Positions 1 through 64,000 of a stretch of DNA of 64,000 nucleotides are shown here, piece by piece. The notes beneath the pieces were generated by a model. The model was given only the letters and a program-made list of their open reading frames with translations. It did no database searches and had not been told where the DNA came from. Every line of letters begins with the position of its first letter. Position 1 is the stretch's first letter. A program made the position numbers and the translations under genes. Source of the DNA: Owenia fusiformis (lineage: Eukaryota; Annelida; Polychaeta; Sabellida; Oweniidae); contig CAIIXF020000008.1 in assembly GCA_903813345.2 (NCBI GenBank), forward strand, positions 12,239,278-12,303,277, in the 5' to 3' direction.

Positions 1-590
1 CAGACAACATTTTGCAGACAAGATTTAGAAAAGAACTGAATGTTTTTTATTTGGATTAAGAGAAAGTGAGAATCTGGGAGATAATTGGTTTATCCTTATT
101 GTAAATTAACTGGATGTTTTTGATTTGGATTATGAACAGGTTTTGACTGTTTTATATCCCATGGGTCTGTTATGATAGCTAAGATTCAATCAGCAAATGT
201 TTTATAATCACAAGGACAACACAGACGACATTTGCAGACAAGATTATATCACGAGAAAGAGAAAAAAATTCAACTTTGTAATATCCTATCACTAAAATGT
301 CTCCTAAAAGGCATACATCTGACATCCTGAATGCCCTTGATATTTTTACTAAAACAATGATATTGTTCAAAATATAAATAAAACATAGCATATAGGCTAT
401 ATGACTATTGTAGAATTAACTCATCAACAACATTTATTGCTTTCTGACTTAGTTTTATTCAATATAGTGGACTGAACAATGAAAATCCCCCCCCCCCCTC
501 CCCCACCAACAAAATCCTCGAAATTTGAACACCTGCCAATTTGAACGCTTTTGGCTGGTCCCGTGGGTGTTCGGATTAGACAGGTTTTAC
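1..590. other. AT-rich non-coding sequence
   Basis: No coding region is supported here. It contains a C-rich tract near 488-505. At 541-592, read on the - strand, there is a short fragment starting with a run like ACAGTAAAACCTGTCTA followed by GAACACC. That pattern recurs elsewhere in the window (10680-10754, 29294-29340, 37080-37930, 52798-52880) and looks like remnants of one DNA transposon family. Confidence 0.5.
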
Positions 591-1376
591 TGTACTTCTA
601 TATTTCTAGAGGGCAGACAGACTTGAGCTCTTTTAAATGGTAGTAATGTTATGATGTTTCTAGTAATTCCATATTTAAAGAGTGTAGACAGACTGAAGCT
701 CTTTTAAAGGGTAGTAATGGCATGATGTACATATAGTAATTCTATATTTAAAGAGTGCAAACAAACTTTAGCTCTTTTAAAGAGTAGTAAAGGCATGGAA
801 ACATAGTAATTCTATATTTAAAGGGTGAAACAGACTTGAGTAAAGGCTTGATGTACATAGTAATTCTATATTTAAAGAGTGCAGACAGACTTCAGCTCTC
901 TTAAAGGGTAGTAAAGGCATGGTATTATATACAAAGTAATTCTATATTTAAAGAGTGCAGACAGACTTCAGCTCTCTTAAAGGGTAGTAAAGGCATGGTA
1001 TTATATACAAAGTAATTCTATATTTAAAGAGTGCAGACAGACTTCAGCTCTCTTAAAGGGTAGTAAAGGCATGGTATTATATACAAAGTAATTCTATATT
1101 TAAAGAGTGCAGACAGACTGGAGCTCTTTTAAAGTGTAGTAAAGGCATGGTGTATATAGTAATTCTTTATTCAAAGAGTGTAGACAGACTTGAGCTCTAA
1201 GAGAAGTAAAGGCATGATATTATATACAAAGTAATTCTATATTTAAAGAGTGCAGACAGACATCAGCTCTTTTAAAGTGTAGTAATGGCATGATTTACAT
1301 ATAGTAATTCTATATTTAAAGAGTGCAAACAAACCAGAGCTCTTTTAAAGGGTGGTAAAAGCATGATATACATATT
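591..1376. repeat. 76-bp minisatellite (about 9-10 variant units)
   Basis: A tandem array of degenerate units, each containing a segment like AGTAATTCTATATTTAAAGA, then GTGCAGACAGACTT, AGCTCT, and GTAGTAAAGGCATG. The start-to-start distance in the best preserved stretch (935 to 1011) is 76 bp. Three central units are nearly identical; outer units carry indels. No coding function is apparent. Confidence 0.85.
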
Positions 1377-2784
1377 GATTCTATATTTGATTTGGTTAAT
1401 GGTGATATACCATTACTATTGAACCAGTTTGCAATAATCGTTTATTTGATTCCTTGGTTCTGTATTGATATTATGCAACATTCTGGAGTGATCCCTTTGC
1501 TTCTAATTACACCCTGGCAATTAATAATAATTCATTAAAGGTCTATGTCTTATTTATATCTTTCCAGTTAAATAAGCTATTACGTAAGCGATGTATGAAC
1601 ATTTTTAATTGATAATACGGAGGTACTCCAAGTGGTTCTTTGTATTTAGCTATTACGCTCTTGTTATTATTTGCAAGGGAGAGCAGTAGTATGTTCAGAT
1701 ATATCATAATCCTGTGAAGATATTCTATATATGAAGCTCACTGATCAATACATCAATGTTATGACCAGGTATTCAGGTAACCTTCTTAACATCTATAAAT
1801 CTCTAGTTACAGTTAGGAATATATGAAGTTATGAAATTACGACTGTAGAGGATTGATATGCATATGACTATACTGTATACAAGATATGATTATTGGAGTG
1901 TGGGAGCAGATAGGAGAACTACACGTAGTAGGTAGAATTCTTATATTTTCGAGGTGTTTAGAATGTATCGGTTTATTATCAATATGGTTAAAAATCCTCC
2001 AGTGTTGTGTAAGATTTTGTTATTGTTAAGTGCAAGAGTTACGTTTTTGGTATTTTGGTACTACATTTTGGATTTTATTTGATCTGTGTTGAAATATTAG
2101 AGGAAAATCTGGAAGTTCTAGGAATTCTCTTTGAGATCACAAAAATTTCAATTCAATATGGGGAGAGCTTGACAAATTAATATAACATATTGACGATTTG
2201 AATATAATATGGTGTGACTGCTGAAATCATGACTTTTGTAATCATGACTATTGTAATTATGACTATTAAACAGTAAAGTTTTGACTTTAACCTTCTTAAA
2301 GGTTTGTGGAAGAGGATTACTTGAATATATGACTTTTTATAAATTCATTAACTATCATATCCTGAATTGAATTATAATCAGAAAAACACATGTTCAGTTT
2401 TGATTACTTTTGAACAGATTAGGTAAAGATTCAATCTTGCTCAAAACCATCTAATGCTGTCATGTTAGGTCAACGTTTTTTTTTAAATGTCAAAATACAA
2501 TTGATTTATGTTATTATATAATACATTAGAGTAAGGCTGTGGAGTAATATAATTATTAAATGTCAAAATTACGAGAAGACCTTGAAGTACAGTATAGAGT
2601 AAAATGTCAAAATGGGTTTGGTATTTAAAAACGGATGTTATGGAAAATTTTAAACTGTCTAGTGTTGTTCTAATCTATATCTATATCTACAAGAACTATT
2701 TTTGGAAACTAGTACATCCGTATAATTATCATAATTCAAGTATGACATTTTATTTGCATTTTATTTTTGTTTTATATGGTGAAA
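1377..2784. other. Non-coding, no feature recognised
   Basis: AT-rich sequence with frequent stops in all frames. I see no gene, tandem array or transposon end here. Confidence 0.5.
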
Positions 2785-2955
2785 TACAGGGTAGTCAAAA
2801 AACAGAAACTCAACGCTATTTTCCTCATATCCTTGTTATTTGCGGAAATAACTCCCTGAGAACAAAGGAGTTACCATTGACTTATTTCCAGGTTTACTAA
2901 AAGTAGACAGTGTAATGATACTTTCCTGAAAAAAGCAAGGAAATACACATATGCC
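2785..2955 (+). repeat. Transposon-like fragment, shared with 17110-17320
   Basis: It begins with TACAGGGTAGTCAAAAAAC, which resembles a mariner-type terminus. Near its end is a segment around TAATGATACTTTCCTGAAAA that recurs almost exactly at about 17277-17308, followed in both places by AAGCAAGGAA. Both regions also carry a related TTACC or TAACTCCAGGAAA-like stretch. It is probably a degraded, dispersed DNA element. Confidence 0.45.
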
Positions 2956-3030
2956 TTCATACTTAATTTTGTACCAGAAAATAACATGTGCAGAAATAGC
3001 AATTTTTTACCAAAATGTAACTTTCCAGCT

Positions 3031-3912
3031 GAGCCTTAACAGGATTTAACTATACAGCACAATTCTGTTTATTTTCCTGGAATGCTATGCTTGAGAAGTG
3101 TGTGTTCACTTAACAGGATTTAACTGTACAGTGCAATTTTGCCTATTTTCCTGGAATACTATGCTTGAGAAGTATGCATTCACTTAACAGGATTTAACTG
3201 TACAGTGCAATTCTGCCTATTTTCCTGGAATACTATGCTTGAGAAGTATGCATTCACTTAACAGGATTTAACTGTACAGTGCAATTCTGCCTATTTTCCT
3301 GGAATACTATGCTTGAGAAGTATGCATTCACTTAACAGGATTTAACTGTACAGTGCAATTCTGTTTATTTTCCTGGAATACTATGCTTGAGAAGTGTGTG
3401 TTCACTTAACAGGGTTTAACTGTACAGCACAATTCTGTTTATTTTCCTGGAATGCTATGCTTGAGATGAGTATGTTCACTTAACAGGGTTTAACTGTACT
3501 GCACAATTCTGTTTATTTTCCTGGAATGCTATGCTTGAGATGAGTGTGTGTTCACTTAACAGGGTTTAACTGTACAGAACAATTCTGTTTATTTTCATGG
3601 AATGCTATGCTTGAGAAGTGTGTGTTCACTTAACAGGGTTTAACTGTACAGCACAATTCTGTTTATTTTCCAGGAGTGATATGCTTGAGAAGTGTGTGTT
3701 CACTTAACAGGGTTTAACTGTACAGCACAATTCAGTTTATTTTCCTGGAATACTATGCTTGAGAAGTGTGTGTTCACTTAACGGGGTTTAACTGTACAGC
3801 ACAATTCTGTTTATTTTCCTGGAATGCTATGGTTGAGAAGTGTGTGTTCACTTAACGGGGTTTAACTGTACAGCACAATTCTGTTTATTTTCCTGGAATG
3901 CTATGGTTGAGA
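3031..3912. repeat. 74-bp minisatellite (about 12 units)
   Basis: Tandem units contain ACTTAACAGGATTTAACTGT, ACAGTGCAATTCTG, TTTTCCTGGAATGCTATG and CTTGAGAAGTGTG. Counted unit length is 74 bp. Two variant classes occur: units with GCCTATTTTCC cluster in the left-centre and units with GTTTATTTTCC flank them, consistent with local duplication. Confidence 0.9.
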
Positions 3913-6240
3913 CAGGTGATGATTTATGGTGCACCTAGAAGTAGATTTACTTAACCAATAATTCATATTTACCAAAACAAGAATCAAAACTATGTAAGCT
4001 GTGGTAGTTAGCTCTGATAAGCAGCGAGAACTAAAAACCTCTGTTCTTTTATTTATGCACCCAGTGATCATATAATTGTTTAATAGGCATCACTAAATGC
4101 CTTTCTTTTAATGAGTGACAATGTCACATAACAAATTGAAAATAACATGAATGTCACTTTAACTGTGGTTAAAAGTAACATTTATGTTTTTGCACCCTTT
4201 TCAAGAAATTGATTTCACATCTTTAATAAGAGCTTTGTTTACAGTATTGATTTCTCCTAGTTGCTCCCTGGGCATCAGGGTAATTTTCTCAAGTTGAGGT
4301 CAAGTTCATATATTCTATTGTCACTGAGTCTGGAGAATTTCCCTATTAGAACAACATATTAACGTGGAAAGTATCTTCATTTCTAATTTCCAATCATTAC
4401 AAACACATTATGTTAACTAGAATATACAAATCTAACCTCAGTATTGGCTTGGGTGTTGCACAGTGGAAATATTTCAATGTGGAATGTACTCACATGAAAT
4501 GAGTAAAGGGTATATATTACTCACATAGGGACACATTTGAGTCATCTACGGAGGAAGAAACACTTACGAATTGCCACTTTCCGTATAATAAGAGGATTTC
4601 TCGATTGAATTGCATATTACTAACTGTTTATTTGTTCTTAAGAGGATGTAATATTCTGTAAGGGTTCAGGCCTACATAGTAGCCATAGTTCCAATTCTGC
4701 AATAATGCAATATCAGTGTATAGATGAAGATGCTTATATAAAGGAGATAGATTTAACACTATAACACAATCACAACAGCTGTAGACTCACCCAATATACT
4801 AATTCAATATATAAAATTGTTACATATGCTAGAAATCATTGCAAATCTGTCAAGGAAGACGTGGAATTGATGAAAATTTGAGGAACTGCGGAAATAGATT
4901 GTCTCAAGGTCTGAAGGAATATAAAATTATGCAATGCATGGTAAGCAAGCGTAAACATGTAGAATTCATGAAAATCATTATTTTGTATGTGATTTTTTTT
5001 ATATGTAGGGATGGTTGATGATAAAAATGAGACGTCGCATCATAATTATTCTGAGTCTCATCTTCTAATGTTCAAGGTTGACTGAGCTTTAGGGGTAAAA
5101 ATCAATTATTTTGTTTGATCAAACAGAGATTGTTTTAGTAAAGATATAGTAGATATGTGTAGATAGAGTATTATCACAGATAGTAAATTGATATAGTTAA
5201 TTGTCATAGTTTGAAAATGAGGCCAGGTATATGATACGATGTGCATAATATAAATAATATGATAGTAACTTGACATAGTTTGTTGACATAGTTTAAAAAT
5301 GAGGGCAGTTAAATACAACACATTGTGCATCTGATAAACATTGAAAATATATTAATATCTTCCATATGTTTAATTCAATATATTTCATTTCAAGTACCTG
5401 CACATGTTTCACAAGTGATACATAAAGTCATTAAGAGCAAGAGAAACCTCAACCACCCTGTGAAGAAGTCGCAGCTAGCTAGTCACTGCAAATAGAATGA
5501 AGAATGGAATAAACCAATTCTTTGGAGTGTGAAATTGGGAATATCTACCAGGCTGATTGATCTGGTTAATACCACCTGATTTTTCATATCTGGTGACAAA
5601 GGGTTAACATAAAATAGCAAATTGACAAAGTTTGGTATTTTGGTATTTTCTGTTTGTCCATCTGTCTTGTTTTTGAAATACTAGTGGTTAAAGGATATAT
5701 TAATGAAGTGATTTGTGCAAAAACAAATGGCTATGAATTTAAATAAAAAGGCAGCTCTCTCTCAGAAGAACGCAGATGGGGCTAGATGGAGAAGGCGGGG
5801 CTTACCACGATTGTCAATAGGCATTTTTATTTGTGCTTTTGGTTTGCCTTTCGAGTACATCTGTGTACGGCTTATTACGGCTTCATGTTTCCCGCAAGCA
5901 TGTCTGTACTTTTATCAGGTGCCCTGATTATAAGTGAACAAGTATGATACATGTTCATCTTTTGTCATCATGTACTCTTGAATAGAACAGGTTGTCATGG
6001 TAACAGATGGTACTTAATTCTTTGCTCTGGTTTGGTTCCATGGTTTGGTTCATATATTGCCTTCATAATCCATTATATAAGTTGTATGCGATGTATGAGA
6101 ATAGAATTGAAGGAGTTGGCTTTTACTATTGTGTAGACATCCAATCTAATGGAGTTATGATGCATGTACTGTATACTTACCGGTATGTGGAAAAAGTAAG
6201 CAATTACATGTGGTGTACTTTGTTTTACCAACAACAATAT
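3913..6240. other. Non-coding, no gene supported
   Basis: Short open frames occur (for example 5715-5927), but none shows a family signature, splice context or conserved motif. No repeats of note. Confidence 0.5.
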
Positions 6241-6370
6241 TTATGTCACCATCACAAGTGATGACATATTGTTAATGTCATATTGCGATGAGATATTGTG
6301 GATGCTGGTTGGTGTTTGGCATTTGGCAGTTGGTGCCTGTAACAAATGGCATCTGTAACAAATGGCAAAT
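6241..6370 (+). repeat. Copy 1 of oriented GTCACC...AATGCCTTG repeat family (degenerate)
   Basis: Starts TTATGTCACCATCACAAGTG then ATGACATATTGTT, followed by GTTTGGCATTTGGCAGTTGG and two CTGTAACAAATGGCA segments. The usual 3' end AATGCCTTG is missing. The other copies are at 19061, 24281, 29660, 31386, 38312, 38818, 41782, 48786 and 61331, all on the + strand. Confidence 0.7.
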
Positions 6371-6789
6371 GTATTTGAATTTTGTTCTTTGGACATATCT
6401 ATTATGAATACTGCATTAAAAGTGAAATGTTCCATTGTCCTTGAGATGTTGTATTGAGATGATGATTCCTAAATGGTGGGAGGGGGAGGGGATGTTTGTC
6501 ATTGTTAGATTATATTTTCAGATACTTGGTGTTGGTGATCCTTTTGACTGGTAGTATTTTTATCTGTTTTTTCCTTGCTGTGCTTTGTAGTGTTCTTTTC
6601 TCTTTCCCTTTTGCACTTGTGCTTACATATCCAGTTAGTTTAGTTAATTGCTCCTTTCATACTTTTATATATCGAATTAATGATAGTTCTATGATTAACA
6701 GTGCAGTTACACCATGGATTATTCATTAGTGGGTTTTTACACATAGGCATGTATTGTCACTTCTGACCAATTGTTACACTGCATCAAAA

Positions 6790-7095
6790 CAGAGTATCAT
6801 CATAAACCTAGTATCGCCATAATGCTGTTTCAGAATAACACACTATCACCATAATATAGTATCACAATAACATCGCCATAACACAGTATCACCATAATGC
6901 TATATAACAATAACACAGTATCACAATAATGCTATATAACAATAACACAGTATCACCATGATGCTATATCATAATAACAAAGTATCACCATGATGCTGTA
7001 TCACAATAACAAAGTATCACCTTAATAATGCAGTATTGCCATAACGTGGTGTCACCATAATATATAATATGACCATAACAAGTATTGCCATTGAA
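6790..7095. repeat. Degenerate array of ATCACCATAATA-like units
   Basis: Short units built from AGTATCACCATAATGCTATA and ACAATAACAC recur irregularly (about 17-40 bp spacing). Non-coding simple or minisatellite repeat. Confidence 0.75.
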
Positions 7096-7589
7096 TATCC
7101 TAAATGACAATAAAACATTTTGTTGTTCATGTATAGCCCAGAAATTTTGCTCTAGCACAATGTTTATTGTTACTTAGGTGAATTATATTCCTCTAAGGAA
7201 TTAAGTTCAAGAATCTATCTATCGTGGAATAATGATATTAGACTTATGTTTAATTACTCAAACATCTGATGCTATAATGGGCCTTGGATAATTGGGTCAA
7301 TTGGAGTGTTAATAATGTCATGTAATGATGTCTAAATCTAAGCTGCTATAGAGAATATGATAACAACTGACTAAAATGTTCATAGAGAAAAATATAAAAT
7401 ATTGCATAATGGCAATAGTGTGTTATGGTAATAAAATATTACATAATGGCAAAAGTGATCAGCCATTTTTTGAATCTTTAATTATAAAGATATCAAATGG
7501 TGCATTTTTTGTTGGCTTCTGGCTCAATTTGTCGTAATTGTGTCGACTCAGATTTCCTTCATAACTTGCACTACTTACATTACCAGATC

Positions 7590-8640
7590 AGCTACTCATC
7601 ATCAGAGTATTAACGAATAGTATTACCATTAGTATTACCAATGATGTCTTAGAGTGTTTCATCATAGTACATGTATTACCATTAGTATTACCAATGATGT
7701 CTTAAAGTGTTTCATCAAAGTATTACCATTGATATTACCATTTGTATTACCAATCATGTCTTAAAGTGTTTCATCAAAGTATTACCATCAGTTTTACCAT
7801 TCATATTACCATTACCATAAGTAATACCAATGATGTCTTATAGTGTTTCATCAAAGTATTACCATTAGTATTTACATTCATATTACCATTACCATAAGTA
7901 ATACCAATGATGTCTTATAGTGCTTCGTCAAAGTAATACCATTAGTATTACCATTCATATTACCATAAGTAATACCAATGATGTCTTATAGTGTTTCATC
8001 AAAGTATTACCATTAGTATTACCATTCATATTACCATTACCATAAGTAATACCAATGATGGCTAAGAGTGTTTCATCAGAGTATTACCATTAGTATTACC
8101 ATTCATATTACCATTACCATAAGTAATACCAATGATGTCTTATAGTGCTTCATCAAAGTATTACCATTAGTATTACCATTCATATTACCATAAGTAATAC
8201 CAATGATGTCTTATAGTGTTTCATCAAAGTATTACCATTAGTATTACCATTCATATTACCATTACCATAAGTAATACCAATGATGGCTAAGAGTGTTTCA
8301 TCAGAGTATTACCATTCATATTACCATTACCATAAGTAATACCAATGATGTCTTATAGTGCTTCATCAAAGTATTACCATTAGTATTACCATTCATATTA
8401 CCATAAGTAATACCAATGATGTCTTATAGTGTTTCATCAAAGTATTACCATTAGTATTACCATTCATATTACCATTACCATAAGTCATACCAATGGTGAC
8501 TAAGAGTGTTTCATCAGAGTATTACCATTAGTATTACCATTACCATAAGTAATACCAATGATGGCTAAGAGTGTTTCATCAGAGTATTACCATTAGTATT
8601 ACCATTACCATAAGTAATACCAATGATGGCTAAAAGTGTT
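7590..8640. repeat. 65-77-bp minisatellite rich in ATTACC
   Basis: Tandem units carry AGTGTTTCATCAAAGTATTA, several ATTACCATT or ATTACCATA blocks, then AAGTAATACCAATGATGTCT. A full unit counts to 77 bp; shorter units lack one or two ATTACC blocks. A second unit type has GATGGCTAAGAGTG in place of GATGTCTTATAGTG and dominates the right end. Confidence 0.9.
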
Positions 8641-9019
8641 TCGTGACTGTATTGGCAACATCCAGGTGAAGCAACTAGTATCCAGCACCTTGAATGATAT
8701 TTACCCCATAGGGAGCTCAGTTCACTATAGCTCCCATTATTGCATAACTTATTAAGTTGCTCATCTGGGCCTCAGCATAATAACATGATATTGTCACTGT
8801 ACTTATAAATGGCGTTGTTATGACGTCAGAGAATCAATAAAAGACATATATATACATGTACATGCGTTACTTGAGACAGTTCATTTAAAGAGTTCACACA
8901 ACAGTACAATAAGGCATAGGTAATATTAGTAATAAATCAAAGATTATGTTAACCATCGAGTATCCTCAAAAGCATGTTTAGATCAAAATCTAATATTCTT
9001 AAACGTTGTTTGTTTTCAG
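8641..9019 (+). other. Sequence upstream of the first RasGRP coding exon, ending in a 3' splice site
   Basis: The stretch ends in a pyrimidine-rich tract and TGTTTTCAG with AG at 9018-9019. This implies that 9020 begins an internal exon and that untranslated leader exons lie to the left, in or beyond this window. I cannot place the promoter. Confidence 0.45.
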
Positions 9020-9051
9020 GTTACAGTATGAAGACATAAAATAATTATAAA

Positions 9052-10507
9052 ATGGAGCGGGAATTAAAACAGGAGGCGTCAAGAAAAAATGAATTGAAAC
9101 AACCGCCGACTGGATATAATCAGTTAGAGAACTTAGACGTCAAAGAAGGGGCAGATTCTAAGAATGGAGAAATGAAACAAGCAGGTATTTTACAAGTAAG
9201 AGATCAAGAAATAAAAGAGGATAGTTGCACTTCAGAATATGAAACTAAAGAAGTGATGAATGAAATAGATGATGATGTAAAACAATCCCTAAACGCAATA
9301 GACCGTGAAATGAAACAAGGTATTGAAATAAAACAAGGGGCTATAGCAAGCCTTGCTGGAGACTGTCCTAAAATTAATCTACCTCCAAGATCGGCAATCA
9401 TTCCAACAATCAAACAACGTCCTGACCCACGCTCCGAGCCTCGTGCTGAACCTCGCCTTGAGCCATATTCTGAGACAAATTTTGACCAACATTCTGAGGC
9501 AATTTTTGAGCCACATTCTGAACCAGTGATCGAACCATGCTTGGAACCTCGTCTGGAACCACGTCCTAAACTGCGTCTTGAGCCACGTCCTGAGCCAAGT
9601 CTGGAGCCACGTCCTGAGCCAAGTTTTGAGCCATGTCAGCCATGTCTTGAGCTCCGCCCTGAGCCACGTCCAAAATTGCGTCTTGAGCCACGTCCAGAAC
9701 CTAGTCTTGAACCTCACTATGAATTGTTCAAAGAAACATTACGGACACGAACATTATCATTAGACGATAAAGACAGCAAGGAAGAGGGTCTCGGAAAAAA
9801 TGTCCATGTTACCCAAGTGAGTAAGATGCAATGTCGAGTGACGAAAGTATTATCTGTACCTGTGAACATAGATGGCACTCAGGTCAGCGGGAAGAAACAT
9901 TTAACATCACCCTTGGAGTCATCAGTATTGAACAGTAGAAAAAGTGCACAAATGAATCACAGCAGCATTCCAGCCAAAACTATCGAAAGACCTCTGTCTC
10001 CATCTGTCCAAAGTGCTCCAGAAATGAACACACATAGTATTAGCAAACATAGTAGGCCAACCCCAATAGTAATACACCCACAGTCTGACTACAACTCATC
10101 CACAGAGAAATTCCAACCTTTCAGTGCTTCTTACTTGGAGAAATCTCATTTCTCAACAGTTCTTGATGCTGAACGATCACATTCAACAGGGGCAATACGA
10201 ACCTCGGGCTACATCTCTCAAAGTCTGGGATCTCCAACCAGCTTATCATACCTCGAAAATTCTGATAACTTACACCCGTTCAGTGCAGCATTCCATAAAA
10301 CATTCACGAAACAAGATACAAAAATCCCAGATGTATTTATTAATAAAGATGATGATGATGACGTTGCTGGCTTCACAGAAGAAATGCTTCCGCAATCAAC
10401 GACTCAGAAGCTGTCAGTCTCATTAAGGGTTGAGTCGGGGGTGTCGCAAGACTTCGACGATGACTCTGATGAAGGTGCCAGTGAGATGAGAATGAGATCT
10501 TGGTCAG
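9052..10507 (+). CDS. RASGRP: RasGRP coding exon 1: long low-complexity N-terminal extension
   Basis: It encodes residues 1-485. It is highly charged at the start, with recurring Glu-Met/Ile/Leu-Lys-Gln motifs, then carries an imperfect Glu-Pro-Arg/His/Ser repeat (about residues 123-225, around 9418-9730), then a Ser/Thr-rich stretch and an acidic patch of five Asp near residue 440. No known domain. The start codon follows a short upstream frame (ATG at 9028, stop three codons on) in the same exon, whose acceptor is at 9018-9019. The 5' splice site is GGTGAGTT at 10507/10508, phase 1; it joins exon 2 by frame, completing a Glu codon. Membership in the RasGRP transcript rests on phase and proximity only, since the family has no homologous region here. 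Confidence 0.75.
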
Positions 10508-13500
10508 GTGAGTTATGTTTTCTTTTGAATTCATATTGCAGAGTAATTGAATTCTATGTTTAACTTAACAATAAAACCTTTTAATCTGAATGCCACTAGG
10601 AATGGGCAAAAGTGTTTGAATTTGCAAGTGTGTACATTTTGAGGTTTTTTAACATGGAAGTCTATGGCAGATTGAAAAAATGGGACCAAGTGTTTAAATT
10701 GAGAGTTGTCCAGATTAAAGAGGTGTTTTGGATATACAGGTTTTACTGTACATTATTTTTGTAGCTAGACCTAATATTTTTTTATCCTCATTTGGCTAAT
10801 GATGTATACTGAAACACAGACAACTGTTAAATTAATAAATGTACATTTTGAGTTAATTTTTCTTGCTGGCCATATTATATTTTAATATGAAATAGATGAG
10901 GAAGTATAATAATGCTAAAGTTAAACATGTTATTTATTTGGTGTAGCCTAAATTCAATTAGAGGTCTTAGTACAGGGTGTACCAAAAAAACTTCACCCAC
11001 CTGATGAATATATCTTTAACCAATAGAGTTTTATAATAGAAAATTAGCACAATTTAGGTTAGTTCAATAGAAGTATTTTTTCAATATAGATATGAATGTC
11101 GAAAAATATGAAAAAAATATGAATGTCGAAAATAAAACATTTTACTCTGAAGTAAATGAACTTAAGTTATTATTAATATATTACCAGAGTGATGAATTTA
11201 CACAAATATATGTTTTTAAATGTCATGTAATTGCTTACAGTGTTGGTTAAGATTATTAAATCTTTCAAGGAAGAGTCAAGTCCATTCTACCCTTCATAAG
11301 ATCTTTATCACTCTTTAAATGAGTAACAATTCTTTGATCTACCAGATATCTAATCAGGATACATAATCAAAAAAATCATGAAATTACACAATCTGCACCA
11401 TTGAAGTTTCATTTGAGATTATTAAGATCTCATCAACAGTAAAATCATCTGTGATAGTTAGAGGGTAGTGCAGGATTCAGGATATATTCAGGGTAGTGTC
11501 TGTTGATGAGGATTCAGGATATATTCAGGGTAGTGTCTGTTAATGCGGATTCAGGATATATTCAGGGTAGTGTCTGTTGATGTAGATTCAGGATATATTC
11601 AGGGTAGTGTCTGTTGATGAGGATTCAGGATATATTCAGGGTAGTGTCTGTTGATGTAGATTCAGGATATATTCAGGGTAGTGTCTGTTGATGTAGATTC
11701 AGGATATATTCAGGGTAGTGTCTGTTGATGAGGATTCAGGATATATTCAGGGTAGTGTCTGTTGATGTGGATTCAGGATATATTCAGGGTAGTGTCTGTT
11801 GATGTGGATTCAGGATATATCAGAGATCACGATAGTTGAAAAAACTTGTTAGCCATTGTGGCTAAATCTTCCAAAAAAATTTTCGCCAACCAAAATATGA
11901 ATTAGCCATTTTGAAAAACCGTAAAAAAGGGAACATTAAAAATGATGCAATGTCTGATGATGACAGTTTCACTTTCAGTTTCACTTTTTTATAATATTCA
12001 GAAATAAAAAAAACGTCAATTAAAATTGAATGTAAAGCATCTGCCGCGAATGTGATCGGCATTTCACATAGTCTGCACGGTGTAATATCACCAATTCGTT
12101 TACCTTGTGATATCGGAGTCCCAAAATACTTCCAAACTGCCGACTTTTTCGACTTAGATGCCGGCTCGATTTTTCAATAATGCACTCGATAATGCACTCG
12201 ATTTGCGAACGACGATGAAGAAATTTACGAACAAGCATTACCATCTACCTGAAGTCGCGGGTCCGTTAATAACACTTTTCAATGCAAAGAAGCGTAAACT
12301 AGGTACGAGGTCAGTGAAAATATTTAATTTTTCAGAACGAAGTCGGAGGTGTTCCTCGCTATTTATACACGTTTTTATGCATTCTAGGGAAGGAATCTAT
12401 GTACCGATATTAACCCTTTCTGTCCCATGTCCCGAACCGAAGCATCTGGACCGAAATTCGGTCCAATATTGGGAAACCGTGACACCTCTAATTCGCCATA
12501 ACTGCGAAATACCTTTACATATTTTTTGCCACCTCTTTCGAAAATTCGCGATTGGCGAATGGCGAACGTCTACCGTGATCTCTGATATATTCAGGGTAGT
12601 GTCTGTTGATGAGGATTCAGGAAAGATTAAGGTAGTGTCTGTTGATGAGGATTCAGGATAGATTCAGGGTAGTGTCTGTTGATGAGGATTCAGGATAGAT
12701 TCAGGGTAGTGTCTGTTGATGTAGATTCAGGATATATTCAGGGTAGTGTCTGTTGATGTGGATTCAGGATATATTCAGGGTAGTGTCTGTTGATGAGGAT
12801 TCAGGATATATTCAGGGTAGTGTCTGTTGATGAGGATTCAGGATATATTCAGGGTAGTGTCTGTTGATGAGGATTCAGGATATATTCAGGGTAGTGTCTG
12901 TTGATGAGGATTCAGGAAAGATTAAGGTAGTGTCTGTTGATGATGATTCAGGATAGATTCAGGGTAGTGTCTGTTGATGAGGATTCAGGATAGATTCAGG
13001 GTAGTGTCTGTTGATGAGGATTCAGGATATATTCAGGGTAGTGTCTGTTGATGAGGATTCGGGATAGATTCAGGGTAGTGTCTGTTGATGAGGATTCAGG
13101 ATATATTCAGGGTAGTGTCTGTTGATGAGGATTCAGGATATATTCAGGGTAGTGTCTGTTGATGAGGATTCAGGAAAGATTCAGGGTAGTGTCTGTTGAT
13201 GAGGATTCAGGAAAGATTAAGGTAGTGTCTGTTGATGATGATTCAGGATATATTCAGGGTAGTGTCTGTTGATGAGGATTCGGGATAGATTCAGGGTAGT
13301 GTCTGTTGATGAGGATTCAGGAAAGATTCAGGGTAGTGTCTGTTGATGAGGATTCAGGAAAGATTAAGGTAGTGTCTGTTGATGATGATTCAGGATAGAT
13401 TCAGGGTAGTGTCTGTTGATGAGGATTCAGGATAGATTCAGGGTAGTGTCTGTTGATGAGGATTCAGGATATATTCAGGGTAGTGTCTGTTGATGAGGAT

Positions 13501-16500
13501 TTGGGATAGATTCAGGGTAGTGTCTGTTGATGAGGATTCAGGATATATTCAGGGTAGTGTCTGTTGATGAGGATTCAGGATATATTCAGGGTAGTGTCTG
13601 TTGATGAGGATTCAGGAAAGATTCAGGGTAGTGTCTGTTGATGAGGATTCAGGAAAGATTAAGGTAGTGTCTGTTGATGATGATTCAGGATAGATTCAGG
13701 GTAGTGTCTGTTGATGAGGATTCAGGATAGATTCAGGGTAGTGTCTGTTGATGAGGATTCAGGATATATTCAGGGTAGTGTCTGTTGATGAGGATTCGGG
13801 ATAGATTCAGGGTAGTGTCTGTTGATGAGGATTCAAATTATAAGATTCAGCAAGAAGAAGTGTAGTGAACAAGCCATTATAACAAAATATTGTAATTAAA
13901 TGCTTTATATATCCAGAAGGATATCAAGCTGAAAAGTATATTGTATTAAATATATGTAATATTACTGCTGAATAAAAAAGGATAGATTCAGGGTAGTGTC
14001 TCTTTACTCGGCTCTTCCAAAGGTGAACAATGCTTTTGATTGACTGGAATAGAAATGAACCAAGTGAATACTTGATAGCCCTGATGTGTAAGGTAACCAG
14101 AGAAAAGATAACAGTAGAGAATAATTAATTTCATGGTAATCAAATCTGAGGCAATAATGTCATGGAATGATACACTTCGTGATGTGTTAAAAATAAAAAT
14201 GATTAATTGATTTAAAGGAAATAGGATATGCATCGCTGTAATAAATGTATTTCAATGCACACGTACTATATAAAACAATTGACTTCTCCTGGGGTTAATT
14301 GTTACCTTTGAGAGGTCTATAATTATATCGTTAGTCCGAAAGATGAGGATGAAATCTTTGGTGAGTAGAAGATATCATGTAGGGCTAAATCAGTAATTGT
14401 AAAAAAATTGATGTTGCAGTCAATAGTCATAACTATTGACCTCAACTTGATGAGTCAAAACAGAGTATTTTTATCTAGATTGACAATAGAATTAATGATT
14501 TTGATTACCAACACGACACAAGTTGAATACTACATGTAATATAAGGACAAGTGTTTTGAGGATGACCTGAAGAGTATAGTACTATATTTAGTTGAAATCA
14601 AGAAATATTAATAACAAAATAATCAATATTTATATCTGGATGTGATAATTGTTTTCAGCTGGCTTGCTTTCTACATTCTCTGTACAACTGACATTAAATA
14701 AGAAGATCTAATAATATTGAAATTAAAGAAATATTGAAAGCACAAGATGCGAAGCTGTGGTACCATTGGAAAGCTAACCATAAAAAATTAATTTAAACAA
14801 TTTTATTGTATACTAAAACTAGTCCAGGATTATGTACTACTTTTTGGTATTATTCATATGTACAAGCCTATTGTCAAGTGAACCTGTTAGAAAAAGGAAT
14901 TGTTAGAATTATGAAATAAATCACACATCAGATCTTGAACACAAAACATTTGGCAATACTATAACATTAGTCAATTTAGGTTTAGAATTGAGGGAGAGCC
15001 TTTGCTCATGTACTTTGTCCATATTATTTGTACGCTTAAACCTCAGTTATTCACAGTTTATTGCATTTTTTGCTTTTTCTCACTATAGCAAAGAACCAAT
15101 ATTTTCTACACTGAATATTTAATTCTCATATTTGATGCTTGGTAGGTGGTCCATAATTATTGGTTGTTTATCTTAATAATGAAAACATGTAGGGGTTGCT
15201 ATAACACCCCTGGACCAGAAATTCCTAGATTTGATCACATTAGTAAAGTTCGTTGGTCTCAATTTGAAAAATGAAAAAGAGCATCTCAAATAAGATGGCT
15301 GGTTGTCTCATATGTAAGGGCCAACTATAAAGGCATAGATCAGCCTCTAACAGACATTTCTTTCCAATACGAAAAAAAGCCGATCGATAGAATCACATGA
15401 CATAAGCTCTTGCGTTGTGACTTGTATATTGAGCAATGAAGGTGCAGAACTCTGAGGCTTATTTGTGATGTATTGATACTGGGATAGTTTAATTACTCTA
15501 TTGGAATTTTAGTGGGATCTTATAGTTTTCTCCTTTTTCTTTTTCACTTGAACTATACTGTAATTATATTATTTTTATAGGATCATTTCTGATTTTCTTG
15601 ATTTATCAGATAACATCCCCAGAGTCAGTATCTTACAGAATTGGATATTTGGCTGATTATGTTCGTAGTGATTCAGGGGTTCAGAATCAAAAGTCATGAG
15701 CCTTAGTAAATGCAATGGTCCAGGACTAAATAATCTTTCAATATAGAGCAGAGATTCATACATGAAATAAAGAATAAATGTAATAAGCTAGATATTTTCA
15801 TGGTCCAAGATCTCAGGATAGATACTTTCATCATCCAGGGCCAAAGAATTCCAAGTTCAGCAAAATAGTCTCTTGTTGAAGGGAAGCATTCTTTTGGTGA
15901 GAGGATTGAATAATCATAAGATTCCAGCAATCATAGAGAATTATCCAGGGGTAGAGATAGCCTAAGAGTACCAATTGATCCAGGGTAAGGTAATGCAATT
16001 ATTCAGGGCTAAGATCATACACTTATTCACTGCTGGGGTACCATGATCCAGGGCTAAAGATGAAACCAAGATGAAACATTAGAGAACTGCTCATAATGGC
16101 TTGCAATAATAGTTACAGTTGTTGGATTTACACTAGAGCCCTAAGACGTCTTGGCTAAAACGTTTTAGCGTTAAAACGTTTTACAAATGTAATGTAAATC
16201 CAGATTTTCTCAAGAGCTCTTGGCTAAGAGCGCTTAGCTAAAGCGTTTTAGGACCCTAGTCATAGCCAAGACGTTTTAGCGTTAAAATGTTTTACAAGCG
16301 AGTGTAAATTCATCGGTTTTAGCTAAGAGCTCTTAGCCCATTTTTTTGCGTTGCGCCGAACGAAACATTTGAAACTTTCTATTTACATATGTCACATGGT
16401 CTTTTCTTTTGTCTTATCCCTTGTTCCCAATATCATCCTAAAATTATTGAGAAGAACTTATTTGCCTGGCGATCTATCATAATCCTAATTTATGCATGAA

Positions 16501-19500
16501 ATCTTCCTGCTCTCTTTCATGCTTTTAACAATGCTGTCTTTAGGACATAACATATTTTTGTGAAACTGATGCATTCTTTAGCACAAAGTATAGAAGCAGG
16601 AAAGGAATAGCTATATTGACTGAACCGTCCTTCGACCTGTACTGAACTGCTTTTTCATTTAACATATATACCTACATATCTCTAAGACGTTTTAGAAGAA
16701 CAGGTGTAAACTCAATCATGTTTCGTAAGACATCTTGAAAATGGTGGTGTAAGCTCAACATAATTTTTCTAAAACGTTTTAGCCAAGACATCTTGGAATG
16801 TTGCGTATAGTGTTAATACTGTAGGGCTAGGAAGAAGATATGATGTGCAATTATGATTTAATTGTAAAGTCATGAAAAGTGACCTTACTCATTCAAACCT
16901 GTTCGACACATAAAGAAACAGCTTGTGAGCATTTGGCCCTAACCTTTCCTTGGCATGGGGATCCATGTCAAAGATAGGTCAGATTATCTATGTCAATGGT
17001 GATTTAATTGCAAAGTCATGAAAAGTGACCTTATTCATTCAAACCATAAAAAGAATATAAAGCAACAGCTTTTGTGTTCTTTGGTGTGGCCTTAAACTGT
17101 CATTTCATTGTCTTCTTTAAGTTAACCTCACGTAAGAGGTCAGTGGTAACTCCAGGAAATGCTGATATTTCAAGAAACGGCTGCCTTTTAAATTTTGCAA
17201 ATTTCTTCTCTAAGTTTCTCAACAACGCTGGAATGGCATTGACCTCTTACCAGATAGCTAAAAGGAGACAATGTTGTAATGATACTTTCCTGAAAAAAGC
17301 AAGGAACACACATTATTCAAAAAGTTTTCATTCTACCAGTGCCTTAACTGTAAGAATAGTCTTGCTTCAAGACCCTGGACCCCCCCCCTCCTTATCTAAA
17401 GGGTCTCGAAGCAAGACTACTCTCAGAGCAAAAAGGTGTTAACTTGTAATTTATTATACATTGTTGGAAAAACATTAAATCAAGCCAAGTGGAGTATAAT
17501 CTCTCCCTGTAAACATACAGTAAAATATTATATTGATTTTGGAGCTGCTGTAAAGGGATAGGAAACAGTAAAATGTATTGCCTAATAGCATTGACATTCA
17601 AATTCAAGCTCAATGAGTTATGTGAGAAACACAAGGGATTTATGAGAAAATTGATCTTTAATATTTGATGAGTATCTCTCGAGATGCTAATCTGAGATTT
17701 TGCCTAAAAAATGAAGATGACGTTCAACTTGCTTTTATATATATTAATGTATGTAATTTTAGTTCATTAAATTCATTTGAAATAATGGGAGTAATCACTT
17801 AAGTTTTCTTCTTCCAATGCCATTAATAGCAATCCCATTCGTGGATGAATCCCATTAGAGGATGACGTCAATGCAAGCGTCGGGTTTTAAATGCAACTCA
17901 AGATTGAAATGTCAACCAATGAAGCCAATGTGAAATTGTTTAGTCTCCGCAACATACCTGCTTTAGGTTATATAACACATCAAAGAATCGAGCCTGTGAA
18001 AAGACCAAAAGCATAATCTGGGCAATCAATAGATGACGAATCTCAGAGAACTAAGGAGGGAATTCTTCAGGGGAATGGAAAGTGCTGAGATTACTGTGCT
18101 CAGTATGCAGTAGCCTGTTGTATGGAATGTCGTATATAACAGCATCCAATATTACATCTCAAACATAACAGCATTATTGGATATCTTGGCTTTCTATATG
18201 ATTGTAGACCTGTGAGCTTTGTGTTACAGTTACAGCATTGAGGCTGTCTGGTGCAACATTCATCAGTGGTCAATTGCTCTCATGTAAGCATAGTGCATGT
18301 AACAAAATATGATATGAGCGTGTCTGATGATTAAAAGTAATTGCATACGTCACAAATCACTGGATTACAATCGAGAGGTTATAAGAAGCATGATATTATG
18401 ATGGTTGATTCTGTTATCATTAAATGCTAGAATCAGGAAGGTATGTGAATTATTTTTTAGCAAAACAGTGATATATTTAAGTTGTTCTACGTATTCGTGT
18501 AAATGCATAAGTTCATAGGTGCAAACATTTTAATTGTATAACTATTTTATTTTATATTGTATTTTTATTAATTGCATATACTGGAAATATTTGTAAATTA
18601 TCTTGGAAAACCAGAGCTGCACAGAATCAAAATAAATCTCACACAAAACCATTCTCTCACGGATATTAAACAATTCATTGAAAAATAAATACTTTGTGTG
18701 ATATCAAGGAAAATAGGAAAAATAGTATCCCAATTATAGCAATCTAATATATCTGTATGTTACTTTATTGAACCCTGCATTGTCTGAAATCATGAATCGT
18801 TTTGCTTAATTCAACATTTTCAGGGGCATATTTAATTTTCCATTTTTTATGTCACTAAATGATAAAAATTAGTATTAGCAATCAGTAGATGTGTACTGTA
18901 TTTACAATTATCAAACTAACAAAAAAATAAACAAGCACCGTGACTGAGATTATTTTAGAAATCTGAACAACCTAGAATGTGATGATCTGTAATTGTATGA
19001 GTTATTCTGATTTATGCCATTTCTACATTTATTGTTGTGTGTTTATATCATTCTTAGTTTTTATGTCACCATCAGAAGTGGTGACATATTGTTATAGTCT
19101 CCAACTTTTTTGTGGACAGTGTTCAGCAGTTGGTGTTCGGCATTCAGGCATTTGTCATCTGTAACAAATGGCAGGTAGTAACATTTTGCATATTAATGCC
19201 TTGCTATGAATGTGTCAAAATATGCATTCCTAATCCTTTTAATCTGCCAGGTTGAACATAAAGTAGATAACTAAGTTCATGAATGAAACCATACTTGCAA
19301 ATATTATTCTAACATTACATTAACTGTTACAGGAAAATGGCACGATCAAGCCCTTCTCCCTCCCCCAACATTCTCCATTTATGAAAAATATTGGCTTTTG
19401 CACGCAGGTGTTGTTGCACCTTTTTAAATAGATCTCACTCCCTAGAAGCGTATAAGTCAAGAAAAAATCATAGAAAACCTTACAGATTTTACCATACCGT

Positions 19501-22500
19501 GAAAAAATAAATCTTGCAGATTTGTTGAATTTTCTTGCAGAAATGGGCTACTCCCCCCTCTGTTCATTTTTTCTGACAAGTGGGCGTGTCTCTGTATTGC
19601 AGGTTATGTCATAAAGACAAAAGGAGTTTAAGGGGCTTGATGCAAACCAATTGTAATAACATGCTTTTTTTCTCAAGAATGGTTTAAATCATTTTTATGG
19701 TGTCTATAATTATGCAGATCTATGAGAAGGAATCTAATCTGAATATGTCACACGCTGACCTATTTGTAATTACAATGTATGAAATCACGTTCATTCTCTT
19801 ACAAATGATTTCCCCAAAGGATATCGTGATGCACTTAACTGTACATTTTTATATGTTATATCATTATTTAAACTTTCAGGTTAATTGTTACGAATCAGAG
19901 AAAACAGATAATCCAGGAATAATTTTTGTTTTAACTGATTATTGTGGATTATGATGCTTGCAGATGTGTACCTATTGTAATGTATTTCTAACCCCTAGAT
20001 CTGGAAAAGCTTTTAACGTATGAATGTCAGGGAAATTCTGAATTCCTCAAAATAAATTGCTAGAATATTATGCTAACCCCATTCAACTTCAATCTGGAAA
20101 TATATATGAACAAATGATGCCATCAATCATGAATACCAGGAAAATTCAATATTCATCATAAATTTTCATTTCAGTATTTGCATGATATAAACATAATACA
20201 GTACTATAAATGTTGATGGCCTCGATATAATAGCACCATTGACTCCCTATGTATTATTAATGTGCTTTTTACAGTCATTTGAAAATATATTTTATATGAC
20301 TCAATGAGCTTGATTATGCTAGATAGTGACATTATTCTTATAGAAATAATGATTTTTGGGTTATATACTTCTTTAGTAATGTGATAATAGACAGTAGCAT
20401 GAGCAAAATGGTGGTGAATTTGTATTTACTTTTTAAACAGTAAAAATGACATAAATATTGAACATTTATATTTCTTTACAGATTTTTAAAACAATTAAAC
20501 TAAATTACGTGCAATTTGAATACATGTCTATTGAATTTACTTTTAAAATGATAGAAAACAAGGGGCGTAGCAGGATAAAAAATAACACTAGGCAAATGTT
20601 AACATAGGCGAGGCAAATGTACATACAGATGAGGTAAATGTTAATACAGATGAGGCAAATGTTAACATAGGTGAAGCAAATGTTAATACAGATGAGGCAA
20701 ATGTTAATACAGATGAGGTAAATGTTAATACAGATGAGGCAAATGTTAATACAGATGGGGCAAATGTTAACATAGGTGAAGCAAATGTTAATACAGATGA
20801 GGCAAATGTTAATACAGATGAGGTAAATGTTAATACAGATGAGGCAAATGCTAAGACAGGCGAGGCAAATTTTAATACAGATGAGGTAAATGTTAATACA
20901 GATGAGGCAAATGTTAACATAGGTGAAGCAAATTTAAATACAGATGAGACAAATGTTAATTAATACAGATGAGACATGTTAATACATATGAGGCAAATGT
21001 TAATACAGATGAGGGAAATTTAAGCTATATATATCTACCATTTGATTTCATTTCCACAGTTATGGTTGAATAAACGTTAGAATAAATATATTTCTTCAAA
21101 ATTCTGGTGAGGCATTTGCTTCGTTTGCCTCATGCCTACTTGGAAAGAGTACTTTATCAAAATCAAAAAGGGCCAATTTCAGGGATACATCTCAGAAAAA
21201 GGGTCAATTTATTGCAATGGTAATTTAATTGTTGCAATTGTGATGAAAAGTGACCATGCTTATTGAAACTAGTAAGACACACAAACAAATATTTTGTCAC
21301 CTCCACTTGTTATATATTACAAAAATTATGCTTCTTCCTTTACTTAGGCTGCATGGGGAAAAATAAAAAATGAAAATCACAATGGTATTGTCTGAATATA
21401 AAAAGTTAACATAAATTTTGCTATAAATAGAATTCACGGCCCCTTCATGCCCTATTGCCCTTGTTTATTGGTTAAATCAAATATTGATTCTAAACATCTT
21501 TCAACAGATACAACATTTTTATCAACAAATTATTGTTGAGATTTTTTATTGGAGGAATACCAATATTGTTCTCTTGGTTTGCATATTCCCCATCCAGTAC
21601 TCAATTGTAAGTTATTTTGCATTCAAATCATAAGCAAATGGGAAGATCAACATGTACAATATAGTATAGTATATAGCTATTAATTTGGGCCATCCAGGAG
21701 ACAGTGTTGAATAAAAGCAATGTAATATAAAGCCATTTTGTGCAGATTCTGCAGAAAACTAGGTCATATCATAATCATATCTAAAATCTAGGTAAAATCT
21801 CTTCCCAGGGTTTGCAACTCCCAGGGAAATCTGTACTGGAGTATGTCATATTATACAAATAGTGACTGCCATTGAGGGCAATAGTGTAAATTATTTCCCC
21901 GAGGGAATATCCTCTAAAGTGTACTATTCCCGAAGCCGCAGGCTGAGGGAATAGTACATTTTAGAGGATATTCCCAAGGGGAAATCATTTACACTATTGC
22001 TCGAAATTAGGCAGTCACTATTTGTTTTATTATATACCCAATATGGTTATGTTTAATTAGTTTAAGAAGATGGATCGTAGCTTCAAGGATTGGTTGGTCA
22101 AGAACATTTAAAACAAATAGCTTAATAGATTTAAACTACACAAAGTGTATTCCAAATAATAAAGTAACATCAAACTTCAGAAATTGTACAAAGTTACAAA
22201 CTGCACAAAGAACTACTTTTGCACAATATTAACTGCAGTGTGCAATTTGAAAAGTTCATGATTGTTTAACTACTTTTGCACAATATTAACTGTGCAATTT
22301 GAAAAGTTCATGATTGTTTTTTTGACACTTTGTCCAATGTTTGTTTCTTGAGATGATGTTTGGACAGATAGCTCGGGACTCTTTGGTCCATTGGCTTTGG
22401 CAATAGTGTTGTTATAGTTATTCATAAATGCCAAATCATCATAACTTTCTGGTATCATTGGATAGTTTTCCCAGTCATTATTCATAGAAATTGGAGCTTG

Positions 22501-25500
22501 ATCCACATCTACGTCATATTGATGAGTAGACACTGTAGCAGATGCACATGGTTTTTGATGTGACACAATATTGTTATTATCCTGGCTCTCTGTGACTTTA
22601 CTCGACAATCCCAAAGGAACTGAAGTTTGATGTGTAGACAAAGTAGCAGATGCACATGGTTTTGGTACAATATGATTATCCTCGTTTCCAGTAACTATGC
22701 TTGACAAACTCAGAGACATTTTTCTTTTCTTGTCTTCAGTTACATGAGAAGCGTAATTCTTTATGCTAGATTCAGAGCGATGGCCTGATACGCACATTAT
22801 GTGGCGACTCTCGAAGCCCATAGCATCAAGATTAGTGATTGTTGTTGCCCGAAGGCAGTGATTAGTATATTCCTGTGAAAGGCCATAGTCCTTAGATATT
22901 GTTTTCATCATGGTTCCTATAGTGTTTTTTCCAATGGGTGATTCGTAAAACCAGCGCTTGGTTTTTGCAGCTTCATTTGAACTCAGTATTTTAGGCCTCT
23001 GAAAGAAGTATTCGCAGTCAACATTACGAACACTTTCATATTGCTGGAATGACTGAACAGGGCATAGGGGGTGTGAACTGCCATCTTGACCTGGAAAAAA
23101 AATAAAACAGATCAAATAAAAAACTCGGCTTAGTATATGCATGTCTGATTATTTTACAACATACATGTACAAATGTAAGTATTCATGATGTTACATGGCT
23201 GTCAAAAGAATTATTCATATCTGTATTTTAGTATTTCACACAACTTACACTTGATTTCATACATTCGTGCTCCCTTTTCTTCATCAGTTTCTCCCCTGCT
23301 GTTTTTAGTTAGGCGATTACCATTGAATGTGATGTATTTTAAGCCAACACTGTCCTGGCACAATTTGAAGTCATTCGTTGTAAAGTCCCTTAGATTTTCT
23401 CTGCCTCTGTTACACATATGCATCATCAAATCCAAGAAAACTTTATCAAGCAAACCCTTAGGTGTAGAAATGTCTAAAGATCCATACAGTTTCCTCAGGT
23501 CATTTCCGGTGATAGGCTCCTTATGCTTCACGTCTGCTTTGCCTTCCTGCTTTAGCTGTTTGATGCATGCTTCAAATACTTTGGAGCATTTGTGAAAAGT
23601 AGGGTCCGATACAATGTCAATATCAACTACCTGCTTTATGTGCTTTCTCAAACCATATCTGATTGTTTGCATACTTTTCTTGCTGAATTTAGTTTTGTCC
23701 TGTTTTCTTATTGATGGCCAGAAGAGGGCCAAGAAATTTGGTAATTCCTCAGTATCTTGTATGATATCGCCGATGTCAACGTTTTTCTCTCTGCAATACT
23801 GATCCAACAGGTTCACTGATCCCTTAACTACATTTTTTGTACTTTTAGAATCAACTGATGACAACAAGTTGTCTAAATCCTCCGCATTTGTGTGTGTAAA
23901 TCTTTCCGTCTGCGTTTCCTTCATTTTTACTTTTTTTGAATGCGCAGAAAGATGCGCAAACGTCTCCAGGGGAAATAGACATCGCAATCGTGACGTCAGC
24001 GGGCAATAGTTCAAATGTATATTCCCGCTTCTTACATTTGAGGGAATATACACTTTCGAAGGGAAATAGTAAATCTATTTCGGAACACGTGACTAGGTAT
24101 TGACCAATCAGGATTAGTGTTACATATTGGGTATATAATAATGATGCATATTATATAATAAATCACTATTTGATAATGCCTCTTCCAGGAGTCTGCAATT
24201 GTGACTCAATATTACCTTAGAGATACTTAATGTTTCTGTGTCACTCACATGGTACTTTAAAATCAACAATAGAACAGTTTTTATGTCAGCTCCACAAGTA
24301 GTGAAATATATATATTGTCTCCCAACTTTTTTTATGGCAGTGGTTGGTGTTTGGGTGTTTGTGTTCAGTTGCTGGTGTTCGGCAGTTGGCATTTGGCATC
24401 AATATCTAATGGCAGGTAGTGGCATTGCATGTTAATGCCTTGTTTTTAGTTTTTCATTATTTTTGTGTATTTTTCTAGCCCATGTATACCCATATATTGT
24501 ACAATATGTGTTGCTATAGACAGTGTTTACAAATGCATATCTACTTACATTCAGTCTAAGGAGAGCCGAACCTGTTTCTCTGGATAAGATTTCTAAGATA
24601 ATACCTCTAGACCATACAGTGAAGCATGGTGAATCTAAATAACCACCTAAAAACAAACAATATGCTGGATTTTATACAGGGTGGGCCAAAAGCGTTTAAA
24701 GATGTATGTCATATGAAATATGTTAAACCATGCCATGTATTATGTGTCACTTTAAAAATTAACACCGGGGATGTCAGGAGCGACTGATAATCGAAAAATG
24801 AAAATTTCCAAATTTCCCTCCTTATTAAAGTCACTGCTGCACTTAATACGCTGAAATAGATTGAACATTGATTAAAAATATAAAATGTTATCAAGAAAAC
24901 ACCAGATTTTAGATTCATCTTGTGATTTGTATTTGCTATTAGAATTGAGATCAGTTTGTATGTAAAAAGAGTGTGGTGTTTTTGATATGTCATGCACAAT
25001 ATGATAATCATATATGCATGGAATATCCTACATTACCATAATAATATACCATTGTAAATAGATAACATTCTTATCAGTCTTCTTATTCCATAATAATTGG
25101 CATAATAATGGGAAAGAGAATAATAAGTTATCATGTCAGATATTTGTTATTCAAGAAATGAAATTATCAGTCCATTAATACGTCATCTAATTCCAATCTA
25201 TTCCAGGTTGTACAAATTATTGTACATAAAACATAATGGCTACTACACTACACTACACTACACTACAATACATTTATACGTACATACATATATGTGTTTT
25301 ATTGTTTATTTACAGAAGGCCACCAGAGCCGTGTAGCTCGCACTGACCATCGTAAGAGCTATGACAGTTGCCGTTTATCTTACTTAGGGGCCATGGGGGA
25401 TGAGAAGCCGGTATTGCCAGGGGTGACAGTCAAAGCAGCCCCCACCCATCAGCTTGCCCAACTGAGCTTAGACTGCTTTGGTAAGTGAATTTGAGCATTT

Positions 25501-28500
25501 CTAATTTTCCATATTTACATGTACTTATTTGTTCATGAAATTCTAAAGAGCCTCGGAAGGTCTGGTGAAAAAGTTTGAGATGTTGCATCGCTAAGCTAGA
25601 TTATACAGATCAAAAATCATTTTAGTAAATGATAGAATATTGCCTCGATTGCTAATATGCAATTGTATTGTGTAAAAGCTCTACAAAAAGTTTGACATGC
25701 TTTAAAAAAGCTCATTCATTTGCAACTTGCAAGATTAGGAAAGAAGAACCTGAGATGACATTGTTCATCACGATAGATAAAAAAGAAAAGATGAAATCAG
25801 CGAAGATATTCTCAAGATTTTTACATGGGGGGTTTTCAATCAATAGACCCCTGGTTGGGAAAGGATCGTCACACGCTGTAGGTCAACTTCTCTCTCCAAA
25901 AAAAGAAAAGATGATATGAGAGTGGGAGGGATGCACAATATATACAATAGAAGATCAATCTAAGTCTGTTACACTTAACATCAAGGCTTGCTAAATGAAG
26001 AGAGAAGTTGACCTACAGCGTGTGACGATCCTTTCCCAACCAGGGGTCTATTGATTGAAAACCCCCCATGTAAAAATCTCGAGAATATCTTCGCTGATTT
26101 CATCAAAATATTGATGCACAGAGAATGAGATATGCAGATTCCACCTGTTAGCATCCTGCTTTTGATGTTTATACATAACATACTATAAAATGAAAATGTC
26201 TGCATTTGTTACTTCTTATCAAAAAGAGCTAATAAAATCCTAGATGTTACTGTGATTTTTTTGTGGGGAGGTGGCATTGGCATTTATATTTCATGATAAC
26301 GAGTTAAGATTGACTTAGTGCAGAATGGAGAATTAATCTATATTAAGTGAATAGATATTGATTAATGCAATAGAATCACAAAATAAACAGTTATGTGCGA
26401 TAAGACAATAGAACATGAAGCCCTGGATCTACTTTCAAATGTTCATTAGGATAATGTACACGCCATAATTCCCATCCAGCAAGAGACCTCGATTAACCAC
26501 AGGGTTCCTATTGCACTGACATCATTGACTGTCTGGTTCACTTGTGACGACAGAAGTAACTTGACTTCAGACTGACGTGGTGAATTGACATCATTATTGG
26601 TTGTATGACATCAAATCTGCAGTTCAAAGATGCCAGGTCTTTGGTTATATCAAATATATAGAAGATATCCTATGATTAGTGACTGTTCTGTTTTTATCCC
26701 CCAAATAACAAGGGACATGGGCCTTCCAATATATCTATTCAATTGGCCTTGTATCGGAGGTTATGCCATTTCCTATACCTTTCCAGTATGAATCCCTTGT
26801 TTAGCCAAAACATTTTAATGTTAAAAACCACTTTTTGAAATTTTGAAATTTCACATATCTCACTTTGATAACATTGAGTAAGACTACAATATAAGCCAAA
26901 GTGGTTTAAACTTTATATGGGGACTTTAAATGAATACAGGATACAGTTTGGGGGTATAGTAGTGTGATAACCCCCTCAAACAGATTTCACTTGGTTCCAG
27001 AATAAAGTGAACATTAAATAGAGAGATTCGTGGATCACATATATACATAATAGCTATTAAAGCTGTAATGTGTAATGCATTATAAGAAAACAAGGCATGC
27101 GGCAATACCATGTTACATTTTATACATTTCTTTTACAAAACAAATGATAGAAACAAACCATGCAATACTCTCACATAATCAGACAGTGATGTCTTTTTTT
27201 AGAAAAAGCTTTGATGTCAAGTGATCTTTTAAGTAAATGAGAGAGTTTAGATGCCCTTGGAATATTTACTGTTTTGCAGAGTCGCAGCTATTTCATGCAG
27301 CCAGACTTCAGTTGTATTTTGTGCATATACAGGGTGATCCAGAAGTAACGTCAAAGACATTGTAATTTCAAAAGTATTCATCAGATCTTCATGAAATTTG
27401 GAATACATGTACCCACAACATTTCTGAGTTACCATCTCAAAGATTGGAATTCAATCATTTCATTGGTTGAAATTATGGTTGCTATAGTAACCCGATATCG
27501 CGTAACCCGGGGCAAATTGAAGAGAAACCATAACGTTTTTGTGAATTTCTCTAATTTAAAAAGTCAGTAACATTTGAAAATGTTCATTGTTTGTTTTCTA
27601 TGATTTTTATATTTGTTGCCATGGTAACAAATATGTAATAGTTGTGATGTCACAATAGGCATTCATAAAAAGCTTTCAATTTCTTTGAATTGCTTCCATC
27701 ATCCATGACAAATACTAACATGACCAAGGACACTAACCCACCCAATTCAAGATGGCGCCAAGTCAGAGTAAAATAGAGCAAAGAACAAACATTAAGTTCT
27801 GTGTAAAGTTGGGGAAAGGTGTAAAAGAGACTATAAGACAGATAAAGAAGGCATATGGTAAAGCTGCCATTGCTGAGAGAAACATTTACAGGTGGTTTAA
27901 CAAGTATTCCAGTGGATATGATGAAGTGGTAGACAAGCAGCGAGGAGGCAGGCCAGTGTCGTCATTCGATGATCAAACCATCAAAGCAATTGAAGCTGAT
28001 GTTATGGACAATAGGCAAATTTCTATCAGAGAATTGGCTGAAAAACACGATCTGAGCTATGGGACTGTGCAACGGATACTGACAAAGAACTGTCTGTTAA
28101 AGAAGGTGTCTGCTAAATGGGTGCCGCATGACTTGACACAGGAGCAGAAAGACCGGCGTGTTAAGGCTTCAAGGGACTTTCTTGCAAAATATCGGAGAGA
28201 TGGAGATGACTTTCTTAACAAGATCATTACGAGTGACGAATCATTGCTATCATTCTACATCCCAGAGACCACGCAACAAAGTTCATCGTGGAAACATGAC
28301 AACTCCCCAACACCAACCAAGCCTAAAATAGTACCAGGAATTCCACAAAAGAAACAAATGGTTGTGACATTCTTTGACATTAGAGGAATGGTGTTAACCC
28401 ATTTTGTTCCCATTGGCCAGAGAATTAATGCCATTTACATTGCAAAGGTAAGATATCATTTGTTCTAATAATACATCATACTGTGAATTTTATTTTTAAA

Positions 28501-31500
28501 TTAAAGTATTTAAATGTTGTTCACTGTCAATATAATTATAACTCCATGGCCATGATTCAAATCCAAATCCAATCAATGAAACAACTGGTTTAACAACCAT
28601 TAAACATTTGTTTTTCAGGTTCTGAAGCGTGATCTTCAACGTTCCCTGAGGAAAAAGCGTCCTGGACATCTGCAGCAGTTTATCTTGCATTGGGACAATG
28701 CCCCTACGCACACTGCAATCCTGACCAGCAACACAGTCCAAACACTTGGATTTCAACAACTTGAACATGCCCCTTATTCACCTGATCTTGCCCCCAGTGA
28801 CTTTTATTTGTATGGGGAACTAAAAAGAAACCTTAGTGGAAATAATTTTCAATCCTGTGAGGAATTGAAAAATGCCATAGTACTAGCCCTACAAGGAATG
28901 AGTTCTAATGGATTTAATTCTGTGTTCAAGGAATGGGTATCCAGACATGAGAAATGTGTTGCAAATGGTGGCAATTATGTAGAATGAACTATTATTAGTA
29001 ACTGTGCAATAGTATGATTTATATTGTTGTGAAATAAAATGTTGAGGATATAACAATTTCAGATCTTGTTGATATTTTGAGATTACGCATTACACGTTAA
29101 GTAATTTGCCCCGGGTTACGCGATATCGGGTTACTATAGCAACCATAATTTCAACCAATGAAATGATTGAATTCCAATCTTTGAGATGGTAACTCAGAAA
29201 TGTTGTGGGTACATGTATACCAAATTTCATGAAGATCTGATGAATACTTTTGAAATTACAACATCTTTGACGTTACTTCTGGATCACCCTGTAATTGTTG
29301 TACAGTAAAACTGTTTAAGTGAAACACCTCTATTGTAAACCTCTCTTGAGGTCAACTGGCAAAATTGTATACTGATAATGTAAACCTTGAAAGTACTGTT
29401 GACTGAGACCTGAGGTAATGTATAGTTTTAACATTGAAACAATTGGAAAATTCCTCAAAAGAACAGGCATTTTTGGTTAACAACTCGAGACCTCTGTTTA
29501 TGCTTTTCTTATCTGATCTCTTTTAATACATTTTTTCAAAATATAAATATGTCTGGCAATTTATTTAGACGGAGGGTAAAGTGGACATACGTTTTGTTGG
29601 ATTATAATTTACCAAGTCCTCTCGAGGCTAAGACTAAAAAGTTTTTATCATGATGATTTTTATGTCACCACCACCACAAATTGCAGGTGGTGACATTTTG
29701 CATGTTATGCCTTGTCTTTAAAAATCATGATTTTATATGAGTCCCCGATGTTGAAAAATAATCCAGGATCATTTCTCTTCGGTTAACCAAGTCTTTAACT
29801 CATCATTTATACAATATCGTGTTTCATCCTCATTGTGAGCCAAATCACCTAAGTAGAAAATTAGATTGTAAGTGGCTATAATCCTATACTGCTGCCTGAG
29901 AGCTGCATGGTTTTTCATAAAGATAATATTACCCCAATCTTGTCATTATGGGATGATACCCTGGATGAACTACATAATGTATTAGGCTAGCTCAGGTACT
30001 AGATCTTTTGTTTCATATATTTGCAGCAAACTGTAAAAACTTTGAAGTTAAACACATCTGTTTGTGGAACATTTTGCATGTGGAACAGTAGAACAGTGTG
30101 TGTAGTTTTCCTGTAGTTTTTTTCTGTAGTTCTGGGTATTCAAGGGTTTAAGTCTTTCATTGTATTCTAAGTGAATATTAAAAACGCCTTTTGTTTAGTT
30201 GTGATAGTATAAACCCTGTACTAAGATGTCTAATAATTGACGAGGATGCGTCTACATGTATACCCTGCGTGCAGAGTCTAGTTAAACTACAAGACGAAAC
30301 TCTCTTTTAAGAAGTGAAGTCAAACGAATGCAAAGGGTACTACATGTACTGGTTGTTTTGCGTAATAGTATTTATTTCCCATGTTTATTCTTGAATAATT
30401 TAGCGACTTGAAGAGCAGAATTGGCCATGAACAAAATAGTATAATCCTAACAAATGAAGATAGAGGGACACACCACAATTTGTAACCAGAAAATAAAAAC
30501 TATTATTTTAATGGATTTGGTAAACATCACAACTCTAAAATGTGTGACCATACCACCCACACTATAATTATACTTTCCAGGAATCAGTCTATTCTCTCCT
30601 AGAAATGGCAATGTGAAATAGATGCTAATTAAATTGCTCCCTATTGTTCTATTATGTACTATCAGCTGTCAAGGTAACATCCAACTTGTCTATATTGCTT
30701 AAAGGTGCAGACCAAAAGCATATATCAGGTCTTTTTCCTGGAACAGGGAGTTTTTTATGTCACTACCAAGAAGTAGGTCTTTTATGGAATTTTGGATGAC
30801 ACTTCTGGCCCCATGTTTGCATTTGATGTTGACCAAAAAATGTACAAAAAGAACATACATACAGTTTTAGTTTGTTGTTGTTATTGGAAGCAGTTGAAGG
30901 GGATCCAGGGCCCCATGTACATGTATGTTACAGTTTTAATATCATTTTGTAATAATTGATAGGCTTCAGTTAGATTTTGACAGCGATGTACAGTTCTATT
31001 CTAACAGCACTGTTTTGAACATTATTGTAGTACAGTATTGTTTTTAAATAATAAAATAATGTTAATTATGCGTTTATATAGATCAATTGTTTAATTAGAT
31101 TAATAACCCATATATAATGTAAACATAAACTCTATTAATAAAATACCAAGAACTATTTATGGGTAGTCTGTGCAAACAATCCAATAATTAATACATATGT
31201 CGGTTAAAAAAATCTAATTCCTGGAATTGCTCTATGGTAATATTGATTGATTATTGTCAGCTGTTTTAACCTAATTGTATTATCCATATAATAAAAGCCA
31301 TTGATTTCTGATTGATCAATGATCATTCAAAGCACTTTTGTTTTAGAAATATTATATAGGTAATTACGTTCCTGTATGTGATAAGTTATGTCACCCCCAC
31401 TTGTGGTGACATATTGTTATGATCTCCAATTTTTTTGTGGACAGTGTTTGGCAGTTGGTGTTCAGCGTCTGGTGGTTGGTGTTTTCATTCAGTGTCTGTA

Positions 31501-34500
31501 ATAAATGGTAGGTGGTGACATTTTGCATGTTAACGCCTTAAAATTTGTTTCCATCTGTTATGGGAATTGCTATGTTTTGATAAATTTAAAATGTTTGGAT
31601 TACAAATTCTTTTATCTGATTATATACCAGTGATCTTAAAAGTATTAGAGTGACTGCTGAAAATGTCAAGCTACTCCTGAAAACCTGTTTGCAAACTGTC
31701 AAAAGTATGAAATCCTGAGATATTCTGATCAAAACAAATAACATTATGATTTGCATCCTGTTGGGGGAAAATATGCATACATCAAGATTTTTGAGAATTT
31801 GGACATCTTATTTAGTTCATGTTATGGATGGTCAAACCCATCTTTTTCCAAAAGAGGAATTTTATATGACTAACGAGGAACATGATGATAGAACAGTCTG
31901 GTTAAACCAATCTACACTAAAATTGCTCTTAAAGGGTGACGCATATCGTTTAGCAAATCGAACGCTTGTTTCTGGTGTTGCTCACCATTTAGTATAAAAG
32001 GCTCGATCCCGGAATAATACTCAAGGGTTCAAAGGCTTTAGGTCGTTGTGTCAATACCTCTAACTTTTATATAACATTGGTACAGTATAGATCGTCACAC
32101 ATTTATAAAAGGGAGATTTTCATTTTATACGGGAAGCTTATCGGAACCCTTTAAAGGAGTGATAGTGCACCTAATTATTTCGTCGTACATATACTTTCAG
32201 GTGATGAGGGCGAACTGGCTGACAGCTCAGATTTTCCACGTGTCCTGTTCCTAATGCACAAATGGTTTATGACATCAGAGGACCTGGCCCAGCAGTATAT
32301 CAATCTATATCCTTTCAAAAATTATACAAAATGAAAAATGGTTTGTCTTTGTAGTTCGCATCAAGACTCTAGAACTCCCCCTCCCCTTTTCTTTTCCCCT
32401 TTGTTGAGGTGATGTATGAGTATGTTTAGAAGGCATTACAAAAGCTTCGTGCAGATAAGACAAGCTGATTTGATAATGGAATAAATCTTGCCTTGAGAAA
32501 AAATCCTCAGTAATTTCACTGGTCTGATCACAGGCTGCCCTTTTATCCAAAGAATTGGTTGTTTTATGAATGGCATTCAGAGTCTGTGTCGGTGTCTTTG
32601 TAACCACTTATGGATGATAAGGTTTTGTCATATACATGTAAGTGAATCCAAAAGTTCTTTCAAAATCATGCAGTTTCTAACCATTCTGAGCACTTTTCAC
32701 ATGATTTTGGGCATTTTTGGGGCCAAAGTTGTCAAAATTGAGCCCCCCTGGAATTTTTCAAAAAGTGAACTTCCTTTGGCAAATCCTGGCTACGGGCCTG
32801 TTGATTGTTAATAGTCTGAATCACTACCTAAATTTAGAGATCACCAAAAGATCACTTGGAAAGAAGGTTACAATGTGACCCATATTTGTTATTAATTTTT
32901 ATACATGTGGGTTGGACAGGATTTGAATCTAAAATTGATTAAGTAAATTGATACACGTTATTTTTACCACTGCATAGAATTATCTCTAGTTTTCAATGTC
33001 GTCAAAGCTTTGGATTGACGTATATCAAGCATATGGTTTGTATCGTGTATTTGTTAATATATTGCAAAACCTCCATCACTGACATTGGTAATGACGTTTG
33101 TAGTCATATATCAAGCCGCTCATACTATAGTGCATGAATGAATAACAGCCATATCTTAATATGTTATGTCGACATCATCATGTAGGTTACCTTTACTTTC
33201 TCAAAAGGAGTTTAGATTAATAATAAATAAACTGAGCATATGTGACACTAATAATTTTGAAACAAGATGTAAGATTGGTTTTTAACTCAGATTTATATGA
33301 AATTGGAAGAAACCAGAATAGTTCAGGTATGAAATTTATTGGAGGGGCTGAACTTGTTAAAGTACAATCTGCTCTTAAATAAGAATTATGGCAGCATGCT
33401 TGGAGAATCAATCTTTTCCTTCTTAAAGATAAATAGAATTGTCTGATTTGTTATGCTGTTGCATCACTTGGAATGTAAACTTGAATTGTTTTTCTTTCTT
33501 TCTTGCTTTTATCATCTGAGAAAAGAACAGAAAAGACACATTCTGTAAAGACACAAAAGACACATAAGATATACTGAGAAGTGTGTCAAGTGACTAGAGA
33601 GGAAATGAAGAAGCCGGAATATGCCTCACCATTAACAAAGAAGATTGGTTTTGGAATTACAATCAATGACAAGATACCCTTGAGCTAGACTTCACAAAAA
33701 ATCGAGACTTCTTGCCAGACTTGTGAAAATCTATAACATGTGTTTATATGTTATATTGAATGATGAAAGTGTCTCCCTAAAGGCACCTAATGGGTGGGGG
33801 GGTATTCATAGTCCATCATCAGAGGTTCTTAATTGTATTTGGGCATCTTACATCACAATAGACTCCTTTTCTTGTAACTTGGCTTTAAGGTTTCTCCTTC
33901 AGGATACACTGAGGTAGATGCCATGGCTACTTTATCCTTTTCTACTTTGCTTGAACCATTGATCATAATCAGACATGCTTTGCTTTTTAATTCCAATTGT
34001 TTTGATTAATATCAACATCTTGTGGCTTTTGTGGTTGACCACAACGCATAGTGCAATCACACAATCATATTGTTTTCATGATTTGAAGGTCAGATATGGG
34101 AATTGTTTTTCTATAGCAAACAATATAATGTAAAATCAATAGACTTTGAGAATTGCTTACACTGAGAATTTTTTTAAAGCAAAACTTTTTTGTTCAGTCT
34201 CCTTGTTGTCAACAGAATCTCATTGTATCCTTAAGGAGAAATTACTCAGCTGGTTAAACAGTTCATTGTTCATCTTTTGTGATAAGATTTATGCCTTAAA
34301 TATGGTAGAACTTCATGCCGGATACTGTTATAATTTCATACATTATAGGATTCAATAGTAAAATTCAAGAAAGAAACCCCAACCTTACTTTGTTGCATCC
34401 TTATTCTTTGAACCTGTGTCGTCATGTATAAGGGGAGGGACACATTCACATGTTTTACTACTCAAGAATTAAATCACAATTAAAATTAACCCAAAATATA

Positions 34501-37500
34501 AAAAAATGAATAACTTGATATATTTAATAGCAAGCATTAAGAATTATGATAATTAATGTTTTATTTTACCTAAGCTTAAAGCTAAGATCGCTTTGTAAAC
34601 TCATATTTCAAACTGGCGCAGACTGAGCTTCATTAAGAATTCATTGTAATTGCCCAAGTACATCTGAGGTGAATTATTGATCACTTTAAGTCATTTGTTA
34701 TACCTGGTAGACCTATATATTTTAGATATTGAATGTGTATAGGTCTGTGAATTTTATTTAAATTTTCACTTTTGAATAGGGATCGAGCATTTTGTTTTGT
34801 GTATCTACTGTCCCATATTCCTAAAAGTAGTAGCAATTTATGAGAGTATAGTGTAAATAAGGTTAATGCTCATTTTTATTTCAATCATATAAGATCATCT
34901 TTAATTCATCCAAAATACCTACTCCAGTGACATGACATATTTTAACCATGGACCTCTATCTCAGGGGATAGAGCTCCATGTTTTAACAGAATTAAGAAAA
35001 ATGGGGACAGGCTTCACCTTGACCGAGTTGTCAATGTCACTGAGCTAACCAATGTTTATTGAATTTGTTAAAGTACAGTCAATGATAAACATCATCAATG
35101 GTAGGTTATGGTGCCAATAACCCAAGATCAAGATGATGAGTTAAAGGCAACCAACAGGTGATCTTGATATCAGCTGTGTAGTTGTTGTATGCCAGCTGTA
35201 TAGTTGTTATATCAGCTGTTTTATATCATGATCTAACATTGGTTACACTCTCTATTAAATAGCAGAAACTGTTCAGAATTGTGAAAAAGTTTTTGATAAT
35301 ATTTATCAAATAGGCAAACGGGGATGAAATACATTAATTAATCTAAATTCAACTGAATAAGCTTTTTCAGCATTTATCGGCAATAATACAAAGAAAGGTC
35401 TGATGCCTACACAGTGATTAAAACACAAATATTTTGTTGCCTGGCCTAATCCATCAGACCATATTGATCTTTTGATCCTTTTCCCAAGGTTATTGGAATC
35501 TAGATGTTGTCATTATTTTAAAAGTGCATTTTCCTTCAAAGAAAACTGGCATTGCAATATAAGATCACAAAAAAATTGATCAAGAAATATTTTATCTGAA
35601 TAGGCCTTTATTTTAGTCTCCCTTTTTTATTTCAACTTTATCAGTATAACATGAATGGCCTTTTTTGTTCATAAACCTGTAGAGAAAATGTAAGAAACAC
35701 CATATATGGAAATGCCATATAAGGTATTATTATTCACATGCACGTCAGCTTTAGAAAATCTCAAGCAAAATTAATATTATCTTAAATATTAAAACCTGAT
35801 AACAGCAAAATTAACAATAATATTGAGTTCATGTTATCTTAAAGGTTTACTTACAGTTAAATAATATGTTTTTAAAATACATATTGGTCACCTACTAAAA
35901 TTTTAAGAATCTTAAACGTAGAATTTTTATTTTCGGTAATTTAGATTTATATCCAGCAAATGTGCATTTCAACTCTATTAGTGATGTAATATCAGTCCAT
36001 TCTGTAATTAATAGCATACACTATACTACAAAAATAAAAAAAATAAAAAATAAAAAATGTCAACAGCTCAGTTCAATTTTGTGCTACTTTGGTAAGGAAT
36101 ATAATTTTTATATTAAACGTTCTTACAAGAGACTAAGTTTAAAAAAAGATGGAATTAAAAGAATTGATAAATGCCCAGTAACCAAATAAAGAATGGGTAT
36201 CGATATGGCGAACTTTTTGAACACATGTTTCTCTTAAACCAGTCATCAAAACTTTCTGAAAACTTTACAAATTGTCAATGTAATGGCCATCTTTTGAATG
36301 GTAACAATATAATTTGAAATAGATATACATACTTTCATTTATATTGTTTTAAAAAACACATCAAACACTTGTTTTGTTCTTGATATCATGTTTCCAGAGT
36401 GAAATGAAACATCTCTCCGAACCTCATTGGAACAAAACGACATAAGCACAACATGTTTAGGTCTCTCAATATTGTAATTGTACAAAGGAAATTTTGGTTG
36501 ATTTTAAAAAAAGTATCTTGTTAATGAAATAAGAGGTTTTTCTTGATTTTTATCTATTTTCGGGGGATTTTGTTTTAATTTTTTGAATACTTTTTTAAGA
36601 TCAACCAAAAATTCCTTTGTATAACTTTAATATTGAGAGGTCTAAAAACATGTTGTATGTGCTATTTTGTTCCAACAAGGATCGGAAAGACATTTTATTT
36701 CATTCTCAAGAATTGGTAGAAAGGAGCAAAAACAATTGCACTAAAAAATAATTTTCGCATTAAATTGTCGTCAACATTACATAAAATACCATGCTTTTTT
36801 ACAGAATGTTTTCAATGATTGGTTTAAGAGAAAAACATTGTTGAATTCAATTCTCCATATCGATACCAATCCTTTGACCATCAACATATTTATACTGGCC
36901 CTATATTCGCTCTTATTCTGTATTAGACTGAGTGCTTCTTATGTGAAGTATCTCAAAGGATGCTTCTATCATTTCCTGCTATTAGACTGGAGATGATTAT
37001 TGCTGAAGTTGTATTTATATCAGTTTTATATCATTCATATGTATTAAGGTAGATCTGCTTGATAAGAATGTAATAATTACAGAAACTGCTAAGTGGAACA
37101 CCTTTGCAGTGGCGTAGCCAGGAAGGAAAAAGTGACGAGGCAAAAATATTTCATAACCAATCCCATTGTCACAACGCATAACGCATTATGATACTTCAAC
37201 CCAACGCATTGAGTAAGCTTAATATACAAATTCGGACCGAAAGAAGTCATCTTTTGAATAATTTATTTATAAAACAACTCTTCAGTTTTACAGAAAGGGG
37301 CAGATTTAGTAGAACAATATCAAACAGGCAAACTTTTCAGCAACAATTTGTTACAACGCTGAGCGACGGACGCCGAACATCGTCCACTTTTTTTAAGTAA
37401 GAGACAATAACAATACAGTGCGTCCCATAAAAACGCAACAAACAAATACATTGTAAATTCACAAAACCAGTGATGATTACATCAATTTGACTTAGTTAAC

Positions 37501-40500
37501 CAGGAAGCCACATATCTCCTCTTTCCAATGGTATGTCAATTATTCATTAAGACCACGGACCACTGAATAATCATTCCTTTTGCAAAACGTGCCAAAATCT
37601 GCTCTGGACCAAGTTTTAGACATTGCAACAGTTAACAAAGAGTCATCAATGAGGTTGCTACTCTCGGCCAGAACCTCAAAAGATTTTAATAGTTTTATAT
37701 CCGCGAACATTATTTTTCAAAGGCTGAAAAAAGCGACGAGGCAGCTGCCTCATTTGCCTCAACGTAGCTACGCGCTTGCTTTGTAAGTGGAAAACATCAC
37801 AAGCAGAACAGGTTTTTAAAGTCCTGCTGACCATTGACTCTATGTCAATGAACCTCTGTAAGTGGAACACCTTGCAAGTGGAACCCTTTTTTTCGTTCCT
37901 AAGGGCATTCCACTAACACAGGACAGGCCCTACTGTACTGAAATAATTTATGAAATAGAGAGTATATTAACAGTTTTGTAGAATATATAATTAAAATGGA
38001 GCTGTGATTCAATGATAAAATGATATTTCCTCAAACTTGTTTTTGATTTTTTAAGTTAAAAAAGAGCAATATTATTATGCGTCAGATTTTACTTTTTTTA
38101 TTGTTTATAATATAACAGAATGAATTGATTATATAAGTACTGGTTTACAATACTTCCTTAACTCTTATACGTTTAACAGTGGTACAAAATTTGTGACGTG
38201 TCCCACAAACTGTGATCACGATGTACGCAATGATCAATGCCCCTTGAATATCTTCAAATTAAGGATCTGCCATGCATTAAGGTATGTGAAATTTTCTGCC
38301 ATTTTTCTTATTTTATGTCACCAATTATGTCACCACCACAAGTGATGACATTTTGTTATAGACTTCAACTTTTTTTGGATCTGTTCATCAGACAGCATTC
38401 AGTTTTCAGCACTCGGCGTTTGTAACTAATGGGAGGTAACATTTTGCATGTTAATGCCTTGTTTCTATTTGTTATTATTATATCATACAATTGCATGTAC
38501 ATTATGATTAAAAGGCTGGGGTCATCAACTTGAGCCCCTTGATTTGTATTTCATACACTTTGGTAAGGTTTATTTTGTGGTCTTACCGAATGATATCAAG
38601 ATGTGATCTTTAGTCCAAAAAAGTCTTTTGAATCACTTTTTGTATAAAATGTTGTGACCTATTTTTGTTGTAACAATCGGGAAACATAAGGAATAAAATT
38701 AAGGAAGAAACTAGCCCATAAGTGCATAATAGTGGTTCAGAGAAAAACTCTTTTAAAATTCTGGTTCTCATTAAAAACAATGGTACAGCACGATATAAAG
38801 GTTATATTTAACTATTTTTATGTCACCACCACCAGAAGTGATGACATATTATTATAGTCTCCAACTATATTGTGGACGGTGTTTGGCGTCTGTTACAGCT
38901 TCTGTAACAAATGACAGGTGGTGACATTTTGCATGCCAATGCCTTGTTTATTTAGATGTTTCATTGACATGTGTACTGGAAAAAGATTGAGTCATCGTGG
39001 AAAAGCCTTGTAGTATTGTATAGCTAAAATGTCATTGAATGTACTCGATCAATGATACTGAATGTCACGTTCAAGGTTCAATATAGTTTAATGAACTTTA
39101 AAGGGGCTACAAAGAATTGAAACAAGTTGAGAGTACCTTCCAAAAGAAAAGTTTTTTAATTCTAATGAACTTGGCAATTTCTGCATCTTCATTACCTTGA
39201 TCAGAAATTTCAATTTTTTTTTTAAAAATAAGATTATGATTGGCGTGATTCTTGAAAAGTTCGCTTCCAGCATTTTATACTTTCTCGTCCTCTATACTGA
39301 CTTCCACTTTATTACATTCTATTGTTTTTGTTTTTTTCTGAATGACGTTAATGGCAAAATGAACTGTATATGACACGGAAGCTAGACAGCTTGACAAACC
39401 ATAACCGAAGGGTTTTCTATTATGTTTATACATGGAAATCATATTGTTTATAAGTATAAACTTGGAAGAATCTTTTGTAAGTCCCATGTACAAATATACC
39501 TAACAATATAGAGATGACATTGATATTTTACACTATTTTATATGGTAACATGTCTTTTGCCAATCAAGATAGAGTATTCAGACTTATAGGCTGTTATTGG
39601 TTTTGTCCTACAATTTCTGGTATTGCAATTCCTCTCAAATTAAAGCAAACCTAAAAATGAATTCGCCGTAACTTTCAAAAAATTGTCACTCTTTAACAGC
39701 ATTTATAGTTTTGGTTCATTATTCTATGTCATGCTTTTTTCCTTTGTTTATGAAGCAGGAAAGAGGAGCCTCTTTTTCAATAACCAAAAATTAGGACACT
39801 TCCAGTTCCATGGGCGTAGCGCCTGGTATGCCTGGTACGCACAGGCGCACTAGATGGTTGCAAATATACACAAAATACAACCAAATTTAAAAATTATCTG
39901 GGGGGAACCCCACAGACCCCCATGAACGCTCGTTTTTCGCTTTAGTCAACTCATGTTACTGTTGTGGCGTACTTCTCATAAAAACTGCGCTACACCCATG
40001 ACTTCTGCATTTAAAATCTTCTAACAACTTCTGTATTCAATCAGATATCTCAATTCCTTTTAAAAGAAAGTAAAAAAAATTAGACAGTGACAGAAACATT
40101 GACATGTATTTGGAAAGATTGCTTCCAACGTGCCAGGATCTGCATAAAAACAAGTCTGTATGTATGACCTTCAAAACTCAAATACAACAAGACTGGTTTT
40201 CTTCATATTTAAGGTATCAAAATGACTGCTTCTTGTACATGTCTGTGTGAATTCACTTTAAATCTGTTGAGATCTTTTTAAGGTGTTGCTTGTGTCATTC
40301 GGATGATGTGGTTTATTATGTGCAACTAAAAGGTCTTCAAATGATGCTTGATTTGGGATTGTTGGGATTTGCTACTTTTCAGAATGTCTGCTTTCTAGTT
40401 TATTAATAAAGAATACACATCCTGTCACAAGTAATTGCTCACTCCAATCATTGTTATCCTATGTCGTGACATTGACTATGAGCTGATGCAATAGTCCACT

Positions 40501-43500
40501 GTCTATTAATGAGTTTCGAAATCAGATCTGATCCACTTGCAATTTTTATTAACATTCGTTATATTGATTTTCCTTTGTTTTGTTGATCAAGCAGTACAAA
40601 AGTACTTTTCCAGCAGCTATTTGTCTTTTATCTGTGTTTCTGTGAAAGTTCCAGTCTTGATTTTGAAGTTAAGGGTGAGGGCTAAATTCAATTTACTTAA
40701 CCCTTTCCCGACTTGAATACAAGGAGATAATGTGATGGAAAAACTGCATATGAGTGCCTTGGACCTATACTTAAAATTGTATCACTAAAATACAATTTTT
40801 AATAAGAATAATCATATTTCAACGATTTCTTAAAATTTGGTGTAAAAATACTGTAGATACATGTATCACCATTGTCAAAAATGAATCAAAAATAATTGTG
40901 CCAAAAGGAGCCTATCATCCTAAAAGGTAATACTGGGGCAGCTCAATATGTTCAGAACAATTGAAGATCAAGTCTCAAGAAGGCTAAAATGCTCATTAGT
41001 TTATAGCTATTCATATGACCAACAGAGCACCACAAGTTCAAGTACAGAGATAGAAAAACAAGAGATATCGAACAATGAGAAAAGAAAATATGTAGAACAA
41101 TATTGTAAACTGAGCACAAACAAAATGTACTTTAGCAAGGTTTTATAATTAAGTTTTAAGAGGATTTGATTGTTAGATGTTGAGTAATAAACTGTCTGAA
41201 CATTTGTTATGTCTCTCACATTAAGTAATTGTTTTCATTTTTTAATAAAAAAACGATTTAGTTTTCAATATTTCGATTTTTGTGTAATTTTTGTTCAAGC
41301 AACTGACAAAGATTCTTTTGATTATGACATCATAGACTACAACGAAAATTCTCACATAAAATATCATTGATATCAATCATCATATCTCAATGTGCTACAC
41401 TACTATACTTTGCATTTGGTGTTCATGAGCAACCCTTTTGGCTTATAAGTAATGATTATGTTATTTGTTTTTATTTGTTTGTTCCTTATTAATGGTTTAT
41501 CGGATGACATTAGATGTTAATAAGGTACTTTCAAAAATAAAATAAACAATACAATTGGAGAAACAGAGTATCTTATGCATTTCTAGGGGCTAGGTATAGT
41601 AGAGTGACTAGTAAAATGGGAAATAATGTCAGAGGAAAAATACCATTGAATTGTTTATAATACTCTATACCATTTCTGAAATAAAAGAAAAATTTTGTCA
41701 CGGTTGGCACTGCAATAGTAAAAATGAATAACAGTACATGGAGTACATTCTTCATTGGCTTTGTATGTCATTAGGCATTATTTTTATGTGACGTATTGTT
41801 AAAGTCTCAAACTTTTTTGTGAATTGTGTTTTGCGTCTAGATGGCGTTAGGCAATGGGGCATTTGTAACAAATGGCAAGTGATGGTGACATTTTGCATGT
41901 TAATGCCTTGTTAATTAATTTTCATTGGAATGTGTGATTAAAATCATATAGTACAATTAATTAAAATTATCAATTGATGTTTCCCAGGGGTGTCACGCAT
42001 TATAAAATGTTTACTAGTATTGTTATTTGTTCTATGGTATCATGTTGTGACCTTGGGCGATGTTTATCAAGGATAAGATATATATTGTTATTTATCTCCA
42101 TGACATCATGCAACCTTTGGGTTAATCCTTCATATGTCAATATAATCCTTTGATACAGTGTATATATAATTTCTTCCTATGGTATCATACTTACACTTTT
42201 AGTTGAGCAAACCAGAGTTTCAAGAATGACACTATTTGTCAAGGGTTTGAAAGGGAAATTATCTGGAATAAGGATATGGTAACAGAATGTTTTATTTACG
42301 AAGTTGACAGTGCTTTCCTGAGAAGGGGCAATTTTAACATTTTAGTTTTCCTCTCTGATTCTATTATCTTTAAAATCACATAAATGAATATCATTTCGAA
42401 TGTAGTTTTCAATTTTGGTATCACTTTGGCTGATTTTTAAATATGTAACCATGAAATTCAAGATTATTTTCACTTGCATCTGTTGTAATGTGCATAGAGT
42501 CATCATATAAATATCCCAATTAGAAAGTGGAAATTAGCTGGGAATAGCTCCTTGGATTTTTTTGATGTTTGATATGCACAACTGGTAAATACTACATGTT
42601 CTTTCTTGTCATGTGACCTGGTTTTGGCCAATCATAAAATGGTAAGATAATAAAGCAATATAATTATTTTATTTATTTCAGTTATTGGATTATGACATTC
42701 CCTGTCCACTTCGACCTTGATGGTAACCTTAGCAACATATTGACCAATTTTAAAAATACTTTGACCAGTCAGGGATACAAACTGTTGGCTGAACTTGTAG
42801 ATACATCCAGAGTGTAAGTAAAATATATGTATATTTGTTTGTCTGTTTGTTTGTTTGTTTGTTTGTTTGTTTGTTTGTTTGTTTGTTTGTTTGTTCAATA
42901 CTTTTTTATTTATTCATGTGGTATAGTTATCTAGTGTTATATTTACAGGTTTGGTACTAGATACCCATATATTATAAGACTTATACTATACAACTTGTAT
43001 ATGGTGAAGAATTAAGGCCTCATCCCCTGAATATAATAGATACTTCTCCAAATCATAAAACACTTGAGGCAAAGTGGGAAATAACTAGACACATGAAACT
43101 ATGTTATACAACAGCAAATTAACAATCAAAACTAATAAATATGAAATTCCGAAAATTTTTGTTTGACACACTTCATCGATTATAGCTTCTTAGAAAACAG
43201 CATGATTCTTGGCAATAAGTCATAATTATTTCCAACCATGAATGATGTTGTTTTCACACAAAGTGTTCTTTATTAGATATCAACCACTAGCTAATAAGGT
43301 ATAGAATGTAGGCATTGTCCAATAAACGTGTTATTTCAAGATCAGCTATGAAAGGATCTTCATTGTTACCCTGAGATAATTGGTATTAATACTTCCTTCT
43401 TACTAGATCCAATAATTTAATGGCTTGATGCCTTGATTACTCCTTCCCCTAAACCATAATCAGAATATTGGGGTTAAAAATGATAAACTCTGATTGGCTC

Positions 43501-46500
43501 AGCTAGTGGAGACGTTTCATTGGTATATTTAAGAGGGTAGGACAATGTTGATCACTATTTCAAAGGGTACTTGATTGCTGGATTATCACACAGGTTTTAC
43601 AGTATATAGTCACGATCCTACGATAACCTGGACGTATCACATCATAATATCCTGTTTGATTATTATCAGAGCATAAAATGTCTGTTTTCCTAAAATAACA
43701 GGATCTTGATATTACCCTTGAAAAAATCCTCAAGGAGCAAGTTTATTCCTCGGTACATTAGTTCTGCATCTTGGTTTCAGAGTCATATTTTCTTATTGTA
43801 TAGTTTATCAATTGTTGCATATCATCTGTCTCGAGATATAGGTGATCTGTCATTATGCAATGTCAATGTTAACATGCTCTTTTTGTAAGGTTAATGTAAG
43901 GGTACTCTGTGAGACCTGGATATTGAGAAGCTGACTTGGACTTGGCATGTGTCTGACCCAGGATTCTATGGGAAACCCTGAATTTCTTTCCAAGAAATAT
44001 CAAATAATTGTATGAAATAAAAAATACATTTTTCAAAAATGAATTTGTTGTTATTACACGTTTTATGACAAATTATACAAATATGTCAGCAGAACAAATA
44101 ACAGAGAACAGTGAATTATTTTAGAATTGGATAATATTTTTCAGGCCATCATATGATTGGATAAGAGCAGTTTCAGTGCGGAATCCAATGAATCTGAGAA
44201 GGTCTCAAAAAGTGACGTTAGAGTTCAATCATCTTCAGCCCAATGACTTAGCAGAGCAATTGACATTCCTAGAATATAAAGCCCTAAGACGAATCACAGT
44301 AAGTTTTGTGTGACATCATTCCTAGAATATAAAGCCCCAAGACGAATCACAGGAAGTTTTATGTGACATTATTCCTAGAATATAAAGCCCTAAGACAATT
44401 CACAGTAAGTTTTATGTGACATTATCCCTAGAATATAAAGCCTTGAGACAATCCACAGTAAGTGTTATGTGACATTATTCCTAGAATATAAAGCCTTGAG
44501 AAAAGTCACAGTAAGTTTTATGTGACATTATTCCTAGAATATAAAGCCCTAAGCCGAATCAAAGTAAGTTTTATGTGACATTATTCCTAGAATATAAAGC
44601 CCTAAGACAATTCACAGTAAGTTTTATGTGACACCATTCCTAGAATTTAAAGCTATAAGACAATTCACAGTAAGTTTTATGTGACATTATTCCTCGAATA
44701 TAAAGCCATAAGATGAATCACTGTAAGTTTTATGTGACATCATTCCTAGAATATATGCCCTAAGACAATTCACAGTAAGTCTTATGTGACAATTGTCCAA
44801 GAATATAAAGCCCTAAGATGAATCATAGTAAGTTTTATGTGACATTATTCTTAGAATATAAAGCCATAAGATGAATCACAGTATGTTTCATGTGACATTA
44901 TTTCTAGAAAATAAAGCCTTTAGACGAATCACAGTAAATTTTATGTGACATTATTCCTATAATATAAAGCCCTAAGACAATTCACAGTATAAGTTGTATG
45001 TGACATCATTCCTAGAATATAAAGCCCTAAGACAATTCACAGTAAGTTTTATGTGACATGATTCCTAGAATATAAAGCCCTAAGACAATTCACAGTAAGT
45101 TTTATGTGACATTATTCCTTGAATATAAAGCCCTAAGATGAATCACAGTAAGTTTTATGTGACATTATTCCTAGAATATCAAGCCCTTAGACAATTCACA
45201 GTAAGTTTTATGTGACATTATTCCTCAAATATAAAGCCCTAAGATGAATCACAGTAAGTTTTATGTGACATCATTCCTAGAATATATGCCCTAAGACAAT
45301 TCACACTAAGTTTTATGTGACATTATTCCAAGAATATAAAGCCCTAAGATGAATCATAGTAAGTTTTATGTGACATTATTCTTAGAATACAAAGCCATCA
45401 GACGAATCACAGTAAGTTTTATGTGACATTATTTCTAGAATATAAAGCCATAAGACAAATCACAGTAAGTTTTATGTGACATTATTCCAATAATATAAAG
45501 CTCTAAGGCAAATCATCCTAAGTTTATGCGACATTATTCTAGAATATAAAGCCCTAAGACAATTCACAATAAGTTTATGTGGCATTATTCCTAGAATCAC
45601 CCTGCTTGATCCAAAAATTGTGATGATTTAATACCAATGATTCAAGTCTTGATACATCATACATGTAAATACTGTATAAGGTGAACATAAGGTCCCTGGA
45701 TTCTGTTCAGACAAATTCTATTGTTTTTCAGTTCACCGACTTTAAGAACTATGCAGTCCGTGTATCACTGAAGGATAATCCAAAGTTGGAGCGTTCCATA
45801 TCCCTGTTCAATGGTCTCTCTCAGTGGATACAATGTATGGTCCTTAGTAAGACTACCCCTCAACAGAGGGCTGATATCATTGTCAAGTTTATCAATGTGG
45901 CAAAGGTAAGCATATTTTTTTGTATTTGTTTGTATTTAATTTATTAAATTGGTGCAGAGTATAACCCTGCCCTATCTGATACCAAAAACACCAAGATTCT
46001 GAGAAATAATTAAGAATAACCTATGACCATCGATAGACTTTTGCGATTCTTAAAAGCGCCAAAGCGATAAACCATTTCAATGTAATTATGATTTTCAGTT
46101 TTGCCAAAAATGAAATTTACATGTGATAAAATAAAAAAGTTGGCAAAAGAGAATCTGGGTAAATCAGAAGTACTAAACCACTCAGTTATGTTTCAGAGAT
46201 TACGTGAACTGCAGAATTTCAATACAATGATGGCAGTGGTTGGGGGCCTGACACACAGCGCTCTGGCCAGATTGGCTAAAACCATGGCATGTTTACCTTC
46301 AGATGCTCAAAAGGTAGGAATGCAATTATTTTATCAAACACTTCATAACAACCATGGAAAAGATGTCCCCTGGCATAGATTTAACCTAATGTATTTTAGG
46401 GAAGGCATAAACTTACAAAATAGACACTACCATTCTTAACCATCGATATCTGTAGGGAAAGAGTGATGGATTGTTAATTTACTTCACCAGATTTTGGCAG

Positions 46501-49500
46501 CTGACTTTTTGGCACTTCCAGCAAGTCAGCAACATTAAGGCATAACTCACTTCAACAAGTTTTGATACAATCTACATAGTTCTGCCAAAATTATGATCGG
46601 AGAAAATGTATCAATTTATCAAAAAATGCCATTGCTTTATTTGTATATTGAAGCAAAGGAGAGGACTTTTTGTACTTCAAAATTCCTTTGAACATTGGAC
46701 ACATGTCCCTCACAGATATTTTGTCTGAGTGATTTCCTGCATTATCACTATCATTAATTTCAGTTTTTCATTTATTTATTAAAATGTATTTATGTTTATT
46801 ATCTTTGTTGGTTTCTATTTTCAGATTTTACTGGAATATTCCGAAGTATTATCATCCAACAATAATTTCAGTAACTACCGCCGTGTTTATGGCCAGTGTA
46901 AAGGATTCAGGATTCCAATTTTGTGAGTGCAGTTCAATATTATTATTGTGTAATGCTCTAGTGAGCCAAATATTCCTCTAGCAACAAAGAGTTGTCAATT
47001 AATTGTATAACTTTTATCAATTTTTAATCTTAAAGGCCCACTTTGCGTATTTTCAACATTTTGAGGAAAAATAAAGTCTCATGTTTGAATTTCATAGTAT
47101 TTTCAATGGATTGATATCAGTACTTAATCTTTCATTTGACACCAAAACAGCTCAAACGGGCCACATCAAAGCTTGCAATATGTTGTCAAAAAATATTTTG
47201 GATATGTCAAGCTTTATATATCAAGTTTTCATCAATGTCAAAGAAGTTGTTTGTATTACATGATACTTTCATTTTTATAGAAGTGTCGCCAACTTTTAAA
47301 TCAAGAGTAATTTAAAACATGCACTTTGTCAAAAATGTGCATGCACTTCTAATGATATCTGAACTTCAAATGCCGTTTTCTATGTGAGTTATTTTTTCCT
47401 TGGTTTAATATTACTGCAAATCAAACTTAATTTGTATCATATTTAATTGAGTGTGTGGGTAACATGTGTCAATGATTAATTTTTCTATTTTTCTTTTAAA
47501 TTAAGCATAGTGGGGCTTTTTAAATGATTCAATTGTGTGCATATGTGATTTATTTACAATAAACAAGTTTATGGTCACAACATGTGATTTGTTTACAATA
47601 ACCAAATGGTGGATACAGTAAGTCTTCTAAAGTGCATGTACATACTACTAGAATATGCATTACAGTGCAGATGTCCATAAGAAGAGTTAACCTACTATAA
47701 CTATGTCAACATCAAATGACATTTATTCCAGTGACTATGGGCAACAAAGGTCTTTAGGCTAATTCCAATATTTTTCGTATAGTAGGCTGACATACGAAAC
47801 ATTCTTTCTTTGAAATGACATAAAATGCATTGCTTTAAGCTGTTTTGCAAATCAATATACTTGTTTATCACATTTTTTCTACAGTTCTGAGAAATCCCCT
47901 GAGTGTTTCCTAATAAGGCAGGTTAACTATTACAATTCCATTGGTTTTGCATCTGTCTGGTGCTTAAGCAATGAAGAGGTCAAATGTTTCAAACTAAATT
48001 CTTCTTGTAATTCATTTGTTTACTGCTAGACCCACCCTAAACCCAATAAAACAGAATTCAGAATGAGTTTAAAGTCAACCCCTAACAGAGTCATAATCAA
48101 GACTCGAGTAGTTTCATCTTTCTACCATCATTTTGACTTAATCAAATCAAATCATATACTTTTGAATTATCTAAACATCTTTAAACCACTAGATGCAATT
48201 AAAGTATGATTACATGTGAGCATTATGGGACTGTACCTCAACTCTTATGGGACTGTGTAGCTCTACATAGATCCAACATCACCATTATACCCTTTCAAAA
48301 ACAAGTATAATTCAATTCAAGTTATTTCAGTAAATATTTAATTATACAATGGAAAAGACATCCCAGGGCCGGGGCATATACATTTCATGGATCATTATAA
48401 TGAATTATAATTATAATTTTTGTAGCATTCAAAAACTATGTGAATAATTCTATATTTCTGCTTTATAGAGGGGTACACCTGAAAGACTTGATCCTACTTC
48501 ATACAGCATTACCTGATTGGATAGAGCCAAATATGCTGAATTTCCGCAAGATGGTTCAAATGTCCGTCATCTTCACTGAACTGATGCACCTGCAGAACAC
48601 CAGTGTTCCCATAGAGGCCAACATGGACCTGGTTAATACACTAAGGGTAAGAGAGAATACGAATGAATATGTTCTGTATGTACAAAAGAACAAAGTTGGG
48701 GGAGGGGGTAAGAGTCATGTGTTTTGAAGGGGGAATCCATTTGGAATAAGATTTTACTTTGCGACAACGTTGAATTCTTGACTTTATTATGTCACCACCA
48801 AAAAGTGGTGACATATTGTTATGGTCTCCGTTTGTTTGACAGTGGTTGGCAATTGGGGGTTGGTGATCGGCGTCTGTAACAGATTCTTACAACTTCAAAA
48901 TCAATTTTCAAAATCATCTACAAAATATCAGAAGTTCAAATCTGACTATATATTTGACCTTCATGATTTGACCTTCTCAAGGTCAAAAAAGATTTGACCT
49001 TCAATGTCCTTTTCAAGGTCAAAAAGGTCTTTTTTCAACATGCTTCAAATTGACAAAAAAGATTTCAAAATCATCTACAAATTATCAGGAGTTCAAATCT
49101 GACTTTAGATTTGAGATTTGACCATAACCATGACCTTCTCAAGGTCAAAAAAGGTCAAAAAGGTATTTTTTCATCTTGCTTCAATTCAACCACTTTTTTC
49201 TAAATCATCTACAAGTTCTCAGAAGTTCAAATCTGATATTAGATTTGAGATTCACCTTCAAGGACCTTCTCATGGTCAAAAATTATTTTATCAACCTGCT
49301 TCAAATTTACCAATTTATGTTTTCAAAATCATCTACAAGTTTTAAGAAATTCAAATCTGACTAAAGATTGAACTCTTAACATTGTCAGCAACTAGGTGGT
49401 GCCATTTTGTCATATTAATGCCTTATTCACATTTATTGAAAATATTGTAAATATTTCAAGTATAGTTAGAATGTTTAAAATTTAAAAAAACACTGGTTCC

Positions 49501-52500
49501 TATATAATAGTCTTGCTTAGATTTTCTTTCATTTCTGTACAATTTATAATGTTGACTTCATGGGCCTCCTTTCTGTCTGTTAAGTAAAATTGATATTTTG
49601 CATTAAAACTCTATATATGGCTTTTATGCAACCTTAGTGTTTCCTTCACATAAATGCATATGCATTATTAGAAAAGGTGATCTCTGGTTGATTTCCATTA
49701 TAGAAATGTATAGAAAGATTTTTCAGTCAGATGATTTTTCTAATGTTTCAGTTATCTCTGGACATGCATTATACAGAGGATGATATTTATGAGCTATCAC
49801 TTGCTAGAGAGCCAAGAAATTCATTGTCTTCCGTAAGTAATTCATTGTCTTCCGTAAGTAATTCATTGTTTTCCGTAAGTAGCATCTAACAGCAATTACA
49901 CGAGGAGACTTGTACCTAAATTCAGTGAAATCATTGAAAAATTCAGGCTTGTGAAAAGACAGCAGTGAGTGATCTTTGAAACTAGATTTGAAGAGATGAT
50001 CTTCAATGTAAAGTTAAATAATATTTATTGTTTTAATTGAAATTGAGTTTTCAGTATCTGAAATTGATCTAAAGTTTGTAAATAAAGTACAGGTACACAT
50101 AGGGTTTGAACTACATTTTCAAGGTAATCTTAATTTCTGACAAATTGACACATATTGCCCGACAATTGTTTTTGTAATGTACTTCCTGTGTTTATTATGA
50201 TAAAAATCACAATGCTGTTGATAAAAGACACAATGTTGTCGATAAAAGTCACAATGCTGTCAATCATATTTTTGCTTGAAACATTATATTATTACAAGTT
50301 GTTTTATATTTCTTCCTCATCTTTATTCACTCCCACACAGTTGTTATGTAAAATAATATTTGCTTAAGGAATAAAACTCAATATCAAGAACAATGTATTA
50401 TTATATACAGGAGAGTCTGCGCTATTACACATTTTAAGCTTGAGGCAAATATCAAAAAAATATTTAGAAAAATCATTCAACAATGTATCCACAATATATT
50501 AAAGCAGTAAAATAATGAATGATTTTTATTTTGCAGCCAAGCACTCCTACAAAGCCAGTCGTATTTGCAGACTGGATTGCCGGAGTAAGCCCCCCAGATA
50601 CTGAGATAATCAACAAACATGTTCACGACATGGTCGAAGCTGTCTTTAAGAACTACGACCATGATAGAGATGGTTTCATTTCACACGCTGAGTTTGAAGC
50701 AATTGCTGGCAATTTCCCATTTATAGACTCTTTCTGTGTGCTGGATGCAGACCAGTAAGTTAACTTGTTTGTGATGTACTTTTTTTTATTTATATTTTCT
50801 ATAGTGTATATTTAGACCAGGGAGATTCAAAGTCATATGTCTACCCCAGGTATTTTCTCCAGGTCTCAGTATTTACCATCTGAGAGCGTAATTGTTGTAT
50901 TATTATTATTATTAAGTCCCTGCACCAATTAACACATCCACATTCGTTAAGTTATAACTTATAATTTCTGCCTCTATTAGTGCCTAGACTACAGGTAATC
51001 TGGGCACTCTGAAATTTTTCAGTTATTATTCGAAGAGGTTATATAAAGAAAAGAATTTTTGTAATTTGCATGCAAGGCATTCACTTTTGCTCATACGCAG
51101 AATGTCCTATATTTTAAGATTTGGGAAAAAGATTAAAAGAGATTTAGAAACAAGATTTTTGTTTTTTTAAGTATTTTGAGCTGTAGTTTTTATTTTCTCT
51201 ATTTCAGAGATGGTATGATAAGCAAGGCAGAGATGAAGACTTATTTTATACGTGCCAACTGCCATGCAGTGAAAAGTTCATTTAAGCATGACTTCCACGA
51301 ATTCACCTATTTTAAGCCAACATTCTGTATACACTGCACTGGCCTGGTGAGGGTTAACTTTATTTGTTTAACTTACAGAAGTATGAGGGTTAACTTCTAT
51401 TTCCTTTATGCAATGTTGAGATTTAGCACAAGTTGAACCACAGTATACAAATCTTTAGTCAGGGAGCCATTGCACCTAGGGTTACTAAATCAAGAACAAA
51501 GCATTTTTATGGTAAATTTAGAATTATCTAATTGATTGAATGTTGAATATAGAGGATGCCTCTGTCTATCTTTCTGTACATCTGTCCTCGCAATAACTCA
51601 AATACTATTGTCCAGATATTTGGTATTTTTTACACATGCACTATGGGAATATAGTTCTGCTTAACAAAAGTTCTGCTTAAAATCAATTTTCATGCTGGTT
51701 TTTCATGCATTCAACCGAGAATAAATACTCTAATCAAATTAATTAAATTGATCAATATGCTTTTTTACTGCTCTTTGTAACTCAACAATGCATGATGAAT
51801 TGTGTATATGCACTGTTAAAATCTGTTGACATAGTTTCATCGATCCAGGTCAAGTCAGCTCAGTGCAGAATTCATTTATGTATTCACTGCCACTTCTGTA
51901 TATTTTAATGTTTTATGAAGAGAGTCACATGGTTGAATTTATATAAACAATAAGGTAAAAATTGCTCATCCTCATGTTATCACCCAGAGAGGTAATACAC
52001 TGTATGTTGTTCTAGCCACTATTTTTGTGGCCAAGTGAGGATGGTAGGCATCTGTAACAAAGTGTTACACATTTTAGCTCATCAGGGGGTAACATCTTGT
52101 AACGTTCATATATATTAACTAGAGTTTTGAAATACTTAAAGTGTAAATAATGTAAATGTATTTGTGTTTCAGCTATGGGGTCTCATAAAGCAGGGCTGGA
52201 AATGCAAGGAGTGTGGGATAAATGCTCACAAACACTGCAAGGATTTAGTCGTCATGGAATGCAGGCATAAAGCACACTCCGGGGTCCTCTCCAGAAATTC
52301 AATAAGTACAGGTGAGTCTACACTGTAGAGAGGTTCAAAAATAACATACTCAAACATTTTGGGATTAACAAATAGAAATGGATTTCAACAAATGATACAT
52401 GTACAAGCCAAAAAGATTCTAAATAAAGATAACTTAGAAATAAAGATGCTATTAGTATCACAGAATCTTCCATTCCCATTCATCGCAAGACTGTTTTTCT

Positions 52501-53223
52501 TATTTTAATTCTATTTAAAGGTCAACACAACATCACTGCGTCCTCCAAACGTAAAATGTCTCAACGCCAAAAAAGGTCAAGGTCACACAAGGGGGTGCAG
52601 ACGGATGAGACATTGGTAGGGAGCCCCAACCTTGCTGGCTCTCAGTCAGAATGTAAGGAGACTGAGGAGGTGCTCAGTAGTAACAATTTGAATAATGCTG
52701 ATACAGAATTCTTTGAGGATCAACATGTGGTATATGACCGCATGTTGAAGGCAGAAGAGGTAGGATCCATTTTAAATTGGAGTAAAGAAACAATAAAGTT
52801 GAACCTGTCTTAGTGAACACCTTTCTCTAGTGAACACCCCTTTTTAGCACATACTCCACTGACTTCAGTATAAGATCACTTCTTTGTAATGAACATATAC
52901 TTATGGTGACGAACTGTCTGTGCCTGCAACTTAAGATGACTTATTCTTTATAAATAAGGTATTGAAGCAGAATAAGAAACGTATACACAATGACGTAGAA
53001 GATGGATGAAATAATATATTTCTGATTAATAGATATTATATTTGATTTTCAGGAAAGAGATAAGATGATCGCAGATAAGAATCAACTTCAGAGTAAGCTG
53101 AATGAGGCGAATGACCAGATATCCACGCTGAAGGGTCATATTGGTACAATACGCCAACACACTGTAACTTTTATACTTGATCAGATGGATACATTACACA
53201 TGCAGCGTGATACAGAGGTGTAA
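9052..53223 (+). CDS. RASGRP: RasGRP-type Ras/Rap guanine nucleotide exchange factor, 16-exon gene model (1,225 aa)
   Basis: The protein family loads Ras and Rap GTPases with GTP at membranes in response to diacylglycerol and calcium. Coding exons seen: 9052-10507, 25316-25480, 32201-32306, 38171-38281, 42682-42813, 44145-44298, 45732-45905, 46197-46313, 46825-46922, 48469-48646, 49752-49832, 50537-50754, 51208-51346, 52173-52311, 52521-52759, 53053-53223. The summed length is 3,678 nt and every junction keeps frame. Domains by residue: low-complexity extension 1-485; REM about 525-660; CDC25 catalytic domain about 660-900; EF-hand loops 965-976 and 994-1005, both with Asp at 1, 3, 5 and Glu at 12; C1 domain 1024-1073 with the full His/Cys zinc pattern; coiled-coil tail 1170-1225. 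Vertebrate RasGRPs are about 600-800 residues, so the extension is unusual. The CCATGG-context Met at 25393 (residue 512) could start a 714-aa form of typical size. Paralogue assignment within the family is not made. Confidence 0.93.
10680..10754 (-). repeat. Remnant of the ACAGTAAAACCTG transposon family
   Basis: On the - strand it begins TGTACAGTAAAACCTGTATA and continues with CCAAAACACCTC. Similar fragments lie at 541-592 and 29294-29340. The pattern recalls pogo/Tigger-type termini, but that assignment is tentative. Confidence 0.4.
11462..13836. repeat. 37-bp minisatellite, interrupted by a transposon-like insert
   Basis: Units contain GTAGTGTCTGTTGATGAGGA followed by TTCAGGATATATTCAGG (37 bp, measured 11530 to 11567). 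About 10 units precede and about 34 follow the insert at 11821-12584. Variants (AGGAAAGATTAAGG, GGGATAGATTCAGG, GATGATGATTC) recur in the same order in blocks, indicating higher-order duplication of several units at a time on the right side. A detached single unit is at 13985-14003. Confidence 0.95.
11821..12584. mobile_element. 764-bp non-autonomous inverted-repeat element inside the minisatellite
   Basis: The termini are CAGAGATCACGATAG on the left and CTACCGTGATCTCTG on the right, a 15-bp inverted repeat with one mismatch; looser inverted similarity continues inward (TTAGCCATTGTGGC versus TTCGCCATTCGCC). The flanking repeat unit sequence ATATAT appears once in intact units but on both sides of the insert, suggesting a short target duplication (length ambiguous because the target is ATAT-rich). 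GC content is higher than the surroundings. No transposase is recognised. Confidence 0.8.
13837..15560. other. Non-coding intron sequence
   Basis: AT-rich; no gene, tandem array or transposon end recognised. Confidence 0.5.
15700..16060. repeat. Degenerate repeat around ATCCAGGGCTAAGAT
   Basis: Related segments recur at about 15714, 15798, 15833, 15943, 15977, 16001 and 16041, spaced roughly 25-110 bp. This looks like an old decayed tandem repeat. Confidence 0.45.
16139..16796. mobile_element. Palindrome-rich element with inverted ends
   Basis: The ends pair: AAGACGTCTTGGCTAAAACG then TTTTAG on the left, and CTAAAACGTTTTAGCCAAGA then CATCTTGG on the right. Inside are many short perfect palindromes (CTAAAACGTTTTAG, TAAAACGTTTTA, AAGAGCTCTT, AAGCGCTT-like), each followed by a TGTAAATCCA- or GTGTAAACTCA-like sequence. 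It encodes nothing recognised. Confidence 0.6.
16852..17072 (+). repeat. Direct repeat with GATTTAATTG...AAAAGTGACC
   Basis: GATTTAATTG, AAAGTCATGAAAAGTGACCT and ATTCAAACC occur at 16855 and again about 146 bp further on; a third, more diverged copy is near 21225. Probably a fragment of a dispersed element. Confidence 0.5.
17351..17422. repeat. Hairpin: AGTCTTGCTTCAAGACCC with C-rich loop
   Basis: The left arm AGTCTTGCTTCAAGACCC pairs with GGGTCTCGAAGCAAGACT across a short loop containing nine C residues. The open frame through it is not supported as a gene. Confidence 0.7.
19061..19203 (+). repeat. Copy 2 of oriented repeat family (full length)
   Basis: Starts TTATGTCACCATCAGAAGTG and GTGACATATTGTTATAGTCT and ends ACATTTTGCATATTAATGCC-TTG. 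The 5' end is a small palindrome (GTCACC...GGTGAC). Confidence 0.85.
20561..21140. mobile_element. hAT-like non-autonomous fragment containing a 21-bp minisatellite
   Basis: It begins AGGGGCGTAGCAGG and ends near TTTGCCTCATGCCTAC, the same kind of ends as 37107-37778 (GGCGTAGCCAGG ... TTTGCCTCAACGTAGC). Between 20588 and 21015 a 21-bp unit, GATGAGGCAAATGTTAATAC-A with variants, is repeated about 20 times. The GAGGCAAA core of the unit matches the element's subterminal sequence. The 110-residue Ser/Val/Leu/Phe open frame on the - strand is an artefact of the array. Confidence 0.6.
21849..22034. repeat. Long imperfect palindrome flanking the recombinase element
   Basis: The arms share GGCAGTCACTATTTG outermost and GGGAATATCCTCTAAA and TACTATTCCC inward, with a loop near GAAGCCGCAGGCTGA; total about 186 bp. 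The right arm runs directly into the left terminal repeat of the element at 22027. A GGGCAATAGT motif in it reappears near the other end of the element at 24000. Confidence 0.85.
22270..23090 (-). CDS. Tyrosine recombinase exon 2
   Basis: The acceptor TTTTTTCCAG lies just before 23090. It begins [10 protein letters not shown], the usual segment before the recombinase His-x-x-Arg box in DUF3504 proteins, and ends at the stop at 22270-22272. Confidence 0.85.
22270..23924 (-). CDS. DUF3504/Crypton-type tyrosine recombinase (two exons, 498 aa)
   Basis: Exons are 23924-23249 and 23090-22270; the 158-nt intron has GTAAGTTG and TTTTTTCCAG ends and keeps frame (the junction completes a Cys codon). 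The protein resembles the integrase-like proteins related to KIAA1958, ZMYM and QRICH1, which derive from Crypton elements. Recombinase residues visible: Arg in Asn-Arg-Gly-Arg-Glu-Asn-Leu-Arg-Asp, the His-x-x-Arg box in Asn-His-Cys-Leu-Arg-Ala-Thr, and His plus candidate nucleophile Tyr in [11 protein letters not shown]. The N-terminal third has a Phe-Leu-Ala-x-Phe-Trp-Pro-Ser-Ile-Arg-like core-binding segment. The Met at 23924 is chosen as start because the in-frame upstream stretch (Met at 24053) has no family likeness. About 140 C-terminal residues are Ser/Asn-rich with two similar internal segments. No stop or frameshift interrupts it, so it may be recent or active. Confidence 0.85.
23249..23924 (-). 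CDS. Tyrosine recombinase exon 1
   Basis: It holds the start, the core-binding region and the first catalytic Arg. The donor is AAGTGTAAGTTG with GT at 23248-23247, phase 1. Confidence 0.8.
24281..24443 (+). repeat. Copy 3 of oriented repeat family
   Basis: It runs from TTATGTCAGCTCCACAAGTA through CTCCCAACTTTTTTTATGGC to GCATGTTAATGCCTTG. The 5' palindrome is eroded. Confidence 0.75.
25316..25480 (+). CDS. RASGRP: RasGRP coding exon 2: start of REM region
   Basis: The acceptor is TTTACAG at 25315 and the donor is GGTAAGTG at 25480/25481. It encodes residues 486-540, ending in a segment resembling the RasGRP N-terminus (Leu-Asp-Cys-Phe-Gly matching the position of the family's Cys-Ile-x-x-Phe-Asp). 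It holds an ATG at 25393 in strong initiation context (GGGGCCATGG), a plausible start for a short isoform. Confidence 0.8.
25790..26104. repeat. Near-perfect inverted repeat, ~107-bp arms
   Basis: The arm at 25790-25896 (starting GATGAAATCAGCGAAGATAT) is the near-exact reverse complement of 25999-26104, separated by about 100 bp. The left arm is bracketed by a 15-bp direct repeat, AAAAAAGAAAAGATGA, at about 25779 and 25899. It is a foldback or MITE-like unit; a transcript would form a long hairpin. Confidence 0.9.
27330..27518 (+). repeat. Mariner left terminal inverted repeat
   Basis: 189 bp from CAGGGTGATCC to GGGGCAAATT; pairs with 29103-29291. Confidence 0.93.
27752..28447 (+). CDS. Mariner transposase exon 1
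   Basis: 232 codons from the ATG to GCAAAG/GTAAGA; DNA-binding part and first catalytic Asp. Confidence 0.92.
27752..28987 (+). CDS. Mariner transposase, DD34D, two exons (354 aa)
   Basis: Exons are 27752-28447 and 28619-28987. The N-terminal half has the helix-turn-helix DNA-binding region with Arg-Gly-Gly-Arg-Pro (GRPR-like) linker; the catalytic residues are Asp in Thr-Ser-Asp-Glu, Asp in His-Trp-Asp-Asn-Ala-Pro-Thr-His, and Asp in Leu-Ala-Pro-Ser-Asp-Phe, with 34 residues between the last two. Gln-Ser-Ser-x-Trp-Lys-His and Tyr-Ser-Pro-Asp-Leu-Ala-Pro are typical mariner motifs. No stop or frameshift interrupts the spliced frame, and length equals the usual ~350 residues. The 171-nt intron has GTAAGA and TTTTTCAG ends and would stop translation if retained. 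An AATAAA lies at 29033-29038, 45 bases after the stop. Confidence 0.95.
28619..28987 (+). CDS. Mariner transposase exon 2
   Basis: 122 residues plus stop after TTTTTCAG; second and third catalytic Asp residues. Joins exon 1 in phase 0 to give the usual Ala-Lys-Val-Leu-Lys-Arg segment. Confidence 0.92.
   Translation, partial: VLKRDLQRSLRKKRPGHLQQFILHWDNAPTHTAILTSNTVQTLGFQQLEHAPYSPDLAPSDFYLYGELKRNLSGNNFQSCEELKNAIVLALQGMSSNGFNSVFKEWVSRHEKCVANGGNYVE
29103..29291 (-). repeat. Mariner right terminal inverted repeat
   Basis: 189 bp, reverse complement of the left repeat; runs from AATTTGCCCC to GGATCACCCTG. Confidence 0.93.
29294..29480 (+). repeat. ACAGTAAAAC...GTGAAACACC transposon remnant beside mariner
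   Basis: It starts TTGTACAGTAAAACTGTTTA then AGTGAAACACC, just outside the mariner target duplication, so mariner landed at the edge of an older repeat. Related to fragments at 541, 10680, 37080 and 52798. Confidence 0.4.
29660..29714 (+). repeat. Copy 4 of oriented repeat family (internally deleted)
   Basis: The 5' end TATGTCACCACCACC is joined directly to the 3' end GGTGGTGACATTTTGCATG and GCCTTG; the middle ~90 bp is missing. Confidence 0.75.
31386..31540 (+). repeat. Copy 5 of oriented repeat family (full length)
   Basis: Starts TATGTCACCCCCACTTGTGG and TGACATATTGTTATGATCTC and ends GACATTTTGCATGTTAACGC-CTT. The 5' end is a strong palindrome. Confidence 0.85.
32201..32306 (+). CDS. RASGRP: RasGRP coding exon 3: REM helices
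   Basis: The acceptor is ATACTTTCAG at 32200. It encodes residues 541-575, including Leu-Phe-Leu-Met-His-Lys-Trp and Ser-Glu-Asp-Leu-Ala, which match the family's Met-His and Ser-x-x-Leu positions. The frame has no usable GT at the expected end; instead the exon runs into ATATCCTTTC at 32307, a textbook U12-type AT-AC donor. A weaker alternative GT donor is at 32295. Confidence 0.85.
32307..32316 (+). promoter_or_regulatory. U12-type (AT-AC) 5' splice site
   Basis: The sequence ATATCCTTTC at the end of RasGRP exon 3 matches the U12 donor consensus ATATCCTTT completely. The frame requires the exon to end at 32306 (phase 2) to keep the conserved Ile-Asn-Leu residues. Confidence 0.8.
36191..36872. 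mobile_element. Foldback element, ~300-bp imperfect inverted arms
   Basis: The left arm (36191-36516, starting ATGGGTATCGATATGG) pairs with the right arm (36587-36872, ending CCATATCGATACCAAT). Matching landmarks include TTCTCTTAAACCAGTCAT, AACATGTTTAGGTCTCTCAA and CAAAGGAAATTTTGGTTGAT, each found as a reverse complement with a few changes. Spacer about 70 bp. No coding region. Confidence 0.85.
37107..37778. mobile_element. hAT-like non-autonomous element nested in another repeat
   Basis: It begins CAGTGGCGTAGCCAGG and ends GTAGCTACGCGCTTG, inverted ends matching at about 10 of 12 bases. CTTTG flanks it on both sides (37102-37106 and 37779-37783). The flanking text (AAGTGGAACACC on the left, GTAAGTGGAA on the right) belongs to the ACAGTAAAACCTG-type remnant, so this is a nested insertion. 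Short open frames inside are not recognised. Confidence 0.65.
38154..38170 (+). promoter_or_regulatory. U12-type branch site and AC 3' splice site
   Basis: TTCCTTAAC at 38154-38162 matches the U12 branch consensus fully, and an AC dinucleotide ends at 38170, nine bases after the branch A. An AG at 38178-38179 is also in frame, so the exon could start at 38171 or 38180 (three residues different). Confidence 0.75.
38171..38281 (+). CDS. RASGRP: RasGRP coding exon 4: REM region
   Basis: It encodes residues 576-612, ending Lys-Leu-Arg-Ile-Cys-His-Ala-Leu, which matches the family's Leu-x-Ile/Val-Lys-x-Cys-x-x-Val-Arg just before Tyr-Trp-Ile. The donor is AAGGTATGTG at 38281/38282. The junction codon with exon 5 reads AGT (Ser), where RasGRPs usually have Arg. 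The exon is about 17 residues longer than its vertebrate equivalent. A copy of the oriented repeat family begins only 30 bp downstream. Confidence 0.8.
38312..38461 (+). repeat. Copy 6 of oriented repeat family
   Basis: The 5' end is duplicated (TTATGTCACCAATTATGTCA-CCACCAC), then AAGTGATGACATTTTGTTAT, ending GCATGTTAATGCCTTG. It begins 30 bp after the exon 4 donor. Confidence 0.85.
38818..38946 (+). repeat. Copy 7 of oriented repeat family
   Basis: From TTATGTCACCACCACCAGAA through ATGACATATTATTATAGTCT to TTTTGCATGCCAATGCCTTG; only about 360 bp after copy 6 in the same orientation. Confidence 0.85.
39809..40000. mobile_element. 192-bp MITE-like element with 14-bp inverted ends
   Basis: CATGGGCGTAGCGC at the left and GCGCTACACCCATG at the right are inverted repeats with one mismatch. 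Between them is a G/C-rich stretch with GGGGGGAACCCCACAGACCC. No target duplication could be confirmed. Confidence 0.65.
41782..41910 (+). repeat. Copy 8 of oriented repeat family
   Basis: TTTATGTGACGTATTGTTAA at the left and GACATTTTGCATGTTAATGC-CTTG at the right. The 5' palindrome is lost by deletion. Confidence 0.8.
42682..42813 (+). CDS. RASGRP: RasGRP coding exon 5: REM end
   Basis: The acceptor is TTTATTTCAG at 42681 and the donor is GTGTAAGTA with GT at 42814. It encodes [10 protein letters not shown] and on to Leu-Val-Asp-Thr-Ser-Arg, matching the RYWI...LID segment of the family. Residues 613-656. Confidence 0.9.
42834..42893 (+). repeat. (TTTG)n microsatellite next to a donor site
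   Basis: About 60 bp of near-perfect GTTT/TTTG repeat starts 20 bp after the exon 5 donor. The Asn-Lys-Gln-Thr open frame on the other strand is an artefact of it. Confidence 0.95.
44145..44298 (+). CDS. RASGRP: RasGRP coding exon 6: start of CDC25 domain
   Basis: The acceptor is TTTTCAG at 44144 and the donor is ACAGTAAGTTTTG with GT at 44299. It encodes residues 657-708, with [18 protein letters not shown] matching the family's FDHLEP...LTYLE motif. The last ~36 bases of this exon and its donor are the template for the 53-bp array that follows. Confidence 0.95.
44299..45600 (+). repeat. 53-bp tandem array made of an exon end plus its 5' splice site (about 24 copies)
   Basis: Each unit contains TTCCTAGAATATAAAGCCC, CTAAGACAATTCACA (copies of the exon 6 end, encoding Leu-Glu-Tyr-Lys-Ala-Leu-Arg) directly followed by GTAAGTTTTATGTGACAT (copies of the donor and first intron bases). 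Donor-equivalent positions at 44299, 44352 and 44405 give a period of 53 bp. Most units keep GTAAGT. Because 53 is not a multiple of 3 and the retained intron part has TGA in frame, use of later donors would truncate the protein. Confidence 0.93.
45732..45905 (+). CDS. RASGRP: RasGRP coding exon 7: CDC25 catalytic domain
   Basis: The acceptor is TTTTTCAG at 45731 and the donor is AAGGTAAGC with GT at 45906. Exactly 58 codons (residues 709-766), including Glu-Arg-Ser-Ile-Ser-Leu-Phe-Asn, Ser-Gln-Trp-Ile-Gln and Pro-Gln-Gln-Arg-Ala, a highly conserved core of RasGEF domains. Confidence 0.96.
46197..46313 (+). CDS. RASGRP: RasGRP coding exon 8: CDC25 catalytic domain
   Basis: The acceptor is ATGTTTCAG at 46196 and the donor is AAGGTAGG with GT at 46314. 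It encodes 39 residues (767-805), including [14 protein letters not shown], the signature of the CDC25 domain. Confidence 0.96.
46825..46922 (+). CDS. RASGRP: RasGRP coding exon 9: CDC25 catalytic domain
   Basis: The acceptor is ATTTTCAG at 46824 and the donor is TTGTGAGTG with GT at 46923. It encodes Leu-Leu-Glu-Tyr-Ser...Asn-Tyr-Arg-Arg-Val-Tyr and Phe-Arg-Ile-Pro-Ile-Leu, matching the helical hairpin region of RasGEFs. Residues 806-837. Confidence 0.94.
48469..48646 (+). CDS. RASGRP: RasGRP coding exon 10: CDC25 domain, Gly-Val-His-Leu-Lys-Asp-Leu segment
   Basis: The acceptor is CTTTATAG at 48468 and the donor is AGGGTAAGAG with GT at 48647. It encodes residues 838-897, starting with the invariant Gly-Val-His-Leu-Lys-Asp-Leu of RasGRPs and ending in Met-Asp-Leu-Val-Asn-Thr-Leu. 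Confidence 0.96.
48786..49424 (+). repeat. Copy 9 of oriented repeat family, expanded by an internal repeat
   Basis: The 5' part (TTATGTCACCACCAAAAAGT and GGTGACATATTGTTATGGTC) and the 3' part (GGTGGTGCCATTTTG ... TTAATGCC) are separated by 48888-49384. That segment holds four or five degenerate ~125-160-bp repeats with AAAATCATCTACAA, AGTTCAAATCTGACT and CTTCTCAAGGTCAAAAA. This is much longer than the usual ~140-bp copy. Confidence 0.75.
49752..49832 (+). CDS. RASGRP: RasGRP coding exon 11: end of CDC25 domain
   Basis: The acceptor is TGTTTCAG at 49751. It encodes 27 residues (898-924), including [10 protein letters not shown] and Arg-Glu-Pro-Arg, as in the family. The donor is CCGTAAGT with GT at 49833. 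Two further identical donors lie 21 and 42 bp downstream. Confidence 0.95.
49817..49880 (+). repeat. Triple tandem 5' splice site, 21-bp unit
   Basis: AATTCATTGTCTTCCGTAAG is repeated three times (third copy has one change), placing GTAAGT donors at 49833, 49854 and 49875. The unit is 7 codons with no stop, so each alternative donor would add Val-Ser-Asn-Ser-Leu-Ser/Phe-Ser in frame. Confidence 0.92.
50537..50754 (+). CDS. RASGRP: RasGRP coding exon 12: linker and first EF-hand
   Basis: The acceptor is ATTTTGCAG at 50536 and the donor is CCAGTAAGT with GT at 50755. It encodes the Pro-rich linker with Pro-Val-Val-x-x-Asp-Trp-Ile-Ala-Gly-Val-Ser-Pro and the EF1 loop [12 protein letters not shown] (965-976). 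It begins EF2. Residues 925-996. Confidence 0.96.
51208..51346 (+). CDS. RASGRP: RasGRP coding exon 13: second EF-hand and first half of C1
   Basis: The acceptor is TATTTCAG at 51207 and the donor is CTGGTGAGG with GT at 51347. It completes the EF2 loop ([12 protein letters not shown], 994-1005), a canonical calcium loop, and starts the C1 domain at His1024 with Cys1037 and Cys1040. Confidence 0.96.
52017..52117 (+). repeat. Possible degenerate copy of the oriented repeat family
   Basis: Resembles the middle and 3' part only (TTTTTGTGGCCAAGTGAGGA, CATCTGTAACAAAGTG, GGGGTAACATCTTG). Weak. Confidence 0.35.
52173..52311 (+). CDS. RASGRP: RasGRP coding exon 14: second half of C1 domain
   Basis: The acceptor is GTGTTTCAG at 52172 and the donor is CAGGTGAGTC with GT at 52312. 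It carries [11 protein letters not shown] and the remaining zinc ligands ending in Met-Glu-Cys (1073). The Gln-Gly and the loop Trp are those of diacylglycerol-binding C1 domains, so lipid control is likely. Confidence 0.95.
52521..52759 (+). CDS. RASGRP: RasGRP coding exon 15: polar linker
   Basis: The acceptor is TATTTAAAG at 52520 and the donor is GAGGTAGGA with GT at 52760. It encodes residues 1090-1169, a basic Ser/Arg/Lys stretch followed by Lys-Gly-Val-Gln-Thr-Asp, similar to the His-Lys-x-x-Gln-Thr element C-terminal to C1 in RasGRP1-like proteins. Confidence 0.9.
53053..53223 (+). CDS. RASGRP: RasGRP last coding exon: coiled-coil tail
   Basis: The acceptor is GATTTTCAG at 53052; the TAA stop is at 53221-53223. 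It encodes residues 1170-1225, a heptad-like helix rich in Lys, Glu, Leu and Gln, followed by [10 protein letters not shown], similar to the tails of RasGRP1/3 proteins. Confidence 0.92.
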   Translation, partial: ERDKMIADKNQLQSKLNEANDQISTLKGHIGTIRQHTVTFILDQMDTLHMQRDTEV

Positions 53224-53639
53224 TCCAGCAGAGATGCTATTAGTGTAATCCAGCAGAACTTCACAACAATGTGGGAGTTATGATATTAGAGGATAAAATA
53301 TGAATGTACTTATTGTACATGCAATCAACTCATCAGTCAGAAGTTTTATAATTATAACAAACTATATGCTATATATTTCATAGCGAAAACTTTTCCGACC
53401 AATAGTATGTGCTGCACTCTGTTGGTCAAAGAAGGAGGGATAAATGCCCCCTGGAACCGAAAGGTTCATATAGTTGCTAAATGATATACAGGCTAACATT
53501 GGAGGTTCAGTATAAGCTAAGATAGAGTCTGTTGAGACCTATGGGATAATTATCCATTAAGCTAAATATTCACTCAGATAGAGCTCTGTTAGGGCACAAC
53601 TCAAATGGAAACATACATCAATCAGTGGACCAGAACCCT

Positions 53640-54080
53640 CCAGTAACCAAAGATGAAAAATGGTGCAAGTGTTTGCTACAAGTACATACATGGTAGTGTT
53701 TGCTACAATAGAAAAAGTGTTTGCTACAAGTATGTACATGTTTGCTTCAAGTAAATAAGTGTTTGCTACAAATAGAGAAAGTGTTTACAACAAGTAAATA
53801 GAACTAAGAGTTTACTTCAAGTAGGTAAAGTTCTATAAGTAGATACATGTTTGCTACAAATAAATAATTGTTTGCTACAATTGTGTTTGCTACAAGTAGA
53901 TGCATGTTAAGGACAAGTAAATAATTGTTACAAAAGAGAATGTGTTTGCTACAAGTAGATTCATGTTAAGGACGAGAGTAAATAATTGTTACAAAAGAGA
54001 ATGTGTTTGCTACAAGTAGATATATGTTTGCTACAAGTAGATAATTTGCTACAATAGAGAAATTGTGGTACAAGTACAGG
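53640..54080. repeat. Degenerate minisatellite of GTGTTTGCTACAAGTAGATA
   Basis: About 15 irregular units of roughly 20-37 bp; each has TTTGCTACAAGTA or a variant followed by a short AT-rich segment. It lies in the likely RasGRP 3' UTR, about 420 bp after the stop. Confidence 0.85.
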
Positions 54081-55775
54081 TGGTATGCTCAATGCACATT
54101 TAGTGCAGGGTATCAGATATTTTGATAGTAATTTTGTTGCCAACTACTTGTGTTTACCTTGGGTCAGGTTATTGGCACTAAAGTATGATGAGAACTGTTC
54201 CATCAGATTGAATTCATAGAATACCGTGGAATAATCATGAATTTAACTGAATGCCTTAGCATTTGCCTGAGATGAATGCACTTATGGTATGTTTATTTTA
54301 GCTTTTGCAAATAGGCATTCAAATCTTTTTACGTCATGATGAACCAACCATAATTGCATCACAATAAAAAAAATGAAAATAAGGGAAATATTGTAGCATT
54401 ATGTCGAGGCAAATGAATTGGAGTCATGAAAGTGTAACAATTTAATATTGTAAATTATAATGGGGGAAAGAAGGTACAACTAGTGTATCTTAAAGCAAAT
54501 ATGGTAGCATATATTTTAAAGCAAATATGGTGGCATAAGCACAGTACTGAACAATATGGTATCATTTTAATGAAGTCACCAGGCAATAACAAGTTTCAGG
54601 CAGGATTCCTGATTCAATTCTTTATTTATATTATTACATTATAGAATCCTCACTTACATTTTACAAAATACTTATTCAGCCTAGTCATTTTTCCACTGAT
54701 GGAATTTTGGTCATTCCTTTTCACCCATTACTAGTCCTTTGATTGATTACATAGAGAACAATGTCAACAAGTAATTATATTTTATTTATTTATTTAGAAA
54801 TGTGCTTTTAGAGCAGCAGCACTCTGATATAAACAATATTAGGTATTTATCTACATGTATTAACATTAAGGGCCTATAGTAAATTCAAACTACACTAAGT
54901 TAATCTATCCAGTTTTATTGAATCAATTAGTAATTAATACAATTAAAATGAGCCCAAATTTCTTTTATATTGAAATATCTACTATTTATTATTTCATTTT
55001 AATTGTATTATTTATTCGTCCTGGTTCATCTAAACATAGATAACTCTCAAGGTGTGAGTTTCAACTATCTTTGGAGACGTTTTTATCTTGAAGAATTTTA
55101 CTGCATAAACAGGTAGAGCAACTCTAAAGATTTATAATACATGTACATAATAGTTAAATACTATAGTATTTATTCTATGGTCGACTCAGTGAGACACAGT
55201 GGCAATATAAAGTTTCAAATTTTGAAATAAATGTACCTAAAATATTTATTTATAATTAACAACTAAATTGGAAAATTTCATTATTAATACAGTATAGCAC
55301 TACAATTGAATTAATATATTTTACTTTGGGCAAGAAGTTGTGCAAGGACATTGATAATAAAAATACCTGATAATAATGTGCAATTGAGAAAACACATGGA
55401 ATGCTAAGATGTACAATAAAGTACATTATATACATATATACTACATATAATACATGTATATTTAGTATTTAAAACATCAATACTTAATATATACAAACAT
55501 GCATACATTGGATATAGAAGTGCATGTTTTAGGACTTGGACCAATGCTCCAGTACTGACCAGCCAGTTAAATTACAAATATTGCATTTAAAGTATAATCC
55601 ATGCAGCCTGAACCTGCATATACCCATGAAATGTAAATAATATGAGCACATGTACATGTAATTCAGTCATGGGATATAAGTCATCTTAGGTCATTAGTGA
55701 CAGGGATGATCCTGTTTCAATGTTCGCTATGTCTAAATTGGAGCCAACAAAAGGTTTTGAAAATCAAGCCCAATG

Positions 55776-56058
55776 TCCTGTTTAAGAACCTCAATTCTTA
55801 CTACTTGGAATCCATAGTACTAATACTCCCTATCAATATTCTACTTGTTGAGATTCAATCAATACGAGTTTGAGGATTTCAGCAAGGGTGCATTGACTTA
55901 ACATGGGGATATTCACCATTGATTTAACATGGGGATAGATACAAAATCCTCATTATCTCAGAAGAACCCAAAGTGATCGAATCTCAACAAGTGATTCATG
56001 TGGGATACTATTGGTAGAATCCATTTCAATAGTAAGAATAGGGTTTCTTAAACATAAG
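55776..56058. repeat. Foldback element, ~85-bp arms
   Basis: TGTTTAAGAACCTCAATTCT and TACTTGTTGAGATTCAATC on the left pair with GATCGAATCTCAACAAGT and AATAGGGTTTCTTAAACAT on the right. The inner region has a second inverted pair (TTTGAGGATTT, AAATCCTCA) and a direct repeat of GACTTAACATGGGGATA-like sequence. Confidence 0.75.
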
Positions 56059-56353
56059 CCTTTTCATTATTTGTTTGGCACTAAATAGATGATACATTAA
56101 TGATGATATGTTCATATATTGTCAAATTCCTTATGTATTATTAGTTATTACCACCTTGCCGGGCCTGTTCTAGGGGTATTAGTGCTAGTTAAGAAGGCAT
56201 TTATTTTACTATATCGACCTGAGCAATATGTGACGTCATAGTGGCAGGCCAATAATGCATTAATGCCCAGCAATTTTCCCCGGGAAATGAGATATCGTTC
56301 AATGCGTATAACTTTTGCTATCTTAGCAAAAGTGACTACCATACATTACTTAT

Positions 56354-56389
56354 AGCATGGGCTTTCAATAGATATTGAAAGCCCATGCT
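56354..56389. repeat. Perfect 17-bp-arm hairpin
   Basis: AGCATGGGCTTTCAATA, two-base spacer, then its exact reverse complement. Isolated in AT-rich sequence, no following T-run that would make a terminator-like structure, and no gene attached. Confidence 0.9.
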
Positions 56390-59300
56390 TATTGTATAAA
56401 TATATGGTACTTTTACTTATATATAGTACTTATCCTTAATATATATTGCTTACAATGTGCATGGAGTACTCCTATACAATACTTGCACAAACTGTTTGTA
56501 TAGTATTGATATACAGTACTAAAATGTATGGTTTCCATCTATTCTTGCTCACTCATGATTGGCTAGTTCCAAGCCTGGTTCGAATATATAATGAGGTGCA
56601 ATAAGATTACCCCATGATCATCAGTATTGTACATAATATGATATTTACACGAGTACAAACAAGCACACTTTGCAATGTATTATATACATTTGCAAGTTGA
56701 CTTCAGTGTATCGAGAGTTGTGTCAGTGTGACATCATAATTCACATGTCAGATGTGCCATGACAACAATGATTCAATTTGTTGAATTCTGCACCTCAATG
56801 AATTAGACTTGTCCAAATATGGATATATACAGACACTGTACTACTACAGGCCTTATGTAATAGGGACAATTTAAACATAAGGAAATGCATATTCACATGC
56901 ATGGAATAGCTCTAAACCAAAGATCTAGTGTGTTAGTAATAGATTCTTGTATATCACAATAAGGAATCAAATAATATATTAGTATTGTTGAAATAAGTGT
57001 GTACATAAATAATATACATAAATATAACAGACATATATATTCAAGTCATTCCGCTATGTTAAAGCAGCATTGTTAAGGGTACATAAGCCTCCATGTTGTA
57101 TTGTGTATATATTAGTATATGACGAAGAGAGATAACATATACATGTAGATAGCTCATATTGTGAAATGTTGCTAAATGTTTGATCCAGTGAAATCTCAAC
57201 TTTAAGACAAAAACACTCGGTGTGACCTTACACTTTTTGTGTTTGGCAACGCTTCTCCCCTTTTACAAAGGGGAGGGGGATATCACATATGCATACATAA
57301 TTGTATATATTGATTTTTCATGTTATGTATGCAAACACCATGTAAGAAAATTTCTCTTTCTTTGATGTTTCACTGGATCACATATATGTATTGCTCAGTC
57401 TTATATATATATACTGTAAGGCATATATTTATGTATGTAAATTATATGTGCATTTTCTGGCTGAAATGTGACATGGTACAGAGAGAAGGCGCATGTTAGC
57501 CATGTATTTAACCCATAGGGTACTTATTATATATATAGACAAGGTTCATTGTTCTTATAAATATATGGGTCCAGTGGTATGAGGTAATAATGCCTCAGTG
57601 TGTAACACAATCATTTTGCCAAAATTTGAGATCGTCCAAGAATATTAAGTACATGTATAGTAGTTAACCATAATATGACACAACTGACATCAGTGGTATG
57701 GTATATAGGCTGTTCATATTAATCCAACAGAATTTTATTTCAATGAAGAGCTATAGTTCAGTCATTGACCACAAACGCTTCAAAAAGTGACTTTTTGTTG
57801 ATTATTATGTTTCACCTTTTTTGTGCCTTTTAGATGTGAGTTAACCTTAAGTATGATACAATAGCATTCAATGGATAAGGATTCAATGCTTGATATTGCC
57901 ACAATAATAGATACCCAAGAGGCCAGTTTGAGAAAATAATGGTAACCACTCTATATGGCATTTAGACAATTTAATTTTGACATAGCCTACATGAACCTGT
58001 GGACTCTTTGACAAGCTGATGAATACCCATCATCATTGGGCCATTTCATGCAGTAGTTTCGAATATTTTAACACTGGAACACCGAACCTCGTTGCAAAGG
58101 AGAGCACACATGAAGAAATGTGTAAATAATGTAAAGTAGAGTAACTAAATTCAGTGTTAAACATTATTCATGTAGAAAAATGGGGTATGGGGCTTTTTAT
58201 TATATCCTCAGAATTTGGATAGTTATGTACAGTAGAAATTTTTCTGTCGGAACAGATGGAAGATGGAATATGCTAAAATCACAGTTTATTTTCCATATAA
58301 ATACCTCATGGATTTTATTTATTGTGTAGTTGAAAAATATGCCCAACATTCAAAAGTAGGGGGTTGTTACAATTCACATTTATATTAGCAAATACTTCTC
58401 TGGAGCGGGAAGTGACATTTTTGCATGCATGTTTTGTAGTAGTTATTTAAATACTTGATTAATTGAGACCTTTGGCTGGACCAAAAGGATCCATTGGTAA
58501 TATGTTTTTGTATTAGTGTTATCAAAATATCTCAGTTTGGCAAAAGCTCATTTGCTTTCTTACATAATTTTCACAATGCTTTGGCGTCCTTTATTCTAAC
58601 TGAGGCAAGTAGAAAAGAGGTTCAAAAATATGTGCAAATTGTATTATATATACTGTGCATGTACATCAAGTATACTTGTGAATTATGAGTAACAAATAAG
58701 AAGTTTTTACTGTAGAACTGTATAATTCAAACTGGATGTACACTCTTAAAGATGTGGTTCTAATTTGCTATGACTAAATTTTCACATTCTTATATTATAG
58801 CTACAGTGTCTAAAATATGTGTTTATTTATTACAAGTACTATTCTATATTATTTATTGACTACATATTTTGTAGTTCTATTTATTGACATGTTCTATTAT
58901 TGAACAATTCTATTGATATGATATGTATATTTATTTACTATTTATTATGGGCTGGTTGCAATAATGATATTAATAATAGTACTGCCAATTGAAACAACAT
59001 TATTTGAATCTCATAGACTTGGGCATGAGGAATGTGTATCTCGTGGTTTATTTAAATGATAATCTCTTAAAGAATTTTTCTGCATGACCCATTTGAAGAA
59101 TTTTCAGGACATTAAGTAAAATTCTAATATTTTATAAATTATCTTTATCTGAAGACTTAATATTGTATTTAGAAAGAATACACAAAAACTAGTCCTTGTA
59201 GATATCATCACTTATGGCTTCCTTTTCCCTTTGATATATGTGTGGGTTTAGTTGGGGTTTTATATGTTAGACCCCCTTATACCTGTTTTTGGGGTCTCGC

Positions 59301-60442
59301 ATATTTTCTGTACACACCTTTATGGCGTATTGGAATGAATCCCTAATTCATTTTATTTATTCCAAATGATGATACATGTCTACGATTTATGTCCCACATC
59401 ATCAAATGTATAGAGTTCTAAATTACAGTGAATGGAACTGATCTAAAACATGCCTAGAAAAATCAGTAGAATTCATCTGATTCAAAAAAATCTTTTATTC
59501 TTTAAAATGATTGGATCTATGTATAATATTTGTCACAGTGATATAGATCTTGAATTTGATACAATCAGTTACACGTAAGTTATGAAGGTCAAAATATCCC
59601 TGCTTGTATGGACAGACAGATTTTTTGCATTTGACCAAATTTTAATTATTTTTGGAAAGCAGGCCCCTGACTGACTTCAGTTTTACTCTTAAGCTAATTT
59701 CTGTCTTGCTATACAGACTGTTTTGTTTGGAAAAACTGGGATAGAACAGCCAGGAAGACATTTTATTTCAGGTATTCTTTTGAGATTATTCCATACATGT
59801 ATTTCCTGAAGAGAAAATTAAATGTTATTTGTTGTTGGATTGTAAGAGCTTAAACATGTGTAAAAATCATTTGTAATGTGACATTGTTAAATTTTCATTT
59901 AATGATTGGAGACAAAATACAACAGTATAAATATTATAAGAAAACATATTTGTGTTATGTTTATTTTATAGAATAAGTGAGCCTGAAGTCAACAAAAGTC
60001 CACAACAAAGATTCAGCCTCAAAATTGCATACTTTAAACAGTATTGCGTCATATGATAATATAATTGGCCATGTGTCCATTTTTGTATTTCAGTGTTATT
60101 TTTCATTCATGATTATTGGTCAAAATGCTGTCTGTCATTGCAAAACCTTTAATCAACCTCATTTAATTAGTCTGGATCTGAATCTGTCTGCTTGTTCTAC
60201 AAGTTGGAGTTCTGAAAAGCAAAGTAATACTTCAACATAATGTTTAGACAATGGACTAAATCTACAGATCGAGTAAATTTTTATTTTAAAACATGAACTT
60301 GAAATACTTTTTTTTCAAAACAGCAACAGGTTATTTATGACCTCTCAGAACCGAATGAGTCATAACAGACAACCAGACAAGTTTTTGATATACCATTTTG
60401 GTATCTCAAAGAAGCAATTTTTATATCAATAAAACAACTTAC

Positions 60443-60574
60443 ATAGTCCTAAGGTAGATGGTACCAGATGGAGAAGATGTAGATGTGAATGTATTCCATG
60501 TGTTTCCATCTGAACTGTATTGTATTGTCTCACCTGGGTAGCCTGTGTTTGCCTCTAATTTACCATCAACTACT
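60443..60574 (-). CDS. Hexosaminidase exon e (C-terminal domain)
   Basis: Acceptor ACATTATAG before 60574, donor TATGTAAGTTG with GT at 60442. 132 nt encoding Asp-Gly-Lys-Leu-Glu-Ala-Asn...Ile-Gln-Tyr-Ser-Ser-Asp-Gly...Tyr-Leu-Arg-Thr, the small domain that ends chitobiase-type GH20 proteins. It ends in phase 2, so at least one more exon must follow to the left. Confidence 0.88.
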
Positions 60575-63531
60575 CTATAATGTAATGTAATGTGGTGAAA
60601 ATGCAACTGTAGTTTTCAATCTCAAAGCATATTGAGAGAATCAGCTGAGAACCTGTGATGTACGTCTTAAAGCAGTCAAAATGTAGTCATATCAAAAAGT
60701 CATATGAAACATATTGTACCTTGCTCCAGGAAGGGACACCCTGTACTTAATCTGTAATGCATCTAACCTCCCCAGCTCCTTATAACCCAATGTATGTGCA
60801 AACCTCTCCCAGTCAGCACGTCTTGAATCGTCTCTCAGCCTTAATTTTTTTGCCAAACGCTTCCCTTTGTACATCTTCAAATCTTCTGTAAGATATTCCC
60901 AGTCTGCCTTGTGCCAGGCCCTCTCTGCAAGGGCTAAGATTCTTGGGAATATCATATAGTCTAACTGCTCCCCTGTACGAACAGTTTCACTCCATAGTTC
61001 ACCTTCCATACCTTCAATAATTTAGAGATATGTTGTTAATCAATTATATTTTTGCCATATATAAACCAAAAGGTAAACCTAAAAATGACCATAGATTTCA
61101 CTAATCTTTAACAAGAGGGATTATTACTACATTAAAATCCCGGTTTAAAATGTCGTTTTCTAAACATAGTACTAAGTAGTGTATATATTTGAATTTTCGA
61201 TTATGCAAAATTACACAAGCATTTCTTTGTTGGTCAATTAAGTTAACTAATCTAAAATAGTTACCTGACTAATCTAAAACAATAAAAGTTAACAATAACA
61301 TAATATTATAATAAATTAATTGAAAGATGTAGCAGCGTTTGGTAATGTCAGCGTCTGTTTCAATTTGCATGTTAATGCCTTGTTACCCTTTATTATCAAA
61401 TTTTAACTTGAAGCTATTATATTGATAATAATATTTCACATGACTTTCAGAGAATGACCTAGAAATAGATTTTGAAACAAATGAAGTATCTACTTCTAAT
61501 ATATCCATATGATCTCCGAACATGAAAAATGAAGGCTGGACCAATTTTTCTATATGAAATAATCCACTTATATTTATTGAGAATGGTGTGTCACTATACT
61601 TCAGTTAAGAATTAATGGTTACTCGATATAGTTGGTATATGTTGATATATTTTGATAAAAATAAAGGTTTGCTGAAATCTTTGGGGCACTAACGCCTCAG
61701 TCATATTTGTTCTCCGAAGGCCGTACGGCTGTAGCTTCACAAAATCGATATAGAAAATCTACATTATACTGCTTATCCTTATATTTTATGCTGTATTTTT
61801 CTCTCGAATTTGGGAAGTTACGACCACCGTGCGGTTACCATAGATCAAATGTGACAGAAGCATAGTTATCTTGACCTAACTATTATTACAAATGCTGAGC
61901 CTTTTTGACAAGAAAGTTAGAAAGTTATAACTTTATGAGAAAGGTATGAGAGTATGAGAATGGACCTTATCAGCAACCAGAGATCAAAGAAGTACTCTAG
62001 TTTGTCACATTTATGTTATTTATTAGTTTAGCCTATATGCTGTACCTGAATGGACAGAACCAGTCACATTTCGATTTTTACATCCTAAACCTTTCAAAAG
62101 CCTATTCAATATTTGATACATATAGTGTCATAGCTCATTGTAAAGTTCTTCTAGATATGGCATGGTACAGGCGACATTTGTTGGAATAATAATATTTGCT
62201 TTTAATTTTGTATTACTGATTCTAGAAGACCTACCAACTATATTCTCAGGCTTCTCGAGTGGTAGACACCATTCTGTAGATCTTGCACACTCGGTTTCCT
62301 TATTTAGTACCTCTCCATTCAGTGCAAAATCTATGTTGTCATAGAGACTATCAGGCATGAAACCAAATGTTTTCTCTGTATCAATGAAACGTGTAGCCCA
62401 ATACAAACCACGCTCTTCTGGATCGGGCTCATATGGGTGGTCAAAATATGTGTGTGTTGCCTGGGTCATGACTGTCTGTGAAAGAATCGCAATGTTATTA
62501 TACTGGGTTTGCATTTGTACTTTAAATAACACAGATTTGCATTGTTTTGTGTTTTGCTACAGAAGACAAAGGCAGGAAAGCCATACGGATATTGCTAATT
62601 ATAAGCAAAAATAAGTTACACATTTTCATTACAGGATAATTGAACTACGATTTACACAAATGTAATTATAAATTGTGGATACCTTATAACCTGCATTGGC
62701 AAGTTTGTACGCTCGGTTCCCAACACCCCATTCCCAAATATTCTGCCAAGCATAGGCATACACATCTCCGTTGTTTTTTAGCTGTGTGATATCATAGGCA
62801 ACATCAGTATCATTGACCTTCCCAAGTACTCCATCCTCCCATGCACCAAGGTCATAGCCCTCCATGATACTAGCTGTTCTTTTCACGAAGTACTCCATCA
62901 GGTTATCATGGCTTGTTACTTCATCTGACTCTATCAACTTCTCACAGGCGGTTGAGTTAAGCCAGGCACCTTCAGCTACCTGATCTCCGCCAAATATGAA
63001 TGTTTTCAGAGGAGCAATACCTTCATGGAGCCTAACTATCTCAGTGAAGACTTTTTCCATGAACGCATATGTTGAGTTCAAGCAAGGGTTTACACTATTA
63101 TCAGTAAAATATTGGACCGAAAGATACTTGGAAGGATCATCTGGTTCACTTAGAAGATACTGATCTGCTGGACTCCCTTGAATGGGATTAGCTTCAAGCC
63201 GTTTTCTTCTTTGTTCCATGGCTATGATAGCAGCATGACAGTGGCCAGGAACATCAATCTCTGGAAGGATCTCTATATGCCTGTCTGTTGCATACTGCAG
63301 AATTTCTCTACAATGGGTCAGGAATACCTAAAGTGAATTTCTGAAACAATATGTTTAAGTATCCCTCGGTCAAATTTTGCATATTCTATAATATTTTTGA
63401 AAGGATTAGAGTCACCTGTAGTCCTGAGCAGTATAGAAGCCATTGACAGACTTAAATGAGGTCGGACCAGAGCCAAGTTGAGAAAGAATACAATGCTCCT
63501 CTGCAAGGTCATGACATCTGAACCCGCCAAT
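60443..63531 (-). CDS. Chitobiase-type GH20 beta-N-acetylhexosaminidase, partial (five exons), Gln in place of the catalytic Glu
   Basis: GH20 enzymes remove terminal N-acetylglucosamine from chitin fragments or glycans by substrate-assisted catalysis. Exons: 63531-63416, 63307-62683, 62475-62235, 61011-60720, 60574-60443; all junctions keep frame (about 468 codons). Family landmarks in order: Arg-Cys-His-Asp and Gln-Leu-Gly-Ser-Gly-Pro; Tyr-Arg-Glu-Ile-Leu-Gln-Tyr-Ala...Pro-Glu-Ile-Asp-Val-Pro-Gly-His; Phe-Gly-Gly-Asp-Gln; Ala-Trp-Gln-Asn-Ile-Trp-Glu-Trp-Gly; Tyr-Phe-Asp-His-Pro-Tyr-Glu-Pro-Asp-Pro-Glu-Glu-Arg-Gly; Leu-Trp-Ser-Glu-Thr-Val-Arg-Thr; and a C-terminal domain with Tyr-Ser-Ser-Asp-Gly...Leu-Arg-Thr. 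The catalytic acid, normally the Glu after Asp, is Gln (CAG at 62982-62980), one base from GAG. The N-terminal domains lie beyond 64000 and the final exon is not found. Confidence 0.92.
60720..61011 (-). CDS. Hexosaminidase exon d
   Basis: Acceptor ATTGAAG before 61011, donor CAAGGTACAA after 60720. It encodes Gly-Met-Glu-Gly-Glu-Leu-Trp-Ser-Glu-Thr-Val-Arg-Thr and Phe-Pro-Arg-Ile-Leu-Ala-Leu-Ala-Glu-Arg-Ala-Trp-His, the last strand and helix of the barrel. Confidence 0.93.
61331..61382 (+). repeat. Copy 10 of oriented repeat family (3' end only)
   Basis: GGTAATGTCAGCGTCTGTTT then CAATTTGCATGTTAATGCCT-TG. It lies in a hexosaminidase intron, antisense to that gene but in the same + orientation as all other copies. 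Confidence 0.65.
62235..62475 (-). CDS. Hexosaminidase exon c
   Basis: Acceptor CTTTCACAG before 62475, donor GTTGGTAGGT with GT at 62234. It encodes Thr-Val-Met-Thr-Gln-Ala-Thr-His-Thr-Tyr-Phe-Asp-His-Pro-Tyr-Glu, holding conserved substrate-binding Tyr and Asp, ending Pro-Glu-Asn-Ile-Val. Confidence 0.92.
62683..63307 (-). CDS. Hexosaminidase exon b (active-site region)
   Basis: Acceptor CATTGTAG before 63307, donor AAGGTATCC after 62683. 625 nt covering Pro-Glu-Ile-Asp-Val-Pro-Gly-His, the altered Gly-Gly-Asp-Gln motif, and the Trp-rich substrate loop, ending Ala-Gly-Tyr-Lys. Confidence 0.93.
63416..63531 (-). CDS. Hexosaminidase exon a
   Basis: Acceptor GATATTTAG before 63531, donor CAGGTGACT after 63416. 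It encodes Ile-Gly-Gly-Phe-Arg-Cys-His-Asp through Gln-Asp-Tyr, a segment of the TIM barrel typical of bacterial-chitobiase-like GH20. Confidence 0.88.
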
Positions 63532-63589
63532 CTAAATATCAAAATTATCTGCATTGGTATAGATACATTTTATGGATTAGGAGATTAAA

Positions 63590-63710
63590 ACGTCCAAATG
63601 GGGTTCGGACATTATACCGAAACCCATTATACCAACGCGCATTATACCGAACCCCATTATCAACCACGCGCATTGTACCGAAAGCCGTTATACCGAATGC
63701 CATAATCACT
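63590..63710. repeat. Short-unit repeat of CATTATACCGAA
   Basis: CATTATACCGAA or close variants (GTTATACCGAA, CATTGTACCGAA) occur about seven times in 110 bp, some followed by CGCGCATT. It sits upstream of the first visible hexosaminidase exon. The rest, to 64000, holds no feature I recognise. Confidence 0.8.
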
Positions 63711-64000
63711 GTTCCACAACTAGTTACTTTGACGGAACGTCAATGTAACAAAATGGATGAACTTCCTGGTTATAATTTTTTGCTTTCTCGATTTAAACCT
63801 ACTAAATAGTCAAGTTACAGATTATAATTTAGCCCAAAGCTAGAAAATATAGCCTAGTTTTAATAAGTTTCTTCGATTTGGAATTTGTTTTGTAAATGAA
63901 GCTGTACAAGCCCATCGCTTTTGTTACATTGACGAAAGGCTGTTATATTACCAATGTATGTTACTTTGTCAATGGGGATTTAGCCCGACCATTTTTAGAA

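Follow-up and report, generated by a model that had tools for sequence, protein, structure and literature searches.

A minisatellite across a RasGRP exon-intron boundary and similar splice-site arrays in the genome of Owenia fusiformis

Background

A minisatellite with multiple splice donors is said to have been described by Turri in 1995 in human IFI6 (6-16). The accessible text of another report describes downstream units of the minisatellite in human IFI6 as being used as donors (PMC4526556). In amphioxus, repeats known as mirages are reported from Adh3, the globin genes BflGb6 and BflGb9, PGBD5, and TnC (PMC3087553, PMC3902484). Mirages are minisatellite-like repeats that run across exon-intron boundaries, and in the available part of the report they are found not to disturb splicing (PMC3087553). 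Tandem duplication of segments containing AG/GT is a further way in which splice-site sequences are multiplied, and it leads to intron gain in the work of Rogers, Venkatesh, Zhuo, and Gao and Lynch, as cited in the accessible text of PMC3087553. For earthworm metallothionein, minisatellites in introns are reported together with duplications of exons that are missing from transcripts, and the part of that report available to us does not describe a boundary-spanning array (PMC12783039). Among the top results of a literature search with poor coverage of subscription journals, no report of a boundary array in a protostome was found.

Here we describe an array of this kind in a RasGRP gene and similar arrays elsewhere in the same genome. 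The RasGRP array is most probably a boundary-derived minisatellite like the mirages, a by-product of minisatellite growth that is tolerated but not needed.

Results and discussion

The RasGRP exon and its array

The features of the RasGRP locus are given below. Positions are those of the window, the whole stretch of 64,000 nucleotides (64 kb) that was analysed.

44145-44298, forward strand: RasGRP exon of 154 nt, in frame from 44146, with a TTTTTCAG acceptor upstream
44265-45597, forward strand: minisatellite with a 53-bp unit; in the unit alignment, a unit across the exon boundary is followed by 24 full units in the intron and then by a short stub
44299-44304, forward strand: authentic 5' splice site ACA/GTAAGT, phase 0, predicted to be used from protein homology
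44311-44313, forward strand: in-frame TGA, which would be met by transcripts spliced at a downstream donor or retaining the intron
44352-44357, forward strand: first spare donor position, GGAAGT (GT lost), in the unit adjoining the exon
44405-45465, forward strand: region bounded by the outermost spare units with an intact GT; the GT-less unit at 45306 lies inside it
44689-45483, forward strand: higher-order pattern with an offset of 531 bp, a putative sign of block duplication
45732-45905, forward strand: next RasGRP exon, encoding RasGEF domain sequence, after a TTTTTCAG acceptor

The translation of 44146-44298 matches chains of RasGRP2 (E 2.1e-9) and RasGRP1 (E 1.2e-8) in the PDB, and no Pfam family is matched by this exon. 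The match of 45732-45905 to RasGRP1 is stronger (E 2.4e-18), and Pfam RasGEF is matched there too. The first donor of the array would therefore be the one used, as judged from this homology. Read-through from the exon gives RRITVSFV followed by a stop; the fifth codon past the true donor is the TGA, which lies 5' of every spare donor.

As in mirages, the array spans the exon-intron boundary. Its first 34 nt belong to the exon, and the rest takes up most of the following intron, in agreement with the preliminary description, which derived the array from this boundary. Tandem Repeats Finder gives a period of 53, 25.2 copies, 86% matches, and a score of 1927. Twenty of the 24 intronic units retain GT, 17 of them with the full GTAAGT, and units that bear splice signals are another mark of mirages. 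It had been stated that most units keep a donor, which holds, and that there are about 24 spare donors, which fits the number of full intronic units but not the number with GT, the first of them being dead (GG). GT is also lost in the units at 45306, 45518, and 45569. Both the true donor and most intronic units (22 of 24) have A at position -1, where G is usual; of the two exceptions, one has T and the other, a dead unit, has C.

The spare donors had been placed at 44299 plus multiples of 53. This spacing is not kept, because the donor register is displaced from 44775 onward by short deletions and an insertion of 2 bp. It had also been proposed that any spare donor would shift the frame and bring in a TGA. 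The TGA at 44311 does precede all of them, but the frame shift fails for five spare GT donors whose offsets are divisible by 3 (159, 318, 582, 849, and 1113). U1 duplex energy per donor was tried as a measure of donor strength and dropped, since the dead GG unit scored best.

Origin and turnover of the array

The second Arg codon of the exon copy is CGA, which fits RRI in RasGRP1. Among the intronic copies, the G of this codon is replaced by A in 14 of 24 and retained in ten, which lie dispersed along the array. The fit of CGA to RRI together with A in 14 units agrees with the exon as the ancestor and the constrained copy, as originally supposed. Exclusion of the boundary copy from turnover is a further feature of mirages. 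In RasGRP there is a single site at which the exon and most array units disagree, and there only 14 of the 24 units depart from the exon; differences that set the exon apart from every copy in the array were seen only at other loci (L003, L004, L006, and L030).

The unit junction (GACAT, then TTCCTAG) is similar to a short match in the RasGRP exon, and this match could have been the seed of the first duplication. Units 44689-44952 and 45220-45483 have a 1-bp deletion and several other variants in common. The 531-bp pattern may be taken as the mark of a block duplication via unequal exchange or slippage. When the 498-Mb genome was searched with the DNA of 44258-44420, 11 matches were found among the best candidates scored, all of them within the RasGRP array.

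Long minisatellites are hard to assemble, and the array is taken from a single assembly, so that an artefact of assembly has to be considered. The units differ from one another, however, with shared variants and the 531-bp block pattern, and the same form occurs at several other loci. An artefact is for these reasons very improbable.

Several other minisatellites lie in the window (592-1388, 3035-3912, 7599-8642, 11473-11820, 12584-13835, and 20590-21023), some of them very homogeneous (74-bp unit, 94% matches). The window also contains two adjoining long frames on the reverse strand at 22270-24074, of which 22270-23145 matches Phage_integrase (tyrosine recombinase); these frames are perhaps a mobile element. 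Pieces of a Mos1/mariner-type transposase lie at 27737-28984 on the forward strand, the second piece being under the curated cut-off. A fragment of Glycosyl hydrolase family 20 at 62632-63327 on the reverse strand belongs to a neighbouring gene on the strand opposite to RasGRP.

Donor ladders elsewhere in the genome

Ladders, that is, three consecutive exact copies of a donor word, were searched for in the 498-Mb genome, with the reversed word as a control. There are 594 AGGTAAGT ladders against 328 for the reversed word and 515 AGGTGAGT ladders against 133, although these counts are not independent, as ladder matches cluster within arrays. The AGGTRAGT form with longer spacing gives 1146 against 584 for the reversed word; it finds shorter-unit arrays again at double spacing. 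A ladder of GTAAGT alone is uninformative (8242 against 7806 for the reversed word) because the genome is full of minisatellites. Three GTAAGT arrays were nevertheless picked by eye. Only L009 has a possible exon, which is without a Pfam match, and no exon was seen in L010 and L011.

Eight AGGTAAGT arrays, which are every distinct one among the matches listed for the first contigs, were sampled together with six AGGTGAGT arrays. The AGGTGAGT sample omits the opposite strand of L003 and another block built from the unit of L028. An open frame with an upstream pyrimidine-rich acceptor runs up to the first donor, as judged by eye, in seven of the eight and in five of the six, respectively. No exon was seen in L005 and L029, two of the 14 sampled donor arrays. 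Six of the 12 exons picked by eye (6 of the 14 arrays) match Pfam above the curated cut-off, and the families are Muted/BLOC1S5, NIF phosphatase, the Cys-loop receptor ligand domain, UDP-glucose dehydrogenase, MRPL52, and Rieske. No Pfam family reaches the cut-off for the other six; for L031 the sole match is below it. In a search of the PDB, the exon of L008 matched mL52, that of L026 gave only weak coiled-coil-like matches, and those of L002 and of the acceptor array L014 gave none. As the eight arrays come from about 100 of the 594 matches, a rough extrapolation suggests some tens of arrays per word.

In L006, a 1-nt insertion that would shift the frame of the exon is present in all 16 of the 16 intronic copies. 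In L004, a missense change is present in five of five. Such changes, common to all intronic copies at several loci, imply that the exonic part of the copies drifts freely and that the exon is not overwritten.

Two loci have arrays that are open in frame. L001 (C1:441600-444200) has what looks by eye like the end of a Tetraspanin-like exon, without a Pfam match, followed by an in-frame 54-bp donor ladder; a 120-bp duplication at this locus spans the acceptor side. L027 (C1:5411200-5413200) has a 33-bp donor-containing repeat that is in frame and open (VSPNAHSFDTE) and is ambiguous, since a coding repeat and a donor ladder are indistinguishable from the DNA.

Acceptor arrays and control arrays

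The mirror image of a donor ladder is a ladder of acceptors. The word TTTTGCAG gives 79 ladders against 41 for the control, corresponding to about 22 distinct arrays among the matches listed. Fourteen of these were sampled. Five of the 14 look linked to an exon at their last copy (L012, L013, L014, L017, and L018), a fraction that is biased because the arrays were taken out of order and partly for exon-like letters. L023 ends at an exon, and the remaining eight of the 14 have no exon link. Pfam matches of the acceptor arrays are below the cut-off (2OG-FeII in L012, 0.0015; laminin G in L017, 0.037).

One exon has an array on each side:

C2:33703100-33704900: locus L007, with a UGDH-like exon at 708-845 of the locus

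Upstream of this exon is a 130-bp acceptor-side array, in which the acceptor occurs five times or more ahead of the true one. Downstream is a 45-bp donor-side array, whose first spare unit has lost GT. At the exon-linked loci the site that fits the protein is the one in contact with the exon, namely the opening donor where the array multiplies donors and the final acceptor where it multiplies acceptors. Exon definition would imply just this, with the exon-adjacent site winning at both donor and acceptor ladders.

As a control, 12 arrays of the reversed word TGAATGGA were sampled. Three of them (L032, L034, and L042) were dropped because the array starts at the edge of the locus, leaving nine usable. 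No frame enters the array in L036 and L040, and 13 frames from the other seven arrays were searched. A Pfam exon was found in two of the nine, L039 and L041. In L039 (C2:24841450-24842500), a 52-bp array begins about 25 nt past the end of an SLC6 exon (E 3.8e-18). In L041 (C2:29632600-29633400), a reading frame on the opposite strand leads from a 24-bp array into a serpin exon (E 1.5e-12). A link to exons may thus be partly general to minisatellites in this genome. The link to exons seems closer for arrays of donor words (supported by Pfam in 6 of 14 and by inspection in 12 of 14) than for the controls, although the tests are not identical, the exons of the former having been picked by eye first.

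Are the spare donors under selection?

Conservation of the donor was compared in RasGRP and in ten further arrays, the ten having been selected because they contain exact donor words. Of the 209 intronic copies in these 11 arrays, 193 retain GT and 152 are identical to the true donor over the whole 9-mer. Mismatches in the donor hexamer amount to 28 of 1254 cells (2.2%), against 391 of 9966 (3.9%) elsewhere in the unit (Wilcoxon p 0.0098). The hexamer is below the rest of the unit in nine of the 11 arrays, and L031 shows the opposite. When all 6-base windows of the unit are ranked, however, the donor is unremarkable, with a mean mid-rank of 0.44 (z -0.68). In the RasGRP unit alone the donor hexamer has a mid-rank of 0.37 and no special conservation. 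Selection has not eroded the donor hexamers, but the paired test and the window-rank test disagree on whether they are preserved. Note that the reduced mismatch is not predicted by a purely neutral view.

In ten control-word arrays, mismatches in the chosen word are 9.3% against 7.2% elsewhere, the word being lower in three arrays, higher in four, and without mismatches in three. As the control words show no drop, the choice of a word in advance is not enough to produce one, although the control-word arrays are more diverged than the donor arrays.

These figures bear on the proposal that the units bind U1 rather than serve in splicing. A ladder near the start of the intron would hold U1 on the nascent RNA, where it would suppress premature polyadenylation or raise expression. 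The many GT and 9-mers kept, the reduced mismatch of the hexamer, and the lack of a drop in control words are what such binding would leave. The unremarkable window rank speaks against it, as do the choice of ten of the 11 arrays for exact donors in three consecutive copies and the greater divergence and mixed directions of the control arrays. On balance, a U1 function is quite improbable.

The spare donors might instead be used at a low, regulated rate, giving transcripts with a premature stop and lowering RasGRP output in a way that depends on array length. The preserved GT and GTAAGT of most units fit such unproductive splicing, any use would meet the TGA at 44311, and two downstream repeat units serve as donors in human IFI6, according to the accessible text (PMC4526556). 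The first spare donor of RasGRP is dead, however, and its donor hexamer is mid-way among windows; these two results also count against U1 sequestration and tuned output as suggested in the preliminary description. Moreover, splicing is reported as normal in the available account of amphioxus mirages (PMC3087553), and the presence of similar structures on unrelated genes is contrary to a device specific to RasGRP. We regard regulated use as unlikely.

It had been thought, too, that near-identical donors downstream of the authentic one could buffer its loss. In RasGRP this is contradicted, as every replacement donor lies behind the in-frame TGA. A stop is found ahead of the spare donors in nine of the 11 arrays. 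The exceptions are L001, where the 54-bp unit is open across four units, and L030, where the first spare donor, 40 nt from the true one, is itself overlapped by the stop. The probability of buffering is next to nil.

A probable by-product of minisatellite growth

For growth of a boundary-derived minisatellite, the following course of events may be proposed. A 53-bp segment of about 34 exonic and 19 intronic bases would have been duplicated in tandem, and the duplicates would have turned intronic since splicing kept to the donor in contact with the true exon. Growth and turnover would have followed through slippage or unequal exchange, including duplication of the 531-bp block. The exon-adjacent site may be chosen via exon definition, in which the nearest donor is recognised together with the exon body and the true 3' splice site, through early co-transcriptional commitment to that site, or through both. 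Stray use of a spare donor would be cleared by nonsense-mediated decay. The anatomy of the array, the identity of the exon, the premature stop, the recurrence in the genome, and the fixed exon-array differences at several other loci are observed; we infer the donor choice, exon definition, the decay of errors, and the order of events.

In classic experiments with duplicated sites, the intron-proximal donor is reportedly favoured when the sites are equal, which would be the wrong choice for the RasGRP array. The accessible text of a study with reporters states that intronic elements between competing 5' sites often suppress the intron-proximal site (PMC1877881). Such elements are a possible help for the choice of the exon-adjacent donor.

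The spliceosome has one donor to pick among about 20 near-identical ones, and the protein needs the one farthest from the 3' end of the intron. Donor ladders, the mirror-image acceptor ladders, and the UGDH-like exon with both are ready competitions between exon-adjacent and intron-proximal sites and would be useful for testing exon definition. They are a natural test of splice-site choice and not a proven regulatory device. The arrays also show that an intron can be lengthened by a minisatellite without harm to the protein. A wider proposal is that boundary-seeded donor and acceptor ladders form a genome-wide class in a non-cephalochordate animal, with the extra donors as U1 docking sites under weak selection and the splice decided by exon definition alone. 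This is a long shot. If it is true, UGDH-like exons with two ladders would serve as experiments set up by nature, in which exon definition and intron definition can be told apart in living cells.

Comparison with known systems

Protostomes are separated from amphioxus, as far as is known, by the presence of innexin and the absence of GFP. Innexin has 34 matches in the 498-Mb genome, exon by exon, several of them full length. The GFP family has no match in this genome, a search without a positive control. The COX1 and mollusc haemocyanin families are also without a match there, and GFP and haemocyanin are unmatched in the control genomes too. The innexin and GFP results point, weakly, to a protostome rather than amphioxus. 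The host of the RasGRP array is probably outside the cephalochordates, and with these arrays the phenomenon known as mirages in amphioxus probably reaches a further phylum.

As far as the accessible text on mirages goes, the RasGRP array resembles them in being a tandem repeat that spans an exon-intron boundary (mirages occur at 5' or 3' boundaries), in having splice signals in many units, and in a unit length of the same order (10-72 bp in Adh3). Turnover inside the cluster with boundary units excluded from homogenisation is described there for amphioxus; the RasGRP array has its 531-bp block pattern, and exclusion of its boundary copy may be a further likeness. The RasGRP array differs in its 24 copies, against six and three in two haplotypes of BflGb6 in the same text. 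Amphioxus mirages are described with their splicing and haplotype length, whereas the RasGRP array is known from the DNA of one assembly.

IFI6, in the part of the report available, is alike in that units of a minisatellite carry splice donors. It differs in that two downstream units are used and give isoforms, whereas downstream use in RasGRP would yield a stop. Intron gain from AG/GT segments, as outlined in the accessible text, likewise starts from tandem duplication of a splice-site sequence, but in RasGRP an existing intron is lengthened and no new one arises. The RasGRP array is a known phenomenon, that of the mirages and IFI6, which recurs in the genome of Owenia fusiformis.
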